A DNA stretch of 64,000 nt from Mesostigma viride (Eukaryota; Streptophyta; Mesostigmatophyceae; Mesostigmatales; Mesostigmataceae): the NCBI GenBank assembly GCA_009746045.1, contig RPFO01000027.1, positions 1,436,976-1,500,975 of the forward strand, written 5' to 3'. The translations under genes and the position numbers were made by a program. Numbering within the stretch: the stretch's first letter is position 1; every line of letters starts with the position of its first letter. Of the stretch, positions 1 through 64,000 are shown in pieces. The notes under the pieces are model-generated. The model made no database searches and had not been told where the DNA came from. It worked only from the letters and a program-made list of their open reading frames with translations.

Positions 1-1500
1 GTTCGCGATCACTAGGCCAGGGGCATGGCCTGCAATGCTAGCAAAGCGGGCACGTGCCTGGCACATAGCATAATCCACTACAATAATAAACGGGTACGGC
101 AACGTACATGACGCCAACCCTGCCAGACGCCGGTCTGCAGTGGACATGGCGGGTACGTGAAGCCGTGTTGAGTGCACACTGAAGTGGTCAACCCCTCATA
201 CAGTGTGCGGATGATGGTAATCAGGGGCCGGGTGGAGACGCGAGCGCGAGCAAGAATAGCCCATAGAGCAGCCCAGAGTACAGAATCAAAAGCCTTGATG
301 AAGTCGATGAAGATCAGGATGGCGGGAAGCTCACCAGGTTGCAGGAGAGCAATTTCCTCGAGAAGAGGCGGCGCGCGACGAAGATGGCAATTGATGACGG
401 TGAACATTGCGCTCAGGAAAAAAGCCCATTTGACTCTCCCCAAGGTGACGGTCGAGAGCAGGCCGAAGGCGGTTGAGGATCATGCACATGAACAACTTGA
501 GTGCGGCGCTCTGGATGCAGACTCCGCGGTAGTTGGCGCCGGGGGTCCTCAGGGGAACCTTTGTTTTTGTACAGCATAATACGGTAGCAGTGCTGCCACT
601 CAGGAATCGGCGGTGCGTCGGCAAGCAGGATCGATCCGGTTGCAGACGTCAAGCAGGAACCGGCCGTGAGCGCCGTCAGCTTAATCACCGGGGCGGGGCC
701 GGAGCTGGTCAGGCCGGTCGAAATTAAGGCGGCGTAGAAGCGGAGTTGCTTGGCGGCGGTGCTCAGCTCGAGCTCGGTGAACGGCGGTAGCTCATTGGAG
801 TCGGCCAGCGGTTCCCGGTCAGGGCCGGGTACATGTAGTAGTCCTGCTCACCTGCGGGCGGCGTGGGCGGCGCAGGGACGCCCGCAGGCGCAAGGCGCAC
901 GGCCGCCAGAGGGCCAAGCGGCGGAGGCGGTGGGGGGGCGCCGAGCAGCCGGGACTGGGAGGAATACCACTGGTCGGTCAACTGAGCTGCTGCTGTGGTG
1001 AGCCAGAGAGCATCCGCAGCGCCGGCTGCGCGCCGCCAGCGGCCGGGCCATTGGGCGCGACCGTCCAGGCGTACTTGCCGTGCTGGTCCTTGAGGTGGGC
1101 GAAGTACTCGCGGACATGGAGGTCCTTCTGTAGCTCCTTGGTCGCCTGCCGCGGATGGCCGAGTGGTATTCGGCTTTGAGGCTGGCGTAGCGGGCAGGGT
1201 CGCGGTTGCATGTCGCGCAGGGCTTGCCGAGCCTGGATGACGGCAGGGCCGGAGCCGGTGCAGGCTGGTGAAGCGGGGCGGGCGGCGGGGGGGCAGCAGG
1301 TCCCTGGCCGCGGGCAGCTTGCCAGCGAGGTGCCGAAGGGCCGATGCTGGGCCAGCCGAGCGGGCAGCTGGGCGTGGCTGGCTGGGATGTCCAGCGTGTC
1401 GACGAACTCCTCTGCCGCGCGCTTGTGGGCGCGTTTTTCAGGGAAGTCCTCCAGAGCGGCGTCAGATTTCTCAAGCAACTGCAGTGTGCGCAAATCAGGT
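1..1500 (-). pseudogene. LINE (non-LTR) reverse transcriptase fragment, frameshifted
   Basis: Reading the minus strand, three overlapping frames carry pieces of a non-LTR reverse transcriptase. The piece at 624-331 contains the RT entry block (PGANYRGVCIQSA, then ILNRLRPAL). The piece at 443-78 contains FIDFIKAFDSVLW, the aspartate-bearing motif A of LINE RTs. The pieces lie in different frames, so the copy has indels and cannot make a protein. A further open stretch (1493-978) has no recognisable motif but lies where the linker between endonuclease and RT is expected. The YxDD motif is not seen and would lie left of position 1. This may be the 5' side of the LINE family whose 3' ends lie at 8.7, 22.5 and 46.8 kb, but no overlap proves this. 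Confidence 0.7.
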
Positions 1501-1530
1501 GGTGCTACGCGCTTACGACTAGTGCGAGGG

Positions 1531-2010
1531 GATGCTGGTTGTCTCTTTGATACATGATGAGAGAACTATTTCATTCATATTCGTCATCCTGAACGACTCG
1601 AACACGCGGACAAGATAACGGCAGGCTAAAGCTACCATGGTCCGGAATCTCCCAATTTCTGGCCTGCGCTGGTCGCCTCCTTGATGATGAGAGAACTATA
1701 TACATTCGCTGCGCTTATACCAATTGATTAATTATTTACACCAAGGCATGCAAAAAGTGCAGGCACGAGGTAGTACGGAGAATCCGGATCATGCATGGTA
1801 GCTTGAGCCCAGCTATTACCTTATCGAGGAGACAACCAGCGCAGGCCAGAAACTATCAGGAGAATCCAGACCATCAGTGGGAGCTCGAGCCTGCCGTTAT
1901 CTTTTCCGCGTTTTCGAGTCGTTCAGTCGATGATATGAATGGAGGTGGAAATGTGTAGCCTTGTTCATTGAAATTATGGCTGGCGTACATGTTGAGGACT
2001 CGACAATTAC
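1531..2010. repeat. Clustered 3' ends of a Penelope-like retroelement family
   Basis: Three short copies of one dispersed terminal sequence occur here. At 1531-1549 the last bases (GCTGGTTGTCTCTTTGAT) appear on the plus strand. At about 1590-1675 a longer plus-strand copy ends in CCTGCGCTGGTCGCCTCCTTG. At about 1824-2010 a minus-strand copy starts GAGACAACCAGCGCAGGCC. They match the 3' end of the RT-bearing element at 39,805-40,990. No coding capacity is present. The rest of 1,500-2,600 shows no gene. Confidence 0.6.
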
Positions 2011-2608
2011 CTTATCCACGTAATTGTCGAGTTGTCGATCGAGGATGATGGAAATGAATGGCCATGCTGAGGTGGAATTATGTGGCGCGATGTACATTCA
2101 AAGTTCTCTCATACTACAATACAGCGCTTACATTCGTACTAGACAGATAAATCAAAATTATTAATCGATTCTTTTCCTTGTCTAGTGGTAGCTAGAGGCA
2201 ATCAAAACGTTTTGATTGCCTTGCCGGTAACAAATACAATTTGAGTTGACTTGACTTGTTTGGCACCCAGGCCTACGTACCTAAAAATACATTATTAAGT
2301 GAGACAACTATTCCTGGACGCATGAGCCTGGATCCAACGTCATGGAATTAAGGAGTAGGGTAGTTGTCTGAGAGGAAAGACGCGAAGACCGCGGGAGCGG
2401 CGTGGCTGTCTGTAGGAAGGCTGCATGGAGGGAGACACATGGTAACAAACCAAAAAGGTTTATAGAAAAAAAAAAACTAAGAAGGAAAAAGAGAACACAC
2501 ACACATGAAGGGGTTATTGACACATGGCCAATATCCTGTGAAACACTGATAAAAAATTCTGATCTGCTAACCAAGTAGCAGCTGCCCAGGCCTGCGCCGG
2601 GCAGGCAA

Positions 2609-3961
2609 TCATAAGTAGTTGATGGGGGTGACATTCCCTTGAGGTTGAGGCCACACGTGTACCCCTGCCGGCGGCTGCTGCCCCCCCCTAGCAGGTGCCA
2701 CCTGGCGCCCGGCGTGACTGCCAGCTGGGGCTGTCGCGGCTGGCTGAATGCCTGCGGGTGGCCCAGCAGCGGGCGGGGAACCGTGTCCTGGCGGTGACGA
2801 CGTCATGGCCATGACTTGTGCGGGCGGGGGCTCCTGCTGCACCACGACTTGCCGGTGGCTGGGTGGTGGCACGCTTCCTCGCGTCGTGTACCCCAGCCGC
2901 CGCAGCTCACGTTTCTCCTGCGAGATCGCGCAGCAGGGGCAGCAGCAGTGGTAGGCCAGGTCCTCTGGCAGGGACCCCTCCAGGGACAGCCGCTGGCGCA
3001 TGTCCGCGCGCGTGCGCGTCGGGTACGCGCACCCCGCGGCGACAAGTGTCGGGAGGCAGAACACGCCGATCCCGAAGAAGACTGTGCACACAATGCCGAG
3101 GAGCCACATGGCGGGGAAGGAGATGGACCACAGCCAGCACGCGTGACACTTGTCGACGCCAGAGACTATCTCCGTATTCTTCCCGAACATCCAGCAGGGG
3201 CACAGGGACGCCTCGCAGCAGTGGGTGCAGTCGCCACCCTCGTTCGTCTCGCAGCAACCCATCAGGGAGGAGGCCCAGGGGGTCGTCAGCACAGTGAGGA
3301 TCCCTGGGCCGCCCGCAGGCGTGTTCAGATAAGTTGATGAGGGTTGGTATATAGTATCCGACGAATTGCCCCCCGGCATCGACCCTGCGGACCCTGGCCC
3401 GGCCCCGTTGGGAGGCGGGGTTGGGGCGGCGTGGGACAATGTGCTCGGTACTGATTGGTGCCCAGGGTTGTTTATCGAGGGCTGGCGTTGATGGGTAGTT
3501 GAGGTTGCGGTATCCGCGGCCGGCATTTGCTGGAAAGTACTACCGGCGCCGGCCGGCTGTTGCATGGTTGTGATCGGTTGCATCTGGCCTGCAGGGAAAG
3601 CCCCTGGAGGACCGTGTTGCGCAGGATCGACCGGAACCATGTAGAAGTATTGCTGCACGGGCTCGCCAGCGGGGGTCGATGATTGCGGTCCTGACGCCGG
3701 GTTGGGATGAGGTGGTGGAATGGCTGCGACGGACACGATACTATACTGCGAGGCGAATTGCGCCGGCGCCGGGATGAACTGTACCGATGTCTGCTGTGCA
3801 AGGAGAGCAGACTCCGGACTACCGCTAGGAGCAGACGGAGCCCAAGCGGCCGACATTGCCGGCTGTGCCGCGGATCGGTCCGCCATGTTCGTCACAGCCG
3901 GAATCATTGGAGCGTGCCCAGGACGGTGTTTGACGGGGGAAACCTGTTTGCGACTGGCCAT
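2609..3961 (-). CDS. PLAC8-family cysteine-rich membrane protein (450 aa)
   Basis: Single uninterrupted ORF from ATG (3961-3959) to TGA (2611-2609). Residues 1-225 are low-complexity and rich in Pro, Ala, Gln and Ser. Residues about 229-352 form a PLAC8 domain: GCCETNEGGDC, then CCEASLCPCWMFGKN, a hydrophobic segment (about 284-310) and CCCPCCAISQEKREL. The C-terminal 95 residues are again Pro/Gly/Ala rich and probably disordered. PLAC8 proteins (plant PCR/FW2.2-like and animal PLAC8/cornifelin) are membrane-associated and linked to cell-size control or divalent-metal handling; which applies here cannot be told. The long disordered N-terminus is unusual, since many family members are only 100-200 aa. 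No intron is needed. The intact frame amid repeats suggests a functional host gene. Confidence 0.85.
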   Translation of the reverse strand: MASRKQVSPVKHRPGHAPMIPAVTNMADRSAAQPAMSAAWAPSAPSGSPESALLAQQTSVQFIPAPAQFASQYSIVSVAAIPPPHPNPASGPQSSTPAGEPVQQYFYMVPVDPAQHGPPGAFPAGQMQPITTMQQPAGAGSTFQQMPAADTATSTTHQRQPSINNPGHQSVPSTLSHAAPTPPPNGAGPGSAGSMPGGNSSDTIYQPSSTYLNTPAGGPGILTVLTTPWASSLMGCCETNEGGDCTHCCEASLCPCWMFGKNTEIVSGVDKCHACWLWSISFPAMWLLGIVCTVFFGIGVFCLPTLVAAGCAYPTRTRADMRQRLSLEGSLPEDLAYHCCCPCCAISQEKRELRRLGYTTRGSVPPPSHRQVVVQQEPPPAQVMAMTSSPPGHGSPPAAGPPAGIQPAATAPAGSHAGRQVAPARGGQQPPAGVHVWPQPQGNVTPINYL

Positions 3962-4197
3962 GGACTCTGGCGTATTGGGCGGTTGCCAATTGGCAAAATT
4001 GAAACTGCGACCGGCCCTCTACAGCAGTGACTCATCGCATTTTCTGATTTTCACGACTTCCGGCTTGGTTGCAAACCCGTCACGTTAAATAACCGGTGAA
4101 TGCGAGAACTGGGCGCTCTGGGAGGCTACAAAGGCCCACACCGCAACACGCAGCTGTCCCGGCATTCTGTTGACTTTCTGTTGTATAGCGGAGGGCC

Positions 4198-4440
4198 CGA
4201 TATTTCGGGGAAATGGGTATATTTTATTAGCCAATTATGGACCAAAGAGGTGAGAGGGGAAATGAGTATCAGCGAATCCTAATGAAGGTGGGCACACACA
4301 CGTGTGGCGGTGACAGGTGAAAGGCTAATTAGGGCGCGTGATATTATTTTTTTTCGGGGAAATGGGTACATTTATTATCCAATGATGGCCCAGAGATGTG
4401 AAATGGGGTCACATGAGTATCAGCAAATCCTAAATGAAGG
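4198..4440. repeat. Direct repeat of about 90 bp, two diverged copies
   Basis: The segment at about 4198-4285 (TTTCGGGGAAATGGGTA… to AGTATCAGCGAATCCTAA) recurs at about 4355-4440 with substitutions and small indels. No ORF is conserved across it. The interval 3,962-5,300 otherwise shows no gene. Confidence 0.65.
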
Positions 4441-4518
4441 TACTGTATGCCACAAACCGGATATCCAACTATCTATATAGCATCCCCCCCCCCTTACTGT
4501 AATAAGCTTGTTATTATA

Positions 4519-4633
4519 CTTAGTTGTTGTTTGTTGTTGTTGTTGTTTCCAACGCCGCCCAAGGGTTATACTTAGTATTAGGTGCTGTGACGTGTGCGGC
4601 GTGGGACACGACAACAACAACAACAACAACAAA
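4519..4633. repeat. (GTT)n … (AAC)n inverted microsatellite pair
   Basis: A TTG-rich tract (4519-4550) is followed about 60 bp later by a CAA tract (4610-4633). The two are complementary and could pair into a hairpin of about 20 bp. The loop contains GCCGCCCAAGG and GTGTGCGGCGTGGG. No gene is seen. Confidence 0.6.
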
Positions 4634-5327
4634 TGTGACGTGTACGGGTACATCATCAGAGACACCCGCGCCGGTGACTGGTTAGGCTATAGTGACCCCC
4701 ACAGTGTCAGCATGACTTCCTGGACTGTTGTGATCGAATCTCGAGATTCGAAAGCACCTTTGCCAGGCAGCTTTTCATGAAGGATGCACCTGCAGAAAGG
4801 GCTGGCAGAAATGATTAGATCCACAACAGGTACTGACTCCAGGGATTCAACTTACTAACTAACTACTGTACTGGGATTCAACTACAGTAAAGTAACTAAC
4901 TACTGTAACTGACTCCAGAGCCCGCACGGTAAGCATACTGTAAGACCCGTTCACGACGAGATAGGCAATTGTGTCGACGAGATCGAGGCAATTTTGAGGT
5001 GCACCATGGTGCAACGACGATAGTACATAGATTCTCCGTGCACATTACGATGATAGATCTTCCGATGATAGTTGAGTTGAGTTGACGTGCACCATTTTAA
5101 TAGAGGCGAAAGCCGTGGATTGATCGTGACTGAGTCGACATTGCCGCCGGCCCGCCCGCGGTACACGCCATTCCAGGCCTCCCGTCTCGGAAGGGAATGG
5201 CCGGTATTATATAGAACGGGTCGTTTCGCGTTTGCTGAGTTTGGGTGATGAATTCCCCTTCTGTGGGGGATTTTCAAGGCATTGCTGGCGAAAGGCGTAC
5301 TAGTAATTGATCCGACAGATTGCGAAT

Positions 5328-5455
5328 ATGGCGACTAGTACTAGCCCGCGTTTGTCCTGGATTCTGGGTTCAATCTTCGTATGCTTTCTGCGGCTAGGGG
5401 CAGCTTTCGAAGACGCCTTTAGAACGAGTCCCTCGAGAAAGCTGTTGGAAGCAGG
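5328..5455 (+). CDS. Probable first coding exon: signal-peptide N-terminus
   Basis: From ATG at 5328 the frame reads MATSTSPRLSWILGSIFVC then a hydrophobic run to LGAAFEDAF. This has the shape of a secretory signal peptide (short polar start, hydrophobic core WILGSIFVCFLRLGAA). After RKLLEA the sequence is GCAG|GTAATT, a good 5' splice site, and the reading frame loses protein-like character beyond it. Orientation and spacing suggest it may be the start of the gene whose transmembrane terminal exon is at about 6846-7170. Middle exons were not identified. This is inferred from sequence features only. Confidence 0.4.
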
Positions 5456-6254
5456 TAATTGCGCCCCTGGTAGGCCCATGATGCGGATCTTGGCACTGTC
5501 ACGCGTGTCATCTTGAAAAGGACGCTTGATGCTGTTTGCTTTGACTTACATGCCGATTTCCCTAGCAGAACTGACTAGCCAGCCCAACTGTACACCTAGC
5601 TCTGGCGTCGTGGTCCAAAAGGGCCGGGGTGCTTCCCTGGAACTATTGTGCATTGTTGTGTTGCCGGCTTGCCGCAGGGTAACTAAAAGGGTACAATTTA
5701 GTAGAATGCAAATTGCGTGCAGCGCGCCGAACCCAAGTGCCCACCGGTTTTGGTTGATGCAGAGTCCAAATACATAAATCTTCGCCAGTTAGTTAAGCCA
5801 GCAGTTATTCTATGATAAGCTCCCCTACCGCTCCGTGCCAATCACGCACCGACACGTGCGCACTGCCCTCAGCTCTTTGTCCCAGGCACAACGTACTGTG
5901 GCGCCCAAAGCCTTCTTTATTAAGCCGACTCAATAACCGTGCCGTTTGTGGAGGACCTTTTGCTCCTCAACTGCGTAAATCTTAAATGGGATACGTGTTA
6001 CGAGTAAAAGATGGTGTGACTATTACCTCTTTTATTATACTTACTGCAACACCAAGTTTCGCAAGAGTGCGTTATGTGCTTCCATAGTACCTTCCAGAGA
6101 TTTTAGAAGGGGAGGGGGCTCATCGCAAGGCATTCCTCGCATATCAATCCGTACCAATAGACCAGGTCTGGGGCCACCGACCAACGATATAACAAGAATA
6201 TCTATAGAATATTTTCGTTCCATTCCGTTCCGAAAGGGCCTGCCCTCGCAAAGC

Positions 6255-6650
6255 CTGCCATGTGTACTAGTACCAACCAATATCCGTGTGCCAGTACCAA
6301 CCAATATACGTGTGCCAGTACCAACCAATATACGTAACCTAGTACTACGTATCTTACATCTTGTTCACGCCTCGCGCTCCTTGTTCTTGTGCTGCCCCTC
6401 ACTCCTCGTTCTTGTGCTGCCCCTCACTCCTCGTTCTTGTGCTGCCCCTCACTCCTCGTTCTTGTGCTGCCCCTCGCTCCTATTTCTTGTGCTACCCCTC
6501 AATCCTTGTTGTTGCGCTACCACCCCTCACTCCTTGTTGTTGCGCTACCACCCCTCACTCCCTTGTTCTTGTGCTACCCCTCACTCCTTGCTCTTGCTGC
6601 TGTCCCCTCACTCCTCGTTCTTGCTGCTAGCATCCCCTCGGCATCCTCTC
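6255..6650 (+). repeat. Two adjacent minisatellites (24- to 26-bp units)
   Basis: At about 6260-6335 a 24-bp unit (CCAGTACCAACCAATATACG and variants) is repeated three times. From about 6375 to 6640 a unit of about 24-26 bp (containing CACTCCTCGTTCTTGTGCTG) is repeated roughly ten times with increasing divergence to the right. Long apparent ORFs here are a by-product of the unit length being a multiple of three. It sits between the putative signal-peptide and transmembrane exons, so it may be intronic. Confidence 0.75.
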
Positions 6651-6845
6651 ATTCGACCCTGCCAAAATGGTTTCCAGTTTCATCTAATCATCCCCGTGCT
6701 TCTGCCTGTCAAAGTGTACTACCTGTCAAAGCGTTCTACCTATCAGAATGGTCTCACAATAAAAATGTTATAACTATCAGAATGTTTCACCCCTGCTTCC
6801 ATGGGCCCCCCACCATGCTCTCCGCCCTTCATCCCCTCCACCAGA

Positions 6846-7170
6846 CAGCACGCTGGACCCAGGCCCGCCCTCAGACAACCCTGCCCAGATACTAACGTCC
6901 TCATCAACCCAGGAGGTCGGGGACGGCGGTGATAATCTATCAGAGGGTTCGGTGATCGGGATTCTTGTTGGCTCCGGCGTGGGCCTTATACTGGCGTGCT
7001 CGGCGCTCGTGTACGCCCTCGTCCTGAGGCACCGCAAGGCGGGGGAGAAGCAGATCAAGGAGCTCAACACGATCGGGCCCCAGTCTCCCGGCACTGCTCC
7101 TGTCAACGTCACCGCGCCCTCCCGGACGATGCCCTCCATGCCCGTGTTCAACGCGTCGTACGTCACCTAG
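6846..7170 (+). CDS. Terminal exon of a single-pass membrane protein (partial)
   Basis: The frame is open from a possible 3' splice site (CTCCACCAG, about 6845) to the TAG at 7168-7170. It encodes an acidic/polar stretch with Ser, Pro and Gly. This is followed by one strong transmembrane helix (VIGILVGSGVGLILACSALV, then YALVL) and the basic stop-transfer residues RHRKAGEK. A cytoplasmic tail of about 45 residues ends FNASYVT. The arrangement predicts a type I membrane protein with a short cytoplasmic tail. The ectodomain is not identified, so no function is offered. The 3' end of the exon is copied in tandem just downstream (7245-7370). Confidence 0.5.
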
Positions 7171-7370
7171 TGCGTCGGGCGGCACAGCAGAATTAATGGA
7201 GGAATAAATATTGTTTAATTCTGGCGTCTGCCGAGGGGCAGCCCATGCCTGTGTTCTACGCGTCGTACGTCGCCTAGCGCGTCGGCCGGCGCAGTTTAAT
7301 TCTTCTGGCGTCCGAGAAGGGGCTGCCCATGCCCATGTTCATGCCCATCGTAATAATGTCGCCTAGTGCA
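7138..7370 (+). repeat. Tandem copies of a gene's C-terminal coding tail
   Basis: The sequence encoding the last residues plus stop of the membrane-protein exon (7138-7187) recurs at 7245-7294, with Tyr replacing Asn before ASYV and the stop retained. It recurs again, more degenerate, at 7329-7370. The intervening bases (TTTAATTCTGGCGTC…) are also shared between copies. Period is about 80-107 bp. Confidence 0.65.
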
Positions 7371-8330
7371 TAACTTGGGCGAGTCAAGCTAAAATCTGCC
7401 GTGGCTTTGCAAGGCGATGTTTTGCCATCGCTATTAAACGTCTCTGCGAGGGCCACCGGCTGGCATTTGGTAGCAGTGGCGACGTATCTCCATCGTACAG
7501 TCACGTGGATAAAAATTCACGTCAATCTAACCCCTAGACTCTAATTGTCGCGGTGGCCATGTTTCTGGGCTGGGGTCGGATGCGTTGGCATCATGCAGGA
7601 CCGCCTCTGTGATTGGGGAGGCCGGGCTGCACCACAATGGGCTATTTATCTTAAGTGAGACAACTATCCGCAAGGCTTATTGTATGCACGAGCCATTTAA
7701 TTGCTAGTAGATGCGGGTGGCAGAAGGGCGTTATTATCGGAGCAAAGGAGATGCGGATGGTTGCCGAGTTGCCGAGGTCTACCCATCCTGCCATCACTAC
7801 AGCACATCATTGCACGTCCCCGTCATGGGATCGCTCACATTATGGAAATGCTCTGTGGTGAACGAAACGGGGGCGGCATCCATCTTCAGCGGCGGCCATG
7901 CCACTCTCACTGATCCATCATTGCCTGGTTGGTTTCTAAATTTAGTTAGTGGGTGGTAGGTTCAGTAGATGATTCCTGCCATGAGGCCCTCGATGTGCGT
8001 AGTGATCTGTGGTTAGAAGCAAGTGCTTAATTCCTGTTGCAATGGACGCAGTCGACAAGCGGGCGCTGCCATGTATGACGGGAACACCAGGGCCTGTTCC
8101 TAGGTGACTTTTGACATGTTGTTGCTCCAAAAGCCCCATGGGCTTGGGCATGTGTTATTTTATTTTTTTATTTTTATATGTTTATTCTTTTTCTTTTAGG
8201 CCAGTTGGCGCCTGGCCACGTGCCAGACATGGAAAACTTTGTCATCACTTGGCTGAGCATGGGGCTGAGCTGTATCTGTCAGGTTAGTTTTCGTGTGCCA
8301 TTGATGCAGGGCTTCTGGGACTATCCGTAC
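7371..8330. other. Interval without recognised genes
   Basis: Only short frames occur. A small motif TTAAGTGAGACAACTAT at about 7653 is shared with about 2296. The tract TTTTATTTTTTTATTTTTAT…TTCTTTTAG at 8157-8200 resembles a pyrimidine-rich 3' splice site and may precede the exon noted at 8313-8554. Confidence 0.4.
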
Positions 8331-8554
8331 TCCGCGCCCGCATGATTGACAAGGAGAAATGGGCTGCCATCTGCGATAAGCACCTTCCTGAGGGGTATGC
8401 TCCTGTTTTCTCCCCACGGGCCCCGCGGCCCGTTGCTAGCCAGGGTAGAAGTCCGCAGGTGGAGGTTATTGGCCCTGAGGATAGCCGCTACACAACCGCC
8501 TCGTCTGCCATTACAGTAGAGGACAACTCGGATGAGGATTACATCCCCATCTAG
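8313..8554 (+). CDS. Hypothetical terminal exon, acidic C-terminus
   Basis: A frame open after a possible AG acceptor near 8312 encodes about 80 residues, including KEKWAAICDKHLPEGYAPVF, then a Pro/Arg/Ser-rich section and the acidic end VEDNSDEDYIPI before TAG at 8552-8554. I do not recognise the family. It could be a host exon or the gag tail of a retroelement. Codon-like composition and the lack of other long frames nearby are the only support. Confidence 0.3.
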
Positions 8555-8657
8555 TGCTTAATGGTTGGGGAATGATGCAGACGATATTTGTTTAAACTTT
8601 TGTGTAATTATTTTTTCTAATGAGATAAGCATGGTACTCCGTGGCATGCCTTTGCGC

Positions 8658-9600
8658 ATTAATTAATTAATAGACACGTGACTGCGTCACGTGAGCATAA
8701 GTCCTCAGTGGGAGGGGAACATGGGATGGAATGGATGGTATAAGCTATCTAGGTCCTAGTTACAGGGGTGTGGGCACCGCGGCCCGAATCGCTATGAATG
8801 CCATACTTGGTCACACGCGGAGCCCCCACAGGCTTGGGGGTGGTCTCCTTCATCACTACTTGCCATCTATCCTTGCGCACCATCTGCCTCCATATTACAG
8901 ACAAACCAGGAGGCTGCCCGGGGGTGAGCCCGTCACGTCTAGTGTAGCACATGTCCATGCCGAGTCTATCACGAGAAGTCCACGGGTGGCGGCCCTGCCG
9001 CGCGCGGCCAGGGGCACGCCAGGTGAGGACATATCGCCCAGGCTGGGCGGGCTTGGTGCCAGCTAGTCTATCTGATGTGTCTACCTGATCTGTGCGGGCC
9101 AGGTGCCCGGCTTGGCCCAGGCGCCTGTGCCTAATAATGTGGGAAACATAGGGCAAATCAGCGTACAAATCCTCAGTACTAATGTGCAAACCAAAGGGGA
9201 TGTTAAGGGCCTGGCGCAGCATCTTGGTGACGGCGCCGTCGAGTCGTTGCTCCAGCTCCTGCGTCAGTGCCCACGTCTCGGCGCCGTAGGTCAGGATCGT
9301 CAGAATGACGACCTTGAAGAGGTCACGCTTGACAATCCGGGGTAGGGCGGGGTTGCTCCACCAGCTGCGGTGGTCATGGAGTTGCGCCCACGCCATGCCG
9401 ATCCGTGTCTCACTCGTCAGGTCGTCCTCGCAGTCGGGAAGCCAACTGCCGAGCAGCTTGAAGCGGCCTGAAGGAGGGTAGTTGACCTCCGCATCGTCTA
9501 AGAGGCGGAGTGTGGGTGGGGGCCCTGCCATGCTGAGGGCCAGGGCCTCCGTTTTAGGGCTGATTTCTAGACCAACCGCCCGAGCCTTTGCGCATGACAC
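8658..9600 (-). mobile_element. 5'-truncated LINE: RT C-terminal region, hairpin 3' UTR, (TTAA)n tail
   Basis: The minus-strand ORF 9600-8749 (283 aa) is the region after the catalytic core of a non-LTR reverse transcriptase. It contains LTILTYGAETWALTQELEQR and RRLGQAGHLART, patterns typical of the end of LINE ORF2 (YG.E.W and RR.LGxxGH). No catalytic YxDD is present, so this is a 5'-truncated copy. The 3' UTR ends with a perfect 8-bp stem hairpin (CACGTGAC-TGC-GTCACGTG, 8675-8693) directly beside an (ATTA)n tail at 8658-8674. The same organisation is found at 46,810-47,307. The 5' junction lies near 9,600-9,640 beside CTTACTTACTTAC. Confidence 0.8.
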
Positions 9601-9718
9601 GCAAGTACTTACTTACTTACTTGTGCAATTGATCCCATCTTTAAATCGAAGGCACCCCGTGAAGCGTGGCCTTAACTAAATTGGGGTAACTCTCATTCGA
9701 CCAAATGTCTAGGCATAG

Positions 9719-9723
9719 CCAGA
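9719..9723. other. Target-site duplication of gypsy element A (left)
   Basis: CCAGA directly precedes the 5' LTR and recurs directly after the 3' LTR at 19197-19201. This is a 5-bp TSD as expected for Ty3/gypsy integration. Confidence 0.85.
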
Positions 9724-10501
9724 TGTAACAAGCAAAAATGACTTTGTTGTTACATCCTTTGTTTTGTGAATGTTTGGCTTTTATTCGAGGACTTTTGGAT
9801 CAGTATTGAGAAAGTTATGAGGTTTCTAAGACGACGGTACTTGGAGCTGATACTTTGTCAGCCAACTGATAGGAACCCTCATTGGTCGTGGCCTGATCCA
9901 CGTAGGGTTGTAGTTTGTTGGCTGATACTACTGATAGGAGCCCTCATTGGTCGTGGCCTGATCCACGTGGGGTTGTAGTTTGTTAGTTGGTACTATTGAG
10001 TCTTAAATGCTCCTTTGGGACTTCAGTGCTCACGACAGATTAGATCTCATGGAAAGATTCTGCCAGGCTGTGTGTGGTGTTGTTCTGTTTTGTGTGACTA
10101 GGATGGATACGAAGATCTTGTATAGGATTCCATGGTTCTGATTGGTTCTCTTCAGGCTAAGGTTGGAGCAAGCTCGACAAGCACGTCGATATCAAGGACG
10201 TGGGGTCGCCATTGTTGCTACGTTGGTTTTGATTCACCATGGTATAATAAAGCTTGGCTTTGTTGTCCAATCCATAAGAGCCCCTTGGCTATAGACGTCC
10301 TTCAGTTCCACAGAGGTCGTCTATACACGAGCTTGTCTTTGTGTCTACAAGGGGTTGTGATTCCCTAAATCACGTGCTGTGGAATTTCCATCTCAACGTT
10401 GCTCGGATACTTGAAGTTCTGCGACTCAGGAAAGCAACCCAGGTAAAAGATCTTTCATATTGGACTGTGGATGATGTTGATGATCATTTTTAGTCGTTAC
10501 A
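9724..10501 (+). repeat. 5' LTR of gypsy element A (778 bp)
   Basis: Starts TGTAACAAGC and ends GTCGTTACA. It is nearly identical to 18417-19196; I see two substitutions plus one small indel region near AGATTAGATCT/AGATCTAGGATCT. The first 31 bases form a hairpin (TGTAACAA … TTGTTACA). An internal tandem duplication of about 60 bp (GGTCGTGGCCTGATCCACG twice, 9868-9985) is present in both LTRs. GGTATAATAAAGC near 10239 is a candidate TATA box. Confidence 0.92.
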
Positions 10502-10502
10502 T

Positions 10503-10515
10503 TGGTATCGGAGGA
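10503..10515 (+). promoter_or_regulatory. Primer-binding site of element A
   Basis: TGGTATCGGAGGA begins one base after the 5' LTR. It would pair with a tRNA 3' end …CTCCGATACCA, close to the initiator-Met-type PBS (TGGTATCAGAG) used by many plant LTR elements. Confidence 0.75.
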
Positions 10516-10729
10516 TCTCTACTTTGGTGTTTCTCTTGAAGTCGCAACCTTCCGGGTAGTACAACGTTGATCAGATGTCTGTCATCCGAGAAGATTCATA
10601 GAGTTGCGGAAAACTTACGGTGTTACAGACTGAGACACATCCTGATGTGACTGTCTTGCTCTGTAACACTAGAAGTCAGCCGTAACCGTTGTCTCTACTA
10701 GGCAGACGATCGCGACTCCATGTGGAAGT

Positions 10730-12480
10730 ATGAGTAGTTCGAAGACACAATCACCTTTACCCCCTACTAATCAAGGTTTGGGAGATCCGTCATCATCTCT
10801 GGAACCCATTGCTAGGGAAGGTGCTGAGACAACTGCTCGTACTCCACGGCGTCAACTTGATTTCAACCGTACTTCTATGTCTGAAGTGAGGCGGCCCTCG
10901 TTGTCCATAGGGCCCAAGTTTTCCGTCATTGCATCTGGTCTCCAACCAGGCGAACCATCGCTGACAGGCGTGGGTCGAGGAGCGTCACTGTCGCCCAGGA
11001 TTCCAAGCGCGCGAACGAGTCCTGTGCGGAGTGCATCTTCTTCATTTCTTTTCCCGCTAAATACCACGCCTGGAAGAGACGGGACCAGACTTGCAGCGGA
11101 TCGCCTCTCAGCAGCTAAAATCAGATTATTACACGATGAACAACACGCAGCGATGTATAGAAAGATGGTGGAGGAGGTGGAACAGGATGTGGGAAGACTT
11201 CGTCAGAGAATTGAGGAGGAGGAGGCGGCCATGCGTGACATGGTTGCTGGATTGGGGAGAGAGGCTCCTCGGTTGGGTGACGGAAGGGTTTTACCTAATA
11301 GTACCGCAGTTACTACGAGGAATGAGACGCAGGATAGCGATAGGCAGGATCCAGCGCAGACGACCTCGGTCACCTTCACCACCCCCGCCAGCGACGTCCC
11401 CGTGACCGTCACTATACCACCGCATCAAGGTTCCGCCCCGCCATTTCCAAAAATCGAATCCGTAGACAAGCTGTCGCTCACCAATCTAACCCACCGCAGT
11501 TTCGATCATTTCTCTACTCGATTCCAGGATGTGTTCGCTATCCACTTTGCTAACTACGGCAAACGAGCGGAAGAACGACTTTCCCTGGACATCCAGAAGA
11601 AGATGGTTCGACAGCGAATGAGCGACAGTGCAGCCGACAGGTTTGATGAGTTTTTACGATCCTCGGCAGGTAATACTTGCAAGGATTTGCCATCTCTCAT
11701 GCTTTCATTTCGACGTTTTCTCCTTCCCCAGGACCAGCTCCGTCTGGACCGGGACGCGTTGGCCAACTGTACTCAGTCCGGCCTGACACTACCACAATAC
11801 GTAGAGACGTTTACCAACCTGAGGGCCAAAATCCCCCAGTGCTCTGATTCTGAAGCTCTTCACAGGTTTCTGCATGGGCTCCCCCTCAAGTCAGGGTGGA
11901 TATTGACAAGCATTTCTCCCCTTTCGACTATGTCGAGTGGAAGTGGGATACTGTGCTGTCTTATGCCCTCACGCTGTGCCGTGTCCCTGACTTTTCCCTC
12001 AAGTGGGAGCCTGCTGCAGGCAACCAGGCGCCTGCTGTTAAGAAGCCCCTGAACCAGCTGAACGCTGTGATGGAGGAGCTCAGTGCCATGGAGCAGTCCA
12101 AAGGAGCCTGTTTCACGTGTGGCCAGCTGGGACACTTTGCACGGGATTGCCCCAAGCGAGACCAGTTCCCAAGCGACACCAAGGGTCCTCAGGGGGTTCT
12201 TCCATTCACCAGACCACCCATCTTCCCTCCTGGGGTGAGCCAGAGCGACCACAGGGCACAGCCTGGGTTTAGACCCAACTTCCAGGCTTCGGGCAAGGGA
12301 CCCTTCCAGCCCAAGGGCTTCAGCAGGCAAGACAGGCGTCGGATGGTCAACGCCCTGTGGCACCTCCTAGCAGAGGAGGAGGAGGGAGAAGGAGAGGCAG
12401 ACGGCATAGAGGATCAGCAGGTGCAGCCTTCAGTGGGGAGCTCGTCTTCAGATCATCCTCCTGAGCTGCCAAAAAACTAG
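10730..12480 (+). CDS. gag: gag of gypsy element A (one frame change)
   Basis: ATG at 10730. Residues 1-120 are Ser/Pro/Thr-rich. A coiled-coil-like Arg/Glu segment follows (about 130-165), then the Gag capsid-like region (FDHFSTRFQDVFAIHFANYG; YVETFTNLRAKIPQ; ALHRFLHGLPL). The frame then shifts near 11,890-11,897, after which the matching reading frame continues DKHFSPFDYVEWKW and carries a CCHC zinc knuckle CFTCGQLGHFARDC at 12,115-12,160. Gag ends with TAG at 12478-12480, immediately preceded by the slippery heptamer A AAA AAC. The product would form the particle and bind RNA. The internal frame change may be a mutation or a consensus error. Confidence 0.85.
12471..12480 (+). promoter_or_regulatory. 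Programmed -1 ribosomal frameshift site at gag stop
   Basis: In the gag frame the bases read CC[A AAA AAC] TAG. A AAA AAC is a canonical X XXY YYZ slippery heptamer, and pol is open in exactly the -1 frame through this point. The heptamer directly abuts the stop codon. I did not establish a downstream pseudoknot. Confidence 0.75.
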
Positions 12481-15400
12481 TGGAGCCCCCAGGACTACGT
12501 CCAGCGGTGGAGTTAACTGGTTTGCCTGCTGTGCATGTCCGTCCTGTGAACAACTTGTCTGCCTCTGATTCCACCACCCCATTGGGCCCTCCTATTCCCA
12601 GTCAACTCTTGAAGTTCCAGGCTAGGCTGTTGAACGTGCCAGTCCCTTTGGCTCAGCCTTTATGTCTCTTCATGATTGACTCAGGTGCAGGAAGTAACTA
12701 CATTTCCACTTCCTTGGTGCAGGAGCTGCATCTACCAGTGCTCCCCCACCCTGTGCCTGTTAAGGTCCAATATTCTGATGGTAGGCAGAGTAACTCACCT
12801 GGCTACGTGCAACTGCTTTTTCAAGTGTGCTCACGTCAAACCTTGTCTGTCACAGCAGATGTCATTCCACTCACTGCTGCTGATGTGATTCTGGGGATGC
12901 CATGGTTGGAGTCTGCTAATCCTGCCATCTTGTGGTCTGAGAAGGTGGTGCAGTTTCAGGATGGGTCAGTGTGGGACGCCACCACAGTGATTAAGGGGGG
13001 AGAAAGACCAGTCACAGAGTGCTGTTCTACTAATGAGGCTGTCAATGATGGGAGAGGGGTTGCAGGTGCCAAGGAGGACGTCAAGGTGCCTTCACTGGAA
13101 GAGAAACGTGCTGCACTACTTAAGCACGTATGGTCTGCCAATCACACCTTGTCTTACCTGGCTACTTACCCAGTGGAACACGTCTTTCTCTTACAGCTGG
13201 TTCCTAACTCACCCTCTGATGAGACTCATGGCCACACGGTGAATGCTGTGAACCCAGTACCAGCTGTCACAGAGGAGGAGCAGAAGCTGCATGATGCCCT
13301 TTTGGACAGGTTTGCTGCCATTTTTGAGGACAAAATGCCACAGTACCCCCTGAAGGGCCAATCACTCATGTCATCAAGCTTGTGGATGGTGCCAGGCCTC
13401 CCTTTGTTCCCATGTACAGGATGGGGCCAGCTGAGATGGCAGAGCTGAAGGTGATCTTGACAGGCCTGTTGGAAGCTGGACTCATTCTTCCTGCCAATAG
13501 TCCTTTCAGCTCTGGGTGTTTGCTTGTCCCAAGCATGATGGTGGATGGCGGTTGTGCATTGATCTGAGAGGCCTGAACAAGGTCACAGTGAAGTCCAAGT
13601 ATCCCTTGCCACGGATTGATGAGCTGCTAGAGAGGACAGCTGGATCATCTTACTTCACCAAGTTTGACCTTAGACACGCGTTCTGGCAGATCAGGATAGC
13701 TACTGAGGACATTCCAAAAACTGCATTCTCCACACCCTGGGGTCAGTTCCAGTGGACTGTGATGCCCATGGGGGCCTCCAACAGCCCAGCTACTATGCAG
13801 ATGTTTGTGAATGCTATCTTTGGCCATCTGACAGGGAACTCTCTGCCTCAGATCTCCCCTGATCTCAGGAATCCCAGGTTCAAAGACATTGCCCACCTGT
13901 GTGACCCTGCAAGACCCGTGTTCAGGACCTGCGTGGTGGCCTACATGGACGACATCCTGGTGCACTCAAAGACGTTCAAGGAGCATCTGGAGAACGTGGA
14001 GGAGGTCCTGAAGGTCATCCAGCACTACCACTTGTCTGTCAAGAGGTCTAAGGTGGAGTGGGGGCATGAAGTGGGGTTCCTAGGGTACAAGTTGAGTTCC
14101 TTGGGTATGACACCTGACAATGCTAAGATTGCTGCCATCCTTGAGTGGCCTGTGTTGCAGTCTGCACATGATGTCAAGTCCTTCCTGGGCATGGTGGGGT
14201 GGTACAGGCGTTTTATCCCTGACATGGCTGCCATCTCCACCCCCTTGCTTGAGTTAATCAAGAAGGATGTTCAGTTTGAGTGGACAGATAGGTGTCAGCA
14301 GGCCTTTGACCTGTTGAAGCAGAAGCTCACATCCACCCCTGTGCTAGTGGGTCCCAACCCAGATCTACCTTATCAGGTTAGGTCAGATGCCTCTCAAGGC
14401 GCCATAGGTGCTGTGCTGATGCAAGACCATGGCTATGGACCACAGCCAGTGGAGTACATGTCTAAAACCATGAGCTCAGCTGAACGTAACTACCCTGTAC
14501 ACGAGCAGGAGTTGCTGGGTTTAGTGGTAGCATGTCACAAGTGGGAGCATCTGTTGAAGGGAGCTCAGTTTTCTGTGGCTAGCAGTGCTACAGATGGGCT
14601 AGGGCAAGAGTCTATCACCCTGATGACTGACCACAGGCCCTTGGTGCACGTGCTAGAACAGAGTAGGATGAGTAAGAGGATGGCTGGGTGGATGGAGTAC
14701 CTAGGGGGATTCTATCCTTTCTCTGTGCAGTATGTCCCAGGATCACAGAATGTGGTGCCAGACGCCCTCTCTAGAAGAAGGGATCTGATGGGACATTTCA
14801 CGAGGATCTGGATATTTGTGCTGCCATGGTTTCTGTAGTAGAGTGTGGTGCTGTCACCAGGGCACAGGCAGCTAACCAGCAAACCTCCAAGCTGAGCCAC
14901 CCCCTGTAGAGGCTAGCTTTAGTCACGAGATGCTCATTGACCAGGGCTCTGTCCCAGGGTCGACAGGCGTCCAGGGTGGGGGTCAGTCACTGCAGAGCAG
15001 TCTTAGGGAGGGTTCTGCTGGTAGCCAGCCCACTCTCACAACACAACCAAGCACAGAGAATCCTAGGAGGGGAAGGGACGGCCCAGGAAGTGGATACTGG
15101 AGCCAGGGATGCTGACCAAGTCTAGAGGATTGGCAGCTGAGATCAAGGGGAAGTCACGTACACCTGTGGCTGATGTTCTGTCATCCAAGCATCTAGTCAC
15201 TAGTCACCTGCAGGAGGGTGAGGTGCTGCAGCTGCAGCCTTTAGGACCTGGCAAACAGCTAGTCCTGCCTAACCCTATGAGTATAGCCCTGCTGGACGTG
15301 ATTAAGGCCTTCACTAAAACTGAGGACCTGGCCACTAAGGCCATTCAGGAAGGAAGCTTTGGTAACAGGCCTGTGGAGTACTGGGAGGGAGTCCTGTATG

Positions 15401-16848
15401 TCCACACCCAGGATGCAGATCATGTAGTGACCAGGAAGGTCTATGTGCCAGAAATGGCCATTCCCACTGTGTTGCATTGCTTCCATGACGACGTGACTGC
15501 GTGTCATCCTGGGTATGCTAAGCTTCTCCATGAAGTACAAGAGAGGTTTTGGTGGCCTGGCATGTTTCGTGATATCAAAGCCTATGTGGCTTCCTGTGAC
15601 TCATGCCAAAGGAATAAGGTTAGGACTCAGGCAGTGCCTATCTTTCCTATGGCCATGCCTATTCCCCTTCGACCCTGGATCAGTGTGACCATGGACTTCA
15701 TTTGTGGCTTGCCTGTTTCTGATGCTGGCAATGACAGGATACTAGTGGTGATGGACAGGCTGTCTAGAATGTGCCACCTCATCCCCTGCAATGCCCATCT
15801 CACAGCTGCCCAGTGTGTAGAGTTGTTCATGAAGGAGGTGTACAGATTGCATGGCATGCCACGTGTAATCATCACTGACCAGGATCCCTTGTGGATGTCT
15901 GGGTTTTGGAAGTCCTTCTTTGACATCCTAGACACTAAGTTGGCCTTTGGAGTAGCATACAGGTGTGCCAGCACGGGGGCTGTGGAGAGGCTGAACCGTA
16001 TTGTACGGGAATGCCAGAAGCACTATTGTACCCATGATAACAAGGAATGGGACAAGAAACTTCCCTTCATAGAGTTTGCCATCAACAACTCACCCCTGGC
16101 TCCTCACCAAATGTCTCCATTTGTCATTTGCCATGGCCAGTGCCCCTTGACTCCATTTGACCTGGAGTTACCTGATAGGGATGCTGAAGGCCCCTTCAGA
16201 AGACGCCTAACCTCTGTCCACCAGTTGATTGCATCCTTCCAGGAAGCTCACAGTATGGTGGCTGCTCAGATGTTGCATGCACAGGACAAGTATTTAAACA
16301 ATGCTTGGCAACAGATGTTGGCTACACACACCTTTGTGGCTCCTGGTGACCTGGTGCTCTTGGAGGCTAATCGTGTGCTACCTGAAAAGGAGCAATGCAG
16401 GAAACTGCAACCCTTGTGGTTGGGACCTTACCCTGTCCTGAACACCTTCCACTATGGGACTGTAGTTCAAGTCCAGGTGCCTTCCCACTGGAGGCTTAAG
16501 ACTAACGTGTTTCACCTGGCCCAGCTCAAACTGTATAAACGCAATACCTTGCAGGGACGCCTTTCTGCTCCATTACCATTTGAGCTGGATACTGAGGGGG
16601 AGAGGATATATGAAGTGGAGCAGCTGGTGGCTCACAGAGTCAAAGGAAAGGGTAGGACCAAGCAGCTGCAGTTTAAGGTGCACTGGAAAGGAGAGTTAGA
16701 GTCTACTGCCACATGGCTGTGGTTGTCTGACTTGACTCACTGCCATGAAGTGGTCCAGGAGTATTGCCAAAAGAAGGGGCTCACTCTTCCTTCTTGGTAT
16801 ACTGAGTTGGTGCAAACCACTGCTCCCCTTCCTATATCTCAGGACTAA
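12480..16848 (+). pseudogene. pol: pol of gypsy element A: PR-RT-RNase H-integrase-chromodomain, several frame breaks
   Basis: Protease: LFMIDSGAGSNYIS (active-site DSGA) and DVILGMPWLE. After a frame change at a C run (13,346-13,350) the N-terminal RT motif PPFVPMYRMGPAEMAELK appears. A second change near 13,505-13,520 leads into the main RT frame (KYPLPRIDELL, FTKFDLRHAFWQI, VVAYMDDILVHSK) and RNase H (RSDASQGAIGAVLMQ, MTDHRPLVHVLEQ). A third change near 14,795 and TAG at 14907-14909 precede the integrase ORF (15,109-16,848). That ORF has a zinc finger (CHPGYAKLLHEVQERFWWPG … CDSCQRNK), catalytic TMDFICG and TDQDPLW, and E in GAVERLNR at the usual spacing. It ends in a chromodomain (YEVEQLVAHR … LQFKVHWKG). 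The usual HPQTDGQ stretch before the catalytic Glu is replaced by RCASTGA. Confidence 0.88.
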
Positions 16849-16851
16849 CGA

Positions 16852-18003
16852 ATGGTTTCTTCGTGCATGCTGTGGGTCCCAGATGGAGGAGGAGTTCACG
16901 TACCCCAACTTGGGCCTGGGCGCCACCACGGAGGAAGGGGTCACGGGTATGCATCCAGAAACCCCAACCCCATGAGTTATGTGGAATCCCTGTTTGACAG
17001 TATTGTCAGGCGTGACCTTAGGAGGGGTCAGCAGATGGATACCATTAACAAGCTCTTGCATTCAGTGATCTCCAAGCAGGATAAGCTACAGGAGCTTCTT
17101 CAGGGGTTGTCCTTGTCCCAGCCCCAGATGGGGAGTGGTGTTAACATAGCTCTCAGCTCCAGCAGCACTCCCATCATTCAGATTCCTCGTCATGTGGTAC
17201 CTGTCAAGAATGTGGTGGCCTATGTGGATCACAGGAAGTGCATGGGACCTTGTGAGCATTGTGAGACGCTGGCCAAGGCAGTGGCTGCCCTTAACAGGGA
17301 GGAGGGGGAAGTGAGCCCTGAGGGTTATGTGGAGGAGGTCTTGTCTCAGTTGCACACCAGCCTGTATGAGATTGGCTCTCCTTTTGTGGGCCACCTGTTG
17401 CACAGGATGTTTGCCTTGACTCCAGGACCTGAGATTGACATGAGACCTGCAGAGGGGCAGGATATGTTGACCACCTTGCCTGAGGCTTTGAAAGGAGCCT
17501 TCATGCAGTTCCAGCCAGTGAGCATGGGTGAGGCCTCCTACATGGAGTTGTTGGAGTTTTCAGTGCAGCAGGGAGATTTTGACTTGGCTCCTTCTTCTTC
17601 CAGCTCGGTCAATGGGTGCTTCCCTTTGGAGACATCCAACCTTTTCTGCAGCCCAGGGTTGCCTAAGTTCACCATGGAGCTCAAGGTTCGTCTGACCCCA
17701 TTGAGGGTGTTGGTGCCTTTGACAGGTGCTAAGTGGTCAGTGGTCAAGACCTTTCTCCAGTTCTGGTGGGCGTACAGGTCATGGGTGAGCAGGCACAAGA
17801 CGTCTTCTACTTGGGTGATGGATCCTGAGAGCCAGTCTGTGGTGCTTCTCTCCTACCCAGGGACATGCCTGCGTTATGTTGCCCAGATGGCAGCAGGGGC
17901 TGCAGAGACGTGCATGGTGCTGCAGGTCAGCAGGAACTGGCCAGACTTGGTTCACATGGTGGAGCAGTTTCCCTTGTTTGGGACCAGGGGCAAGGATGGG
18001 TGA
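16852..18003 (+). CDS. Extra ORF downstream of pol in gypsy element A (unknown, 383 aa)
   Basis: The ORF opens three bases after the pol stop with ATG at 16852; a more protein-like start is the in-frame ATG at 16972 (MSYVESLFDSIVRRDLRRG), giving 343 aa. It ends TGA 18001-18003. It occupies the position of env in errantiviruses, but I see no signal peptide, no transmembrane helix, no furin-like site and no cysteine pattern of a fusion protein. Features visible are a coiled-coil-like start (INKLLHSVISKQDKLQELL), a small Cys/His cluster (HRKCMGPCEHCETLA), a Ser run and a Trp-rich segment (FLQFWWAYRSWVSRH). It is uninterrupted although pol is broken, which suggests it is under constraint or has been spared by chance. 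Function unknown. Confidence 0.75.
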   Translation: MVSSCMLWVPDGGGVHVPQLGPGRHHGGRGHGYASRNPNPMSYVESLFDSIVRRDLRRGQQMDTINKLLHSVISKQDKLQELLQGLSLSQPQMGSGVNIALSSSSTPIIQIPRHVVPVKNVVAYVDHRKCMGPCEHCETLAKAVAALNREEGEVSPEGYVEEVLSQLHTSLYEIGSPFVGHLLHRMFALTPGPEIDMRPAEGQDMLTTLPEALKGAFMQFQPVSMGEASYMELLEFSVQQGDFDLAPSSSSSVNGCFPLETSNLFCSPGLPKFTMELKVRLTPLRVLVPLTGAKWSVVKTFLQFWWAYRSWVSRHKTSSTWVMDPESQSVVLLSYPGTCLRYVAQMAAGAAETCMVLQVSRNWPDLVHMVEQFPLFGTRGKDG

Positions 18004-18400
18004 ATGGGGATTGGTATAGCCTGTGAAGAACAGAGCTGTGCAGGAAGAGGATGGGGAAGGATGGGGGAAGAGTATGGAAGGTGCTTTGGATTGTGGTGTG
18101 AGGGGGGGATTCCAGGATGGATGATGGGGGGGGGCTCCAGTCCAGTTCTGATGTTCCAGTCCAGAGTTCCAGGTTCCAGGATGCTGAATGGAAGACCTTG
18201 TATTATGAGAATGTTTATCTGGCTTTATAGTAGATAAGGTAGTGACTTGTTTGCTGTAGAGACCTGTGACTAGATGTTATGAGATAGGAGGCCCTGTTTT
18301 CAGGGATGTAAAAACCCATCTGCTTTTCCCAAGAGATGGTGGATTTCTGTTCAATGTTCCTCTGCCTTCAAGAGTTGGCTATTGGACCTGGGAGGTCCAG

Positions 18401-18416
18401 TTTTGAGGGGGAGATA
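18401..18416 (+). promoter_or_regulatory. Polypurine tract of element A
   Basis: TTTTGAGGGGGAGATA lies immediately upstream of the 3' LTR start (TG at 18417), the expected place for plus-strand priming. The untranslated interval 18,004-18,400 holds no other recognisable feature. Confidence 0.75.
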
Positions 18417-19196
18417 TGTAACAAGCAAAAATGACTTTGTTGTTACATCCTTTGTTTTGTGAATGTTTGGCTTTTATTCGAGGACTTTTGGATCAGTATT
18501 GAGAAAGTTATGAGGTTTCTAAGACGACGGTACTTGGAGCTGATACTTTGTCAGCCAACTGATAGGAACCCTCATTGGTCGTGGCCTGATCCACGTAGGG
18601 TTGTAGTTTGTTGGCTGATACTACTGATAGGAGCCCTCATTGGTCGTGGCCTGATCCACGTGGGGTTGTAGTTTGTTAGTTGGTACTATTGAGTCTTAAA
18701 TGCTCCTTTGGGACTTCAGTGCTCACGACAGATCTAGGATCTCATGGAAAGATTCTGCCAGGCTGTGTGTGGTGTTGTTCTGTTTTGTGTGACTAGGATG
18801 GATACGAAGATCTTGTATAGGATTCCATGGTTCTGATTGGTTCTCTTCAGGCTAAGGTTGGAGCAAGCTCGACAAGCACGTCGATATCAAGGACGTGGGG
18901 TCGCCATTGTTGCTACGTTGGTTTTGATTCACCATGGTATAATAAAGCTTGGCTTTGTTGTCCAATCCATAAGAGCCCCTTGGCTATAGACGACCTTCAG
19001 TTCCACAGAGGCCGTCTATACACGAGCTTGTCTTTGTGTCTACAAGGGGTTGTGATTCCCTAAATCACGTGCTGTGGAATTTCCATCTCAACGTTGCTCG
19101 GATACTTGAAGTTCTGCGACTCAGGAAAGCAACCCAGGTAAAAGATCTTTCATATTGGACTGTGGATGATGTTGATGATCATTTTTAGTCGTTACA
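18417..19196 (+). repeat. 3' LTR of gypsy element A (780 bp)
   Basis: TGTAACAAGC … GTCGTTACA, matching the 5' LTR with a 2-bp length difference. Followed by the TSD CCAGA at 19197-19201. Confidence 0.92.
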
Positions 19197-19239
19197 CCAG
19201 AGAAAGAATTGTAGGTAACTTGTGGAGGCATTTTTTTAT

Positions 19240-19510
19240 TATTTCACGTGACTCATTAATTAATGAATTAATTTCTTGTGCTCCCGTTGGGGAGTCATGG
19301 AGCATAAGCCCGATGGATGGATTATTTATTTAATTAATTAACACGTATATTTCTGGCCTGCGCTGGTTGTCTCTTTGATATAACAGCGTTACGTGAGCTA
19401 GCATAAGTCCTCAGTACAGTCGAGTGGGATGGGATGGATTACGTCACGTGAGCATAAGTCCTCAGCGGGAGGGGAATTACATGGGATGGAATTAATTAAT
19501 TGATTCCATC
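19240..19510. repeat. LINE 3'-end fragments and a 31-bp Penelope-like end
   Basis: Several short pieces of the LINE 3' UTR occur (CACGTGAGCATAAGTCCTCAG at about 19445; TACGTGAGC…CATAAGTCCTCAG at about 19390), together with TTAATTAA tracts. At about 19350-19380 the terminal bases of the Penelope-like family (CTGCGCTGGTTGTCTCTTTG) appear alone. No coding capacity. Confidence 0.55.
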
Positions 19511-19686
19511 CCATCTCCGTGCGCATTCAGCCCTCCCTTCATTGGGATGCCTGTCGCCCTGCTCCCCTTCAGGGCCAGCAGCTGGATTCAAGGAGTTTTC
19601 CGCCTCCGCGGGCGGGTCCCTACCTGTCGACTTATGGGTCGCGCATGTGTGCTCGCTGCTGGGATGGCCGCGAGATTAGACATGTT

Positions 19687-20265
19687 CCATCCATCCATCC
19701 ATCCATCCATCCATCCATCCATCCATCCATCCATCCATCCATCCATCCATCCATCCATCCATCCATCCATCCATCCATCCATCCATCCATCCATCCATCC
19801 ATCCATCCATCCATCCATCCATCCATCCATCCATCCATCCATCCATCCATCCATCCATCCATCCATCCATCCATCCATCCATCCATCCATCCATCCATCC
19901 ATCCATCCATCCATCCATCCATCCATCCATCCATCCATCCATCCATCCATCCATCCATCCATCCATCCATCCATCCATCCATCCATCCATCCATCCATCC
20001 ATCCATCCATCCATCCATCCATCCATCCATCCATCCATCCATCCATCCATCCATCCATCCATCCATCCATCCATCCATCCATCCATCCATCCATCCATCC
20101 ATCCATCCATCCATCCATCCATCCATCCATCCATCCATCCATCCATCCATCCATCCATCCATCCATCCATCCATCCATCCATCCATCCATCCATCCATCC
20201 ATCCATCCATCCATCCATCCATCCATCCATCCATCCATCCATCCATCCATCCATCCATCCATCCA
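19687..20265. repeat. (ATCC)n tetranucleotide microsatellite, about 579 bp
   Basis: An uninterrupted run of about 145 CCAT/ATCC units with no visible variant unit. Frames read as Ser-Ile-His-Pro or Trp-Met-Asp-Gly repeats are artefacts of the unit. The perfect purity suggests recent expansion or a collapsed/estimated length in the assembly. Confidence 0.97.
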
Positions 20266-20880
20266 CGAGACACGAGCCACGAGGTATAGCCATGGCTGAC
20301 GGCGGAGCTCATAACTTTCACGTTTGAGCACCGAATTTAGCCGTGAATATCACTATCGCTTCGTCTTTCTAAGACGCACATGCTGATATAATTTATACCA
20401 GTAGTGTAGATTAGTCAGGCCTAGCCTAGCATGTGGCCCACGCGCATGTGCGCCCATAATGGCCCCCATGGATGATGCCTTCAGTATTTAGCTACACCAT
20501 GCCTACAATGGGACCTAGCTCCCATGGATGTTGCATTAAGAATTTAGCCATGCTATGCCTATGCACGGAGTTCCTCTCTGCTGAGATGCCATGTGTACAC
20601 CAGCTATAGCCTAGCCACATACCTTCCACCCGGCCATATGTCATGCAGGCCTTCTAGGCCCTCTCCTCAAGCCCCCCCTGGGTGCCTGTGCTTGTTAAGG
20701 AGGCATGAACCATCATGGCGGTGCAGGTGCACCTTGTGCACCCAGAGCAGGTGATAGTTGTACATCCTCCACCTGCAGGTTGTAGCCCTGATTGTATTAC
20801 AAAGCCATAGATGCCCCTTTCTCAGGGCTATAGATGTGTTACATATGCTCCCAACGGAGCTATGATTTTAATTAATTAAT
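20266..20880. other. Interval without recognised genes
   Basis: No ORF longer than about 50 codons and no repeat family recognised. It ends in an (ATTA)n tract at 20,868-20,886 that may be a LINE insertion tail. Confidence 0.5.
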
Positions 20881-20891
20881 TAATTAGACAT

Positions 20892-21254
20892 GTGCGCCTG
20901 TGGCCTGCTGATGTTGATCGCCTTCTGGACATGTTCTTTTCGTCGACCGCCCGCGCTGAGTTGGTGTTCCATCGGGCTTTCCTGCGGGCCCTGCTCCTGC
21001 TCTCGGTGGAGCCCTTCCTGCGCCAGTTCTCGTGTGGGTTCCTGGACTGGGCCCGTGGTCAGGTGGTCCTGACTCAGCATCGGTACAACAGGGCCTTCCT
21101 GGGCATGTTTCCTGATGGTGTTTGGGCTGATGTCTTCCTCACTGTGGACCGCCACGATGATCCTGCGGATGTTGCCCATTACAAGGAGTACCTGGAGCTA
21201 GGTGCTGCTCGCGACGCGTGGTACCTACCTGGCAGACGGACGGCGACTAGATAG
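20892..21254 (+). CDS. Unidentified ORF upstream of an LTR (partial, 120 aa)
   Basis: The frame runs from an (ATTA)n boundary to TAG at 21252-21254. It encodes a hydrophobic/helical segment (RAFLRALLLLSVEPFLRQF), then RYNRAFLGMFPDGVWADVFL and a Tyr/Asp-rich end. No family recognised. It lies about 370 bp before a polypurine tract and an LTR, so it is probably the 3' end of the internal region of a truncated LTR retrotransposon rather than a host gene. Confidence 0.35.
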   Translation: MRLWPADVDRLLDMFFSSTARAELVFHRAFLRALLLLSVEPFLRQFSCGFLDWARGQVVLTQHRYNRAFLGMFPDGVWADVFLTVDRHDDPADVAHYKEYLELGAARDAWYLPGRRTATR

Positions 21255-21604
21255 AGGGCTCTAGGCCCGCCCTGAGCGTGTTGTCGCTCCGGTATGCAGC
21301 GGTGCTGTTGTGTCCTTTGTAATCAGTTGGTCTTCCCCTGATCCTGGAGTGTGCTGTTTTGACTGCTCTGTCCTGCCTAGTGCCGCGACCCCCCGGCAAG
21401 CCTCCGTGCAAGGCAGTTATGGGAAGCCTACCACTCAGCTGGGTGCTGGTGAACCCTACACCGTTTGGGGTGGATGGGCGGTTGAAATGGTCATTTTGGG
21501 TCTTGGGTTGTCCCGTTGGTTGCATCGTGATGCTTTTGGCACCTTGTTTCTTTTTCCCCCTTTTTGTCCTCCTTTGACGTAGGGAGAGGGCTCCCCACCT
21601 TAAT

Positions 21605-22020
21605 TTATGGGGGGGGAGGCGGTGTTACGGCGCGTAACAAACTGTGTTAGTATGGCCGTAAATTAGGTCCTCAGTACGTCGCTTCAGTCATTCCGAAACA
21701 GTCCGCGGTTACGGCTGTTGACTTCCTATATCGTTGACTTTCCTGTATGATTAGATTCGGTTACGGGATATTATTGGTTCTGTGACGTGTCCTTGTGTCA
21801 GGGACTAGCAGTCGGGGCAGTTGCGCCGCGCTGCATACATTGAAGCTGCAGGCCACTGAGCCGCCTTTCTTATCCTTAGTTGAGATCTTGTGGTCCTGCG
21901 TGGAGTTTGTAGGTGAGGGCTGATGTCGGCCCGAACTTGCACTGCACGTTGCCCAGGGCGATCATTTATCAGCATCGTCCTAGCCTTCGTGGACTCACTC
22001 GGCGTGTGTTATGAATAACA
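21605..22020 (+). repeat. LTR with upstream polypurine tract: 3' remnant of another LTR retrotransposon
   Basis: GGGGGGGGAGGCGG (21609-21622) is followed by TGTTACGGCGCGTAACA. About 398 bp later the sequence ends ATGAATAACA (22020), giving TGTTA … TAACA imperfect inverted termini. The polypurine tract plus TG…CA pattern is typical of a 3' LTR. No second copy exists in the window, so length and ends are inferred. Confidence 0.55.
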
Positions 22021-22129
22021 CATATTAATTAGCTTGGGTCGTAATCTTTGGGATCCTTTCATTCATGTTATCTGGTAAAGAATGATTATTTGTAATCCAT
22101 ACTTTGAGAGCGAGATCGGCTGCTAGGTC

Positions 22130-22160
22130 TTTCAATATCAAAGAGACAACCAGGTCTCTC
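22130..22160 (-). repeat. Minimal Penelope-like 3' end
   Basis: ATCAAAGAGACAACCAG on the plus strand, i.e. the family's last 17 bases in minus orientation, without further homology to its left or right. Confidence 0.45.
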
Positions 22161-22252
22161 AATATTCTGATCAGACACTCCGCAAAGGTGAAAACCATTT
22201 GCGTTCAGTGCCGGGCCGCGGAAAACGCGGAAAAACGCGATCTGCAAATGAA

Positions 22253-22309
22253 TCCGACCGGAATCGAACTGGGGACCTCTCGCACCAATTTTGCTGACTA
22301 TAGGACGGA
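22253..22309 (-). ncRNA. tRNA-like relic (D-arm missing)
   Basis: On the minus strand TCCGTCC (22309-22303) and GGTCGGA (22259-22253) can pair as a 7-bp acceptor stem with one mismatch, and GTTCGATTCC matches the Pol III B box. The distance between stem and T arm is about 30 nt, too short for a complete tRNA. It looks like a degenerate tRNA or the head of a tRNA-derived SINE. Confidence 0.3.
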
Positions 22310-22498
22310 CCTACAGTCATCCGCAAAAGTTCTCCTGTCCGGGGAGTGATGCAAGCCTTTCGGATTTGGTCTCAATATAGTTAGCTCCTCATCCTCCAAT
22401 TCGTCAAGACGGTTCTAGTTAGTTTAGGGCCTGTCCGTCAGGGTAGCAATTGGCCGACTAGAGGAAGGGGATCGAGGCGGTGGTTTACCGAGACGTAA

Positions 22499-23388
22499 CA
22501 GTTGGCTTCCCGACTGCGAGGATCATATCCATGAAGACACGGATTGGCATCATTGGCGTGGGGGCAGATCCACGAGCACCGTCGCTGGTAGAGCATTGAG
22601 CAACCCCGCCCTGCCCCGGATCGTCCAGCGCGACCTGTTCAAGGTCGTCAGTCTGACAATCCTGACCTACGCCGCCGAGACGTGGATGCTGACGCAGGAG
22701 CTGGAAAAACAACTCGACGATGCACTGTCACCAACTTAGATGTTGCGTAGTAGAGCGCCAGTAATATTCCATTCTGACAGTTCGCACATGAGCGATGAGG
22801 ATTTGTACGCTGATTTACCATATGAGACAACTATATCAATGAGACAACCAGCGCAGGCCATGCAGGCGCCTTTCCCACATTCTTAGGCACAGGCGCCTGC
22901 CGGCCTAGCCGGGCACCTGGCCCGCACAGATCAGGTAGACACATCAGACAGACTAGCTGGCACCAAGCCCACGCAGCCCGGGCGTTTTGTCCTCACGTGG
23001 CACATTGCCTAAGACTGCATGCGCGCGCTGGTCGGGCCGCCCCCCGTGGACTTTCCGTGAGCTAGTAGGCTAGGCATGGACATATGCTTGGTACCCTAGA
23101 CGGGACGGGCTCACGCCCGGGGAGCCCCCTGGCTTGTCTGTAATATGGAGGCAGATCGATGGCTCGTCAGGATCGAACGGTGGCAGGTAGTCATGCAGGA
23201 TACCACCCCCAAGTCAGTGCAGGGGGCTTCGAACGCGTGTGACCAAGTTTGGCATGCATAGCGATTCGGGCCGTGGTGCCCGCAACCGTGTAACTAGGAA
23301 CTAGATAGCTACATGGCATCCATCCCATATTCATTTCTCTGAGGACTTATGCTCACATGACGCAGTTGCGTGTAAATTCATTAATTAA
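22499..23388 (+). pseudogene. Decayed 5'-truncated LINE copy (plus strand)
   Basis: The reverse-oriented relative of 8658-9425: AGTTGGCTTCCCGACTGCGAGG at the left, the segment for TILTYAAETW in the middle, and a 3' end with CTGAGGACTTATGCTCACATGACGC plus ATTAATTAATTA. The frame is destroyed by indels. A 45-bp Penelope-like terminal fragment (about 22,826-22,870) interrupts it between CTGATTTACCATAT and TTCCCACATT; the uninterrupted order is visible in the 9 kb copy. Confidence 0.75.
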
Positions 23389-25040
23389 TTATGTTGAATA
23401 ATGATGGAATTAATAACTATGTTCCATCATCACTCCGTCATCATTCCATCATCACGTCTGCCTTTTTTTCTACTGGCACCTGTCACCCCCTAAACCCTAA
23501 ACCACCAACAGCCAATGCTGACATCTGTCACCATGGGAGGATCTCCCGGCGGGAATCCGGGTTGCGGTGTCGCGCACTCGTGCCAAACTCCCTGCACTGA
23601 CAGTAGCCCACGACCTTGTTGGCCCTCATGAGGTATTGCTGCATGGGTGATCGATGGGCCACATGCTAGCCTTACCCCACTAGTGCTGCCCACTTTTCTA
23701 AGACGAGAAGCCAGTGCCAACTGCACTTCTCAAAAAGGTGAGACCTGAGAGTGAGGTATGACTAGGCTAGGCTTCACACTGGGTTCTTTGTTGCAAATGA
23801 AATAACGTTTTTTTTACCAATACTCTACCTAACTTGGCAGCTCTGTTTCAGCAATAGCTGGGCTCAATGAAAGAAAGGAGGGCTGGCCACACTTGCTGAC
23901 GCACCACCATGACCAAGACAGAGTTCAAGGATCCACACAGAGCTACATCTAACGCCCTGGTGGAAACACGCACTTATCCCAATGAATGCCTCACACTTAT
24001 GCAATATCTTGCGTCAGCCTTACCTCGTAGCCACGCTCAGTATCTGATCCTGACGACAACCGCTTTGTCGTCCATACTGCTTGAATTACACCAAAGCTAC
24101 TCCGTGGCACTCGGCTTTGGTCAGCACCAAGACCTAAAAGTACACAAAATCCTAAGTCGTTGTCTGCAACGACTCCCTGTTCCGCATATGAAACATATCA
24201 TCTAGCACTTTCTCTTTAGACGACAAAATCAACTAGACAACCTGGGTAGGCCAGAAATCCCAGACGACAAAATGCCCTTGTCGCAGATCACTCCAGTGTC
24301 GACTTGCCGACCCCTGAGCTTGCCAAACAACTATACGGCAGGCTCGAGCTACCATGGTCCGGATTCTCCCGATTTCTGGCCTGCGCTGGTTGTCTCTTTG
24401 ATATCACCAACCAAGCATCAGAATATCACCAACCAAGCATGTACGACGACTAGCTGGCCCTGACGAGAAAAGCTGCCTCATCGCATTCACAAAAGCGGCT
24501 TGCCAGCCTGCCGAATATCAATGCCAATATTGCACGATGTCCATTATCTACCTGCAGCGGACAGTTCTCGAGATCAATAACGCGCCAGCTTGCGTGCACG
24601 TGCATGTTCAGCCTGCACGATAAAGCATAATTGCCAGGCTGGCAGCCTAGCTTGGTCCGTGTTGTCGTCCAGCAGCCATGCAGTGCGTGCTGCTTGCCAG
24701 CGTTGGCACGTACTGACCCGGCTCCTGGTGACGCATGTCAGTACCGCTGTCAACTCCTGGCCAGTGCTGCGCGTCGCACTACGGCGCATGCGTTGCTCCC
24801 GTAAGGTCCAAATGCCAAAGGCACGTAACAACTCGCACACGCGCAATGCCTATAGCTGCCTCGCCTCGTCCCCCGGGCCGGCCGCGTGGCGGCCCCGCGT
24901 AAAGCCAATACTCATGCGATTCGGAACGGCGCGCGACAGCGGGTTTGCGTTCATGGGTTATGCTGCCAACTGTCATCCTCATAGTGAAATTATAGTGACC
25001 CACCCAGCCTAGTGTGTGAGTGTTTTTGATGTCGACAAAT
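23389..25040. other. Region with only weak ORFs
   Basis: A 98-codon frame (23,909-24,205, + strand, MTKTEFKDPHRATSNALVET…) and a 140-codon frame (24,590-25,012) have no recognisable domain. A plus-strand Penelope-like 3' end lies at about 24,330-24,402 (CTCGAGCTACCATGGTCCGG … TTGTCTCTTTGAT). I support no gene here. Confidence 0.4.
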
Positions 25041-25430
25041 TGCACGTACTTACTCTAATATAACTACTTATATAAAGAACGTGCATAATGTCGACACACC
25101 CATCGCCCCTCCCCTGGCACGGGTATAGGGGGGGAAATACCTCCCCCCTCCCCACTTGGCGTGTTTTTTTTTAGTTTTGTGAAGGGGACGTGGCGCGCCG
25201 AATATTTTCCGCGCGAAAAAATTCGCGGTACCGGCCGTACCGTGAAAAGTGGGTGCTCCGTGCGCGCACCACTTGCGGAAGTGGCCATGGCGACTGCGTT
25301 TAGGCGAAACTAGCAATGTAGGGCTAGAGAAATGCAAAAAAAATGCTTGGATGTTGAAGACGATGATTTAATGATGTCGGGTTGCGGCGGCAAGTGGCTG
25401 GTTTACAATATCGCTGCTTTCTTTTACTGC
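25040..25430 (+). repeat. Dispersed repeat, also present inverted at 31.14-31.36 kb
   Basis: The stretch GCGCGAAAAAATTCGCGGTA … GTGGCCATGGCGACTGCG … GCTGGTTTACAATATCGCTG (25,211-25,420) recurs as reverse complement at about 31,145-31,350, with perhaps 75-80% identity. The preceding 60 bp (CAAATTGCACGTACTTACTC …) recur in direct orientation at 27,845-27,900. No ORF is conserved. Confidence 0.65.
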
Positions 25431-26431
25431 CATCGGCATCGGGGGTAATCTGCATTTTTTTGTCGCGCGGAATAAAATAGAATTCGTGATTGCTGCAGTA
25501 AATTCTCAGTTTTGGGGGTCTTTTTGACCGTGAAGGATGCGTTCATATCGGTAGCATCGAATTCTAAACCGAACGGGTGCTTTTTGCTACATTTTCGGCC
25601 ATTTTCGGTAAGTATTTCTTCAGGCCTGCGCAGTGCACGTCGGAACCTTCCATGGAAGAACGGCCGTTGTTGCGCGCCTGGGCGAGGGATCTACGAGGGC
25701 AAGGTATAGATTTGTGGCGACTGTTATCTACTATCAGTTCTTTCTTCGAAGAGCTCATCGTTCGAAGTTTTTTGCGTTCGTTTTGGTCAGTTTCCGCCAG
25801 TTAACTCTCCGTTGCTCGCCGTCGTGTTGACGAATACCTGGCAGCTTTAGCTTGTTTTCGTTGATGTCTTGATCAAATCCGCTTCAGTCTCAGCCGATAG
25901 ATCCTAGGGAAGGCGTAAGGGATTTCATAGCACGTGTTCTGGCAAGGATGTTGTGCGTATGGACGCTTCTTGTTGTGTGATAGTGACGAACCCTTTCCTC
26001 GCAGCGGCATCACAGCGGTCAGAAGCTGAACGGCCGCCACTGGTTTCTTTGCATTTGATCGTGTAGGGAAGGAAGTTTTTTTATCGACGACCATGTTGGA
26101 GATATTGCATTTGTGTGACTGCATGTAGATAGCTGCCATCATTGGTTTTTTGAGCTTTCCTTGTTATGATGATGTGACAAGACAGCAATGTGCTGAGCTA
26201 ACCATGGTTGACATGGTTGACTGCATGCAAGCTTTGTATGCCATGATCTCCTTGGTTCCTTGCCCTCCATAGTTCCAGTTTGTTGCCCATGTCGGGTAGG
26301 GCAGTTAAGGAGTTGTTGCTGTGTTGGTAAGCTTGGTTGGCATAACCCTTACATTCTAACCTGGGAGAAACATAGAAAATGCTGGTAATGCATGTTAGTG
26401 CCATCATCATTATTGCTATTCACGTACTTAT

Positions 26432-26597
26432 AAGTCTGGCCATGCTCGAGGGACGGTGAAGGAGTATGAGGTGCGTGGCCACCCCTTTGTACTTCATAAC
26501 ATATTCAGCATGGATTTGATGCATGTTGGATGGAATGCAAAGTGTGATTTTGTTTACTTGCTTTCTGAGTGGTCCTTAGCGCCTTGTCAGGTGGTGA
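26432..26597 (+). CDS. Probable internal exon, unknown product
   Basis: An open frame starting near a possible acceptor (ACTTATAAG, about 26,431) encodes GTVKEYEVRGHPFVLHNIFS, then MDLMHVGWNAKCDFVYLLSE and WSLAPCQ. It ends at CAG|GTGGTGAG, a good 5' splice site (about 26,590). Base composition is protein-like. No family recognised. It may belong to the same plus-strand gene as the PHD finger exon at 27,028-27,291, but the intron between them is not proven. Confidence 0.4.
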
Positions 26598-27027
26598 GTG
26601 GTCGTCTAGGAAACCCATCAGTGCGTGCCACAGTGACCCCCAACCTTGAGCATGTGTCGTCATCAGTGTGCTAGAGTTAACTATATGTGCTGTTGATCAT
26701 AGATTTGCTGAGTTCTTGGCATGAAGTTTACAAGGTAACCTTGGGTAGAGTATAGTGTATGCTCTCTTGGCATGTATGCCTAGCGATCGTGTTGCTATGC
26801 TTGCGCTGGCAAGGTTGGCCATGCCGAGGGCAGGTGAGGGCAGATGTGGTGCCTAGCCGTTTGCTTATGTTTTGTGATTGAGTGGGGCATGCTTTCTGGC
26901 TTTTTGGATGGAAAACAGCATGCCTAAGTGGCCATATACAAAGAAAAAAACCCTTAAGCTTATGTTCAGGTTTTAGCACGCATAACCTTATTACTTGAGC
27001 TAGACTTGTCGGAATGACCTGTTTTAA

Positions 27028-27291
27028 GGGTGGCTGTCACGACGTGATGCAAAGGGAGGGGCAGGGGGCGATGGGGAAGGTAGCAGTGATGATGAGAATG
27101 ATGTTGATGATATTCCTTGCCTTGCATGTGCGTCCCCGGATGAAATTGACGGTGTCCCTTTCCTGCTGTGCAGCACATCCGGGTGCAAGGGAGGACTGCA
27201 TGGGTGCTGCGCTGACCCCCCGTTGACTAAGGAGCCCAAGGGGGATTGGTTTTGCCCTGCCTGCCTTGTGCAGGATGCTTACAAGGGCTGA
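27028..27291 (+). CDS. PHD zinc-finger exon (C-terminal, partial gene)
   Basis: In the frame ending at TGA 27289-27291, an acidic segment (SSDDENDVDDIP) leads into a complete PHD finger. It reads CLAC (27,118-27,129), FLLCSTSGC, LHGCC and GDWFCPACL, i.e. Cys4-His-Cys3 with the characteristic Trp two residues before the last Cys pair. PHD fingers bind histone H3 tails and occur in chromatin regulators and in some transposon proteins. Upstream the frame opens after TAA at 27025-27027, so a splice acceptor or a frame change must lie between 27,028 and 27,110. Direct repeats of about 35 bp (GAGCTAGACTTGTCGGAATG) flank it at about 27,000 and 27,355. Confidence 0.7.
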   Translation, partial: GWLSRRDAKGGAGGDGEGSSDDENDVDDIPCLACASPDEIDGVPFLLCSTSGCKGGLHGCCADPPLTKEPKGDWFCPACLVQDAYKG

Positions 27292-27965
27292 TATAGTGAC
27301 ATTTTCTGTTTTAGCGGGCATTTTTCTGAAAACACGTCTGACGCAATAACTTGAGCTAGACTTGTCGGAATGACCCGGGACTTGGAACACTGCTGTCCCC
27401 CTGTTAGCCGGAATTTTTGTTGATTTTGTGGCCTTATCGGAAGTGTTTATGATATGTTTATTCTCAATGTCCGGTAAAAAATGACCTGTTTTGCGGGAAA
27501 ATTAATAACTGTTCAAGGTTTTGCCATTTCCATGATGTAAATAGCTCAGCAAGCTACAAACTCAGGGAACTATATGACCTTGATTTTTGGTAGCCAACAA
27601 ATAAGTGCATTGGCTGGGGCATACCCAGCCCTAATTAGCGTCTTTTGCTATTTATAGCGCATTATTGGCGTATATATGGGGGTAGTACCCCCAACAAGTG
27701 CATGGACAACTCACTAGAGATGTTATTTAGTGCCCCCAATCATAATTCAGCATTGTGCAAATGAATTTCAAGTGATATTAGCATATGTCAAATTTTAAGG
27801 TTTTTGGGGTGCCACCTCCCCTTAAGGTGTGAGTGATGTCGACAAATTGCACATACTTACTCTTAATATAAAGAACGTGCAAAATGTTGACACGCCCATC
27901 ATTAATTAATCAATGAATTGGTTGATTACACACAGTCCCTAGCTTAGGTGAGCCGCGCCATGTTA
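27292..27965. other. Interval without recognised genes
   Basis: AT-rich sequence with repeats of ACTTGAGCTAGACTTGTCGG and of AATGACCTGTTTT. The segment 27,840-27,900 is a copy of the 25.05 kb repeat. No ORF of note. Confidence 0.45.
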
Positions 27966-28680
27966 TCAAGGAGACAACCAGCGCAGGCCAGAAATCGGGA
28001 GAATCCGGGATTCCGGTAGCTCGAGCCTGCCGTTATCTTGTCCGCGTGTTCGAGTCGTTCAGGATGATGAAGATGAATGGTGATGGAAATGTGTATCCTT
28101 GTGCATTGAAATTATGGCTGGCTTACATGTAGAGCGACTAGATGACCTAGACGGTGGGGCCGGAAACAGCATGCTTGATCAGGGCGTGTGTTTCGAGCCT
28201 AACTGGCCGGGAGTGTCTAGTGGTGAGCACCATTGCTGCGATCGCTCTCCCACCATTTACGAGGAAATACCCGCAAATGGAAAACCACTGAAAAGGTCTA
28301 GCTAGTCAGTCATCACGTTAGCCATGCCATGATTCCAAACGTCCAAGAACTGCACACGGTGCAAAGGCAAAAAGCCGGAGGACAGCAGTTTCAAATGTGC
28401 GGCGGGGACCAAGAGCCCGCGTATGCCAGAAAACATCGTGTTGCTGCAGCGACGCGACGATGTGGACAACGAATCCAGTGCCAAGCTCGGAACGGCCGCA
28501 AAGGAGATCTGGCATCACAGGGTTCAGATGTGCGGAGATACTATGCGATCCAGCCGGTCCACGACCTGTTTGTAGAGCTTGTGCCAAGGGGCAGCACCGA
28601 ACAGATGTGGGTGACGTTGCAAAAAACACCGGACTTGACGGAGCATAATGTCTCGGGCGCCATGTTATGATTAATGTAAT
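27966..28680 (-). mobile_element. 5'-truncated Penelope-like element (no RT left)
   Basis: Minus-oriented copy closely matching 39,805-40,500. It starts (its 3' end) AAGGAGACAACCAGCGCAGG and runs to about 28,665, where homology stops within the codons for the RT's last residues (FLQRHPHLFGAAPWHKLYKQ is replaced by a different boundary). Only the RT C-terminus and 3' UTR remain. A stand-alone plus-strand family end (CTGGTTGTCTCTTTGAT) lies at about 28,722-28,738. Confidence 0.7.
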
Positions 28681-28899
28681 GCATTATGAAGTATACAAGC
28701 TCAGTCTTTTAGCATATTGTCTGGTTGTCTCTTTGATACGTGTGCGGGTTAACGCACAGCTAATTGTCCTTTGAGCGCTTCACGAGGGTGACCCCCGGGG
28801 ATCAAGGGGTACAGGTGATTAGTGCACAAAACACAGGAAACAAGCTCTTTTAAAAACAATCTCCTTGGCACTGCACATACCCACATGCACCCAACATGC

Positions 28900-30615
28900 T
28901 CAGCGAGACACCACGGCCTTGGAGGACAAGAACGTTTCCTTGGCCTGCCGTAAGCACCGTAAAACCTCCAGCTCTTGCTCCTCCCTCGCCGCACCCATCG
29001 CTCGCGCGACTGCCTCCCCCGCTCCCGCGGCTAACAACTGCTGCCGGCACGCCGGGTGCGCGGCCACCATCTTGCCCCAGCACTCCACCAAGGAGCTCAT
29101 GTGCTGCACAAACGACCAGCCCCCGAGGGTCGGCCGGTCCGCGGACGCCAGCATGAACTCGAGCGACTGCACGAGCAACGGCGCCACGTCCTTGGCCATC
29201 ATCCCCAGCCGACGTGCGCCCCCCCGGATGGCGCTCAGGCCCGAGAACACCCCGTTTGCGAAAATGCACATCTCCACCTGCCGCCGCTCCATCGCGGCAG
29301 AGAGCATGTCTGCCGCGTCCTTGACCACGCCCTCGTCAAAGAGCGACTTGCTACCGGAGGGATCGGTGGCCAGCGCGCGGATGGCAGTCGACGCCTCCTG
29401 CTGCAGCTTCACGCTTGCCTCGCGGTTCGCGATGCGGAGCCACTGGACCACGTGGGGGCACGCCCCGCGCAGCTTGGCGGCCAGGTGGCAGGAGCGCTCG
29501 TCGCGCGCAAACTCCGTGACCGTCCGGCCCATGGTGAGCGCGAGCGCCCGCTGGATCTCTGACATCCGTCCCGTGTCGCCAACCATGTGACGGGGCCACG
29601 CCGCCTCGCACGCGCGGACCAGGTTCCTGCACACGCGGTCGGTGGCAATCGCGTCTCGGATGTCGGCCCCTTGCCGGGCCTGCGCGGCCCCCAGGACAAC
29701 CCAGATGGCGTTGACGACGGCCAGGATAGCGCAGAGGTTTAAGGTGTTGACGGCGAGCAGGGCACCTTCGCCCAGGTCTATTACAAACCCTGGGTCGTGC
29801 CCCCCCCCTGGCGTGACCACGTCATCGAGGCACACATCGAACGCGGCGAGGAGCGGCGGGGCGTGGATCTTGTCCGTGTGCGCGAGATGCGGGCAGAGTT
29901 TATCCTTGCACACCGTCTCTGCGGTGTGGACCCGTGACAGCGCAGAGCATCCTGCGACGCTGGCTTTAATGCCGCCGTCGGGGTCGGCGACGCCCGCGAC
30001 GATGCACGCCCGGATCGCGTTGAGCGTGCCCGCGGCGCCGAAGTAGCCGCAGTGGCCGTCCTCCAGGGCAAGAGTGGAAAAGCACGCGTTGTTGATCTCT
30101 CTCGCCATCTCCCAGGCCCTGCGCTGGGTGGCGCCGTTCAGCGCGGCGGTCAGCGTGGAGATCGCGCCCAGCCGGCCAAAGGCCGCGCGGTTCTTGCTGC
30201 TGGTGCGCATCAGCCCTGCGACGGCAGCAAGTATCGGGGTGAGAGGGATCCAGCATCTGCCCGACAAGGAGCGGTCCAGGGCGTCCGCGAGGACGGCGGG
30301 GGCCCCCGCGCTCCCCAATTCCCGCTCGTGATCGCAACTCGGCTCTCGGCATGACTCCACGAGAGCATGAAATGCAGACCCTGTGAGTGCATGGAACGCG
30401 GCAGGGGTCTCGTCATACAGCTGCGAGCTCGCATGGACGGGCACGTCACCACCGGTGGTCGCGAACCTCCCGTCCAGTTCTTGCGCTGCCGCAACCACGA
30501 GAGACCGGAGGTTGCCGCCCGTCCAAGTCGACGAAGGGCTGGGTGCGGTGCCTCCGGCAGCCTTGGACTTGCCGCAGTTCACCTTGTGATCGGGATGGTC
30601 GGCAACCTGGCATTC
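28900..30615 (-). CDS. MYND zinc finger + armadillo-like protein, exon 2
   Basis: From the acceptor GTGCGCAG|GAATGC (exon starts 30615) to the TGA at 28902-28900. It begins with the second half of a MYND finger (ECQVADHPDHKVNC). About 550 residues of alpha-helical repeats follow, with typical armadillo/HEAT character (GSAGAPAVLADALDR; KNRAAFGRLGAISTLTAAL; GYFGAAGTLNAIRACIV; SVKLQQEASTAIRALATD; EVLRCLRQAKETFL). With exon 1 the protein is 602 aa. The MYND finger and helical repeats both mediate protein-protein contacts; MYND proteins often recruit Pro-rich partners in chromatin or cilia assembly. The exact ortholog is not clear. The frame is open and GC-rich throughout. Confidence 0.85.
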   Translation of the reverse strand, partial: ECQVADHPDHKVNCGKSKAAGGTAPSPSSTWTGGNLRSLVVAAAQELDGRFATTGGDVPVHASSQLYDETPAAFHALTGSAFHALVESCREPSCDHERELGSAGAPAVLADALDRSLSGRCWIPLTPILAAVAGLMRTSSKNRAAFGRLGAISTLTAALNGATQRRAWEMAREINNACFSTLALEDGHCGYFGAAGTLNAIRACIVAGVADPDGGIKASVAGCSALSRVHTAETVCKDKLCPHLAHTDKIHAPPLLAAFDVCLDDVVTPGGGHDPGFVIDLGEGALLAVNTLNLCAILAVVNAIWVVLGAAQARQGADIRDAIATDRVCRNLVRACEAAWPRHMVGDTGRMSEIQRALALTMGRTVTEFARDERSCHLAAKLRGACPHVVQWLRIANREASVKLQQEASTAIRALATDPSGSKSLFDEGVVKDAADMLSAAMERRQVEMCIFANGVFSGLSAIRGGARRLGMMAKDVAPLLVQSLEFMLASADRPTLGGWSFVQHMSSLVECWGKMVAAHPACRQQLLAAGAGEAVARAMGAAREEQELEVLRCLRQAKETFLSSKAVVSR

Positions 30616-30857
30616 CTGCGCACGTGCAGCCGCGATGGAGCAGGGGATGGGCAGCCACGAAAAAATCATGACTTGTGTACTGTTGAGTCGCATGCCGCCT
30701 AGCAAACACCACCACGCTACGCTGTAGGAATTCCAGGAAAGTTAGAATGCGGTGTTCAACAACGTGCATAATTACGGAACATTGATGAGCCCGTCGACTA
30801 CACAGATTGCCTAGCCGCCTAGCCGGGCAGGTTCATGGACAATACTCTTCCACTAAC
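30616..30857 (-). other. Intron of the MYND/armadillo gene (242 nt)
   Basis: Reads GTTAGTGG … CACGTGCGCAG on the minus strand, obeying GT-AG. Removing it joins YYCSR to ECQVADH in phase 0 and completes the MYND cysteine pattern. An unspliced reading would start inside the intron and lack half the zinc finger. Confidence 0.85.
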
Positions 30858-30950
30858 CCTGGAGCAATAGTAGGCCGCGTGACACTTTGCACAAGCCTTG
30901 GTGCCCCTTGCTGTGCAACTGCGGTTGAAGCACAGTTCTAGGCGTCCCAT
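30858..30950 (-). CDS. MYND zinc finger + armadillo-like protein, exon 1
   Basis: ATG at 30950-30948, 31 codons: MGRLELCFNRSC, then KACAKCHAAYYCSR ending at the donor AGG|GTTAGT. Together with exon 2 the zinc ligands are C7, C12, C20, C23, C29, C33, H41 and C45, the full MYND spacing (C-x2-C before Tyr-Tyr-Cys, then C-x3-C, H-x3-C). The exon was found by looking upstream for the missing half of the finger. The in-frame ATG close to LELC suggests it is the true start. Confidence 0.82.
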
Positions 30951-31536
30951 TTCGTTTCCTGCCGGGCAAGCCAAATTGTCGCTGGTCTTAAACGAAAATG
31001 AGAAGAGATCAACAACCCGAACGCAGCCTTGTTAATATGGTCGTGCGAGTTCCTTGATTAGAACTATGTCCGCAAGGCAGGATACCACAAGGTGTAATTT
31101 ATCCCACGGATGGCGGGCGTGGTAAGAGTCTCGTCTTTGCTTACTTTACAGCGATATTGTAAACCAGCTACTTTCGACCATAAGCCAACATCATAAACTC
31201 ATCTTCTGTAACATTCGAGCATTTGTTTTGCATTTATCTCGCCCTAATGGTAGTTTTGCCTAAACGCAGTCGCCATGGCCACGTCCGCAAGGGGTGCGCG
31301 CACCGTTTCACGGTAGTACTTACGTACGGCCCGATACCGCGAATTTTTTCGCGCGGGCAAGTTTTTTTTTTTGGAGACTATATCGATGTGCACATGTGGT
31401 TTGGCTAAGCTTAGCCGCCTAGCGGCTAAGCTTAGGTAAGGTTTACGAAACATTTCAAACTTTTCATTAAAATTATATTAAAATATTTAAGCGCGACGCA
31501 CAGCGTCTCCACAGACATTTTTCTACCTACAAAAGT
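30951..31536. other. Upstream region of the MYND gene with inverted dispersed repeat
   Basis: No ORF of note. The part 31,145-31,350 is the inverted relative of 25,211-25,420. At 31,405-31,435 there is a perfect 14-bp stem / 3-nt loop hairpin (CTAAGCTTAGCCGC-CTA-…), repeated at 39,525-39,555. Confidence 0.5.
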
Positions 31537-31541
31537 CATAC
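31537..31541. other. TSD of copia element B (left)
   Basis: CATAC here and again at 37921-37925. The uninterrupted site (AAAGTCATACAATGTTAAT) survives in the second tandem unit at about 39,652, which proves the insertion point. Confidence 0.92.
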
Positions 31542-31973
31542 TGTTAGGAGTGAGAAAACAATGTTTGCCACAAAGTTTTACTTTATTTCACTCAGATAAA
31601 AATAAGTCTCAGTCGGCAGCTGGCCGGCTGCTAGTTCCACCACAGGAGTGTGTGAGGTGTGAGGTACTGAGAGGGCAAACAAGGTGCGTAGCTTCGCCTT
31701 TTAAACAATTCCAGGCTCAGCTACTGGGTAGCAGTTATGATCTACCTACAACGTGGCCACACCAAACCGGTTCTTTTCTGACTGTGTGGCAGTTACAATC
31801 ATAACGTGATCTCAAGCCAACCATTCACAACCAAAGTTCAAGGTCAGTCACAGAATGACTGGGTCACTTATGGAACAGAACTTAAACATGCGGCACATGC
31901 CCGTTCATGTAGTCCAGAGCTAGCACTAAACTATAAGTACTAGTTTCAGGCAGGTGTGTCGATACTTCTGACA
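31542..31973 (-). repeat. 3' LTR of copia element B (432 bp)
   Basis: On the plus strand TGTTAGGAGTGAG … GATACTTCTGACA; since the element is minus-oriented this is its 3' LTR. Identical by eye to 37489-37920. Confidence 0.93.
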
Positions 31974-32114
31974 CCCCCCTTACTCGGCACACAGGCCGGA
32001 AAACAAACTCAAGCAAGCCAGAACAAATGTTCACTAAAAGAACTGTAGTATGGGACCAGTGTCACAGGCTAGCAAGTGTGTCCTTATGTTGTCTCATCAC
32101 TAATTGCCAGTAAC

Positions 32115-35100
32115 TCAAATACCCAACAACTTGTGTCTGAGCTCCACAAAACGTGGCTCAGGTAGTGCCTTGGTGAGCATGTCGGCGATCATCGCTGCCC
32201 CAGGAAGGTGAGACACCTGAACGGTGCCATCCGCGACCTTCGCGCGAATGTAGTGGTACTTGACGTCGATGTGCTTGGTACGCCGAGGGTGAACAGGGTC
32301 TCGTGACAGAGCCACAGCACCAGTGTTGTCGCAAAACACCTGAATTGGCCCTGAGGCCGGGTCACCCAACTCCTTGGTGATGGTGAGAAGGGGGACCACC
32401 TGCTGCGTGACACCGCACAGGGCCATGTACTCGGCCTCACAGGTGGACAGGGCTGGAGTGGGCTGCTTGCGACTGGTCCACTCCACCGCAGCACCGCGGT
32501 ACATGACCACGTTGCCAGTGATTGACTTGCGGTCCACAGGATCGTTTGCCCAGTCGGCATCCGAGTAGGCCACCAGCCCCCCCTGCCCCGAGTAGGACAG
32601 ACCCAGGTCCTTGGTGTGTACCGCGTACTGAAGCACCCGGCGTGCCAGCCCAAGGTCGCTTACAGTAGGGTTTTTCATATTCTGAGTCAGCAGGTTGACT
32701 GCGAATGCCAGGTCAGGCCGAGTGCATCCCATCGCATACAGGAGTGCCCCGGTGATCGCTTGGTAGACGCGAGTGTCGTCCGCGTTGAGAAGCCCCCCCT
32801 CACCACGGGGGGTGTTGGGGACGACGGGCGTCTTCACCGCCCGTGGGGAGACCCCAAAGCGCTCAGCGAGGGCCTCCAGATACGGGCCTTGGTGCAGAAA
32901 AACTGTGCGCGCCGGCGGGTCGAGGACCAGGGAGACCCCCAGAAAGAGGGAGGGGGCATCCGTCTCGGTGATCTGGAAGCGCTGGGACACCCGTTGGGTC
33001 CACTGCGATAGCCACTCCGCCGAGGAGTGGGAGACCAGGAGATCGTCGACATGGACGAAGGCAAAACCACCAACATACAGGAACAGACACGTGTCCGTGG
33101 TGCTCTGGACAGCGCCAGTCTCATGGATGAGGTAGTCCCGGAGCGTGTGGTGCCAGTTCCGGGGCGCCTGTTTGAGCCCATAGAGGCTCCGCCGGAGGCG
33201 CCAGAGGTACGTTTGGCCAGTGGGGTCGCGCTCCTCAAAGCCCTTGGGGGGAAGGACATACACGTCCTCCTCCAACTCAGCATAGAGGAACGCGGTGCGG
33301 ACATCCAGCTGCCGGATGGGGTGGCCAGCAGTGCCAGCACGAGCCAAGCCCAGGCGCACGGTGGCAGCACGGACGGTGGGAGCAAAAGTCTCACCGAAAT
33401 CAATGCCCTCGCGCTGTGCAAACCCCTTGCACACAAACCGGGCCTTGCACCGCCCATCAGCTTTCTGGGCGAAGACCCACTTGGTGGGTAGGAGCTTGGC
33501 ACCGCGCGGAAGATCACGCATATGCAGAAGCTCGTAAACCTGGTGCTCCTGGAGGCTGGCCAGCTCACTCTCCATGGCCGTGCGCCATTCCGGCAAGGCA
33601 AGGGCGGCAGCGGGAGAGGAGGGCACGGACGCAGGCTGGCTATGAAAAGCAGCAGCGAAGCACAGGTCAGCGACAAGTGAGTGATGCGCGTGGATCCGTG
33701 CAGCCTTGGTGACAGGTTGATCCGGCCAGGAAGAAAGTGCGTCATCCAATACATCATCGCCCCCGAAACCAGGGGGAGCGGGGGTGTTACTGCCATGAGA
33801 AAGGTCGCCACACAAGGCAGCACCACGGGAACCCCACACGGGGAGGAGACCTGCAGAGGCACCAGGGGACGCCGGAGGAGAATAGCCGGTGCTGTCAGCC
33901 GTGCTCTCCAGGTCAACCGAGGTACTCAAATGCGGCGGAGGCATCCCCGCCCCGGCGTGTTCATATGACGCCGCAGAACGCGAGTGGCCAGAGGCCTGTC
34001 CGCGCAACAGAGGGGCATGCTGTCGAGCATCTGACACGGTGAGGTAAGATGTCGGCGCCGAGGCAGGAGCCGGAGCCGTCGGAGCATGGCCGTTCCGCAC
34101 AAGTGCCTGGATGGCCGCAGCGGCGGCCGGGGGGAGAACGAAACGCTCAGGAGTCCCCCCGATGCTGACATAGCTGTCCTCACGGCCTGCGGGCAAGGCA
34201 GTGGAGGGCGTTGCCGGCCCCCCAGAGTCCTCGGCAGAGGCAGAGGGTAACTGCAAAGGGGCAGGAGTCAGCATGTCGGCGGGAAAGAGGTCGGCCTCCG
34301 CAAAGGGGGCCGCCGGGAGCCACTGCGCAGCCTGCGGGGCCCGGTTGCGCCACGTCTCGTCGAACTGCACGTGCTTGCGCTCGATGACACGCCCGCCGCC
34401 CGTCGCCTTGTCGGGCACCCATACGAGGTAGGCCGGGGAGTCAAGCTTGTATCCCACGAAGAGGCCATCCTCAGCGCGAGAATCAAACTTCTCACGGGCT
34501 GCCCCCTCAACCAAGACGTGGGAGGGGCAGCCAAACACACGCATGCCGGATAAATCCGCAGGGCGCCCATACATGAGGAAGTAGGGCGTTGCGTGCTCCG
34601 GGTTGCTGCGGCAGGGCAGCCTGTTGATGATGTAGATGGCGCATGCAAAGGCTAGAGCCCAGAACTCCTTGCCGAGGCCAGCATGCGCCAGCATGCTCCT
34701 GGTCATGCTAACTGCGACGCCCCAGAATCGCTCCGCCACGCCGTTCTGCTCCGGCGTATAGGGGGACGAGAACTCTTGCCGCACGCCATACTCGGCGCAG
34801 ACGGCGCGCCAGTCCTGGCCAGTGAAAACCGCGTCTTGGTCGGAGCGAAGCTCCACAGGCGCCGTGGCCGCGGACGCCCGGAACGGCTTGATCTCCGTGG
34901 CCAGGAAGTGACGCAGGCTCCCAACGGCAGCGTCCTTCGTCTTCAAGAAGTAAACCCAGTGAAAACGAGTGGCTTCATCCGTGATGCCCAGGACATACCG
35001 CCAGTCCCCCAACACGGCAGGGGTCCGCATGGGACCTAGCAGGTCGCAGTGCAGGCGATGGCGAGGGGTCGCGCAGCGTGGCGTCGTGCTGGGGGGAAAG

Positions 35101-36152
35101 CTGCTCCGCCGCAAGTGTCCGGCAGGGCAGGAAGGACACGTGGGAGCCTTGGGACCGTGGGTCACCATGTTTGAGGCGGGGTCGGCGGCTAGCCGAGCAA
35201 TACGATCCGCGCCAGCGTGTCCGAGGCGCAGGTGCCACTGCATCAGGTCCACGGGGGCGGCTGATGTGGCGAGGGCATGGGGCGCCACCCCGCGGAGCAA
35301 GTAAATGCCGTCACACTCCACGAGGGGGAACGTGCGGGTCCCCAAAGTGAGGCGCAGGTGCTTAAAGTCCACATCATGGCCGGCTTTAAAGAGCTGGCTC
35401 ACCGAGAGTAGGCGGGCCTGAAGGCCTGGGACATACAAAGCTGGGCCGAGGTGCACGTCCGGGGTGCCGAGCCGGAGAAGCAGAGGGCCCCTGCCGCCCG
35501 CATGCAGATTGCCGCCCGAGCCGGTGATGCGCAGCCGGAAGGCGGGATCAAATCCATCGCCAAAGTCCGCCCGGTGAGGCGTCATGTGGTACGTGGCACC
35601 CGTGTCAACCACCCACTCCGGGGCACACCTAGCCGAGGCCGTTGCGGCCGTGTGAAGCACAGAAGGAGCGGTGGTTGAGGAACCAGCCGTCGAGTCCGAG
35701 GAGGTGCTGGGGCGGGGTGCCGAGAGACGACTGCCCGAGCGGGACGGGGAAGGCGCAAGGCCGTGCACTGGACGAAGCGAGGCCTGCCCGTGAGGCTGCA
35801 CACCGTCGCGCAGGGAAGCACCTAAAGGGTTGGCGCGCAGGGAAGCACACAAAGGGCCTCGACCCACGTGGAACGCGTACGTCGTCTCCAAGGGAGGCAG
35901 GCCTGCGTCGGTGTGATGGGCGTGCCCGGCGCCGTCACCGCGGAGGTGAGCAGGGCGCTGGGCGGGATGGGCAGTCCAGCAGGTGGCGGCGTCATGTCCA
36001 GGCTTGGCGCAGACGGAGCAGGGCGGCCCGCGACCACGCCCGACCCCTGCGCCACCACCGCGACCACCACCGCGCCCGCCGCGCCCCCCGCTGCTGCCGC
36101 CATGGCTGTGGCCGTTGCCGTGGCCATTGCCGTGGGCGCGGCCGTTGCCATG

Positions 36153-36194
<42 letters not shown>

Positions 36195-36211
36195 TCCGTT
36201 GCCGGTGCCGT

Positions 36212-36242
<31 letters not shown>

Positions 36243-36938
36243 TCCGTTGCTGCTGCCGTTGCCGTTGCCGCGGGCACCGCCATGCCGTGGGCCACGCCCC
36301 CGGCCAGGGGTATGGTATGCGTGGTTGGAGGCAGAGCCAGAATCTGCAGGGGACGGGAGGCCACCCGTCAGCAGATCTTCAACTTCCATCAGGCGCTGCC
36401 GCAGGACCGGAACAGTCTCGACCTCGTCAAGACGGAGGGAGATTAGCGCGGGCCTGTACTCGGCGCGCAGACCGCTGAGGACGCTGGCAATGAAGGCAGC
36501 GACTGGGAACGTAATGCCTGCAGCCTGTAGCTTGGCGTACAGCAGTTCCGAGCGGTTCACATACGGCTCCACAGTCTCGCGAGCAGTTTGACGAAGTTGG
36601 GCCATTTGTTTCCACAAGTCCAGACGCATGGACTTGGTGAGCTTGCCATGCTCATAGACCTGGATGAGCTTGGTGATGGCCAGACTGCCCAGGCGACGAT
36701 CCAGGGGGAGCGTCTGCATCAAGGCACGCGCAGGCCCATCGACGACGGCCAACAAGGCAACGTAAAGGAGCCGATCCAGTTGCACGTTCTGGACAACACC
36801 TGCCAGCACTCCAAGGAGGCCAGCATAAAGGGAAACAAGGCCCAAGAAATGGTCCTTAAAAGGGATCCACAGCGTCCAATCTGAGCCGGTAAAAACCTTG
36901 ACCCCACGAACATCCTTCAAAAGCTCCTTGCAAGCCAC
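32115..36938 (-). CDS. gag-pol: copia gag-pol polyprotein (about 1,607 aa)
   Basis: Domains in order. Gag helical region (YEHGKLTKSMRLDLWKQM), then a (Gly-Asn)n low-complexity linker encoded by a hexanucleotide repeat (36,100-36,300). CCHC knuckle CSVCAKPGHDAATC (about 36,005). Protease EWVVDTGATYHM (about 35,600). Integrase with H-x3-H … CPSC, catalytic HCDLLGP, ELRSDQD and PYTPEQNGVAERFWG (35,260-34,700). RT with KARFVCKGFAQ, IRQLDVRTAFLYAELEEDVY and FVHVDDLLV (about 33,050). RNase H with YSDADWANDPVDRKS and STCEAEYMAL. Stop at 32117-32115. The frame opens after TGA near 36,995 but has no ATG before the RALMQTL region. The likely N-terminus (ATG at 37239) lies in another frame, so the start is unresolved. 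Confidence 0.9.
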
Positions 36939-36978
36939 AAAGGAGGCTCGGGCGGGGCCCCCCCCGCCGTACCGCGGC

Positions 36979-37239
36979 TCAAACCACCACCGTCAACCGC
37001 CGATTCTCACCGTCGGGAGCACCGAGGGCGGCGTCCTCGTCACCACCGGGCGGGGGCAAAGCCAGGGCAGCCAGCCCAGCTGCTGCGTCAAAAAATACTT
37101 CGCCTGGGAGACCCGAATCGGTTAGAGTTACGGATGATGCAGTCAAAGCGGCCAGACCGGCAGCGTCATCGGCATCAAAATCGTTACTGCCAGCAGCGCG
37201 ACCCGCGGAAGCGACCTGGCTGCGAGTGCCGGAAGCCAT
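36979..37239 (-). CDS. Probable N-terminal gag segment of element B, offset by one base
   Basis: ATG at 37239 (MASGTRSQVASAGRAAGSND…) opens 86 codons and stops (TGA) at 36981-36979, overlapping the start of the big gag-pol frame by about 15 bases. It is one base out of phase with gag-pol. Either a +1 frameshift joins them, or a one-base indel (mutation or consensus error) splits what was one ORF. Placement between PBS and gag supports it being the real translation start. Confidence 0.5.
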   Translation of the reverse strand: MASGTRSQVASAGRAAGSNDFDADDAAGLAALTASSVTLTDSGLPGEVFFDAAAGLAALALPPPGGDEDAALGAPDGENRRLTVVV

Positions 37240-37295
37240 TCCAGCAAAAAAACAGCAAAAAACTCCGGAAAAAGAAAGGTAACGTTGGCCAATAG

Positions 37296-37366
37296 ATTCC
37301 GGCCAGGAATCGAACCAAGCACCTTTCGTATCACGCGCCAGACGGGAATCAAACCTCCGCCTACGC
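37296..37366 (-). other. tRNA-like (B-box) sequences in the leader of element B
   Basis: On the minus strand GGTTTGATTCCC and GGTTCGATTCC lie about 40 bases apart between the PBS and the first ATG. Both resemble Pol III B boxes / T arms. No complete cloverleaf is seen. Confidence 0.25.
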
Positions 37367-37488
37367 TGTCGTCATGCAAATCTCGCCGAAATACACAAAT
37401 CTAAAGTCAACCGCGAGCAGAGCCTCGGGAAACGACTTTTACCAGCGGTAAGCAGGTCGAAAGGCGTGCGAACCGCCCTCCGATGCCA

Positions 37489-37920
37489 TGTTAGGAGTGA
37501 GAAAACAATGTTTGCCACAAAGTTTTACTTTATTTCACTCAGATAAAAATAAGTCTCAGTCGGCAGCTGGCCGGCTGCTAGTTCCACCACAGGAGTGTGT
37601 GAGGTGTGAGGTACTGAGAGGGCAAACAAGGTGCGTAGCTTCGCCTTTTAAACAATTCCAGGCTCAGCTACTGGGTAGCAGTTATGATCTACCTACAACG
37701 TGGCCACACCAAACCGGTTCTTTTCTGACTGTGTGGCAGTTACAATCATAACGTGATCTCAAGCCAACCATTCACAACCAAAGTTCAAGGTCAGTCACAG
37801 AATGACTGGGTCACTTATGGAACAGAACTTAAACATGCGGCACATGCCCGTTCATGTAGTCCAGAGCTAGCACTAAACTATAAGTACTAGTTTCAGGCAG
37901 GTGTGTCGATACTTCTGACA
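37489..37920 (-). repeat. 5' LTR of copia element B (432 bp)
   Basis: Identical by eye to 31542-31973. Adjacent inward (minus strand) is the primer-binding site TGGCATCGGAGGGCGG. Confidence 0.93.
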
Positions 37921-39804
37921 CATACAATGTTAATAATTATTCTGGCGCTGTCACAAGGTCCGGCCGGCGACTTGCGCCGGAAATGCGCGGACTACACAAA
38001 TTAATTCGGCACACGGCCACGTCCAGGCTGTTTGGGATCATAAAAAGACTTTCCTCACGTGACTTAGTGTTTTCCTGTTGACATCATGCCCATTTAATAT
38101 TAATGCTGCTGTTACCCTGCTCATGACCATGCCCTGAATTCCATTCTTTGGTGACTTAGTGTTTTCTTGTTTAGGGGCTGGCATGCATGCGTTGGTTGAC
38201 ATGCCATGGATGAAAAACGCCAAGAAGAGTATAAGGCCCCGCTGCCACCAAAAAGCACCCGCTGGTTGATCAACCAAGGGGATAGCCTGCACAGTGAGAC
38301 ACAAACACAGCAGACCCAGCAAAGCAAAATTCAGGTTGTAAGCGAGTGGAGATTACTTTTGACATGCTTGATGAAGAAATATATAACACACCTTCTATTG
38401 TCAACATATAATAAACAACATATATCTATTGTCAACATATAATAAACAAATAGTTGATTGATCACCTTATACACCACGTAAACATGCTAGCAGACGCGCT
38501 CTTCAGTCCAGTGAAAATCCACGTGCGAAGCAAGTCAGCAGTTACGCAGAAAGCACCATGAATGTAAATGACGCCCCAAACCCGTGACAGCAAGCATCCA
38601 GAGGGGCTTTCCAAGCCCAGCATATTCCAGAAAAAAGCATCACAGATCCTTGGGCAACGGACGTTCACACAGGACATTCGAAGGACCATGAAGATGGCGT
38701 CCTGCACGGCTAATAAAACGCAACGCTACGCTATGTCTGCGACTAGATGGATTCGGCGAAATGGAAAGAACGCAACCATGAAAATGCATCAGAAAGAGAG
38801 CAGGTAGTACCCCGGTAGGTAGTACGCCTCACCATCGGCATCGCCAGTTACGTCCCGTGGCAAAAAATCCAGCGTTCTTTCCAATATGATGACACCAGAA
38901 ACTCGTCGGCCCCACGCCTTCCACGAACAGCAAACTGATTTTACTAGGCACCCAGTACGTAAAGCAATTAAGCATGATACTACAATACCTAAATCTACAA
39001 CGACATTCCATTTCCAGGTCGCCATAGCGACGCGGACCTCTCCCACGCAGGTATCACTCCGTTGACGCACCTCCAGCTCAGAAAATTTCGTACTTGCTCT
39101 TCAAACATAAAATTTTGACGTATAAAACCATGGCTGCGCATTCCCCATCCCAATTTTCTAGCGTACGTTTCCTGCCATCGCCAGCCAGCAAATTGCTCGC
39201 GGAGCACGTCACTTTGTTTTTTTCGTCCGGCGGCGTGGCCTGCGGCTGCGTCGTTTCGGTGGTGTTATGTATCGATTTCGGGTCGTTTCCGTTGGATTTG
39301 TGACCGTTGGGGCCGAAGGCCGTTTGTTTTCCGTAGTTTGCTTGTTTTGGATTGGTTGTTTATGTGTAGTATTTTGTAGTATTCTGGACGGACGACCCGA
39401 GCCGCTAACTTAGCGGGTTTATCGCGGCCGTTGGATCCATCATCGTACGCTCCAGATTGTCGGCGGCTAACGTTTTAACTTTTTTCATTTTGCCTTCGTA
39501 TATCGATGTGCACATGTCAGTTGGCTAAGCTTAGCCGCCTAGCGGCTAAGCTTAGGTAAGGTTTACGAAAATTTTCAAACTTTTCATTAAAATTATATTA
39601 AAATATTTAAGCGCGACGCACAGCGTCTCCACAGACATTTTTCTACCTACAAAAGTCATACAATGTTAATCATGATTCTGGCGCTGTCACAAGGTCCGGC
39701 CGGCGACTTGCGCCGGAAATGCGCGGACTACACAAAGTAATTTGGCACACGGCCACGTCCAGGCTGTTTCCTCACGTGACTTAGTGTTTTCCTGTTGACA
39801 TCAT

Positions 39805-40990
39805 CAAAGAGACAACCAGCGCAGGCCAGAAATCGGGAGAATCCGGACCATGGTAGCTCGAGCCTGCCGTTATCTTTTCCGCGTTTTCGAGTCGTTCAGG
39901 ATGATGAAGATGAATGGTGATGGAAATGTGTATCCTTGTGCATTGAAATTATGGCTGGCTTACGTGTGGAGCGACTAGATGACCTAGACGGTGGGGCCGG
40001 AAACAGCATGCTTGATCAGGGCGTGTGTTTCTAGCCTAACTGGCCGGGAGTGTCTAGTGGTGAGCACCATTGCTGCGATCGCTCTCCCACCATTTACGAG
40101 GAAATACCCGCAAATGGAAAACCACTGAAAAGGTCTAGCTAGTCAGTCATCACGTTAGCCATGCCATGATTCCAAACGTCCAAGAACTGCACACGGTGCA
40201 AAGGCAAAAAGCCGGAGGACAGCACTTTCAAATGTGCGGCGGGAACCAAAAGCCCGCGGATGCCAGAAAACATCGTGTTGCGGCAGCGACGCGACGATGT
40301 GGACAACGAATCCAGTGCCAAGCTCGGAACGGCCGCAAAGGAGATCTGGCATCACAGGGTTCAGATGTGCGGAGATACTATGCGATCCAGCCGGTCCACG
40401 ACCTGTTTGTAGAGCTTGTGCCAAGGGGCAGCACCGAACAGATGTGGGTGACGTTGCAAAAAACATCGGACTTGACGGAGCATAATGGCTCGGTCATAGT
40501 CTTTGACCAATAAACGCTGCAAGAGTTCAACAAGAGTCGTGATGAAATCAACACGATAAGAACAAAGACGGGAAAAACGATGTAACTGAGAAAGAACAAC
40601 ACCATATTTTGCTGTGTGGGAAAGGAGACTGTGAATATCGGGGTAACGAATAAAAGGAATTTGCTGGTATTTAGGATCCTTGCGCTTATCATAGATAGCC
40701 GTACGCCAGCCCTTCTTGTTATGGGTAATGTTAAGATCGAGGTAATTGCAATGAGTATCCTCCGACGTGAGCTTTAATGTGAGGGACGCTTGCGGGTAGA
40801 TGCCAGGCAGACCAGCGGTGATATACAAATGGGTTGCGAAATCAGGGTTGTCGAAAGCGATGACATCATCAATGTATCGACATGTATGGATAAAACGCCT
40901 GATGAGAACATCATCGTTTGAGGCAATGAGATTCTCCATGAATGCAAGCTCATAAGTGTATAGATAGAGGTTTGCAATCATAGACAGAGG
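39805..40990 (-). mobile_element. Penelope-like retroelement insertion, 5'-truncated within RT (1,186 bp)
   Basis: The boundaries are exact because the other tandem unit retains the empty site. Unit 1 reads GACATCATGCCC (38,080-38,091). Unit 2 reads GACATCAT, then CAAAGAGACAACC … GACAGAGG, then TCATGCCC. A TCAT duplication flanks the insert. On the minus strand the element begins inside an RT gene and ends TGCGCTGGTTGTCTCTTTG. Shorter copies of that 3' end are scattered over the window (1.5, 1.6, 1.8, 19.35, 22.1, 22.8, 24.3, 28.0 and 28.7 kb). Confidence 0.8.
40361..40981 (-). pseudogene. Penelope-like reverse transcriptase, C-terminal part (206 aa)
   Basis: Reads MIANLYLYTYELAFMENL (RT motif after the catalytic core), HTCRYIDDVIAFDNPDF (motif C, YIDD), THCNYLDLNITHNKKGW and AIYDKRKDPKYQQIPFIRYP, then HRFSRLCSYRVDFITTLVE. 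It ends DRLDRIVSPHI. The pattern R-Y-x-DD, YLDL.I, T.-Y-K and an R..R-CS block is that of Penelope-like RTs more than LINE or LTR RTs. No GIY-YIG endonuclease follows: the frame stops at 40361 and only about 550 bp of non-coding 3' sequence remain. Motifs A and B are absent, so this copy is inactive. Confidence 0.65.
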
Positions 40991-42412
40991 TCATGCCCAT
41001 TTAATATTAATGCTGCTGTTACCCTGCTCATGACCATGCCCTGAATTCCATTCTTTGGTTTAGTGTTTTCTTGTTTAGGGGCTGGCATGCATGCGTTGCC
41101 GTTGACATGCCATGGATGAAAAACGCCGGCCAAGAAGAGTATATGGCCCCGCTGCCACCAAAAAGCACCTGGTTGATCAACCAAGGGGATAGCCTGCACA
41201 GTGAGACACAAACACAGCAGACCCAGCAAAGCAAAATTCAGGTTGTAAGCGAGTGGAGATTACTTTTGACATGCTTGATGAAGAAATATATAACACACCT
41301 TCTATTGTCACACCTGCTATAAACAAATAGTTGATTGATCACCTTATACACCACGTAAACATGCTAGCAGACGCGCTCTTCAGTCCAGTGAAAATCCACG
41401 TGCGAAGCCAGTCAGCTTACGCAGAAAGCACCATGAATGTAAATGACGCCCCAAACCCGTGACCAGGCAAGCATCCACAGGGGCTTTCCAAGCCCAGTAT
41501 ATTCCAGAAAAAAGCATCACAGATCCTTGGGCAACCGAACGGACGTTAACGGACATTCGAAGGACCATGAAGATGGCGTCCTGCACGGCTAAGAAAATAA
41601 AACGCAACGCTACGCTATGTCTTTGCTGCGACTAGGTGGATTCGGTGAAAAGGAAAGAACGCAACCATGAAAATGCATCAGAAAGAGAGCAGGTAGTACC
41701 CCGGTAGGTAGTACGCCTCACCATCGGCATCGCCAGTTACGTCCCGTGGCAAAAAATCCAGCGTTCTTTCCAATATGATGACACCAGAAACTCGTCGGCC
41801 CCACCCCACGCCTTCCACGAACAGCAAACTGATTTTACTAGGCACCCAGTACGTAAAGCAATTAAGCATGATACTATACCTAAATTCCTATAATAGAATA
41901 CCTAAATCTACAACGACATTCCATTTCCCTGAGGTCGCCATAGCGACGCGGACCTCTCCCACGCAGGTATCACTCCGTTGACGCACCTCCAGCTCAGAAA
42001 ATTTTGTACTTGCTCTTCAAACATAAAATTTTGACGTATAAAACCATGGCTGCGCATTCCCCATCCCAATTTTCTAGCGTACGTTTCCTGCCATCGCCAG
42101 CCAGCAAATTGCTCGCGGAGCACGTCACTTTGTTTTTCGTCCGGCGGCGTGGCCTGCGGCCGGCTGCGTCGTTTCGGTGGTCTTATCGATTTCGGGTCGT
42201 TTCCGTTGGATTTGTGACCGTTGGGGCCGAAGGCCGTTTGTTTTCCGTAGTTTGCTTGTTTTGTATTGGTTGTTTGGTGATTTAGTATTTGTACGGACGA
42301 CCCGAGCCGCTAACTTAGCGGGTTTATCGCGTCCGTTGGATCCATCATCGGACGCTCCAGATTGTCGGCGGCTAACGTTTTAACTTTTTTCATTTTGCCT
42401 TCGTATATTCGT

Positions 42413-43438
42413 ATATAGATGTCACGGACGGAAACTATCAAGACTCACTATCTTAGTTAGTGCCTCACTTTTCTGTTTTCTGGCACACGACGGGCCGACT
42501 ATCGATATTCGCCGCGCCACGTCCCCTGTTGAGCTTTGCTCGGATTGTTGAGCCTTCGCTGAGCTTTGCTCGGATATGTTTGGTGACATGTTACCTATCT
42601 TTCGTGACATTTGCCCGAGTGTGGTACCTACCCCTACTCGAGAGTTGCGTTTTGTTTTGTTTTTTTCCAAGAAGATATCTATGACAAGACGTGGATCATG
42701 TCAAGGGCTCCGCCCCTACAAAAAAAAGAGGGATTTTTACATTTCTGTCAAGTTAGTGCCCGGAAATTACAGATATTTTTCCATATTTACAGAACGGTGT
42801 TTTATATTACTGACAGATCCGTACGTAAGCTCTGGCATAAGCCTTACCTGAGTCGTCTTGCCGCAGTGGATCTAGCCTGGAAGTTAGTAAACAAGCCATG
42901 GCTACGTAAGCACACTAACGAACTTACGGGGACTCCATGACTCATGCGTACGTGCGGCGCTCACATGCATGGGCACCAGTTTACCTACTTTGCATTTGGG
43001 GGATGATGTCTTGAAAAACTTAGTTGCAAAAAAAGGCAATGGCAGACGGGATTGAGAAGCCCTTTGTAATGTCGGGTCATGTACTCATGATTCATGATTT
43101 GGGACTGATGCGCTGAGGCGATAAATTACGATAAAGCAATTGATTGACAATGCAGATCAATGCTCATGGGCCAGGCTTTCGATGAAGTGCGCGTCTTGCA
43201 AGCTTCGTCACCTTTGAATATTTGTGGCCGGGCAGCCGCCTATGAACATTGCATGCTCTGTTATCGTTGTTCCGTTGGTGTAAATGGGTAAGTGGCTGAA
43301 CGCCGCAATCGAAGATAGCCGATGGGCAATGCCTAGTGAATTAGTCAGGTTGTTTCAACGAGATTTCGGCGTGACAGCGTGTTATATTGCTGTTACAAGG
43401 ATCTGCTTCCTGGTGGCGTTAACATGTGAGTTTTCGGA
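42413..43438. other. Interval without recognised genes
   Basis: No convincing ORF. The segment 42,720-42,840 (GGGATTTTTACATTTCTGTC … ACAGATCCGTACGTAAGC) is a diverged inverted relative of 46,565-46,675, so the satellite-rich zone between lies inside an inverted repeat. Confidence 0.5.
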
Positions 43439-44460
43439 GAGTGTGTGCATGTGTGTGCATGTGTGTGCATGTGTGTGCATGTGTGCGCATGTGTGCGCAT
43501 GTGTGCGCATGTGTGCGCATGTGTGCGCATGTGTGTGCATGTGTGTGCATGTGTGTGCATGTGTGTGCATGTGTGTGCATGTGTGTGCATGTGTGTGCAT
43601 GTGTGTGCATGTGTGTGCATGTGTGTGCATGTGTGTGCATGCTGTGCCTCGTGTGTGTGCGTGTGTGTGCGTGTGTGTGCATGTGTGTGCATGTGTGTGC
43701 ATGTGTGTGCATGTGTGTGCATGTGTGTGCATGTGTGTGCATGTGTGTGCATGTGTGTGCATGTGTGTGCATGTGTGTGCATGTGTGCGCGTGTGTGTGC
43801 ATGCTGTGCCTCGTGTGTGTGCATGTGTGTGCATGTGTGTGCATGTGTGTGCATGTGTGTGCATGTGTGTGCATGTGTGTGCGTGTGTGTGCATGTGTGT
43901 GCATGTGTGCGCATGTGTGTGCATGTGTGTGCATGTGTGTGCATGTGTGTGCATGTGTGTGCATGTGTGTGCATGTGTGTGCATGTGTGTGCATGTGTGT
44001 GCATGTGTGTGCATGTGTGTGCATGTGTGTGCATGTGTGTGCATGTGTGTGCATGTGTGTGCATGTGTGTGCATGTGTGTGCATGTGTGTGCATGTGTGT
44101 GCATGTGTGTGCATGTGTGTGCATGTGTGTGCATGTGTGTGCATGTGTGTGCATGTGTGTGCATGTGTGTGCATGTGTGTGCATGTGTGTGCATGTGTGT
44201 GCATGTGTGTGCATGTGTGTGCACGTGTGTGCATGTGTGTGCATGTGTGTGCATGTGTGTGCATGTGTGTGCATGTGTGTGCATGTGTGTGCATGTGTGT
44301 GCATGTGTGTGCATGTGTGTGCATGTGTGTGCATGTGTGCGCGTGTGTGTGCTTGTGTGTGTGTGCGTGCATGTGTGTGCGTGTGTGTGCTTGTGTGTGC
44401 TTGTGTGTGCATGCAGTGTGTGCGTGTGTGTGCGTGCATGTGTGTGTGCCGGTGTGTGCA
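43439..44460. repeat. GTGTGTGCAT decamer satellite, array 1 (about 1.02 kb)
   Basis: About 100 units of the 10-mer GTGTGTGCAT. Five consecutive GTGTGCGCAT variants occur near 43,480-43,525. Two irregular blocks (GCTGTGCCTCGTGTGTGTGC, about 43,640 and 43,802) suggest a local duplication of a larger unit. The unit alternates purine and pyrimidine at every step. Long ORFs in five frames are artefacts. Confidence 0.97.
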
Positions 44461-45306
44461 TGTGACAGTGGCATGTGTGGCCTTGTGGCTTTCATGCATC
44501 TCACCTTTGTTCTAAGCATGTCAAGCAGTCCTGCCATGATTGCCATACGTTAGAGAGGTGTTCCCCCTCAGGTTGGATGGCAAACTTGGAGTTGACATCC
44601 TTGTTGTGTCTTACTCTTTCATGCAATGCAGCAGTTCCAGTTCCTGCCTCCACACTCCTGCGTTTGGGAGTCATTGTCAAGTGGGAAATACAGAGACTTG
44701 TGACCACACGGTATAAGTCGTGCATGTGCATGTGTGTGCATGTGTGTGCATGTGTGTGCATGTGTGTGCATGTGTGTGCATGTGTGTGCATGTGTGTGCA
44801 TGTGTGTGCATGTGTGTGCATGTGTGTGCATGTGTGTGCATGTGTGTGCATGTGTGTGCATGTGTGTGCATGTGTGTGCATGTGTGTGCATGTGTGTGCA
44901 TGTGTGTGCATGTGTGTGCATGTGTGCGCGTGTGTGTGCTTGTGTGTGTGTGCGTGCATGTGTGTGCGTGTGTGTGCTTGTGTGTGCTTGTGTGTGCATG
45001 CAGTGTGTGCGTGTGTGTGCGTGCATGTGTGTGTGCCGGTGTGTGCATGTGACAGTGGCATGTGTGGCCTTGTGGCTTTCATGCATCTCACCTTTGTTCT
45101 AAGCATGTCAAGCAGTCCTGCCATGATTGCCATACGTTAGAGAGGTGTTCCCCCTCAGGTTGGATGGCAAACTTGGAGTTGACATCCTTGTTGTGTCTTA
45201 CTCTTTCATGCAATGCAGCAGTTCCAGTTCCTGCCTCCACACTCCTGCGTTTGGGAGTCATTGTCAAGTGGGAAATACAGAGACTTGTGACCACACGGTA
45301 TAAGTC
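44133..45306. repeat. Tandem duplication with 587-bp period (array tail + 258 bp unique)
   Basis: The end of decamer array 1 and the unique segment 44,461-44,719 (GTGACAGTGGCATGTGTGGC … ACACGGTATAAGTCG) recur 587 bp later (array 2 at 44,720-45,047, unique part 45,048-45,306) with no difference that I can see. Confidence 0.9.
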
Positions 45307-45341
45307 GTTCTTGTTTGAGCATTGGCATGCACACGCCACAC

Positions 45342-45857
45342 CCAGTTCAGGCCGGGCCCACTTCAAATGTTCCGCCGTCCAAGCCAAGTGTGTGACACTT
45401 TTTCGCTATTTTCGCAAAAAAAAATTAAAATTTCGCACGAGTTCGCGTGATTTTCGCGTGATTTTCGCAAAATTTTCACACATTTTCGCACGATTTCGCA
45501 CGACTGATTTCGCACAATTTTGCATAATTTCGCACGATTTCGCATGGATTTCAACCAAGGGTCGTTTTGGGGAGTGACGTTTGACAAAATTTCGCATGAA
45601 TTCACACACGTTGTGCACATCAAAATTTTTTACCGTAGACATTTTTCACATGAAATTTCGCACGATTTCAGCAAATTTCGCACAAATTCGCACGATTTCA
45701 GCAAATTTCACACGATTTCAGCAAATTTCGCACAATTTCGCACGATTTCGCACGACGGATCACTCTGCAGAGTGACGATCGTCGAAAAAGTCAAAAAAAC
45801 GACAAAAAGTGTCACACTTTTCGGAACATTTGAAGTGGGCCCGGCCTTCAGGACTGG
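45342..45857. mobile_element. MITE-like element with 25-bp perfect terminal inverted repeats
   Basis: GGCCGGGCCCACTTC… (45350-45374) and its exact reverse complement (45822-45846) enclose about 450 bp. Just inside both TIRs AGTGTGACACTTTTT-like sequence is also inverted. Outside, CCAGTTCA and TTCAGGACTGG may extend the termini imperfectly. The interior is made of degenerate TTTCGCACGA/TTTCGCACAA units. No transposase and no clear TSD. Confidence 0.65.
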
Positions 45858-45893
45858 AACAACATGCCGTACGCGGGGCTGGGACAATGACGG

Positions 45894-46116
45894 GCATGTG
45901 GCATGTGGCATGTGGCATGTGGCATGTGGCATGTGGCATGTGGCATGTGGCATGTGGCATGTGGCATGTGGCATGTGGCATGTGGCATGTGGCATGTGGC
46001 ATGTGGCATGTGGCATGTGGCATGTGGCATGTGGCATGTGGCATGTGGCATGTGGCATGTGGCATGTGGCATGTGGCATGTGGCATATGTGGCATATGTG
46101 GCATATGTGGCATGTG
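45894..46116. repeat. CATGTGG heptamer satellite (about 200 bp)
   Basis: About 27 perfect CATGTGG units, then three expanded CATATGTGG units and GTGCCACGTATAC. Apparent ORFs (Met-Trp-His-Val-Ala-Cys-Gly) are artefacts. Confidence 0.95.
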
Positions 46117-46809
46117 CCACGTATACATAGGCATGATAGGTAAGCGAACCACTTGATTGATAGATAAGCAAACCGCTTGATTGACTGAACCCGCCAATGA
46201 CATATACAAGATGCCCAGGTGTACTTCAGTGCATCCAAACAAATATGTCACACCAATGATAATGAGCTTTAATAAAGCATGCACAGCTTTGCTTAAACTA
46301 TGTAAATACACCATCACTTTTAGGAAGAAAGAGCAGACTACTCATGCAAGAAACTATTATGAGCTCATATGCTCGATAAATACAAGACAATTCATCGACA
46401 ATCAATAGAGATTTCGGTGAACACATTTAGAGATACAAACGGGTACTCCCACACACAACCCATGGACACTACCCATGGCACATATAGGCATATAAACGGA
46501 TAAACCTCATGTGTCCAAACGTGCAGCACATAGCGCTTGGCGTGTTACATCGTCACGAGCTTAGTTTGCAGGGCTTACGTACGGATCTGTAATAAAATCA
46601 CCTACTGTAAATACGGAAAACTATCTGTACTTTCCGGGCCCTAACTTCATAGGAACTGCAAAAATCCCCCAAAAACAATTAATGTTTTTAGTGCAAAACT
46701 GTCATCTACTCCTACCTAATTAATTCTGTACTGGCTAGCCTATCAATTCTACCCCTTGATCTAAATTCTCGGTAGTGCATGGCGTAGGCTATATCTAAGC
46801 CGCCCGCTG
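46117..46809. other. Interval without recognised genes
   Basis: AT-rich, no ORF above 75 codons. 46,565-46,675 is the inverted relative of 42,720-42,840. Confidence 0.5.
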
Positions 46810-47307
46810 TTAATTAATTAATTAATTAATAGACACGTGACTGCGTCACGTGAGCATAAGTCCTCAGTGGGAGGGGAACATGGGATGGAATGGATGGTAT
46901 AAGCTATCTAGGTCCTAGTTACAGTGGTGTGGGCACCGCGGCCCGAATCGCTATGAATGCCATACGCGGTCACACGCGGAGCCCCCACAGACTTGGGGGT
47001 GGTCTCCTTCATCACTACTTGTCATCTATCCTTGCGCACCATCTGCCTCCATATTACAGACAAACCACCAGGAGGCTGCCCGGGGGTGAGCCCGTCACGT
47101 CTAGTGTAGCACATGTCCATGCCGAGTCTATCACGAAAAGTCCACGGGTGGCGGCCCTGCCGCGCGCGGCCGGGGGCACGCCAGGTGAGGACATATCGCC
47201 CAGGCTGGGCGGGCTTGGTGCCAGCTAGTCTATCTGATGTATCTACCTGATCTGTGCGGGCCAGGTGCCCGGCTAGGCCCACCAGGCGCCTGTGCCTAAT
47301 AATGTGC
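46810..47307 (-). mobile_element. 5'-truncated LINE 3' end with hairpin and (TTAA)n tail
   Basis: Close copy of 8658-9146: (TTAAT)n tail at 46810-46830, hairpin CACGTGAC-TGC-GTCACGTG at 46834-46852, and the RT C-terminal codons including GLAGHLARTDQVD. Homology ends near 47,307 (CTAATAATGTG), where the other copy continues, marking 5' truncation. Small indels break the frame. Confidence 0.8.
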
Positions 47308-47440
47308 CGCTGTTATATGTCCGCTGTAATAATGTGTCCGCTGTTAAATGTAAGACAGTGATCACGACTAAATTCTACCCTTATCTAAATTCTGTACTGG
47401 CGTAGGCTTAATCTCTAATCATGCCCGGAAATTTATCTAC

Positions 47441-47653
47441 ATTCATTCATTCATTCATTCATTCATTCATTCATTCATTCATTCATTCATTCATTCATTC
47501 ATTCATTCATTCATTCATTCATTCATTCATTCATTCATTCATTCATTCATTCATTCATTCATTCATTCATTCATTCATTCATTCATTCATTCATTCATTC
47601 ATTCATTCATTCATTCATTCATTCATTCATTCATTCATTCATTCATTCATTCA
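47441..47653. repeat. (ATTC)n tetranucleotide microsatellite, about 213 bp
   Basis: Pure ATTC units (about 53) directly abutting the 1,029-bp repeat that starts TGTCACGTCC. Confidence 0.97.
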
Positions 47654-49473
47654 TGTCACGTCCGTGATCATTTACGTCCGTGCACTCAAGAAGTTACGCG
47701 ATTGCCGTAATCGGAATCGTTACGTCCGACGTTTGGTTGGTTCCGATTCAGTATAGGCCGCAGGCTTTCACAGGTCGGACAAATATAAATGATATTTGGC
47801 CGTATTTGCGCATTTGATTTATAAATGTTGCATATTTAGTCCACTAAATGTATCCAACGGCGAAAAAGTTTTCACCAAAATATTTAGATGTATCCAACGG
47901 CGAAAAAGTTTTCACCAAAATATTTAGATGTATCCAACGACGAAAAAGTTTTCACCAAAATATTTAGATGTATCCAACGACGAAAAAGTTTTCACCAAAA
48001 CATTTAGATGTATCCAACGGCGAAACCGGCTTTGAATATTTAAATGAATCTAAATGAATATTTAAATACTCGTGCCGCCAGGGCCTTTAACTTTAACATC
48101 TGAAGTTTCAGTTTCAGTCTGAACTGGCCGCGTCTGCGTCCTGCCTCGCGCGCCATTAGGAAACTGAGCGGGAAATGCATGTGCCTTAAACTTAAACTTC
48201 ACAGGTCGGACAAATATAAATGATATTTGGCCGTATTTGCGCATTTGATTTATAAATGTTGCATATTTAGTCCACTAAATGTATCCAACGGCGAAAAAGT
48301 TTTCACCAAAATATTTAGATGTATCCAACGGCGAAAAAGTTTTCACCAAAATATTTAGATGTATCCAACGACGAAAAAGTTTTCACCAAAATATTTAGAT
48401 GTATCCAACGGCGAAAAAGTTTTCACCAAAATATTTAGATGTATCCAACGGCGAAAAAGTTTTCACCAAAACATCTAAATTCATCCAACGGCGACCGGTA
48501 AGCAGCCAAAAGTATTTGAATCATATTTTATTTATATTTGTCCGACCTGTGCAGGCTTTGTTCCTTGGGCCGGTGTGGAGCGCCGCGCCGGAAAGGCCTG
48601 AATTTCTAGAGTGACAGTCTTAGGTGACCTGACTTAGGTTCGGGCGCAAGACTTTGGGGCGCAAAGCCTTGGTGGCTTGCGCAATATTCCGGTGCGTGAC
48701 ATTTGGCAGTTACGAATCTTTTGTATTGTCCAGACGGAATGATGTTCAGTCCATCGGACAAAGCTAGATACGCAGATCGTAGTGTGCGGTGTGCTGGCTC
48801 GCACGTGGCTGTCGAACAGACTTGCTCTGCATTTTGCTGGCAGTCTAACTGCACGTCAGGCGGCTTGCTGGCAAATGCGACAGCGCATGGATGCCGGGAT
48901 TTTTGGAGGTATTTAGGAGCACAGCAGCGGCCATGGTGGTCGTTGTTCGCTCGTTACTCTCCCTCACAACTTGGTGTTGTCGTCAAGGGGTTTAATAGTG
49001 GAACAATCCGGAGCAGCCCCCGAGAGTGGTTGCAATGAGTAATTGTCATGAGATTGGTTGACGGAAGTGATAACTGTTTGGTTTCGTCAAGATGATGTGT
49101 GTATTGTGGGCGAGACTCGGGAAGGAACCCGGTCGTCGTTGGCCAGTGAGCCATAGCTGGGGTAAGCGGGATAGGTAGACAGGATAGGGGGCGCTAAAGG
49201 ACACTGCCAGCCGTAAGCCAAGCGGAGCAGTGTGGCGTCACCCGAGGCCTGCTAGGTTATCAAGAACCGCTTAGCCTTATTTGGACAGTGACGCACAAGT
49301 ACGACATTATACGACTAGACAACACTTGTATTCTTGTCGATGTCTTTTGAAATTAAATGTGAATGGTTTGGTTGCTTTCCAAATATATAAAGCATCATGG
49401 TTTTATTCTACACCTGGCTGGCTACGGAATTGCCTGTCATGAGGTCGGCGGCCAAGTATGTCCGTGACCTGCA
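47654..49473 (+). repeat. 1,029-bp direct repeat, copy 1 (LTR-like TG…CA), split by a MITE
   Basis: With the MITE and its duplicated 8 bp removed, this copy is 1,029 bp and matches 49,929-50,957. It starts TGTCACGTCCGTGATC and ends TGACCTGCA. AAATATATAAAGC (about 49,380) about 90 bp before the end resembles a TATA box. A 111-codon frame (48,703-49,038; MAVTNLLYCPDGMMFSPSDK…) is kept in both copies but has no recognised domain. Could be LTRs of a very short element (internal part 455 bp, 49,474-49,928, no coding motif) or a tandem duplication cut by element C. Confidence 0.65.
47769..48551. mobile_element. hAT-like MITE with 8-bp TSD (783 bp)
   Basis: TIRs CACAGGTCGGACAAATAT… at both ends (22 bp identical, inverted), flanked by an 8-bp TSD CAGGCTTT (47761-47768 and 48552-48559). 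The empty site GCAGGCTTTGTTCC is intact in the second direct repeat at about 50,036. 8-bp TSDs and CA…TG termini are hallmarks of hAT transposons. No transposase. The interior holds two arrays of a 40-bp unit (TATCCAACGGCGAAAAAG …; 47,848-48,022 and 48,276-48,490). A second internal copy of the left terminus at 48,200 implies a MITE fused with or inserted into another. Confidence 0.85.
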
Positions 49474-49928
49474 TCACACTGGATTTTAACGAGCGAACAA
49501 CCCATGATGGGTTCAGTCCGGCCAGCCTGGGGTTCCTCCTGCTTCACCCAGGGAAGCACAAGGAAGAGGTTATTGCTTAGCCTTCAAAAGCATCTGAAGA
49601 GGTTAGGCTTTTCCCTGTAAAAAGCCATTGAAGGGGTTATTGCTAAGCCTTTAAAAGCATGCATGTTAAGGTTGTTGCTGATCCTGGAAAAGCATCTTTG
49701 AGCAGCTGGATTTTTTTTTCCTTTTTGCTGCTGCATGGAATGACGCCCTCTTTGGGCTTCCTTCGATTGTGTGAGATGCCTTTCTTTCACTTTTTGCTCT
49801 CAAGTTGTTGTGAGCTAAAGAGTGGGGGGGGAGGTGGCATATCACACACATGATTACTGCTGATAGTGGATGCATTCAAGTAGCGGTAATGACCAGTCCA
49901 GGATATAATGGCACGCAAACGCGACAGC
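49474..49928. other. Spacer between the 1,029-bp repeats
   Basis: 455 bp with small direct repeats (GGTTATTGCT … CCTT.AAAAGCAT three times, 49,568-49,700) and a purine run AGTGGGGGGGGAGGTGG at about 49,821. No gene. Confidence 0.5.
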
Positions 49929-50957
49929 TGTCACGTCCGTGATCATTTACGTCCGTGCACTCAAGAAGTTACGCGATTGCCGTAATCGGAATCGTTACGT
50001 CCGACGTTTGGTTGGTTCCGATTCAGTATAGGCCGCAGGCTTTGTTCCTTGGGCCGGTGTGGAGCGCCGCGCCGGAAAGGCCTGAATTTCTAGAGTGACA
50101 GTCTTAGGTGACCTGACTTAGGTTCGGGCGCAAGACTTTGGGGCGCAAAGCCTTGGTGGCTTGCGCAATATTCCGGTGCGTGACATTTGGCAGTTACGAA
50201 TCTTTTGTATTGTCCAGACGGAATGATGTTCAGTCCATCGGACAAAGCTAGATACGCAGATCGTAGTGTGCGGTGTGCTGGCTCGCACGTGGCTGTCGAA
50301 CAGACTTGCTCTGCATTTTGCTGGCAGTCTAACTGCACGTCAGGCGGCTTGCTGGCAAATGCGACAGCGCATGGATGCCGGGATTTTTGGAGGTATTTAG
50401 GAGCACAGCAGCGGCCATGGTGGTCGTTGTTCGCTCGTTACTCTCCCTCACAACTTGGTGTTGTCGTCAAGGGGTTTAATAGTGGAACAATCCGGAGCAG
50501 CCCCCGAGAGTGGTTGCAATGAGTAATTGTCATGAGATTGGTTGACGGAAGTGATAACTGTTTGGTTTCGTCAAGATGATGTGTGTATTGTGGGCGAGAC
50601 TCGGGAAGGAACCCGGTCGTCGTTGGCCAGTGAGCCATAGCTGGGGTAAGCGGGATAGGTAGACAGGATAGGGGGCGCTAAAGGACACTGCCAGCCGTAA
50701 GCCAAGCGGAGCAGTGTGGCGTCACCCGAGGCCTGCTAGGTTATCAAGAACCGCTTAGCCTTATTTGGACAGTGACGCACAAGTACGACATTATACGACT
50801 AGACAACACTTGTATTCTTGTCGATGTCTTTTGAAATTAAATGTGAATGGTTTGGTTGCTTTCCAAATATATAAAGCATCATGGTTTTATTCTACACCTG
50901 GCTGGCTACGGAATTGCCTGTCATGAGGTCGGCGGCCAAGTATGTCCGTGACCTGCA
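49929..50957 (+). repeat. 1,029-bp direct repeat, copy 2 (uninterrupted)
   Basis: Identical in length, and I see no mismatch with copy 1. Ends GACCTGCA-T directly at the LTR of element C, so any sequence that followed is displaced to the right of the window. Confidence 0.8.
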
Positions 50958-50958
50958 T

Positions 50959-51651
50959 AGTTAACGCCAAGCGCATTGGCGTGATCCTGATTCGGCATAT
51001 CTCTGCGATTCCAGCGGCACCGGAACGAGTTCATTCCGACGAGTATCAAGAAAGTTATGGCGTTCCGACTTCCCGGTCGCGCGCGAGCGCGAGCCGGCTG
51101 TTCTTCTAAGTCGGACGTGAATATTTGCCGACGACATATGGGGTCGACAGTAATTCCTGGGCTGACAGGAATTAGGTGCTGTACCTACGACGGTATTGGA
51201 TTAATACGTCGTACGCAGGAAATAGGAACCTTAACCTGTGGTCTGTTGGTACCGCAGGCTTAGTCCTGGGCTTCTAGGTGCAGATGCAATAGTCACTGTG
51301 GACTGTGCTCTGTGGTCACTGTGCCTGTATGGCAGACCTACTGTATAGGAGCTGGGCGCTGTACAGGTAGTGAATACTGTACCGGGGTGTTATTACTGAG
51401 CAGGCCTCCTAGGCTGCTCAGGACTAGCAAGCACAGTGCACAAGTATATAAACAAAGGCCAGTGCCAAATGGGCATCTTTGCTAGCCCGCCTCGCGTGTT
51501 GTGCCTTGACTTGGCAAGCTCGTGTGCAAGCCTCAAGTGTTGAGCGCTGTAAACATTATCCGATTTAACAAAGCTCCGTTTCCAACCATATTCACACATT
51601 GCTGCATTGCAACCATATCCTTCACATTGCGTGTGCGAAGAAAGCTTAACT
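50959..51651 (+). repeat. 5' LTR of element C (693 bp, AGTTAA…TTAACT ends)
   Basis: Begins AGTTAACGCCAAGCGC and ends GAAAGCTTAACT. Its inverted counterpart is 56839-57535 (LTR of element D, about 98% identical by eye). TATATAA at 51445-51451 is a likely promoter. The termini are not TG…CA, yet both are fixed by flanking homology: the 1,029-bp repeat on the left, and the interrupted RT/RNase H codons at the D insertion. Confidence 0.85.
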
Positions 51652-51744
51652 CAAATTACAACCAGTCTCAGCGGAACGGCCAGGAGGGTCGTTGCCGGTT
51701 GCGGTGTGCAGCGTTTGCGACGAGAGGAGCTCGTCTGGTGGTGA

Positions 51745-52665
51745 ATGGTGCAGGAGGAACAGCGGCAGCAGGATTTCCGGTTTCGGCAGTCTGCTGGGGG
51801 TTCGATTTCTCCTGAATTACGCCGTGTCGTTCGGGATCTATCTTTGTTGCTTGCAGATCGTCCGCCTGTAAATCGCAGCTTCGTGCAATTCGTCGACGAC
51901 CAGGTCGAAGATTGGGAGCGAATTCTGCGACACGTACAAACCATCGTCATTCCGGAGCACCGGAGCATCGACGACCTTGAGCAGGAGCTTCACGGGTTGG
52001 TCGGCATCCAGACGGTGATTACTGCAGTAGCAGAGCGAGTGCGGACGGAGTTGGCAGCAAGGCGAGGCGAGGTTGCGGAGGCAGCTGGCGCAGGGCGACA
52101 CGAGTTTGTGCCGACAGTAGCGGGCGCGGGAGTACCACGTGCTTTCGCAGGCGGCATCGGCGGCGAGGGTGTTGCAGCGGGTCCAGTTAGGCGTGAACGA
52201 CGCGGAGCGGAGCATCACAGTCGGCTTGCAGAGGTCAGGGCGACAGCGGAAGCCATCGCCGGAGGACCGCGCGCAACAAGAGTCGGCAGGTTTCCAGAGC
52301 GAGTAAGAGTTCCTTTTCAGGAACTGCCCCCGCCCCTTCGCGTTCGTGTGACGCGTTGGGAGGAGTTTGCACCTCTTAGGTACGAGAGTGACCTTGAGGT
52401 AGGAGCAGGGGGTGTCGCTGGGCTAGGCGACGAGACACTTGGCGACCACGAGGTGCCAACGTACAATCCGCGAGGGACCAACGACGGGTTGTCACCTGTC
52501 TACTTTACCAACGGTGACGATTCAGTCATCGCGGGCCGACAGCGGGTCGACGACGGCGCAGCAGGTAGCAGGGTACCAGAGCTGATTGTGGTGAGCGACA
52601 GCGACGACGACAGCGACAAGGAGAACCAGGACGCGCCTGGGGCCAGCCGTGGTGGTCTTGCCTGA
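51745..52665 (+). CDS. Extra ORF upstream of gag in element C (306 aa, unknown)
   Basis: ATG at 51745, stop TGA at 52663-52665, located between the 5' LTR and gag. Residues 1-110 are helical with several Arg/Glu patches (DDQVEDWERILRHVQTIVI, LVGIQTVITAVAERVRTEL). The middle is Ala/Gly/Arg-rich, and the C-terminus is acidic (VVSDSDDDSDKENQD). No homology recognised. It might be an accessory protein or a duplicated/displaced matrix-like Gag domain. Its decayed counterpart in element D lies within 62.5-63.4 kb. Confidence 0.65.
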   Translation: MVQEEQRQQDFRFRQSAGGSISPELRRVVRDLSLLLADRPPVNRSFVQFVDDQVEDWERILRHVQTIVIPEHRSIDDLEQELHGLVGIQTVITAVAERVRTELAARRGEVAEAAGAGRHEFVPTVAGAGVPRAFAGGIGGEGVAAGPVRRERRGAEHHSRLAEVRATAEAIAGGPRATRVGRFPERVRVPFQELPPPLRVRVTRWEEFAPLRYESDLEVGAGGVAGLGDETLGDHEVPTYNPRGTNDGLSPVYFTNGDDSVIAGRQRVDDGAAGSRVPELIVVSDSDDDSDKENQDAPGASRGGLA

Positions 52666-52766
52666 GTGGTAACACTTGGCACTTTCTTTTTTGTTCAGTA
52701 GCTTATATTGCTTTAATTGCTGCTTAGCCACTTGGCTGGCTGTAGCAGATCTGAACAGAGGCCATC

Positions 52767-53953
52767 ATGGAGGATGGAGCTATCAACCAACCAGCGGGCT
52801 TTATGGACTTCGGGCGGCGCGGCGCTGGGCTGGATGGACGAGATGGACGCGATGGACGCGGTGGACGCGATGGACGCGGGGGCGGCCAGGCGCTGGGAGA
52901 CCAGGCTGAGGTGCCAGATAATCAGAGCCAAGGATCGCAGGGCGGGCAGCACGCGCCAGCCGCAGATCAAGCGGCGCCCAAGCGACCAACTGTTGCTGAG
53001 GGGTACGCGGTGCTAGGCCAGTTTCAGTCCATCAAGGACAATTGGCAGCCCCGGGATGCTGAGAGGATGTTAGAGGACATGAACTTGTACACTGAGATAT
53101 ACAACGGTGACAGCTTCGCATCCTGGCGTCTAGTGCCTACATGCGGCAGTCGGCGAGGCGGCTGTTCAAGTTTGTTCGGGAGCGACACGCGGCGGGGGAC
53201 ACCTGGGCGGCGTTTATGACGCGACTCAGGGTGTTCCTGAGTGACAAGAGGACCATAGATGGGTCCCACCTGAAGCAAGAATACCTGGACTACAAGCCCA
53301 TCAAGGGACAACTAGTGGTCCACGCCTTTGAAGACTTCGTCAAGCTGAGGGAGGACGCCATGGCCAAGGGCTTCTTCGTCGCAGATCGGATGGCCATGGG
53401 CGACTTTCTCAAGTCGCTGCAACTGGATCCGGTCACCATGGATAATGTGACCATCCACATGCGACAGGTCCATGGCTGGGCAGCCATGACGGATCAGTTG
53501 TATGAGTGTTTCAGCGGCAAGTACGTGGGGGGTAAGCGCCCTCGTCAGAATGATGAGGAGGCCACTGAACCCACGGTTAAGTCCATGAGGGGATCGGGCC
53601 ACGGGGGCCCAGCGTCCTCGAGAGGGCCTGAGACCTCTTCAAGGGGTCGAGGAAGGTCCAGGAGGGGGCGTGACAGAAGGGCTGGACGGGGGACCCCGCC
53701 GAAGTCGGGACATCCACAGTCCCAGTTTGACTTCAAGAGGGTGGGTGGTCCTCCCAAGGCTGGGCCCAGCAGTGGGACCTCACGGGACATCAGTCAGGTG
53801 GAATGTTATTTCTGCCAGGGGAAGGGTCACTTCAGGAATGAGTGTCCCTCGTACCTGAGGCAGGAAGGTCAGAGCAAGCCAGCTCAGGGTGGCAGCAAGG
53901 ACAAGGCTGGTCCATCCCAGGACAAGGGCAAGGGCAAGGCTGCTGATCATTGA
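52767..53953 (+). CDS. gag: gag of element C (one frame change), zinc knuckle, ends at readthrough TGA
   Basis: ATG at 52767 (MEDGAINQPAGFMDFGRRG). A short (Asp-Gly-Arg) repeat (52,830-52,895) and the segment QFQSIKDNWQPRDAERMLED follow. The frame changes near 53,130 and continues QSARRLFKFVRERHAAGDTW … FVKLREDAMAKGFF, a UBN2/Gag-like helical region. A basic Arg/Gly/Ser tract and the CCHC knuckle CYFCQGKGHFRNEC (about 53,806-53,847) come next. It stops at TGA 53951-53953. The same frame is open immediately after the stop into pol. Confidence 0.8.
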
Positions 53954-53956
53954 TAT
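53948..53956 (+). promoter_or_regulatory. Candidate stop-codon readthrough site between gag and pol
   Basis: CAT TGA TAT. The frame upstream (gag, codons at 53141-53953) and downstream (pol, open from 53954 to 56956) are the same. No ATG lies near the start of pol, so translation through TGA is the simplest way to express it. Confidence 0.6.
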
Positions 53957-56838
53957 GAGCCTGCACACATCCCTGAACCCTGGAGGGTGCCCCCAGGGGT
54001 GTGTAATGAAGCTGCTAGTGACAGCAGTGAGGGGCAGCCCCATGCTCTAGTGAAAGAGCCTATTGGACACGATGGGGCAAGCTTGGTTACCACAGAGAGT
54101 ATGCCAGCTGTAGCTGCAGTGGTTACTCGCCAACGTGCCCGCCATGGCGGTGCTGAGCCTGAGGTAGGACCTGGTGATGTGGACCCAGGTGGATCTCAGA
54201 AGCATTCTGACCGTGCAGGACTGGCACAGGATGGTCAGGATGAGGATAGGGCTGGAGACAGTCTGACAGGCACGACCCTGGTGCCTCCTGTACATAAGGG
54301 ATCTGTACATACCTTGAGTGCTAATAATGACAATAAAAGATTTTCTCTCTTGTATGACATTGCCTCAAGGTTGCATACCATGTTTGGCCATGCAGCTCAG
54401 TCTTTGCAAGTTGCTAGACGGCTGGGAGGAAGTGAGTTGTACTCCATCTGCCAACAGGTTGCTCAAGCTTGCAAGTGCAGGCTAGTTGCTAGAAAGCCCA
54501 AGCAGTCTCATGCCAGGACTCCTATTTTGCAGCCAGGCCATGTGCAGGTAGATATTCAGAGAATCAGGGGTTTGAAGCTGCTGGTGGCAGTGGACAGATA
54601 TACCAAGTACAAGACCCTAGAGATCCTGCCTGACATGGAGAAGCCTACATTGATTGCTGCTCTGAAGTTGACAAGGAGCAGGTACCCTGGGTTGGAGTTG
54701 TTGCAGTGTGACATTCAGTTTGAGTGCTGTGAGAACCTACCAGAGTTTCCAGAGTTGCTGATTACACCCAGGGAGAGCCACGGCCAGCAAGGGGTGGTGG
54801 AGAGAGCCATCCAAGAGATAAAGACTGTGCTGCTGGTGGAGAGGATTCCAAGGACGTCATCTGCCATTGTGACATCTGCATGGCTACGTTCTGTGGAGGA
54901 CAGGCTGAACCTGAGGACTCCCATGTTCTTTGGTGACATTGCCATCAATCCTCTTATGCTGCATACCAGGATGCTGCCAGCTGATGCTGAGCAGGCATGG
55001 AAGGAGAAGCTAGAGGCCAAGTTCCTCAAGCTGAGGCAGAAAGACAAGGGCTGGAGTGTCCTAGAACCTAACGTTGGACAACAGGTTGTTGTGTGGAAGG
55101 AACCAAGCTTTCCAGGGAAACGTGGCAGCTGGCATGATGGGGTGGTGACCCGAGTAGAAGCCGCTGGCCATAAGTGCTGGGTGGCCATTGATGGCTCCCA
55201 AGCAGTGCACCGTCTGTCCTGGTCAAAGATCCGTCCCCGGGGAGGTAATCAAGGAGACCTCTTCCAGGTGCCCGCTGGTGTACAAGGCGGGGGTGACGTG
55301 GAGCTTCCTGATCAGGGTGCTACAGCTGTATCGAGCCCTCAGGGTGACCCTGGCCCGGCCCCTGGGGTACCTTCACATACGGTGGTTGGGCAAGCAGGCG
55401 GACAGGCTGCACCTCCGGAACGGCCCGACACCAGGCCTAGGGGTGTGCGTCTATCAGATATTGTACAGGCTTTGCAAAGAGCCAAGAAGGAGCCTAAGGT
55501 GTCCAAGCTTGTCCAGTTGGATGAACCTGAGGTAGCTGCCATGGAGATAGATACCAATGCGCAGGTTTCTGTCATGGGACCTCAGCATACAGGAGAACTG
55601 CTGGTCGGAGAACCAAGTTGCCCCTGGGTGTCTGATTTCAGTGGTAGGACGCATCTAAGGGTGTTGGGAGAGGTTACTGCCCCTGTCATGGGTGTGGATG
55701 TGACCTTCCTTGTCCTAGAGGACTATGATGGCCCTGTGATTTTGGGTCAGAATTTTCTGGGCAATCCTGGAATTTCTATCAGAGCTACAGCTCTGAGAAG
55801 AGATGGCTGGGGGATGATTCCCCTAGAAAATTTCAGGACAACATTTCCAGTCAGGTGCAGGGCCAAGCCGGTCAAGGGTGTAAAATGGGATGAAGGGGAG
55901 GTGCCCCCAGCGGCCAGTTTGGTTATTCCAGCTGTGTTGCACCCCAGCAGTATTGGCATAACTCACAGGAGCCTTGCTGCACACTCTCCTTTGACATATG
56001 ACCAGCTGGTCCAAGAGATGAGCTCGCCTACTTTGTTTGAGGCTTGGAAGCTCGCCTTCTCCAAGGCATTGGAGGAGTGGCTGCAGTTTGAGTGTGCTGC
56101 ACCAACAGACAGACGTCCCCCAGCATCAAGGAAGCTTGCTTTGAGATTTGTGCTGAAGAGGAAGGTTGTGGATGAGGTATCAGTGCCCCATGTCAGGCCT
56201 GTCCTGAATGAGTATCACGGCACGGGGAGTCTGCCAGGAGAGGAGCTATACACGCCAGGGATGCTACACGACACATGGAGAATTTTGCTATGTCTCTACG
56301 TGGGGTTGCTGAACAGGGGAGCAGCTATGTCATCAGTGCTGCTGGACTTCAAGAGGGCATTTTTAAAATCTGATCCAGAAGTGGCCAGGAGGGTGTGGAA
56401 GCAGGATGAGCCTTACTGTGTTGAGGTGCCTGCCATCTGGAAGCTGGAGCTGCATCAACAATTCCTGGTTATTCTGAAGGGCCTGGAAGGACTCAGGTCG
56501 AGCCCAATCATCTGGAGGCTCACGCTGCAGGAAGCTCTGATCAGTGAGTGTGGCTTGAGAGTGTCTTCAGTTGATCCCTGTTTGCTGCTGGCCCAATGGG
56601 AGGGTCTGCCAGTGTATGCTAGTTTGCATGGAGATGATCTGCATTTGCTAGCCCCGACCTGGCTGAAGAAGTATATTCCTGTCATCAGTGGCAAGTTTTC
56701 ACTGGGCAAGGAGCTGTGGCAGGAGCCCAACAAGCCTGTAGTGTTCTGTGGAATGCAGGCTACCCTGTTCAGGAGGGACGGGGAGTGGAGTATCAGGCTT
56801 CAGGCTGGAGGAGATTATAAACAGACCATTGTGAAGGC
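53954..56838 (+). CDS. pol: pol of element C: integrase, protease-like domain, RT (truncated)
   Basis: Integrase: LHTMFGHA … CQQVAQACKC (zinc-binding), core VQVDIQRIRGLKLLVAVDRY, then LLQCDIQFEC and ESHGQQGVVERAIQEIK (D, D, E with a short 29-residue D-E spacing), 54,340-55,200. Protease-like: MEIDTNAQVSVMGPQ (DTNA at 55,550-55,561) and PVILGQNFLGNPG (about 55,730-55,770), the two signatures of a retropepsin. RT: LALRFVLKRKVV, SSVLLDFKRAFLKSD (motif A), ILKGLEGLRSSPIIWRLTLQ and YASLHGDDLHLL (motif C, HGDD instead of YVDD), 56,130-56,800. The frame then runs into the LTR of element D and ends at 56956, the last 39 codons being LTR-derived. Confidence 0.85.
56834..56838. other. Insertion site of element D in element C
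   Basis: …GTGAAGGC|AGTTAAGC. The uninterrupted codons (GTGAAGGCCTTGCC) are present in element D itself at about 58,691-58,704. AAGGC is the expected 5-bp target duplicate; its partner would be right of the window. Confidence 0.75.
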
Positions 56839-57535
56839 AGTTAAGCTTCTTCGCACACGCAATGTGAAGGATATGGTTGCAATGCAGCAATGTGTGAATA
56901 TGGTTGGAAACGGAGCTTTGTTAAATCGGATAATGTTTACAGCGCTCAACACTTGAGGCTTGCACACGAGCTTGCCAAGTCAAGGCACAACACGTGAGGC
57001 GGGCTCGCAAGAGATGCCCATTTGGCACTGGCCTATTGTTTATATACTTGTGCACTGTGCTTGCTAGTCCTGAGCAGCCTAGGAGGCCTGCTCAGTAATA
57101 ACACTCCCGGTACAGTATTCACTACCTGTACAGCGCCCAGCTCCTATACAGTAGGTCTGCCATACAGGCACAGTGACCACAGAGTACAGTCACCACAGTG
57201 ATTATTGCATCTGCACCTAGAAGTCCAGGACTAAGCCTGCGGTACCAACAGACCACAGGTTAAGGTTCCTATTTCCTGCGTACGACGTATTAATCCAATA
57301 CCGTCGTAGGTACAGCACCTAATTCCTGTCAGCCCAGGAATTACTGTCGACCCCATATGTCGTCGGCAAATATTCACGTCCGACTTAGAAGAACAGCCGG
57401 CTCGCGCTCGCGCGCGACCGGGAAGTCGGAACGCCATAACTTTCTTGATACTCGTCGGAATGAACTCGTTCCGGTGCCGCTGGAATCGCAGAGATATGCC
57501 GAATCAGGATCACGCCAATGCGCTTGGCGTTAACT
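56839..57535 (-). repeat. 3' LTR of element D (697 bp)
   Basis: Reverse complement of the 5' LTR of element C with a few substitutions and small indels; the minus strand begins AGTTAACGCC at 57535 and ends GCTTAACT at 56839. A polypurine tract AAGAAAAGAAAGGATTGG directly precedes it on the minus strand (57,553-57,536). Confidence 0.88.
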
Positions 57536-57991
57536 CCAATCCTTTCTTTTCTTGAGCTGTAGCAGCTCACACAAGTCTACATACAAACACACACAATGGG
57601 TACTGGATATCCTCCCCAGACTACAAGTCACAACCCGCTGGGCATGACAGTCAGCTTGGATTCCTTATTATATGTACATAGCACCCATACTGGCTCAGGA
57701 GCACAAACAAATTACAATGAGTCCCTATCCCTTCACGGGAGGCTCGTTGTGTTACCCATGTACAAGAGGTTGGCCAACTGTGGCAGCCCATAGGCGTTCA
57801 GCTAAGAACTTGAGAAGTATGTACAACCTTCAGGACCTTAGGCGAAACCCCAGATAGACATCTCTCCATCAGAGACAATGTCAGACATTCCACACCAGAG
57901 ACATGTCTCACCCCTCAAGGTGTGCTCAGGATTATGTACAATCAAGCTCCCAGCCTGATATCCAGAGTCTTAAGCACCCAGCTCTCAGCTT

Positions 57992-59518
57992 TTAGACAGA
58001 TAGACCGACTTGACAGTCAGCATTCATGAGCTTCCTCAGTACATTGTACTGGGCTGGGGCCTTGTGTGGCAGCTTTGTCAATGCATCAGCAGGGTTCTCC
58101 TCGCCAGGGATATGCTTCAAGTCAACCAAACTGGCCAACTCCTTCAGCAACAAATAATCCAGGTCCCGGCTCCTGGCCAGCTGCTTGTGAACAAACTGGA
58201 CCATACCCATGCTGTCTGTTAGCAACAACGTCTCCATCTGCAAGGTCCAAGGGGTAACTGAAGCCAGCTCCAGCATTAACTCCTTTATGTACAGGCTGGA
58301 CTGGATCCCCTCACATATGGCCCTGCATTCTGCCACATCTGAACTGATACAGACCCTCTTCTGCAGTCTGCTGTACCAGCTGAACAAACTTGCCCTGCTC
58401 TGATAAAAAGCAAACAGAGCAGCAGATCTCCCCCTGACCTTGGTAACCTGGCGAGCATCCATGGAACTGTCAACAAAGATCTCCAAGGTGATAGGCTGGG
58501 CAAAGTCAATCCCAGACAAGATCAGATCAGGGGTACTCTCCACCAACCGGGCTATGACTCGAGGCTTCTCATCCTCAAGCACCTCATCAGGCATTCTGCT
58601 ATGGACCATCAAAGACGGACCACAGATGCTGGCAAACCAGGCCCACATGCCTCTCAACTCAGGTCCTGCAGCCTGGGTGATCTTCTCTGGCAAGGCCTTC
58701 ACAATGGTCTGTTTATAATCTCCTCCAGCCTGAAGCCTGATACTCCACTCCCCGTCCCTCCTGAACAGGGTAGCCTGCATTCCACAGAACACTACAGGCT
58801 TGTTGGGCTCCTGCCACAGCTCCTTGCCCAGTGAAAACTTGCCACTGATGACAGGAATATACTTCTTCAGCCAGGTCGTGGGGGCTAGCAAATGCAGATC
58901 ATCTCCATGCAAACTAGCATACACTGGCAGACCCTCCCATTGGGCCAGCAGCAAACAGGGATCAACTGAAGACACTCTCAAGCCACACTCACTGATCAGA
59001 GCTTCCTGCAGCGTGAGCCTCCAGATGATTGGGCTCGACCTGAGTCCTTCCAGGCCCTTCAGAATAACCAGGAATTGTTGATGCAGCTCCAGCTTCCAGA
59101 TGGCAGGCACCTCAACACAGTAAGGCTCATCCTGCTTCCACACCCTCCTGGCCACTTCTGGATCAGATTTTAAAAATGCCCTCTTGAAGTCCAGCAGCAC
59201 TGATGACATAGCTGCTCCCCTGTTCAGCAACCCCACGTAGAGACATAGCAAAATTCTCCATGTGTCGTGTAGCATCCCTGGCGTGTATAGCTCCTCTCCT
59301 GGCAGACTCCCCGTGCCGTGATACTCATTCAGGACAGGCCTGACATGGGGCACTGATACCTCATCCACAACCTTCCTCTTCAGCACAAATCTCAAAGCAA
59401 GCTTCCTTGATGCTGGGGGACGTCTGTCTGTTGGTGCAGCACACTCAAACTGCAGCCACTCCTCCAATGCCTTGGAGAAGGCGAGCTTCCAAGCCTCAAA
59501 CAAAGTAGGCGAGCTCAT
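57992..59518 (-). CDS. pol: RT-RNase H region of element D pol (508 aa)
   Basis: Starts with MSSPTLFEAWKLAFSKALEE and contains the complete RT (SSVLLDFKRAFLKS, YASLHGDDLHLLAPTTW). Then comes the RNase H missing from copy C: ITLEIFVDSSMDARQ, RVCISSDVAECRAICEGIQS and LTDSMGMVQFVHKQL. Near the end is KHIPGEENPADALTK, the copia-type RNase H C-terminal signature. Stop at 57994-57992. A one-base deletion near 59,525 (GCTGTCC versus GCTGGTCC in C) separates it from the upstream ORF. Confidence 0.85.
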   Translation of the reverse strand: MSSPTLFEAWKLAFSKALEEWLQFECAAPTDRRPPASRKLALRFVLKRKVVDEVSVPHVRPVLNEYHGTGSLPGEELYTPGMLHDTWRILLCLYVGLLNRGAAMSSVLLDFKRAFLKSDPEVARRVWKQDEPYCVEVPAIWKLELHQQFLVILKGLEGLRSSPIIWRLTLQEALISECGLRVSSVDPCLLLAQWEGLPVYASLHGDDLHLLAPTTWLKKYIPVISGKFSLGKELWQEPNKPVVFCGMQATLFRRDGEWSIRLQAGGDYKQTIVKALPEKITQAAGPELRGMWAWFASICGPSLMVHSRMPDEVLEDEKPRVIARLVESTPDLILSGIDFAQPITLEIFVDSSMDARQVTKVRGRSAALFAFYQSRASLFSWYSRLQKRVCISSDVAECRAICEGIQSSLYIKELMLELASVTPWTLQMETLLLTDSMGMVQFVHKQLARSRDLDYLLLKELASLVDLKHIPGEENPADALTKLPHKAPAQYNVLRKLMNADCQVGLSV

Positions 59519-60237
59519 CTCTTGGACAGCTGGTCATATGTCAAAGGAGAGTGTGCAGCAAGGCTCCTGTGAGTTATGCCAATACTGCTGGGGTGCAACA
59601 CAGCTGGAATAACCAAACTGGCCGCTGGGGGCACCTCCCCTTCATCCCATTTTACACCCTTGACCGGCTTGGCCCTGCACCTGACTGGAAATGTTGTCCT
59701 GAAATTTTCTAGGGGAATCATCCCCCAGCCATCTCTTCTCAGAGCTGTAGCTCTGATAGAAATTCCAGGATTGCCCAGAAAATTCTGACCCAAAATCACA
59801 GGGCCATCATAGTCCTCTAGGACAAGGAAGGTCACATCCACACCCATGACAGGGGCATTAACCTCTCCCAACACCCTTAGATGCGTCCTACCACTGAAAT
59901 CAGACACCCAGGGGCAACTTGGTTCTCCGACCAGCAGTTCTCCTGTATGCTGAGGTCCCATGACAGAAACCTGCGCATTGGTATCTATCTCCATGGCAGC
60001 TACCTCAGGTTCATCCAACTGGACAAGCTTGGACACCTTAGGCTCCTTCTTGGCTCTTTGCAAAGCCTGTACAATATCTGATAGACGCACACCCCTAGGC
60101 CTGGTGTCGGGCCGTTCCGGAGGTGCAGCCTGTCCGCCTGCTTGCCCAATCACCGTATGTGAAGGTACCCCAGGGGCCGAGGCCGAGGCCAGGGTCACCT
60201 GACGGCTGAACAGTGTAGCACCCTGATCAGAGCTCAC
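59515..60237 (-). CDS. pol: Protease-like region of element D pol (240 aa, frameshifted from RT)
   Basis: Same sequence as element C residues around MEIDTNAQVSVMGPQ and PVILGQNFLGNPG, confirming that the protease-like domain directly precedes RT in two independent copies. It ends QLSKR because of the one-base deletion before the RT ORF. Upstream, homology to C breaks down at about 60,190-60,240. Confidence 0.8.
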   Translation of the reverse strand: MSSDQGATLFSRQVTLASASAPGVPSHTVIGQAGGQAAPPERPDTRPRGVRLSDIVQALQRAKKEPKVSKLVQLDEPEVAAMEIDTNAQVSVMGPQHTGELLVGEPSCPWVSDFSGRTHLRVLGEVNAPVMGVDVTFLVLEDYDGPVILGQNFLGNPGISIRATALRRDGWGMIPLENFRTTFPVRCRAKPVKGVKWDEGEVPPAASLVIPAVLHPSSIGITHRSLAAHSPLTYDQLSKR

Positions 60238-63200
60238 TCACCCCCCCTTGTACACAGCGGGCACCTGGAAGAGTCTCCTTGATTACCTCCGCGGGACGCA
60301 TCTGACCAGGAACGTACGGTGCACTGCTGACCATCAATGGCCCGAGCACTATAAATAAAGGCAGCGGTTTCTACTCGGTTTCCACCCCTCATGCAGCTGC
60401 ACGTTTCCTGGAAAGCTGGCGTTTCCTTCAACACACACTTTAACCGTTAGGTTAGGAACTCCAGACCCTTTCTTTTGCCTTGAGCTTGGAGACTTGGCTT
60501 ACTCTCTCTCCTGTCAGCATCAGCTGGCAAGCATCCTGGTAGCACATAAGGATGATGCAATGTCCAGGACATGGGAGTCAGTTCAGCCTGCCTCCACAGA
60601 AGTAGCATTGCCAAGATGTCACAATGGCAGAGACGTCCTGGAATCCTCTAACGCAGCAGTCTGTTATTCTGGATGCTCTCTCACACCCTTGCTGCGTGGC
60701 TCTCCGGGTGTAATCAGCAACTCTGGAAACTCTGGTAGTTCTCACAGCACTCAAATGAAGCACTGCAAACCCAAAGGGTCCGCTCCTTTGTCAACTAGAG
60801 CAGCAATCAATGAGGCTTCTTCAGGCAGGATCTAGGGTCTTGTACTGGTATATGCACTGCCACCAGCAGCTTTCAAACCTGATTCTGAATATCTACACTG
60901 CACCATGCCTGGCTGCAAAAGGAGTCGTGGCTGAGACTGTTGGCTAAGCAACCGAGCCGCACTTGGCAGCTTGAGCACCTTTGCAGGAGGAGTAACTCAT
61001 TCCCAGCCGTCTAGCACTGCAAAGACGAGCTGATGGCCAAACATGGTTTGCAAACTGAGGCAATGTCATACAAGAGAAATCTTATGTACATTACACTCCA
61101 AGGTAGTAACAGATCTTTATTTACAGGAAGGCACCAGGGTGTGCCTGTCAGACTGTCTTTCCAGCCTCCTATCTGACCATCCTGTGCAGTCTGCACGGTC
61201 GAGTCGAGACCAACCTGGGGTATCACGTCCTACCTCAGGCTCAGCAGCAGCGCACGTTGGCGAGAACTGAGCTTACATTGGCATACTCTCTGTGGTAACA
61301 AGCTGCCATCTTCAAAGGCTTTTCATTAAGCAGGGGTGCCTCACTGCTGTCACAGCAGCTTCATTACACACGGGGGCACTCCAGGGTTAGGGATGTGTGG
61401 CAGGTCATATTAAGATAGACCTTGCCTGCCCTTGTCCTGAGGAAGCTTGTCCTCGCTGCCACCTGCAGCGGCCTTTGACCTTCTGCTCAGGACGAGGGAC
61501 ACTCATCCTGAAGTGACCCTCCATCTATATAAAACATTCCACCTGACTGTTATGCTCTATGTCCCAGTGGGCCCAAGCCGGGAGGACCACCCATTTGAAG
61601 TAAACGGATTGGATGCCCGACTGGGTCCGTCCAGCCGTACGCCCTCTATCTTTCCTCGAACCTCTTTGAAAGGGTCTTCAGGCCTCGAGGATCTGCCGCC
61701 CGTGGCCGATCCTCATGACTAACGTGGTCGTTGCCTCTCATCATCTGTATGTAGGGTCTTTTACCCACGTATCCTGTATATCTACTCATAAACGATCCTC
61801 ATGGCTGCCACAGGGAACCTTCGTTATGTTACTATTATCAATGTGACCGCATCCAGTGCCAGCGGACTGAGAAAGTCGCCCATGGCCATCCGATCTGCGA
61901 GAAGAAGCTGCCAGTGCGTCCTCTCAGCTGATGAATCTCTCTATATCTTTGGACCAACTAGTTTCCCTTGATGGCTTGTATCCAGTATTTGCTTAGTGGA
62001 CCCATCTTGGTCTGTATACCAGGAGCACCGATCGTGTTAAATAAGCCGCCAGGTGTCCCCCGGCGTGGGTTTCGCCCCGAACAAATGAACAGCGCCTGCG
62101 ACTCGTATGTAGCATAGACTGTAGACGAATGTTGTCACGTGTATATCTAGTGTTTACAAGTCATGCTTAACATCCTCTAAGTTACCGCTGTATCAATTGT
62201 CCTTGATTTATCTATATACTCTTAGCACCGCTTACCTCAGCAAAGTGGTGCTGTGAGGCGCTTGAATTGGTTGCTGGCGCGTGGCTTGCCGCCCTGCGAT
62301 CCGCTTTATCTCTATCTCTCTATCTCTCCCTAGGCTGGCGCCCGCGTCATCGCGCACACGCGGTCAGCCATCTCTATCTATCTCTCAGGCTCTGCGCGCC
62401 CGGAAGTTCCAAAAGGGGCCCGCTGTGGTGATAGCTCCCACCTTCAGATTTGGCCTGTTCAAGATTCTACAGCCAGCCAAGTTGGCTAAGCAGCAATTAA
62501 ACAATATAGTATGAACAAAAAAAGATGAAGGCAAGTGTACGACTAGGCAGACACACGGTGCCAGGCGGCGTCCTGCGTTTTTGTCGCTGTCGTCGCTCGT
62601 TGTCATCATATCCTTTCTGGTACGTACCTGTCCGCTCTCGACCAGCTTGGCCTCTATACTAATCTCACCGTGTTACAGTAGTCATACAAGTCGTCTGGAT
62701 TACTGCCTCGTGCGCAAAGTGATGTGTGCTAGCCAGGACACCCCGCGCTACTCAAGGTACGATGCTTACCCAAGAGGTGCAAACTCCTCCCAACGCGTCA
62801 AACGAATCTTCATAGGGGCGGGTTTTAGCTCGAAAGGAACTCTTATCGCTTGGATTAACTGCGGATGCGTCGCGCCGTTTTCCTTCGATGGCCGTCGTCT
62901 GTCGCGGATCTGAAGCCCCTGTTGATGCTCCGCTGCGCGTTTAGCCTAACGGTCCGTGCAAACCCTATGGTCGCATGCGTGGCGCGAAAGCACGTTCTTT
63001 TCCTGCGCCCGTACTTTCGCCACAAACTGTGTCGCGCGCCAGCTGCCTCCGCAATCTCTCTTGCTTGTGCAATCGTCTACTCCGCTTGCTACTGTATAAT
63101 TCCACTCCTGGATGCGGACCAAGCCCGTGAGTTCTGCTAGGTCGTGATCTCGTGTCGAATGACGATGGTTGTACTTTTGTCGCTATATTCCTTTTAATTT

Positions 63201-63429
63201 CGTATCCTGCGTCGGACGAATGCAGAAGCCCTTATACAGGCGGCATGTGGTAAGCACATAAGTGATAGATCCCGAACGGAACAGCGAATCAATATATATG
63301 AACCTGCAGCTATGCCGAAACGGAAATCTGCTTGCCGCTGTTGCTGACCATAACAGACGACCTCTCGTAACCGGCACCGCAAACGGGCAATCTATCTCTT
63401 CTCTCTGTCTCTATATCGGTTGTATATAT
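60238..63429 (-). pseudogene. Corrupted integrase, gag and leader of element D
   Basis: Blocks in the reverse order of element C can be followed: integrase-region fragments (60,280-61,080), the gag/pol junction (about 61,270-61,430), the zinc-knuckle region and gag (61,440-62,480), and the upstream ORF and leader (62,480-63,420). They carry frequent deletions and substitutions, so no frame longer than about 110 codons survives. No other gene is seen here. Confidence 0.6.
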
Positions 63430-64000
63430 AGCTTTCTTATAACGGCATTGAAAGATATGGTTGCAATGCAAGATTTGTGATATGGTTTGGGTATATATCT
63501 AGCTTGTTAAAATCGATAATGTTATACCCAGCACACGAGGCTTGTACACGGCGCGGTGTGCAACATAGGTGCCACAACATCGTGAAGGGGGTGGGCTCGC
63601 AAAGATGCCATTTGCACTGCTATTGCTATGGACCTGTGCTGGTAGCGTGGTGATGCAGCTTGGAGGTTCCCTTGTTTGTGCTCAGTAATAACACCTGGAA
63701 TATCGCTACGTCACAGCGGATCAGTTCCTATACAGTAGTCGTTGGCCATACAGACAGTTGACCACAGAGACACAACCACAGTGATTATTGCATTGACCTA
63801 GAAGTCCAAGCGAGCAAGCCTTGCGTACGCAACGAGACCAAGGTTAAGGTCTATCTGCGGACACGATTAATCCAAATACGCGAGTAACAATCACTAGATT
63901 CTGTCCAGGCCGAGAATACTGTGACCCATTTCGTCGGCAATATTCACGTCACTTAGAAGAACAGCGGCGTCGCGCGCGACCGCGACGGAAGTCGGAAGTC
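63430..64000 (-). repeat. Corrupted 5' LTR of element D (partial)
   Basis: Follows 56,865-57,440 in order (GATATGGTTGCAATGCA, CACGAGGCTTG, GCTCAGTAATAACAC, CAGTGATTATTGCAT, AGAAGTCCA, ACTTAGAAGAACAGC) with many short deletions. It reaches the window end about 100 bp before its outer terminus. Confidence 0.7.

Follow-up and report, generated by a model that had tools for sequence, protein, structure and literature searches.

A copia-like LTR retrotransposon of Mesostigma viride with a retropepsin-like domain between integrase and reverse transcriptase

A stretch of 64,000 nucleotides of the Mesostigma viride genome (hereafter the window) contains an LTR retroelement in which the motifs of the integrase (IN) precede those of a retropepsin-like protease domain (PR), which are followed by a reverse transcriptase (RT) and, in other copies, by RNase H (RH). 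We read this element as a Ty1/copia-like LTR retrotransposon with a pol order that is new to the literature searched. The order IN-PR-RT-RH is real and goes beyond chance, because the frame is open in many copies and the order is kept in relatives at 59% and 38% identity. With reasonable confidence, the element is regarded as an LTR retrotransposon, probably autonomous and recently active, that combines an RT-RNase H of Ty1/copia type with a rearranged pol, organised as gag-(in-frame UGA)-IN-PR-RT-RH.

Pol order in the window

The copy in which the order was noticed, copy C, lies on the forward strand and begins with a 5' LTR (AGTTAACG...GCTTAACT, 50959..51651) that shares 98% identity with the LTR of D, a second copy in inverted orientation, and aligns with both LTRs of the intact copy L021. 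The interval between the LTR and gag holds an extra open frame of 306 aa (51745..52665, forward strand), pieces of which were matched in D and which gave zero Pfam matches at E up to 5; this frame is broken in L021 and L022. The gag of copy C (52755..53953, forward strand) is split over two frames, and unsplit gag ORFs are present in L021 and L026; it carries a CCHC zinc knuckle (CYFCQGKGHFRNEC, 53804-53845; zf-CCHC, E=9e-05) and ends in UGA (53951-53953). Next comes a single open frame at 53954-56956 of the forward strand, which contains all the pol motifs of this copy. The integrase (54329..55243) shows HxxxxH...CKC, the D of VQVDI, the D of CDIQF, the E of GVVERA and a C-terminal domain, the longer motifs being VQVDIQRIRG, CDIQFEC and HGQQGVVERA. 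It is followed by the retropepsin-like domain (55511..55873), with the D of DTNA at 55550 and VILGQNFL about 180 bp further on (ILGQNFL at 55739-55759), and by a copia-type reverse transcriptase with the motif LHGDD (56054..56838). The motif order given in the earlier note is thus borne out, with all motifs in one frame. Since the 3' LTR of D (56839..57535, minus strand, located by alignment to C) cuts copy C at 56838, this copy is without the end of RT and RNase H, which were read from D and other copies.

Three frames of the forward copy and three of the minus copy were scanned for protease motifs. A D[ST][GN][AST]-like motif with a downstream ILGxxF was found once per copy, at 55550 in the forward copy and at 59985 in the minus copy, and the first motif without ILGxxF occurred in four further places in the forward copy. 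A loose D[ST]x[AST] pattern is met once in each gag ORF of L021 and L026 (DTWA and DTWT, within RHAAGDTW) and was not considered an active site; it is absent from the upstream ORF of L021. The absence of a protease motif between the gag zinc knuckle and the integrase, noted earlier, agrees with the scan of copies C and D and with the gag ORFs of L021 and L026.

Copy D lies on the minus strand, where 63997..58695 aligns to 51063..56838 of C. Its PR ORF (59515..60237) and RT-RNase H ORF (57992..59533) lie in different frames, one base being missing, and the succession of PR, RT and RNase H previously proposed for this copy could be read directly from them. Over PR and RT, copies C and D are 99.6-100% identical. 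Homology to the element extends through IN and gag up to the window edge, and tblastn located IN upstream of the PR of D through weak matches (E 5e-05 and 1e-06). This gag-IN half (60240..63997) is degraded: in 250-base bins it is 80-98% identical to C, with about 10-20% of bases missing in most bins. Together with the DNA past the window to about 67700 (L027), the region from 60240 to 64000 matches the element at about 72-82%, with very many small gaps. Either a low-quality consensus or real decay may be responsible for this state.

Other retroelements also occur in the window. A canonical copia element (32115-36992, minus strand) consists of one 1625-aa open frame in which Pol_BBD, rve and RVT_2 follow each other as usual, and a gypsy element in pieces (10673-16848, forward strand) has gag, PR, RT-RH and IN. 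Two open frames on the minus strand, one with an RT carrying YIDDV (40361-40990) and one LINE-like (8749-9612), look by eye like pieces of further retroelements. Long tandem repeats are located at 19680-20290, 43420-44550 and 48236-48534 (IHPS-type and CVHVCA-type coding repeats and a 40-base unit).

Copies, relatives and classification of the element

The Mesostigma genome (440 Mb, 2243 contigs) contains at least 150 matches to the PR piece: of 4520 first-look candidates, 150 were scored, and all of these matched. Among these 150 copies, a hand count gave 97 with a frame that stays open for 1196 or 1198 aa. Nineteen copies (L002-L020, the short L001 being omitted) were fetched, and this sample favours good copies because the 20 loci are those at the top of the match list. 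Eight landmarks stand in the order IN, PR, RT, RH in 17 of the 19 copies; 14 of them are free of stops throughout the 3351 fetched bases and deviate from L002 by 0 to 13 sites, and three have stops before IN. The remaining two are L016, without the two RH landmarks, and L003, with PR landmarks only. The LTRs are about 698 bp long with the termini AGTTAAC...GTTAACT, and those of L021 (557-1255 and 7949-8647) differ at 5 of 699 sites. All five copies fetched with both ends are flanked by 5-bp target duplications, as read by eye (CTTAC, CTGAG, GCGAC, GCAGG, and ATACC). The LTRs and target duplications are the mark of real integration, and the many open, near-identical copies suggest that the element was recently active and that it is probably autonomous. 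According to the available part of the report on the NIES-296 assembly of M. viride, LTR elements make up 27.9% of it (PMC6947507).

Two loci have a more complex structure. At L022 (1-528, 8563-8745), the PR region of one copy of the element harbours a second copy, which is flanked by a 5-bp duplication. At C224:857489-869123, four PR matches follow one another on one strand, three of them spaced by 3759 bases and with 760-aa open frames; the arrangement could reflect either tandem repetition of part of the element or an artefact of assembly.

The same pol order was found in P0001, an outside relative of 1214 aa encoded by an ENA contig of 6224 bases and 59% identical over 969 columns. Its Pfam matches, all below the curated cut-offs, follow in the order rve (214-265), gag-asp_proteas (557-628) and RVT_2 (751-923). 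The profile check called for by the earlier note thus succeeded in part, giving the expected order at subthreshold level in P0001 and nothing but a subthreshold Agenet match for the pol of the window itself.

A second family in the Mesostigma genome was recognised through P0002, a EukProt protein of M. viride that begins at PR and is 38% identical to P0001. It matched the genome with 100% identity (rounded) in all 65 scored places, from 8108 candidates, and by hand count 45 of these contain a 1344-aa open frame. The pol of its copy L042 comprises a linker, IN, PR (DVDTKAEVSV...LIGQPFL), RT (LHGDD) and RH, these domains being named by likeness to the first family because Pfam gave zero matches for the second-family pol at E up to 5. 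The gag of L042 has 427 codons and three zinc-knuckle matches in Pfam. Aligned over 310 columns, the integrases of the two families share 31% identity (E=7e-40), with VER at the third catalytic position in the first family and VDR in the second. Since a family with so divergent an integrase has the same order, the arrangement IN-PR-RT-RH appears to be older than the split of the two families. The search for full-length copies that had been recommended thus yielded open copies of two families, as well as P0001, in which PR always follows IN.

Further relatives include P0003, nearly the same as the RT-RH of D, P0004 and P0005, both from Mesostigma, and P0006, a transcript of Prorocentrum lima. 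P0005 and P0006 are 86% identical over 277 aa, a likeness that could reflect either contamination or horizontal transfer. Relatives were not found in the viral contig and genome contig collections searched.

The rve match of the integrase has an E-value of 0.057 for the window and 0.019 for P0001, both below the cut-off, with identities of 59% and 58% between this domain and P0001. The RT of the intact copy L021 is 75% identical to that of P0001. The RVT_2 profile matched P0004 at 1.6e-12 and P0005 and P0006 at about 2e-4, with no match in P0003. Six sequences with HGDD matched two copia elements in blastp with E-values from 4e-06 to 2e-16, and gave nothing below E 0.47 against the gypsy RT of the window. 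In an eight-row tree, they fell together on one side of a branch (100/100; 75/95 with the very long gypsy row added); this tree has only two canonical copia rows, too few for the position within copia to be read from it. The copia-like RT of the earlier note is thus upheld by RVT_2 in relatives and by blastp, and by sequence comparison the RT-RH part of the element is classified as copia-type, not gypsy. A comparison of IN and PR with six copia and gypsy pieces by blastp and hmmsearch returned nothing significant, the best value being 0.097 for the PR of P0002 against a copia protease piece.

The domain between integrase and reverse transcriptase

The two PR motifs stand at about the usual retropepsin spacing, and the D, T and A of DTxA, VSV, and the GQ and FL of GQxFL are invariant in the three aligned PR sequences. 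The active-site glycine of DTG/DSG, near-invariant among retropepsins, is replaced by N in the first family and P0001 (DTNA) and by K in the second family (DTKA), so that neither site matches the retropepsin pattern D[ST]G[AST]. The gag-asp_proteas profile, which is of gypsy/retroviral type, matched the PR piece of P0001 at E=0.0039, below the curated cut-off, and that of the window at E=0.27, over the last part of the model only; the gypsy control matched it at 5.8e-09. Pol_BBD, the copia protease profile, matched both copia controls; scans of pol and gag with E limits of 5 or 10 did not detect it. NCBIfam gave no match to the PR alignment, and a PDB sequence search returned no protease, only five weak beta-glycosidase matches (best 0.072), two profiles giving none. 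The AlphaFold2 models of the DTNA domain, from three sequences each, had pLDDT values of 40 and 37. With an E-value limit of 10, a Foldseek search with the first model returned 79 matches; none of them reached 0.001, and the 50 that were listed included no retropepsin. Because of the DTN/DTK site and the uninformative structure predictions, the assignment of PR is based on the motifs and the degree to which they are conserved, on a single weak match to a profile, and on the fact that no other candidate was found. The rearranged copia-related lineage proposed earlier is thus retained as regards the order, which recurs in open copies of two families and an outside relative; the retropepsin fold of the DTNA segment agrees with the conserved motif pair and the weak gag-asp_proteas match of P0001 and was not confirmed by AlphaFold2 or Foldseek.

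The loss of the glycine in all three aligned sequences and the weak profile matches would be explained if the domain had the retropepsin fold but were catalytically dead or altered, acting as a structural or dimerisation module, with processing left to a host protease or hardly taking place. We consider this unlikely, since the domain is 63% identical to P0001, compared to 44% in the linker ahead of it, the D, T, A, VSV and GQxFL residues are retained, and no further protease motif was found in the element; known LTR retroelements require a protease. It is quite improbable that the domain is not a retropepsin at all, DTNA and ILGQNFL being chance look-alikes in another beta-rich domain. The lack of a confident structure, the empty Foldseek result, and the absence of a Pfam match for the PR piece of P0002 speak for this explanation, as does an uninformative hhalign comparison of PR with single gypsy and copia proteases, in which 23 of 200 shuffles reached the score of the gypsy protease. 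However, the gag-asp_proteas match of P0001 spans positions 14-91 of the 92 in the model, and both motifs are retained at 38% identity.

The layout of the window, where C and D form an inverted repeat, D interrupts C and the upstream half of D is badly degraded, raises the question of whether the order arose by accident at this one place, through a nested or inverted insertion or through misassembly. This explanation is scarcely credible and was rejected, given one open frame in many copies over many contigs and the same order both in the second family and in P0001, which comes from another source. A retropepsin-like protease between IN and RT remains our preferred reading: the domain likely has the retropepsin fold and is probably proteolytically active despite the DTN/DTK site. 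Its descent from a gypsy-type protease may be taken as a lead only.

Proposed expression and comparison with known retroelements

In L021, L022 and L026, a single stop codon separates gag from an adjoining, in-frame pol; the final stretch of gag occupies a different frame in L023-L025. All seven junctions read, those of L021-L026 and of copy C, have UGA as the stop, with CTT as the next three bases in five of them and TAT in two. Readthrough of UGA would be the simplest route to Gag-Pol in the first family. A hairpin 11 bases past UGA is no evidence for it, because 17 of 200 shuffles fold equally well. In L042 of the second family (1746-6997), gag and pol overlap by about 66 bases in different frames, so the expression of its gag and pol must differ.

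One could propose that translation mostly ends at UGA after Gag, with occasional readthrough giving Gag-IN-PR-RT-RH. The PR-like domain would dimerise in the particle, excise itself from between IN and RT and free Gag; RT would then copy the RNA, and IN would insert the DNA with a 5-bp stagger. As to its origin, the ancestral copia protease ahead of IN may have been lost, and another retropepsin could have taken a position between IN and RT in the common ancestor of the two families. Only tentatively do we suggest that the element represents a separate deep copia-type branch, which lost the copia protease, acquired another retropepsin between IN and RT, runs with a glycine-less DTN/DTK site and has many open copies today; its pol order and its retropepsin active site would then both be new.

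With Ty1/copia elements (Pseudoviridae), the element shares the copia-type RT-RNase H, an IN ahead of RT, the CCHC gag, the LTRs and the 5-bp target duplications. Unlike them, it has PR after IN, whereas the canonical order, also seen in the two control elements, is PR-IN-RT-RH; it likewise differs in the lack of a Pol_BBD match, in LTR ends of AG...CT and in HGDD in RT. The LTRs of the second family seem to end in AGTT...AACT, as judged from one copy. An element with the order IN-PR-RT-RH was not found in the literature searched, a partial set with few subscription journals and without Repbase.

Gmr1 elements retain PR in the first position. As far as described in the available parts of two papers, this clade of Ty3/gypsy resembles our element in having a rearranged pol with IN ahead of RT (PMC8220671, PMC2774666); Gmr1 is a gypsy lineage, whereas the RT of our element is copia-type. 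LTR ends other than TG...CA are shared with the Troyka LTR retrotransposons, which, in the accessible text of their description, differ in having the gypsy order, 3-bp duplications and CG...CG LTR ends (PMC12440569). Pol order is a dividing mark among LTR-retroelement families, and Gmr1 was the sole rearranged lineage met in the literature searched. The order IN-PR-RT-RH in a copia-like lineage with many open copies, possibly along with a swap of protease, would demonstrate that the protease is replaceable and movable. The element also lends itself as a natural test case for two questions: whether the sequence of polyprotein cleavage is governed by where PR lies, and whether retropepsins need the glycine of DTG.
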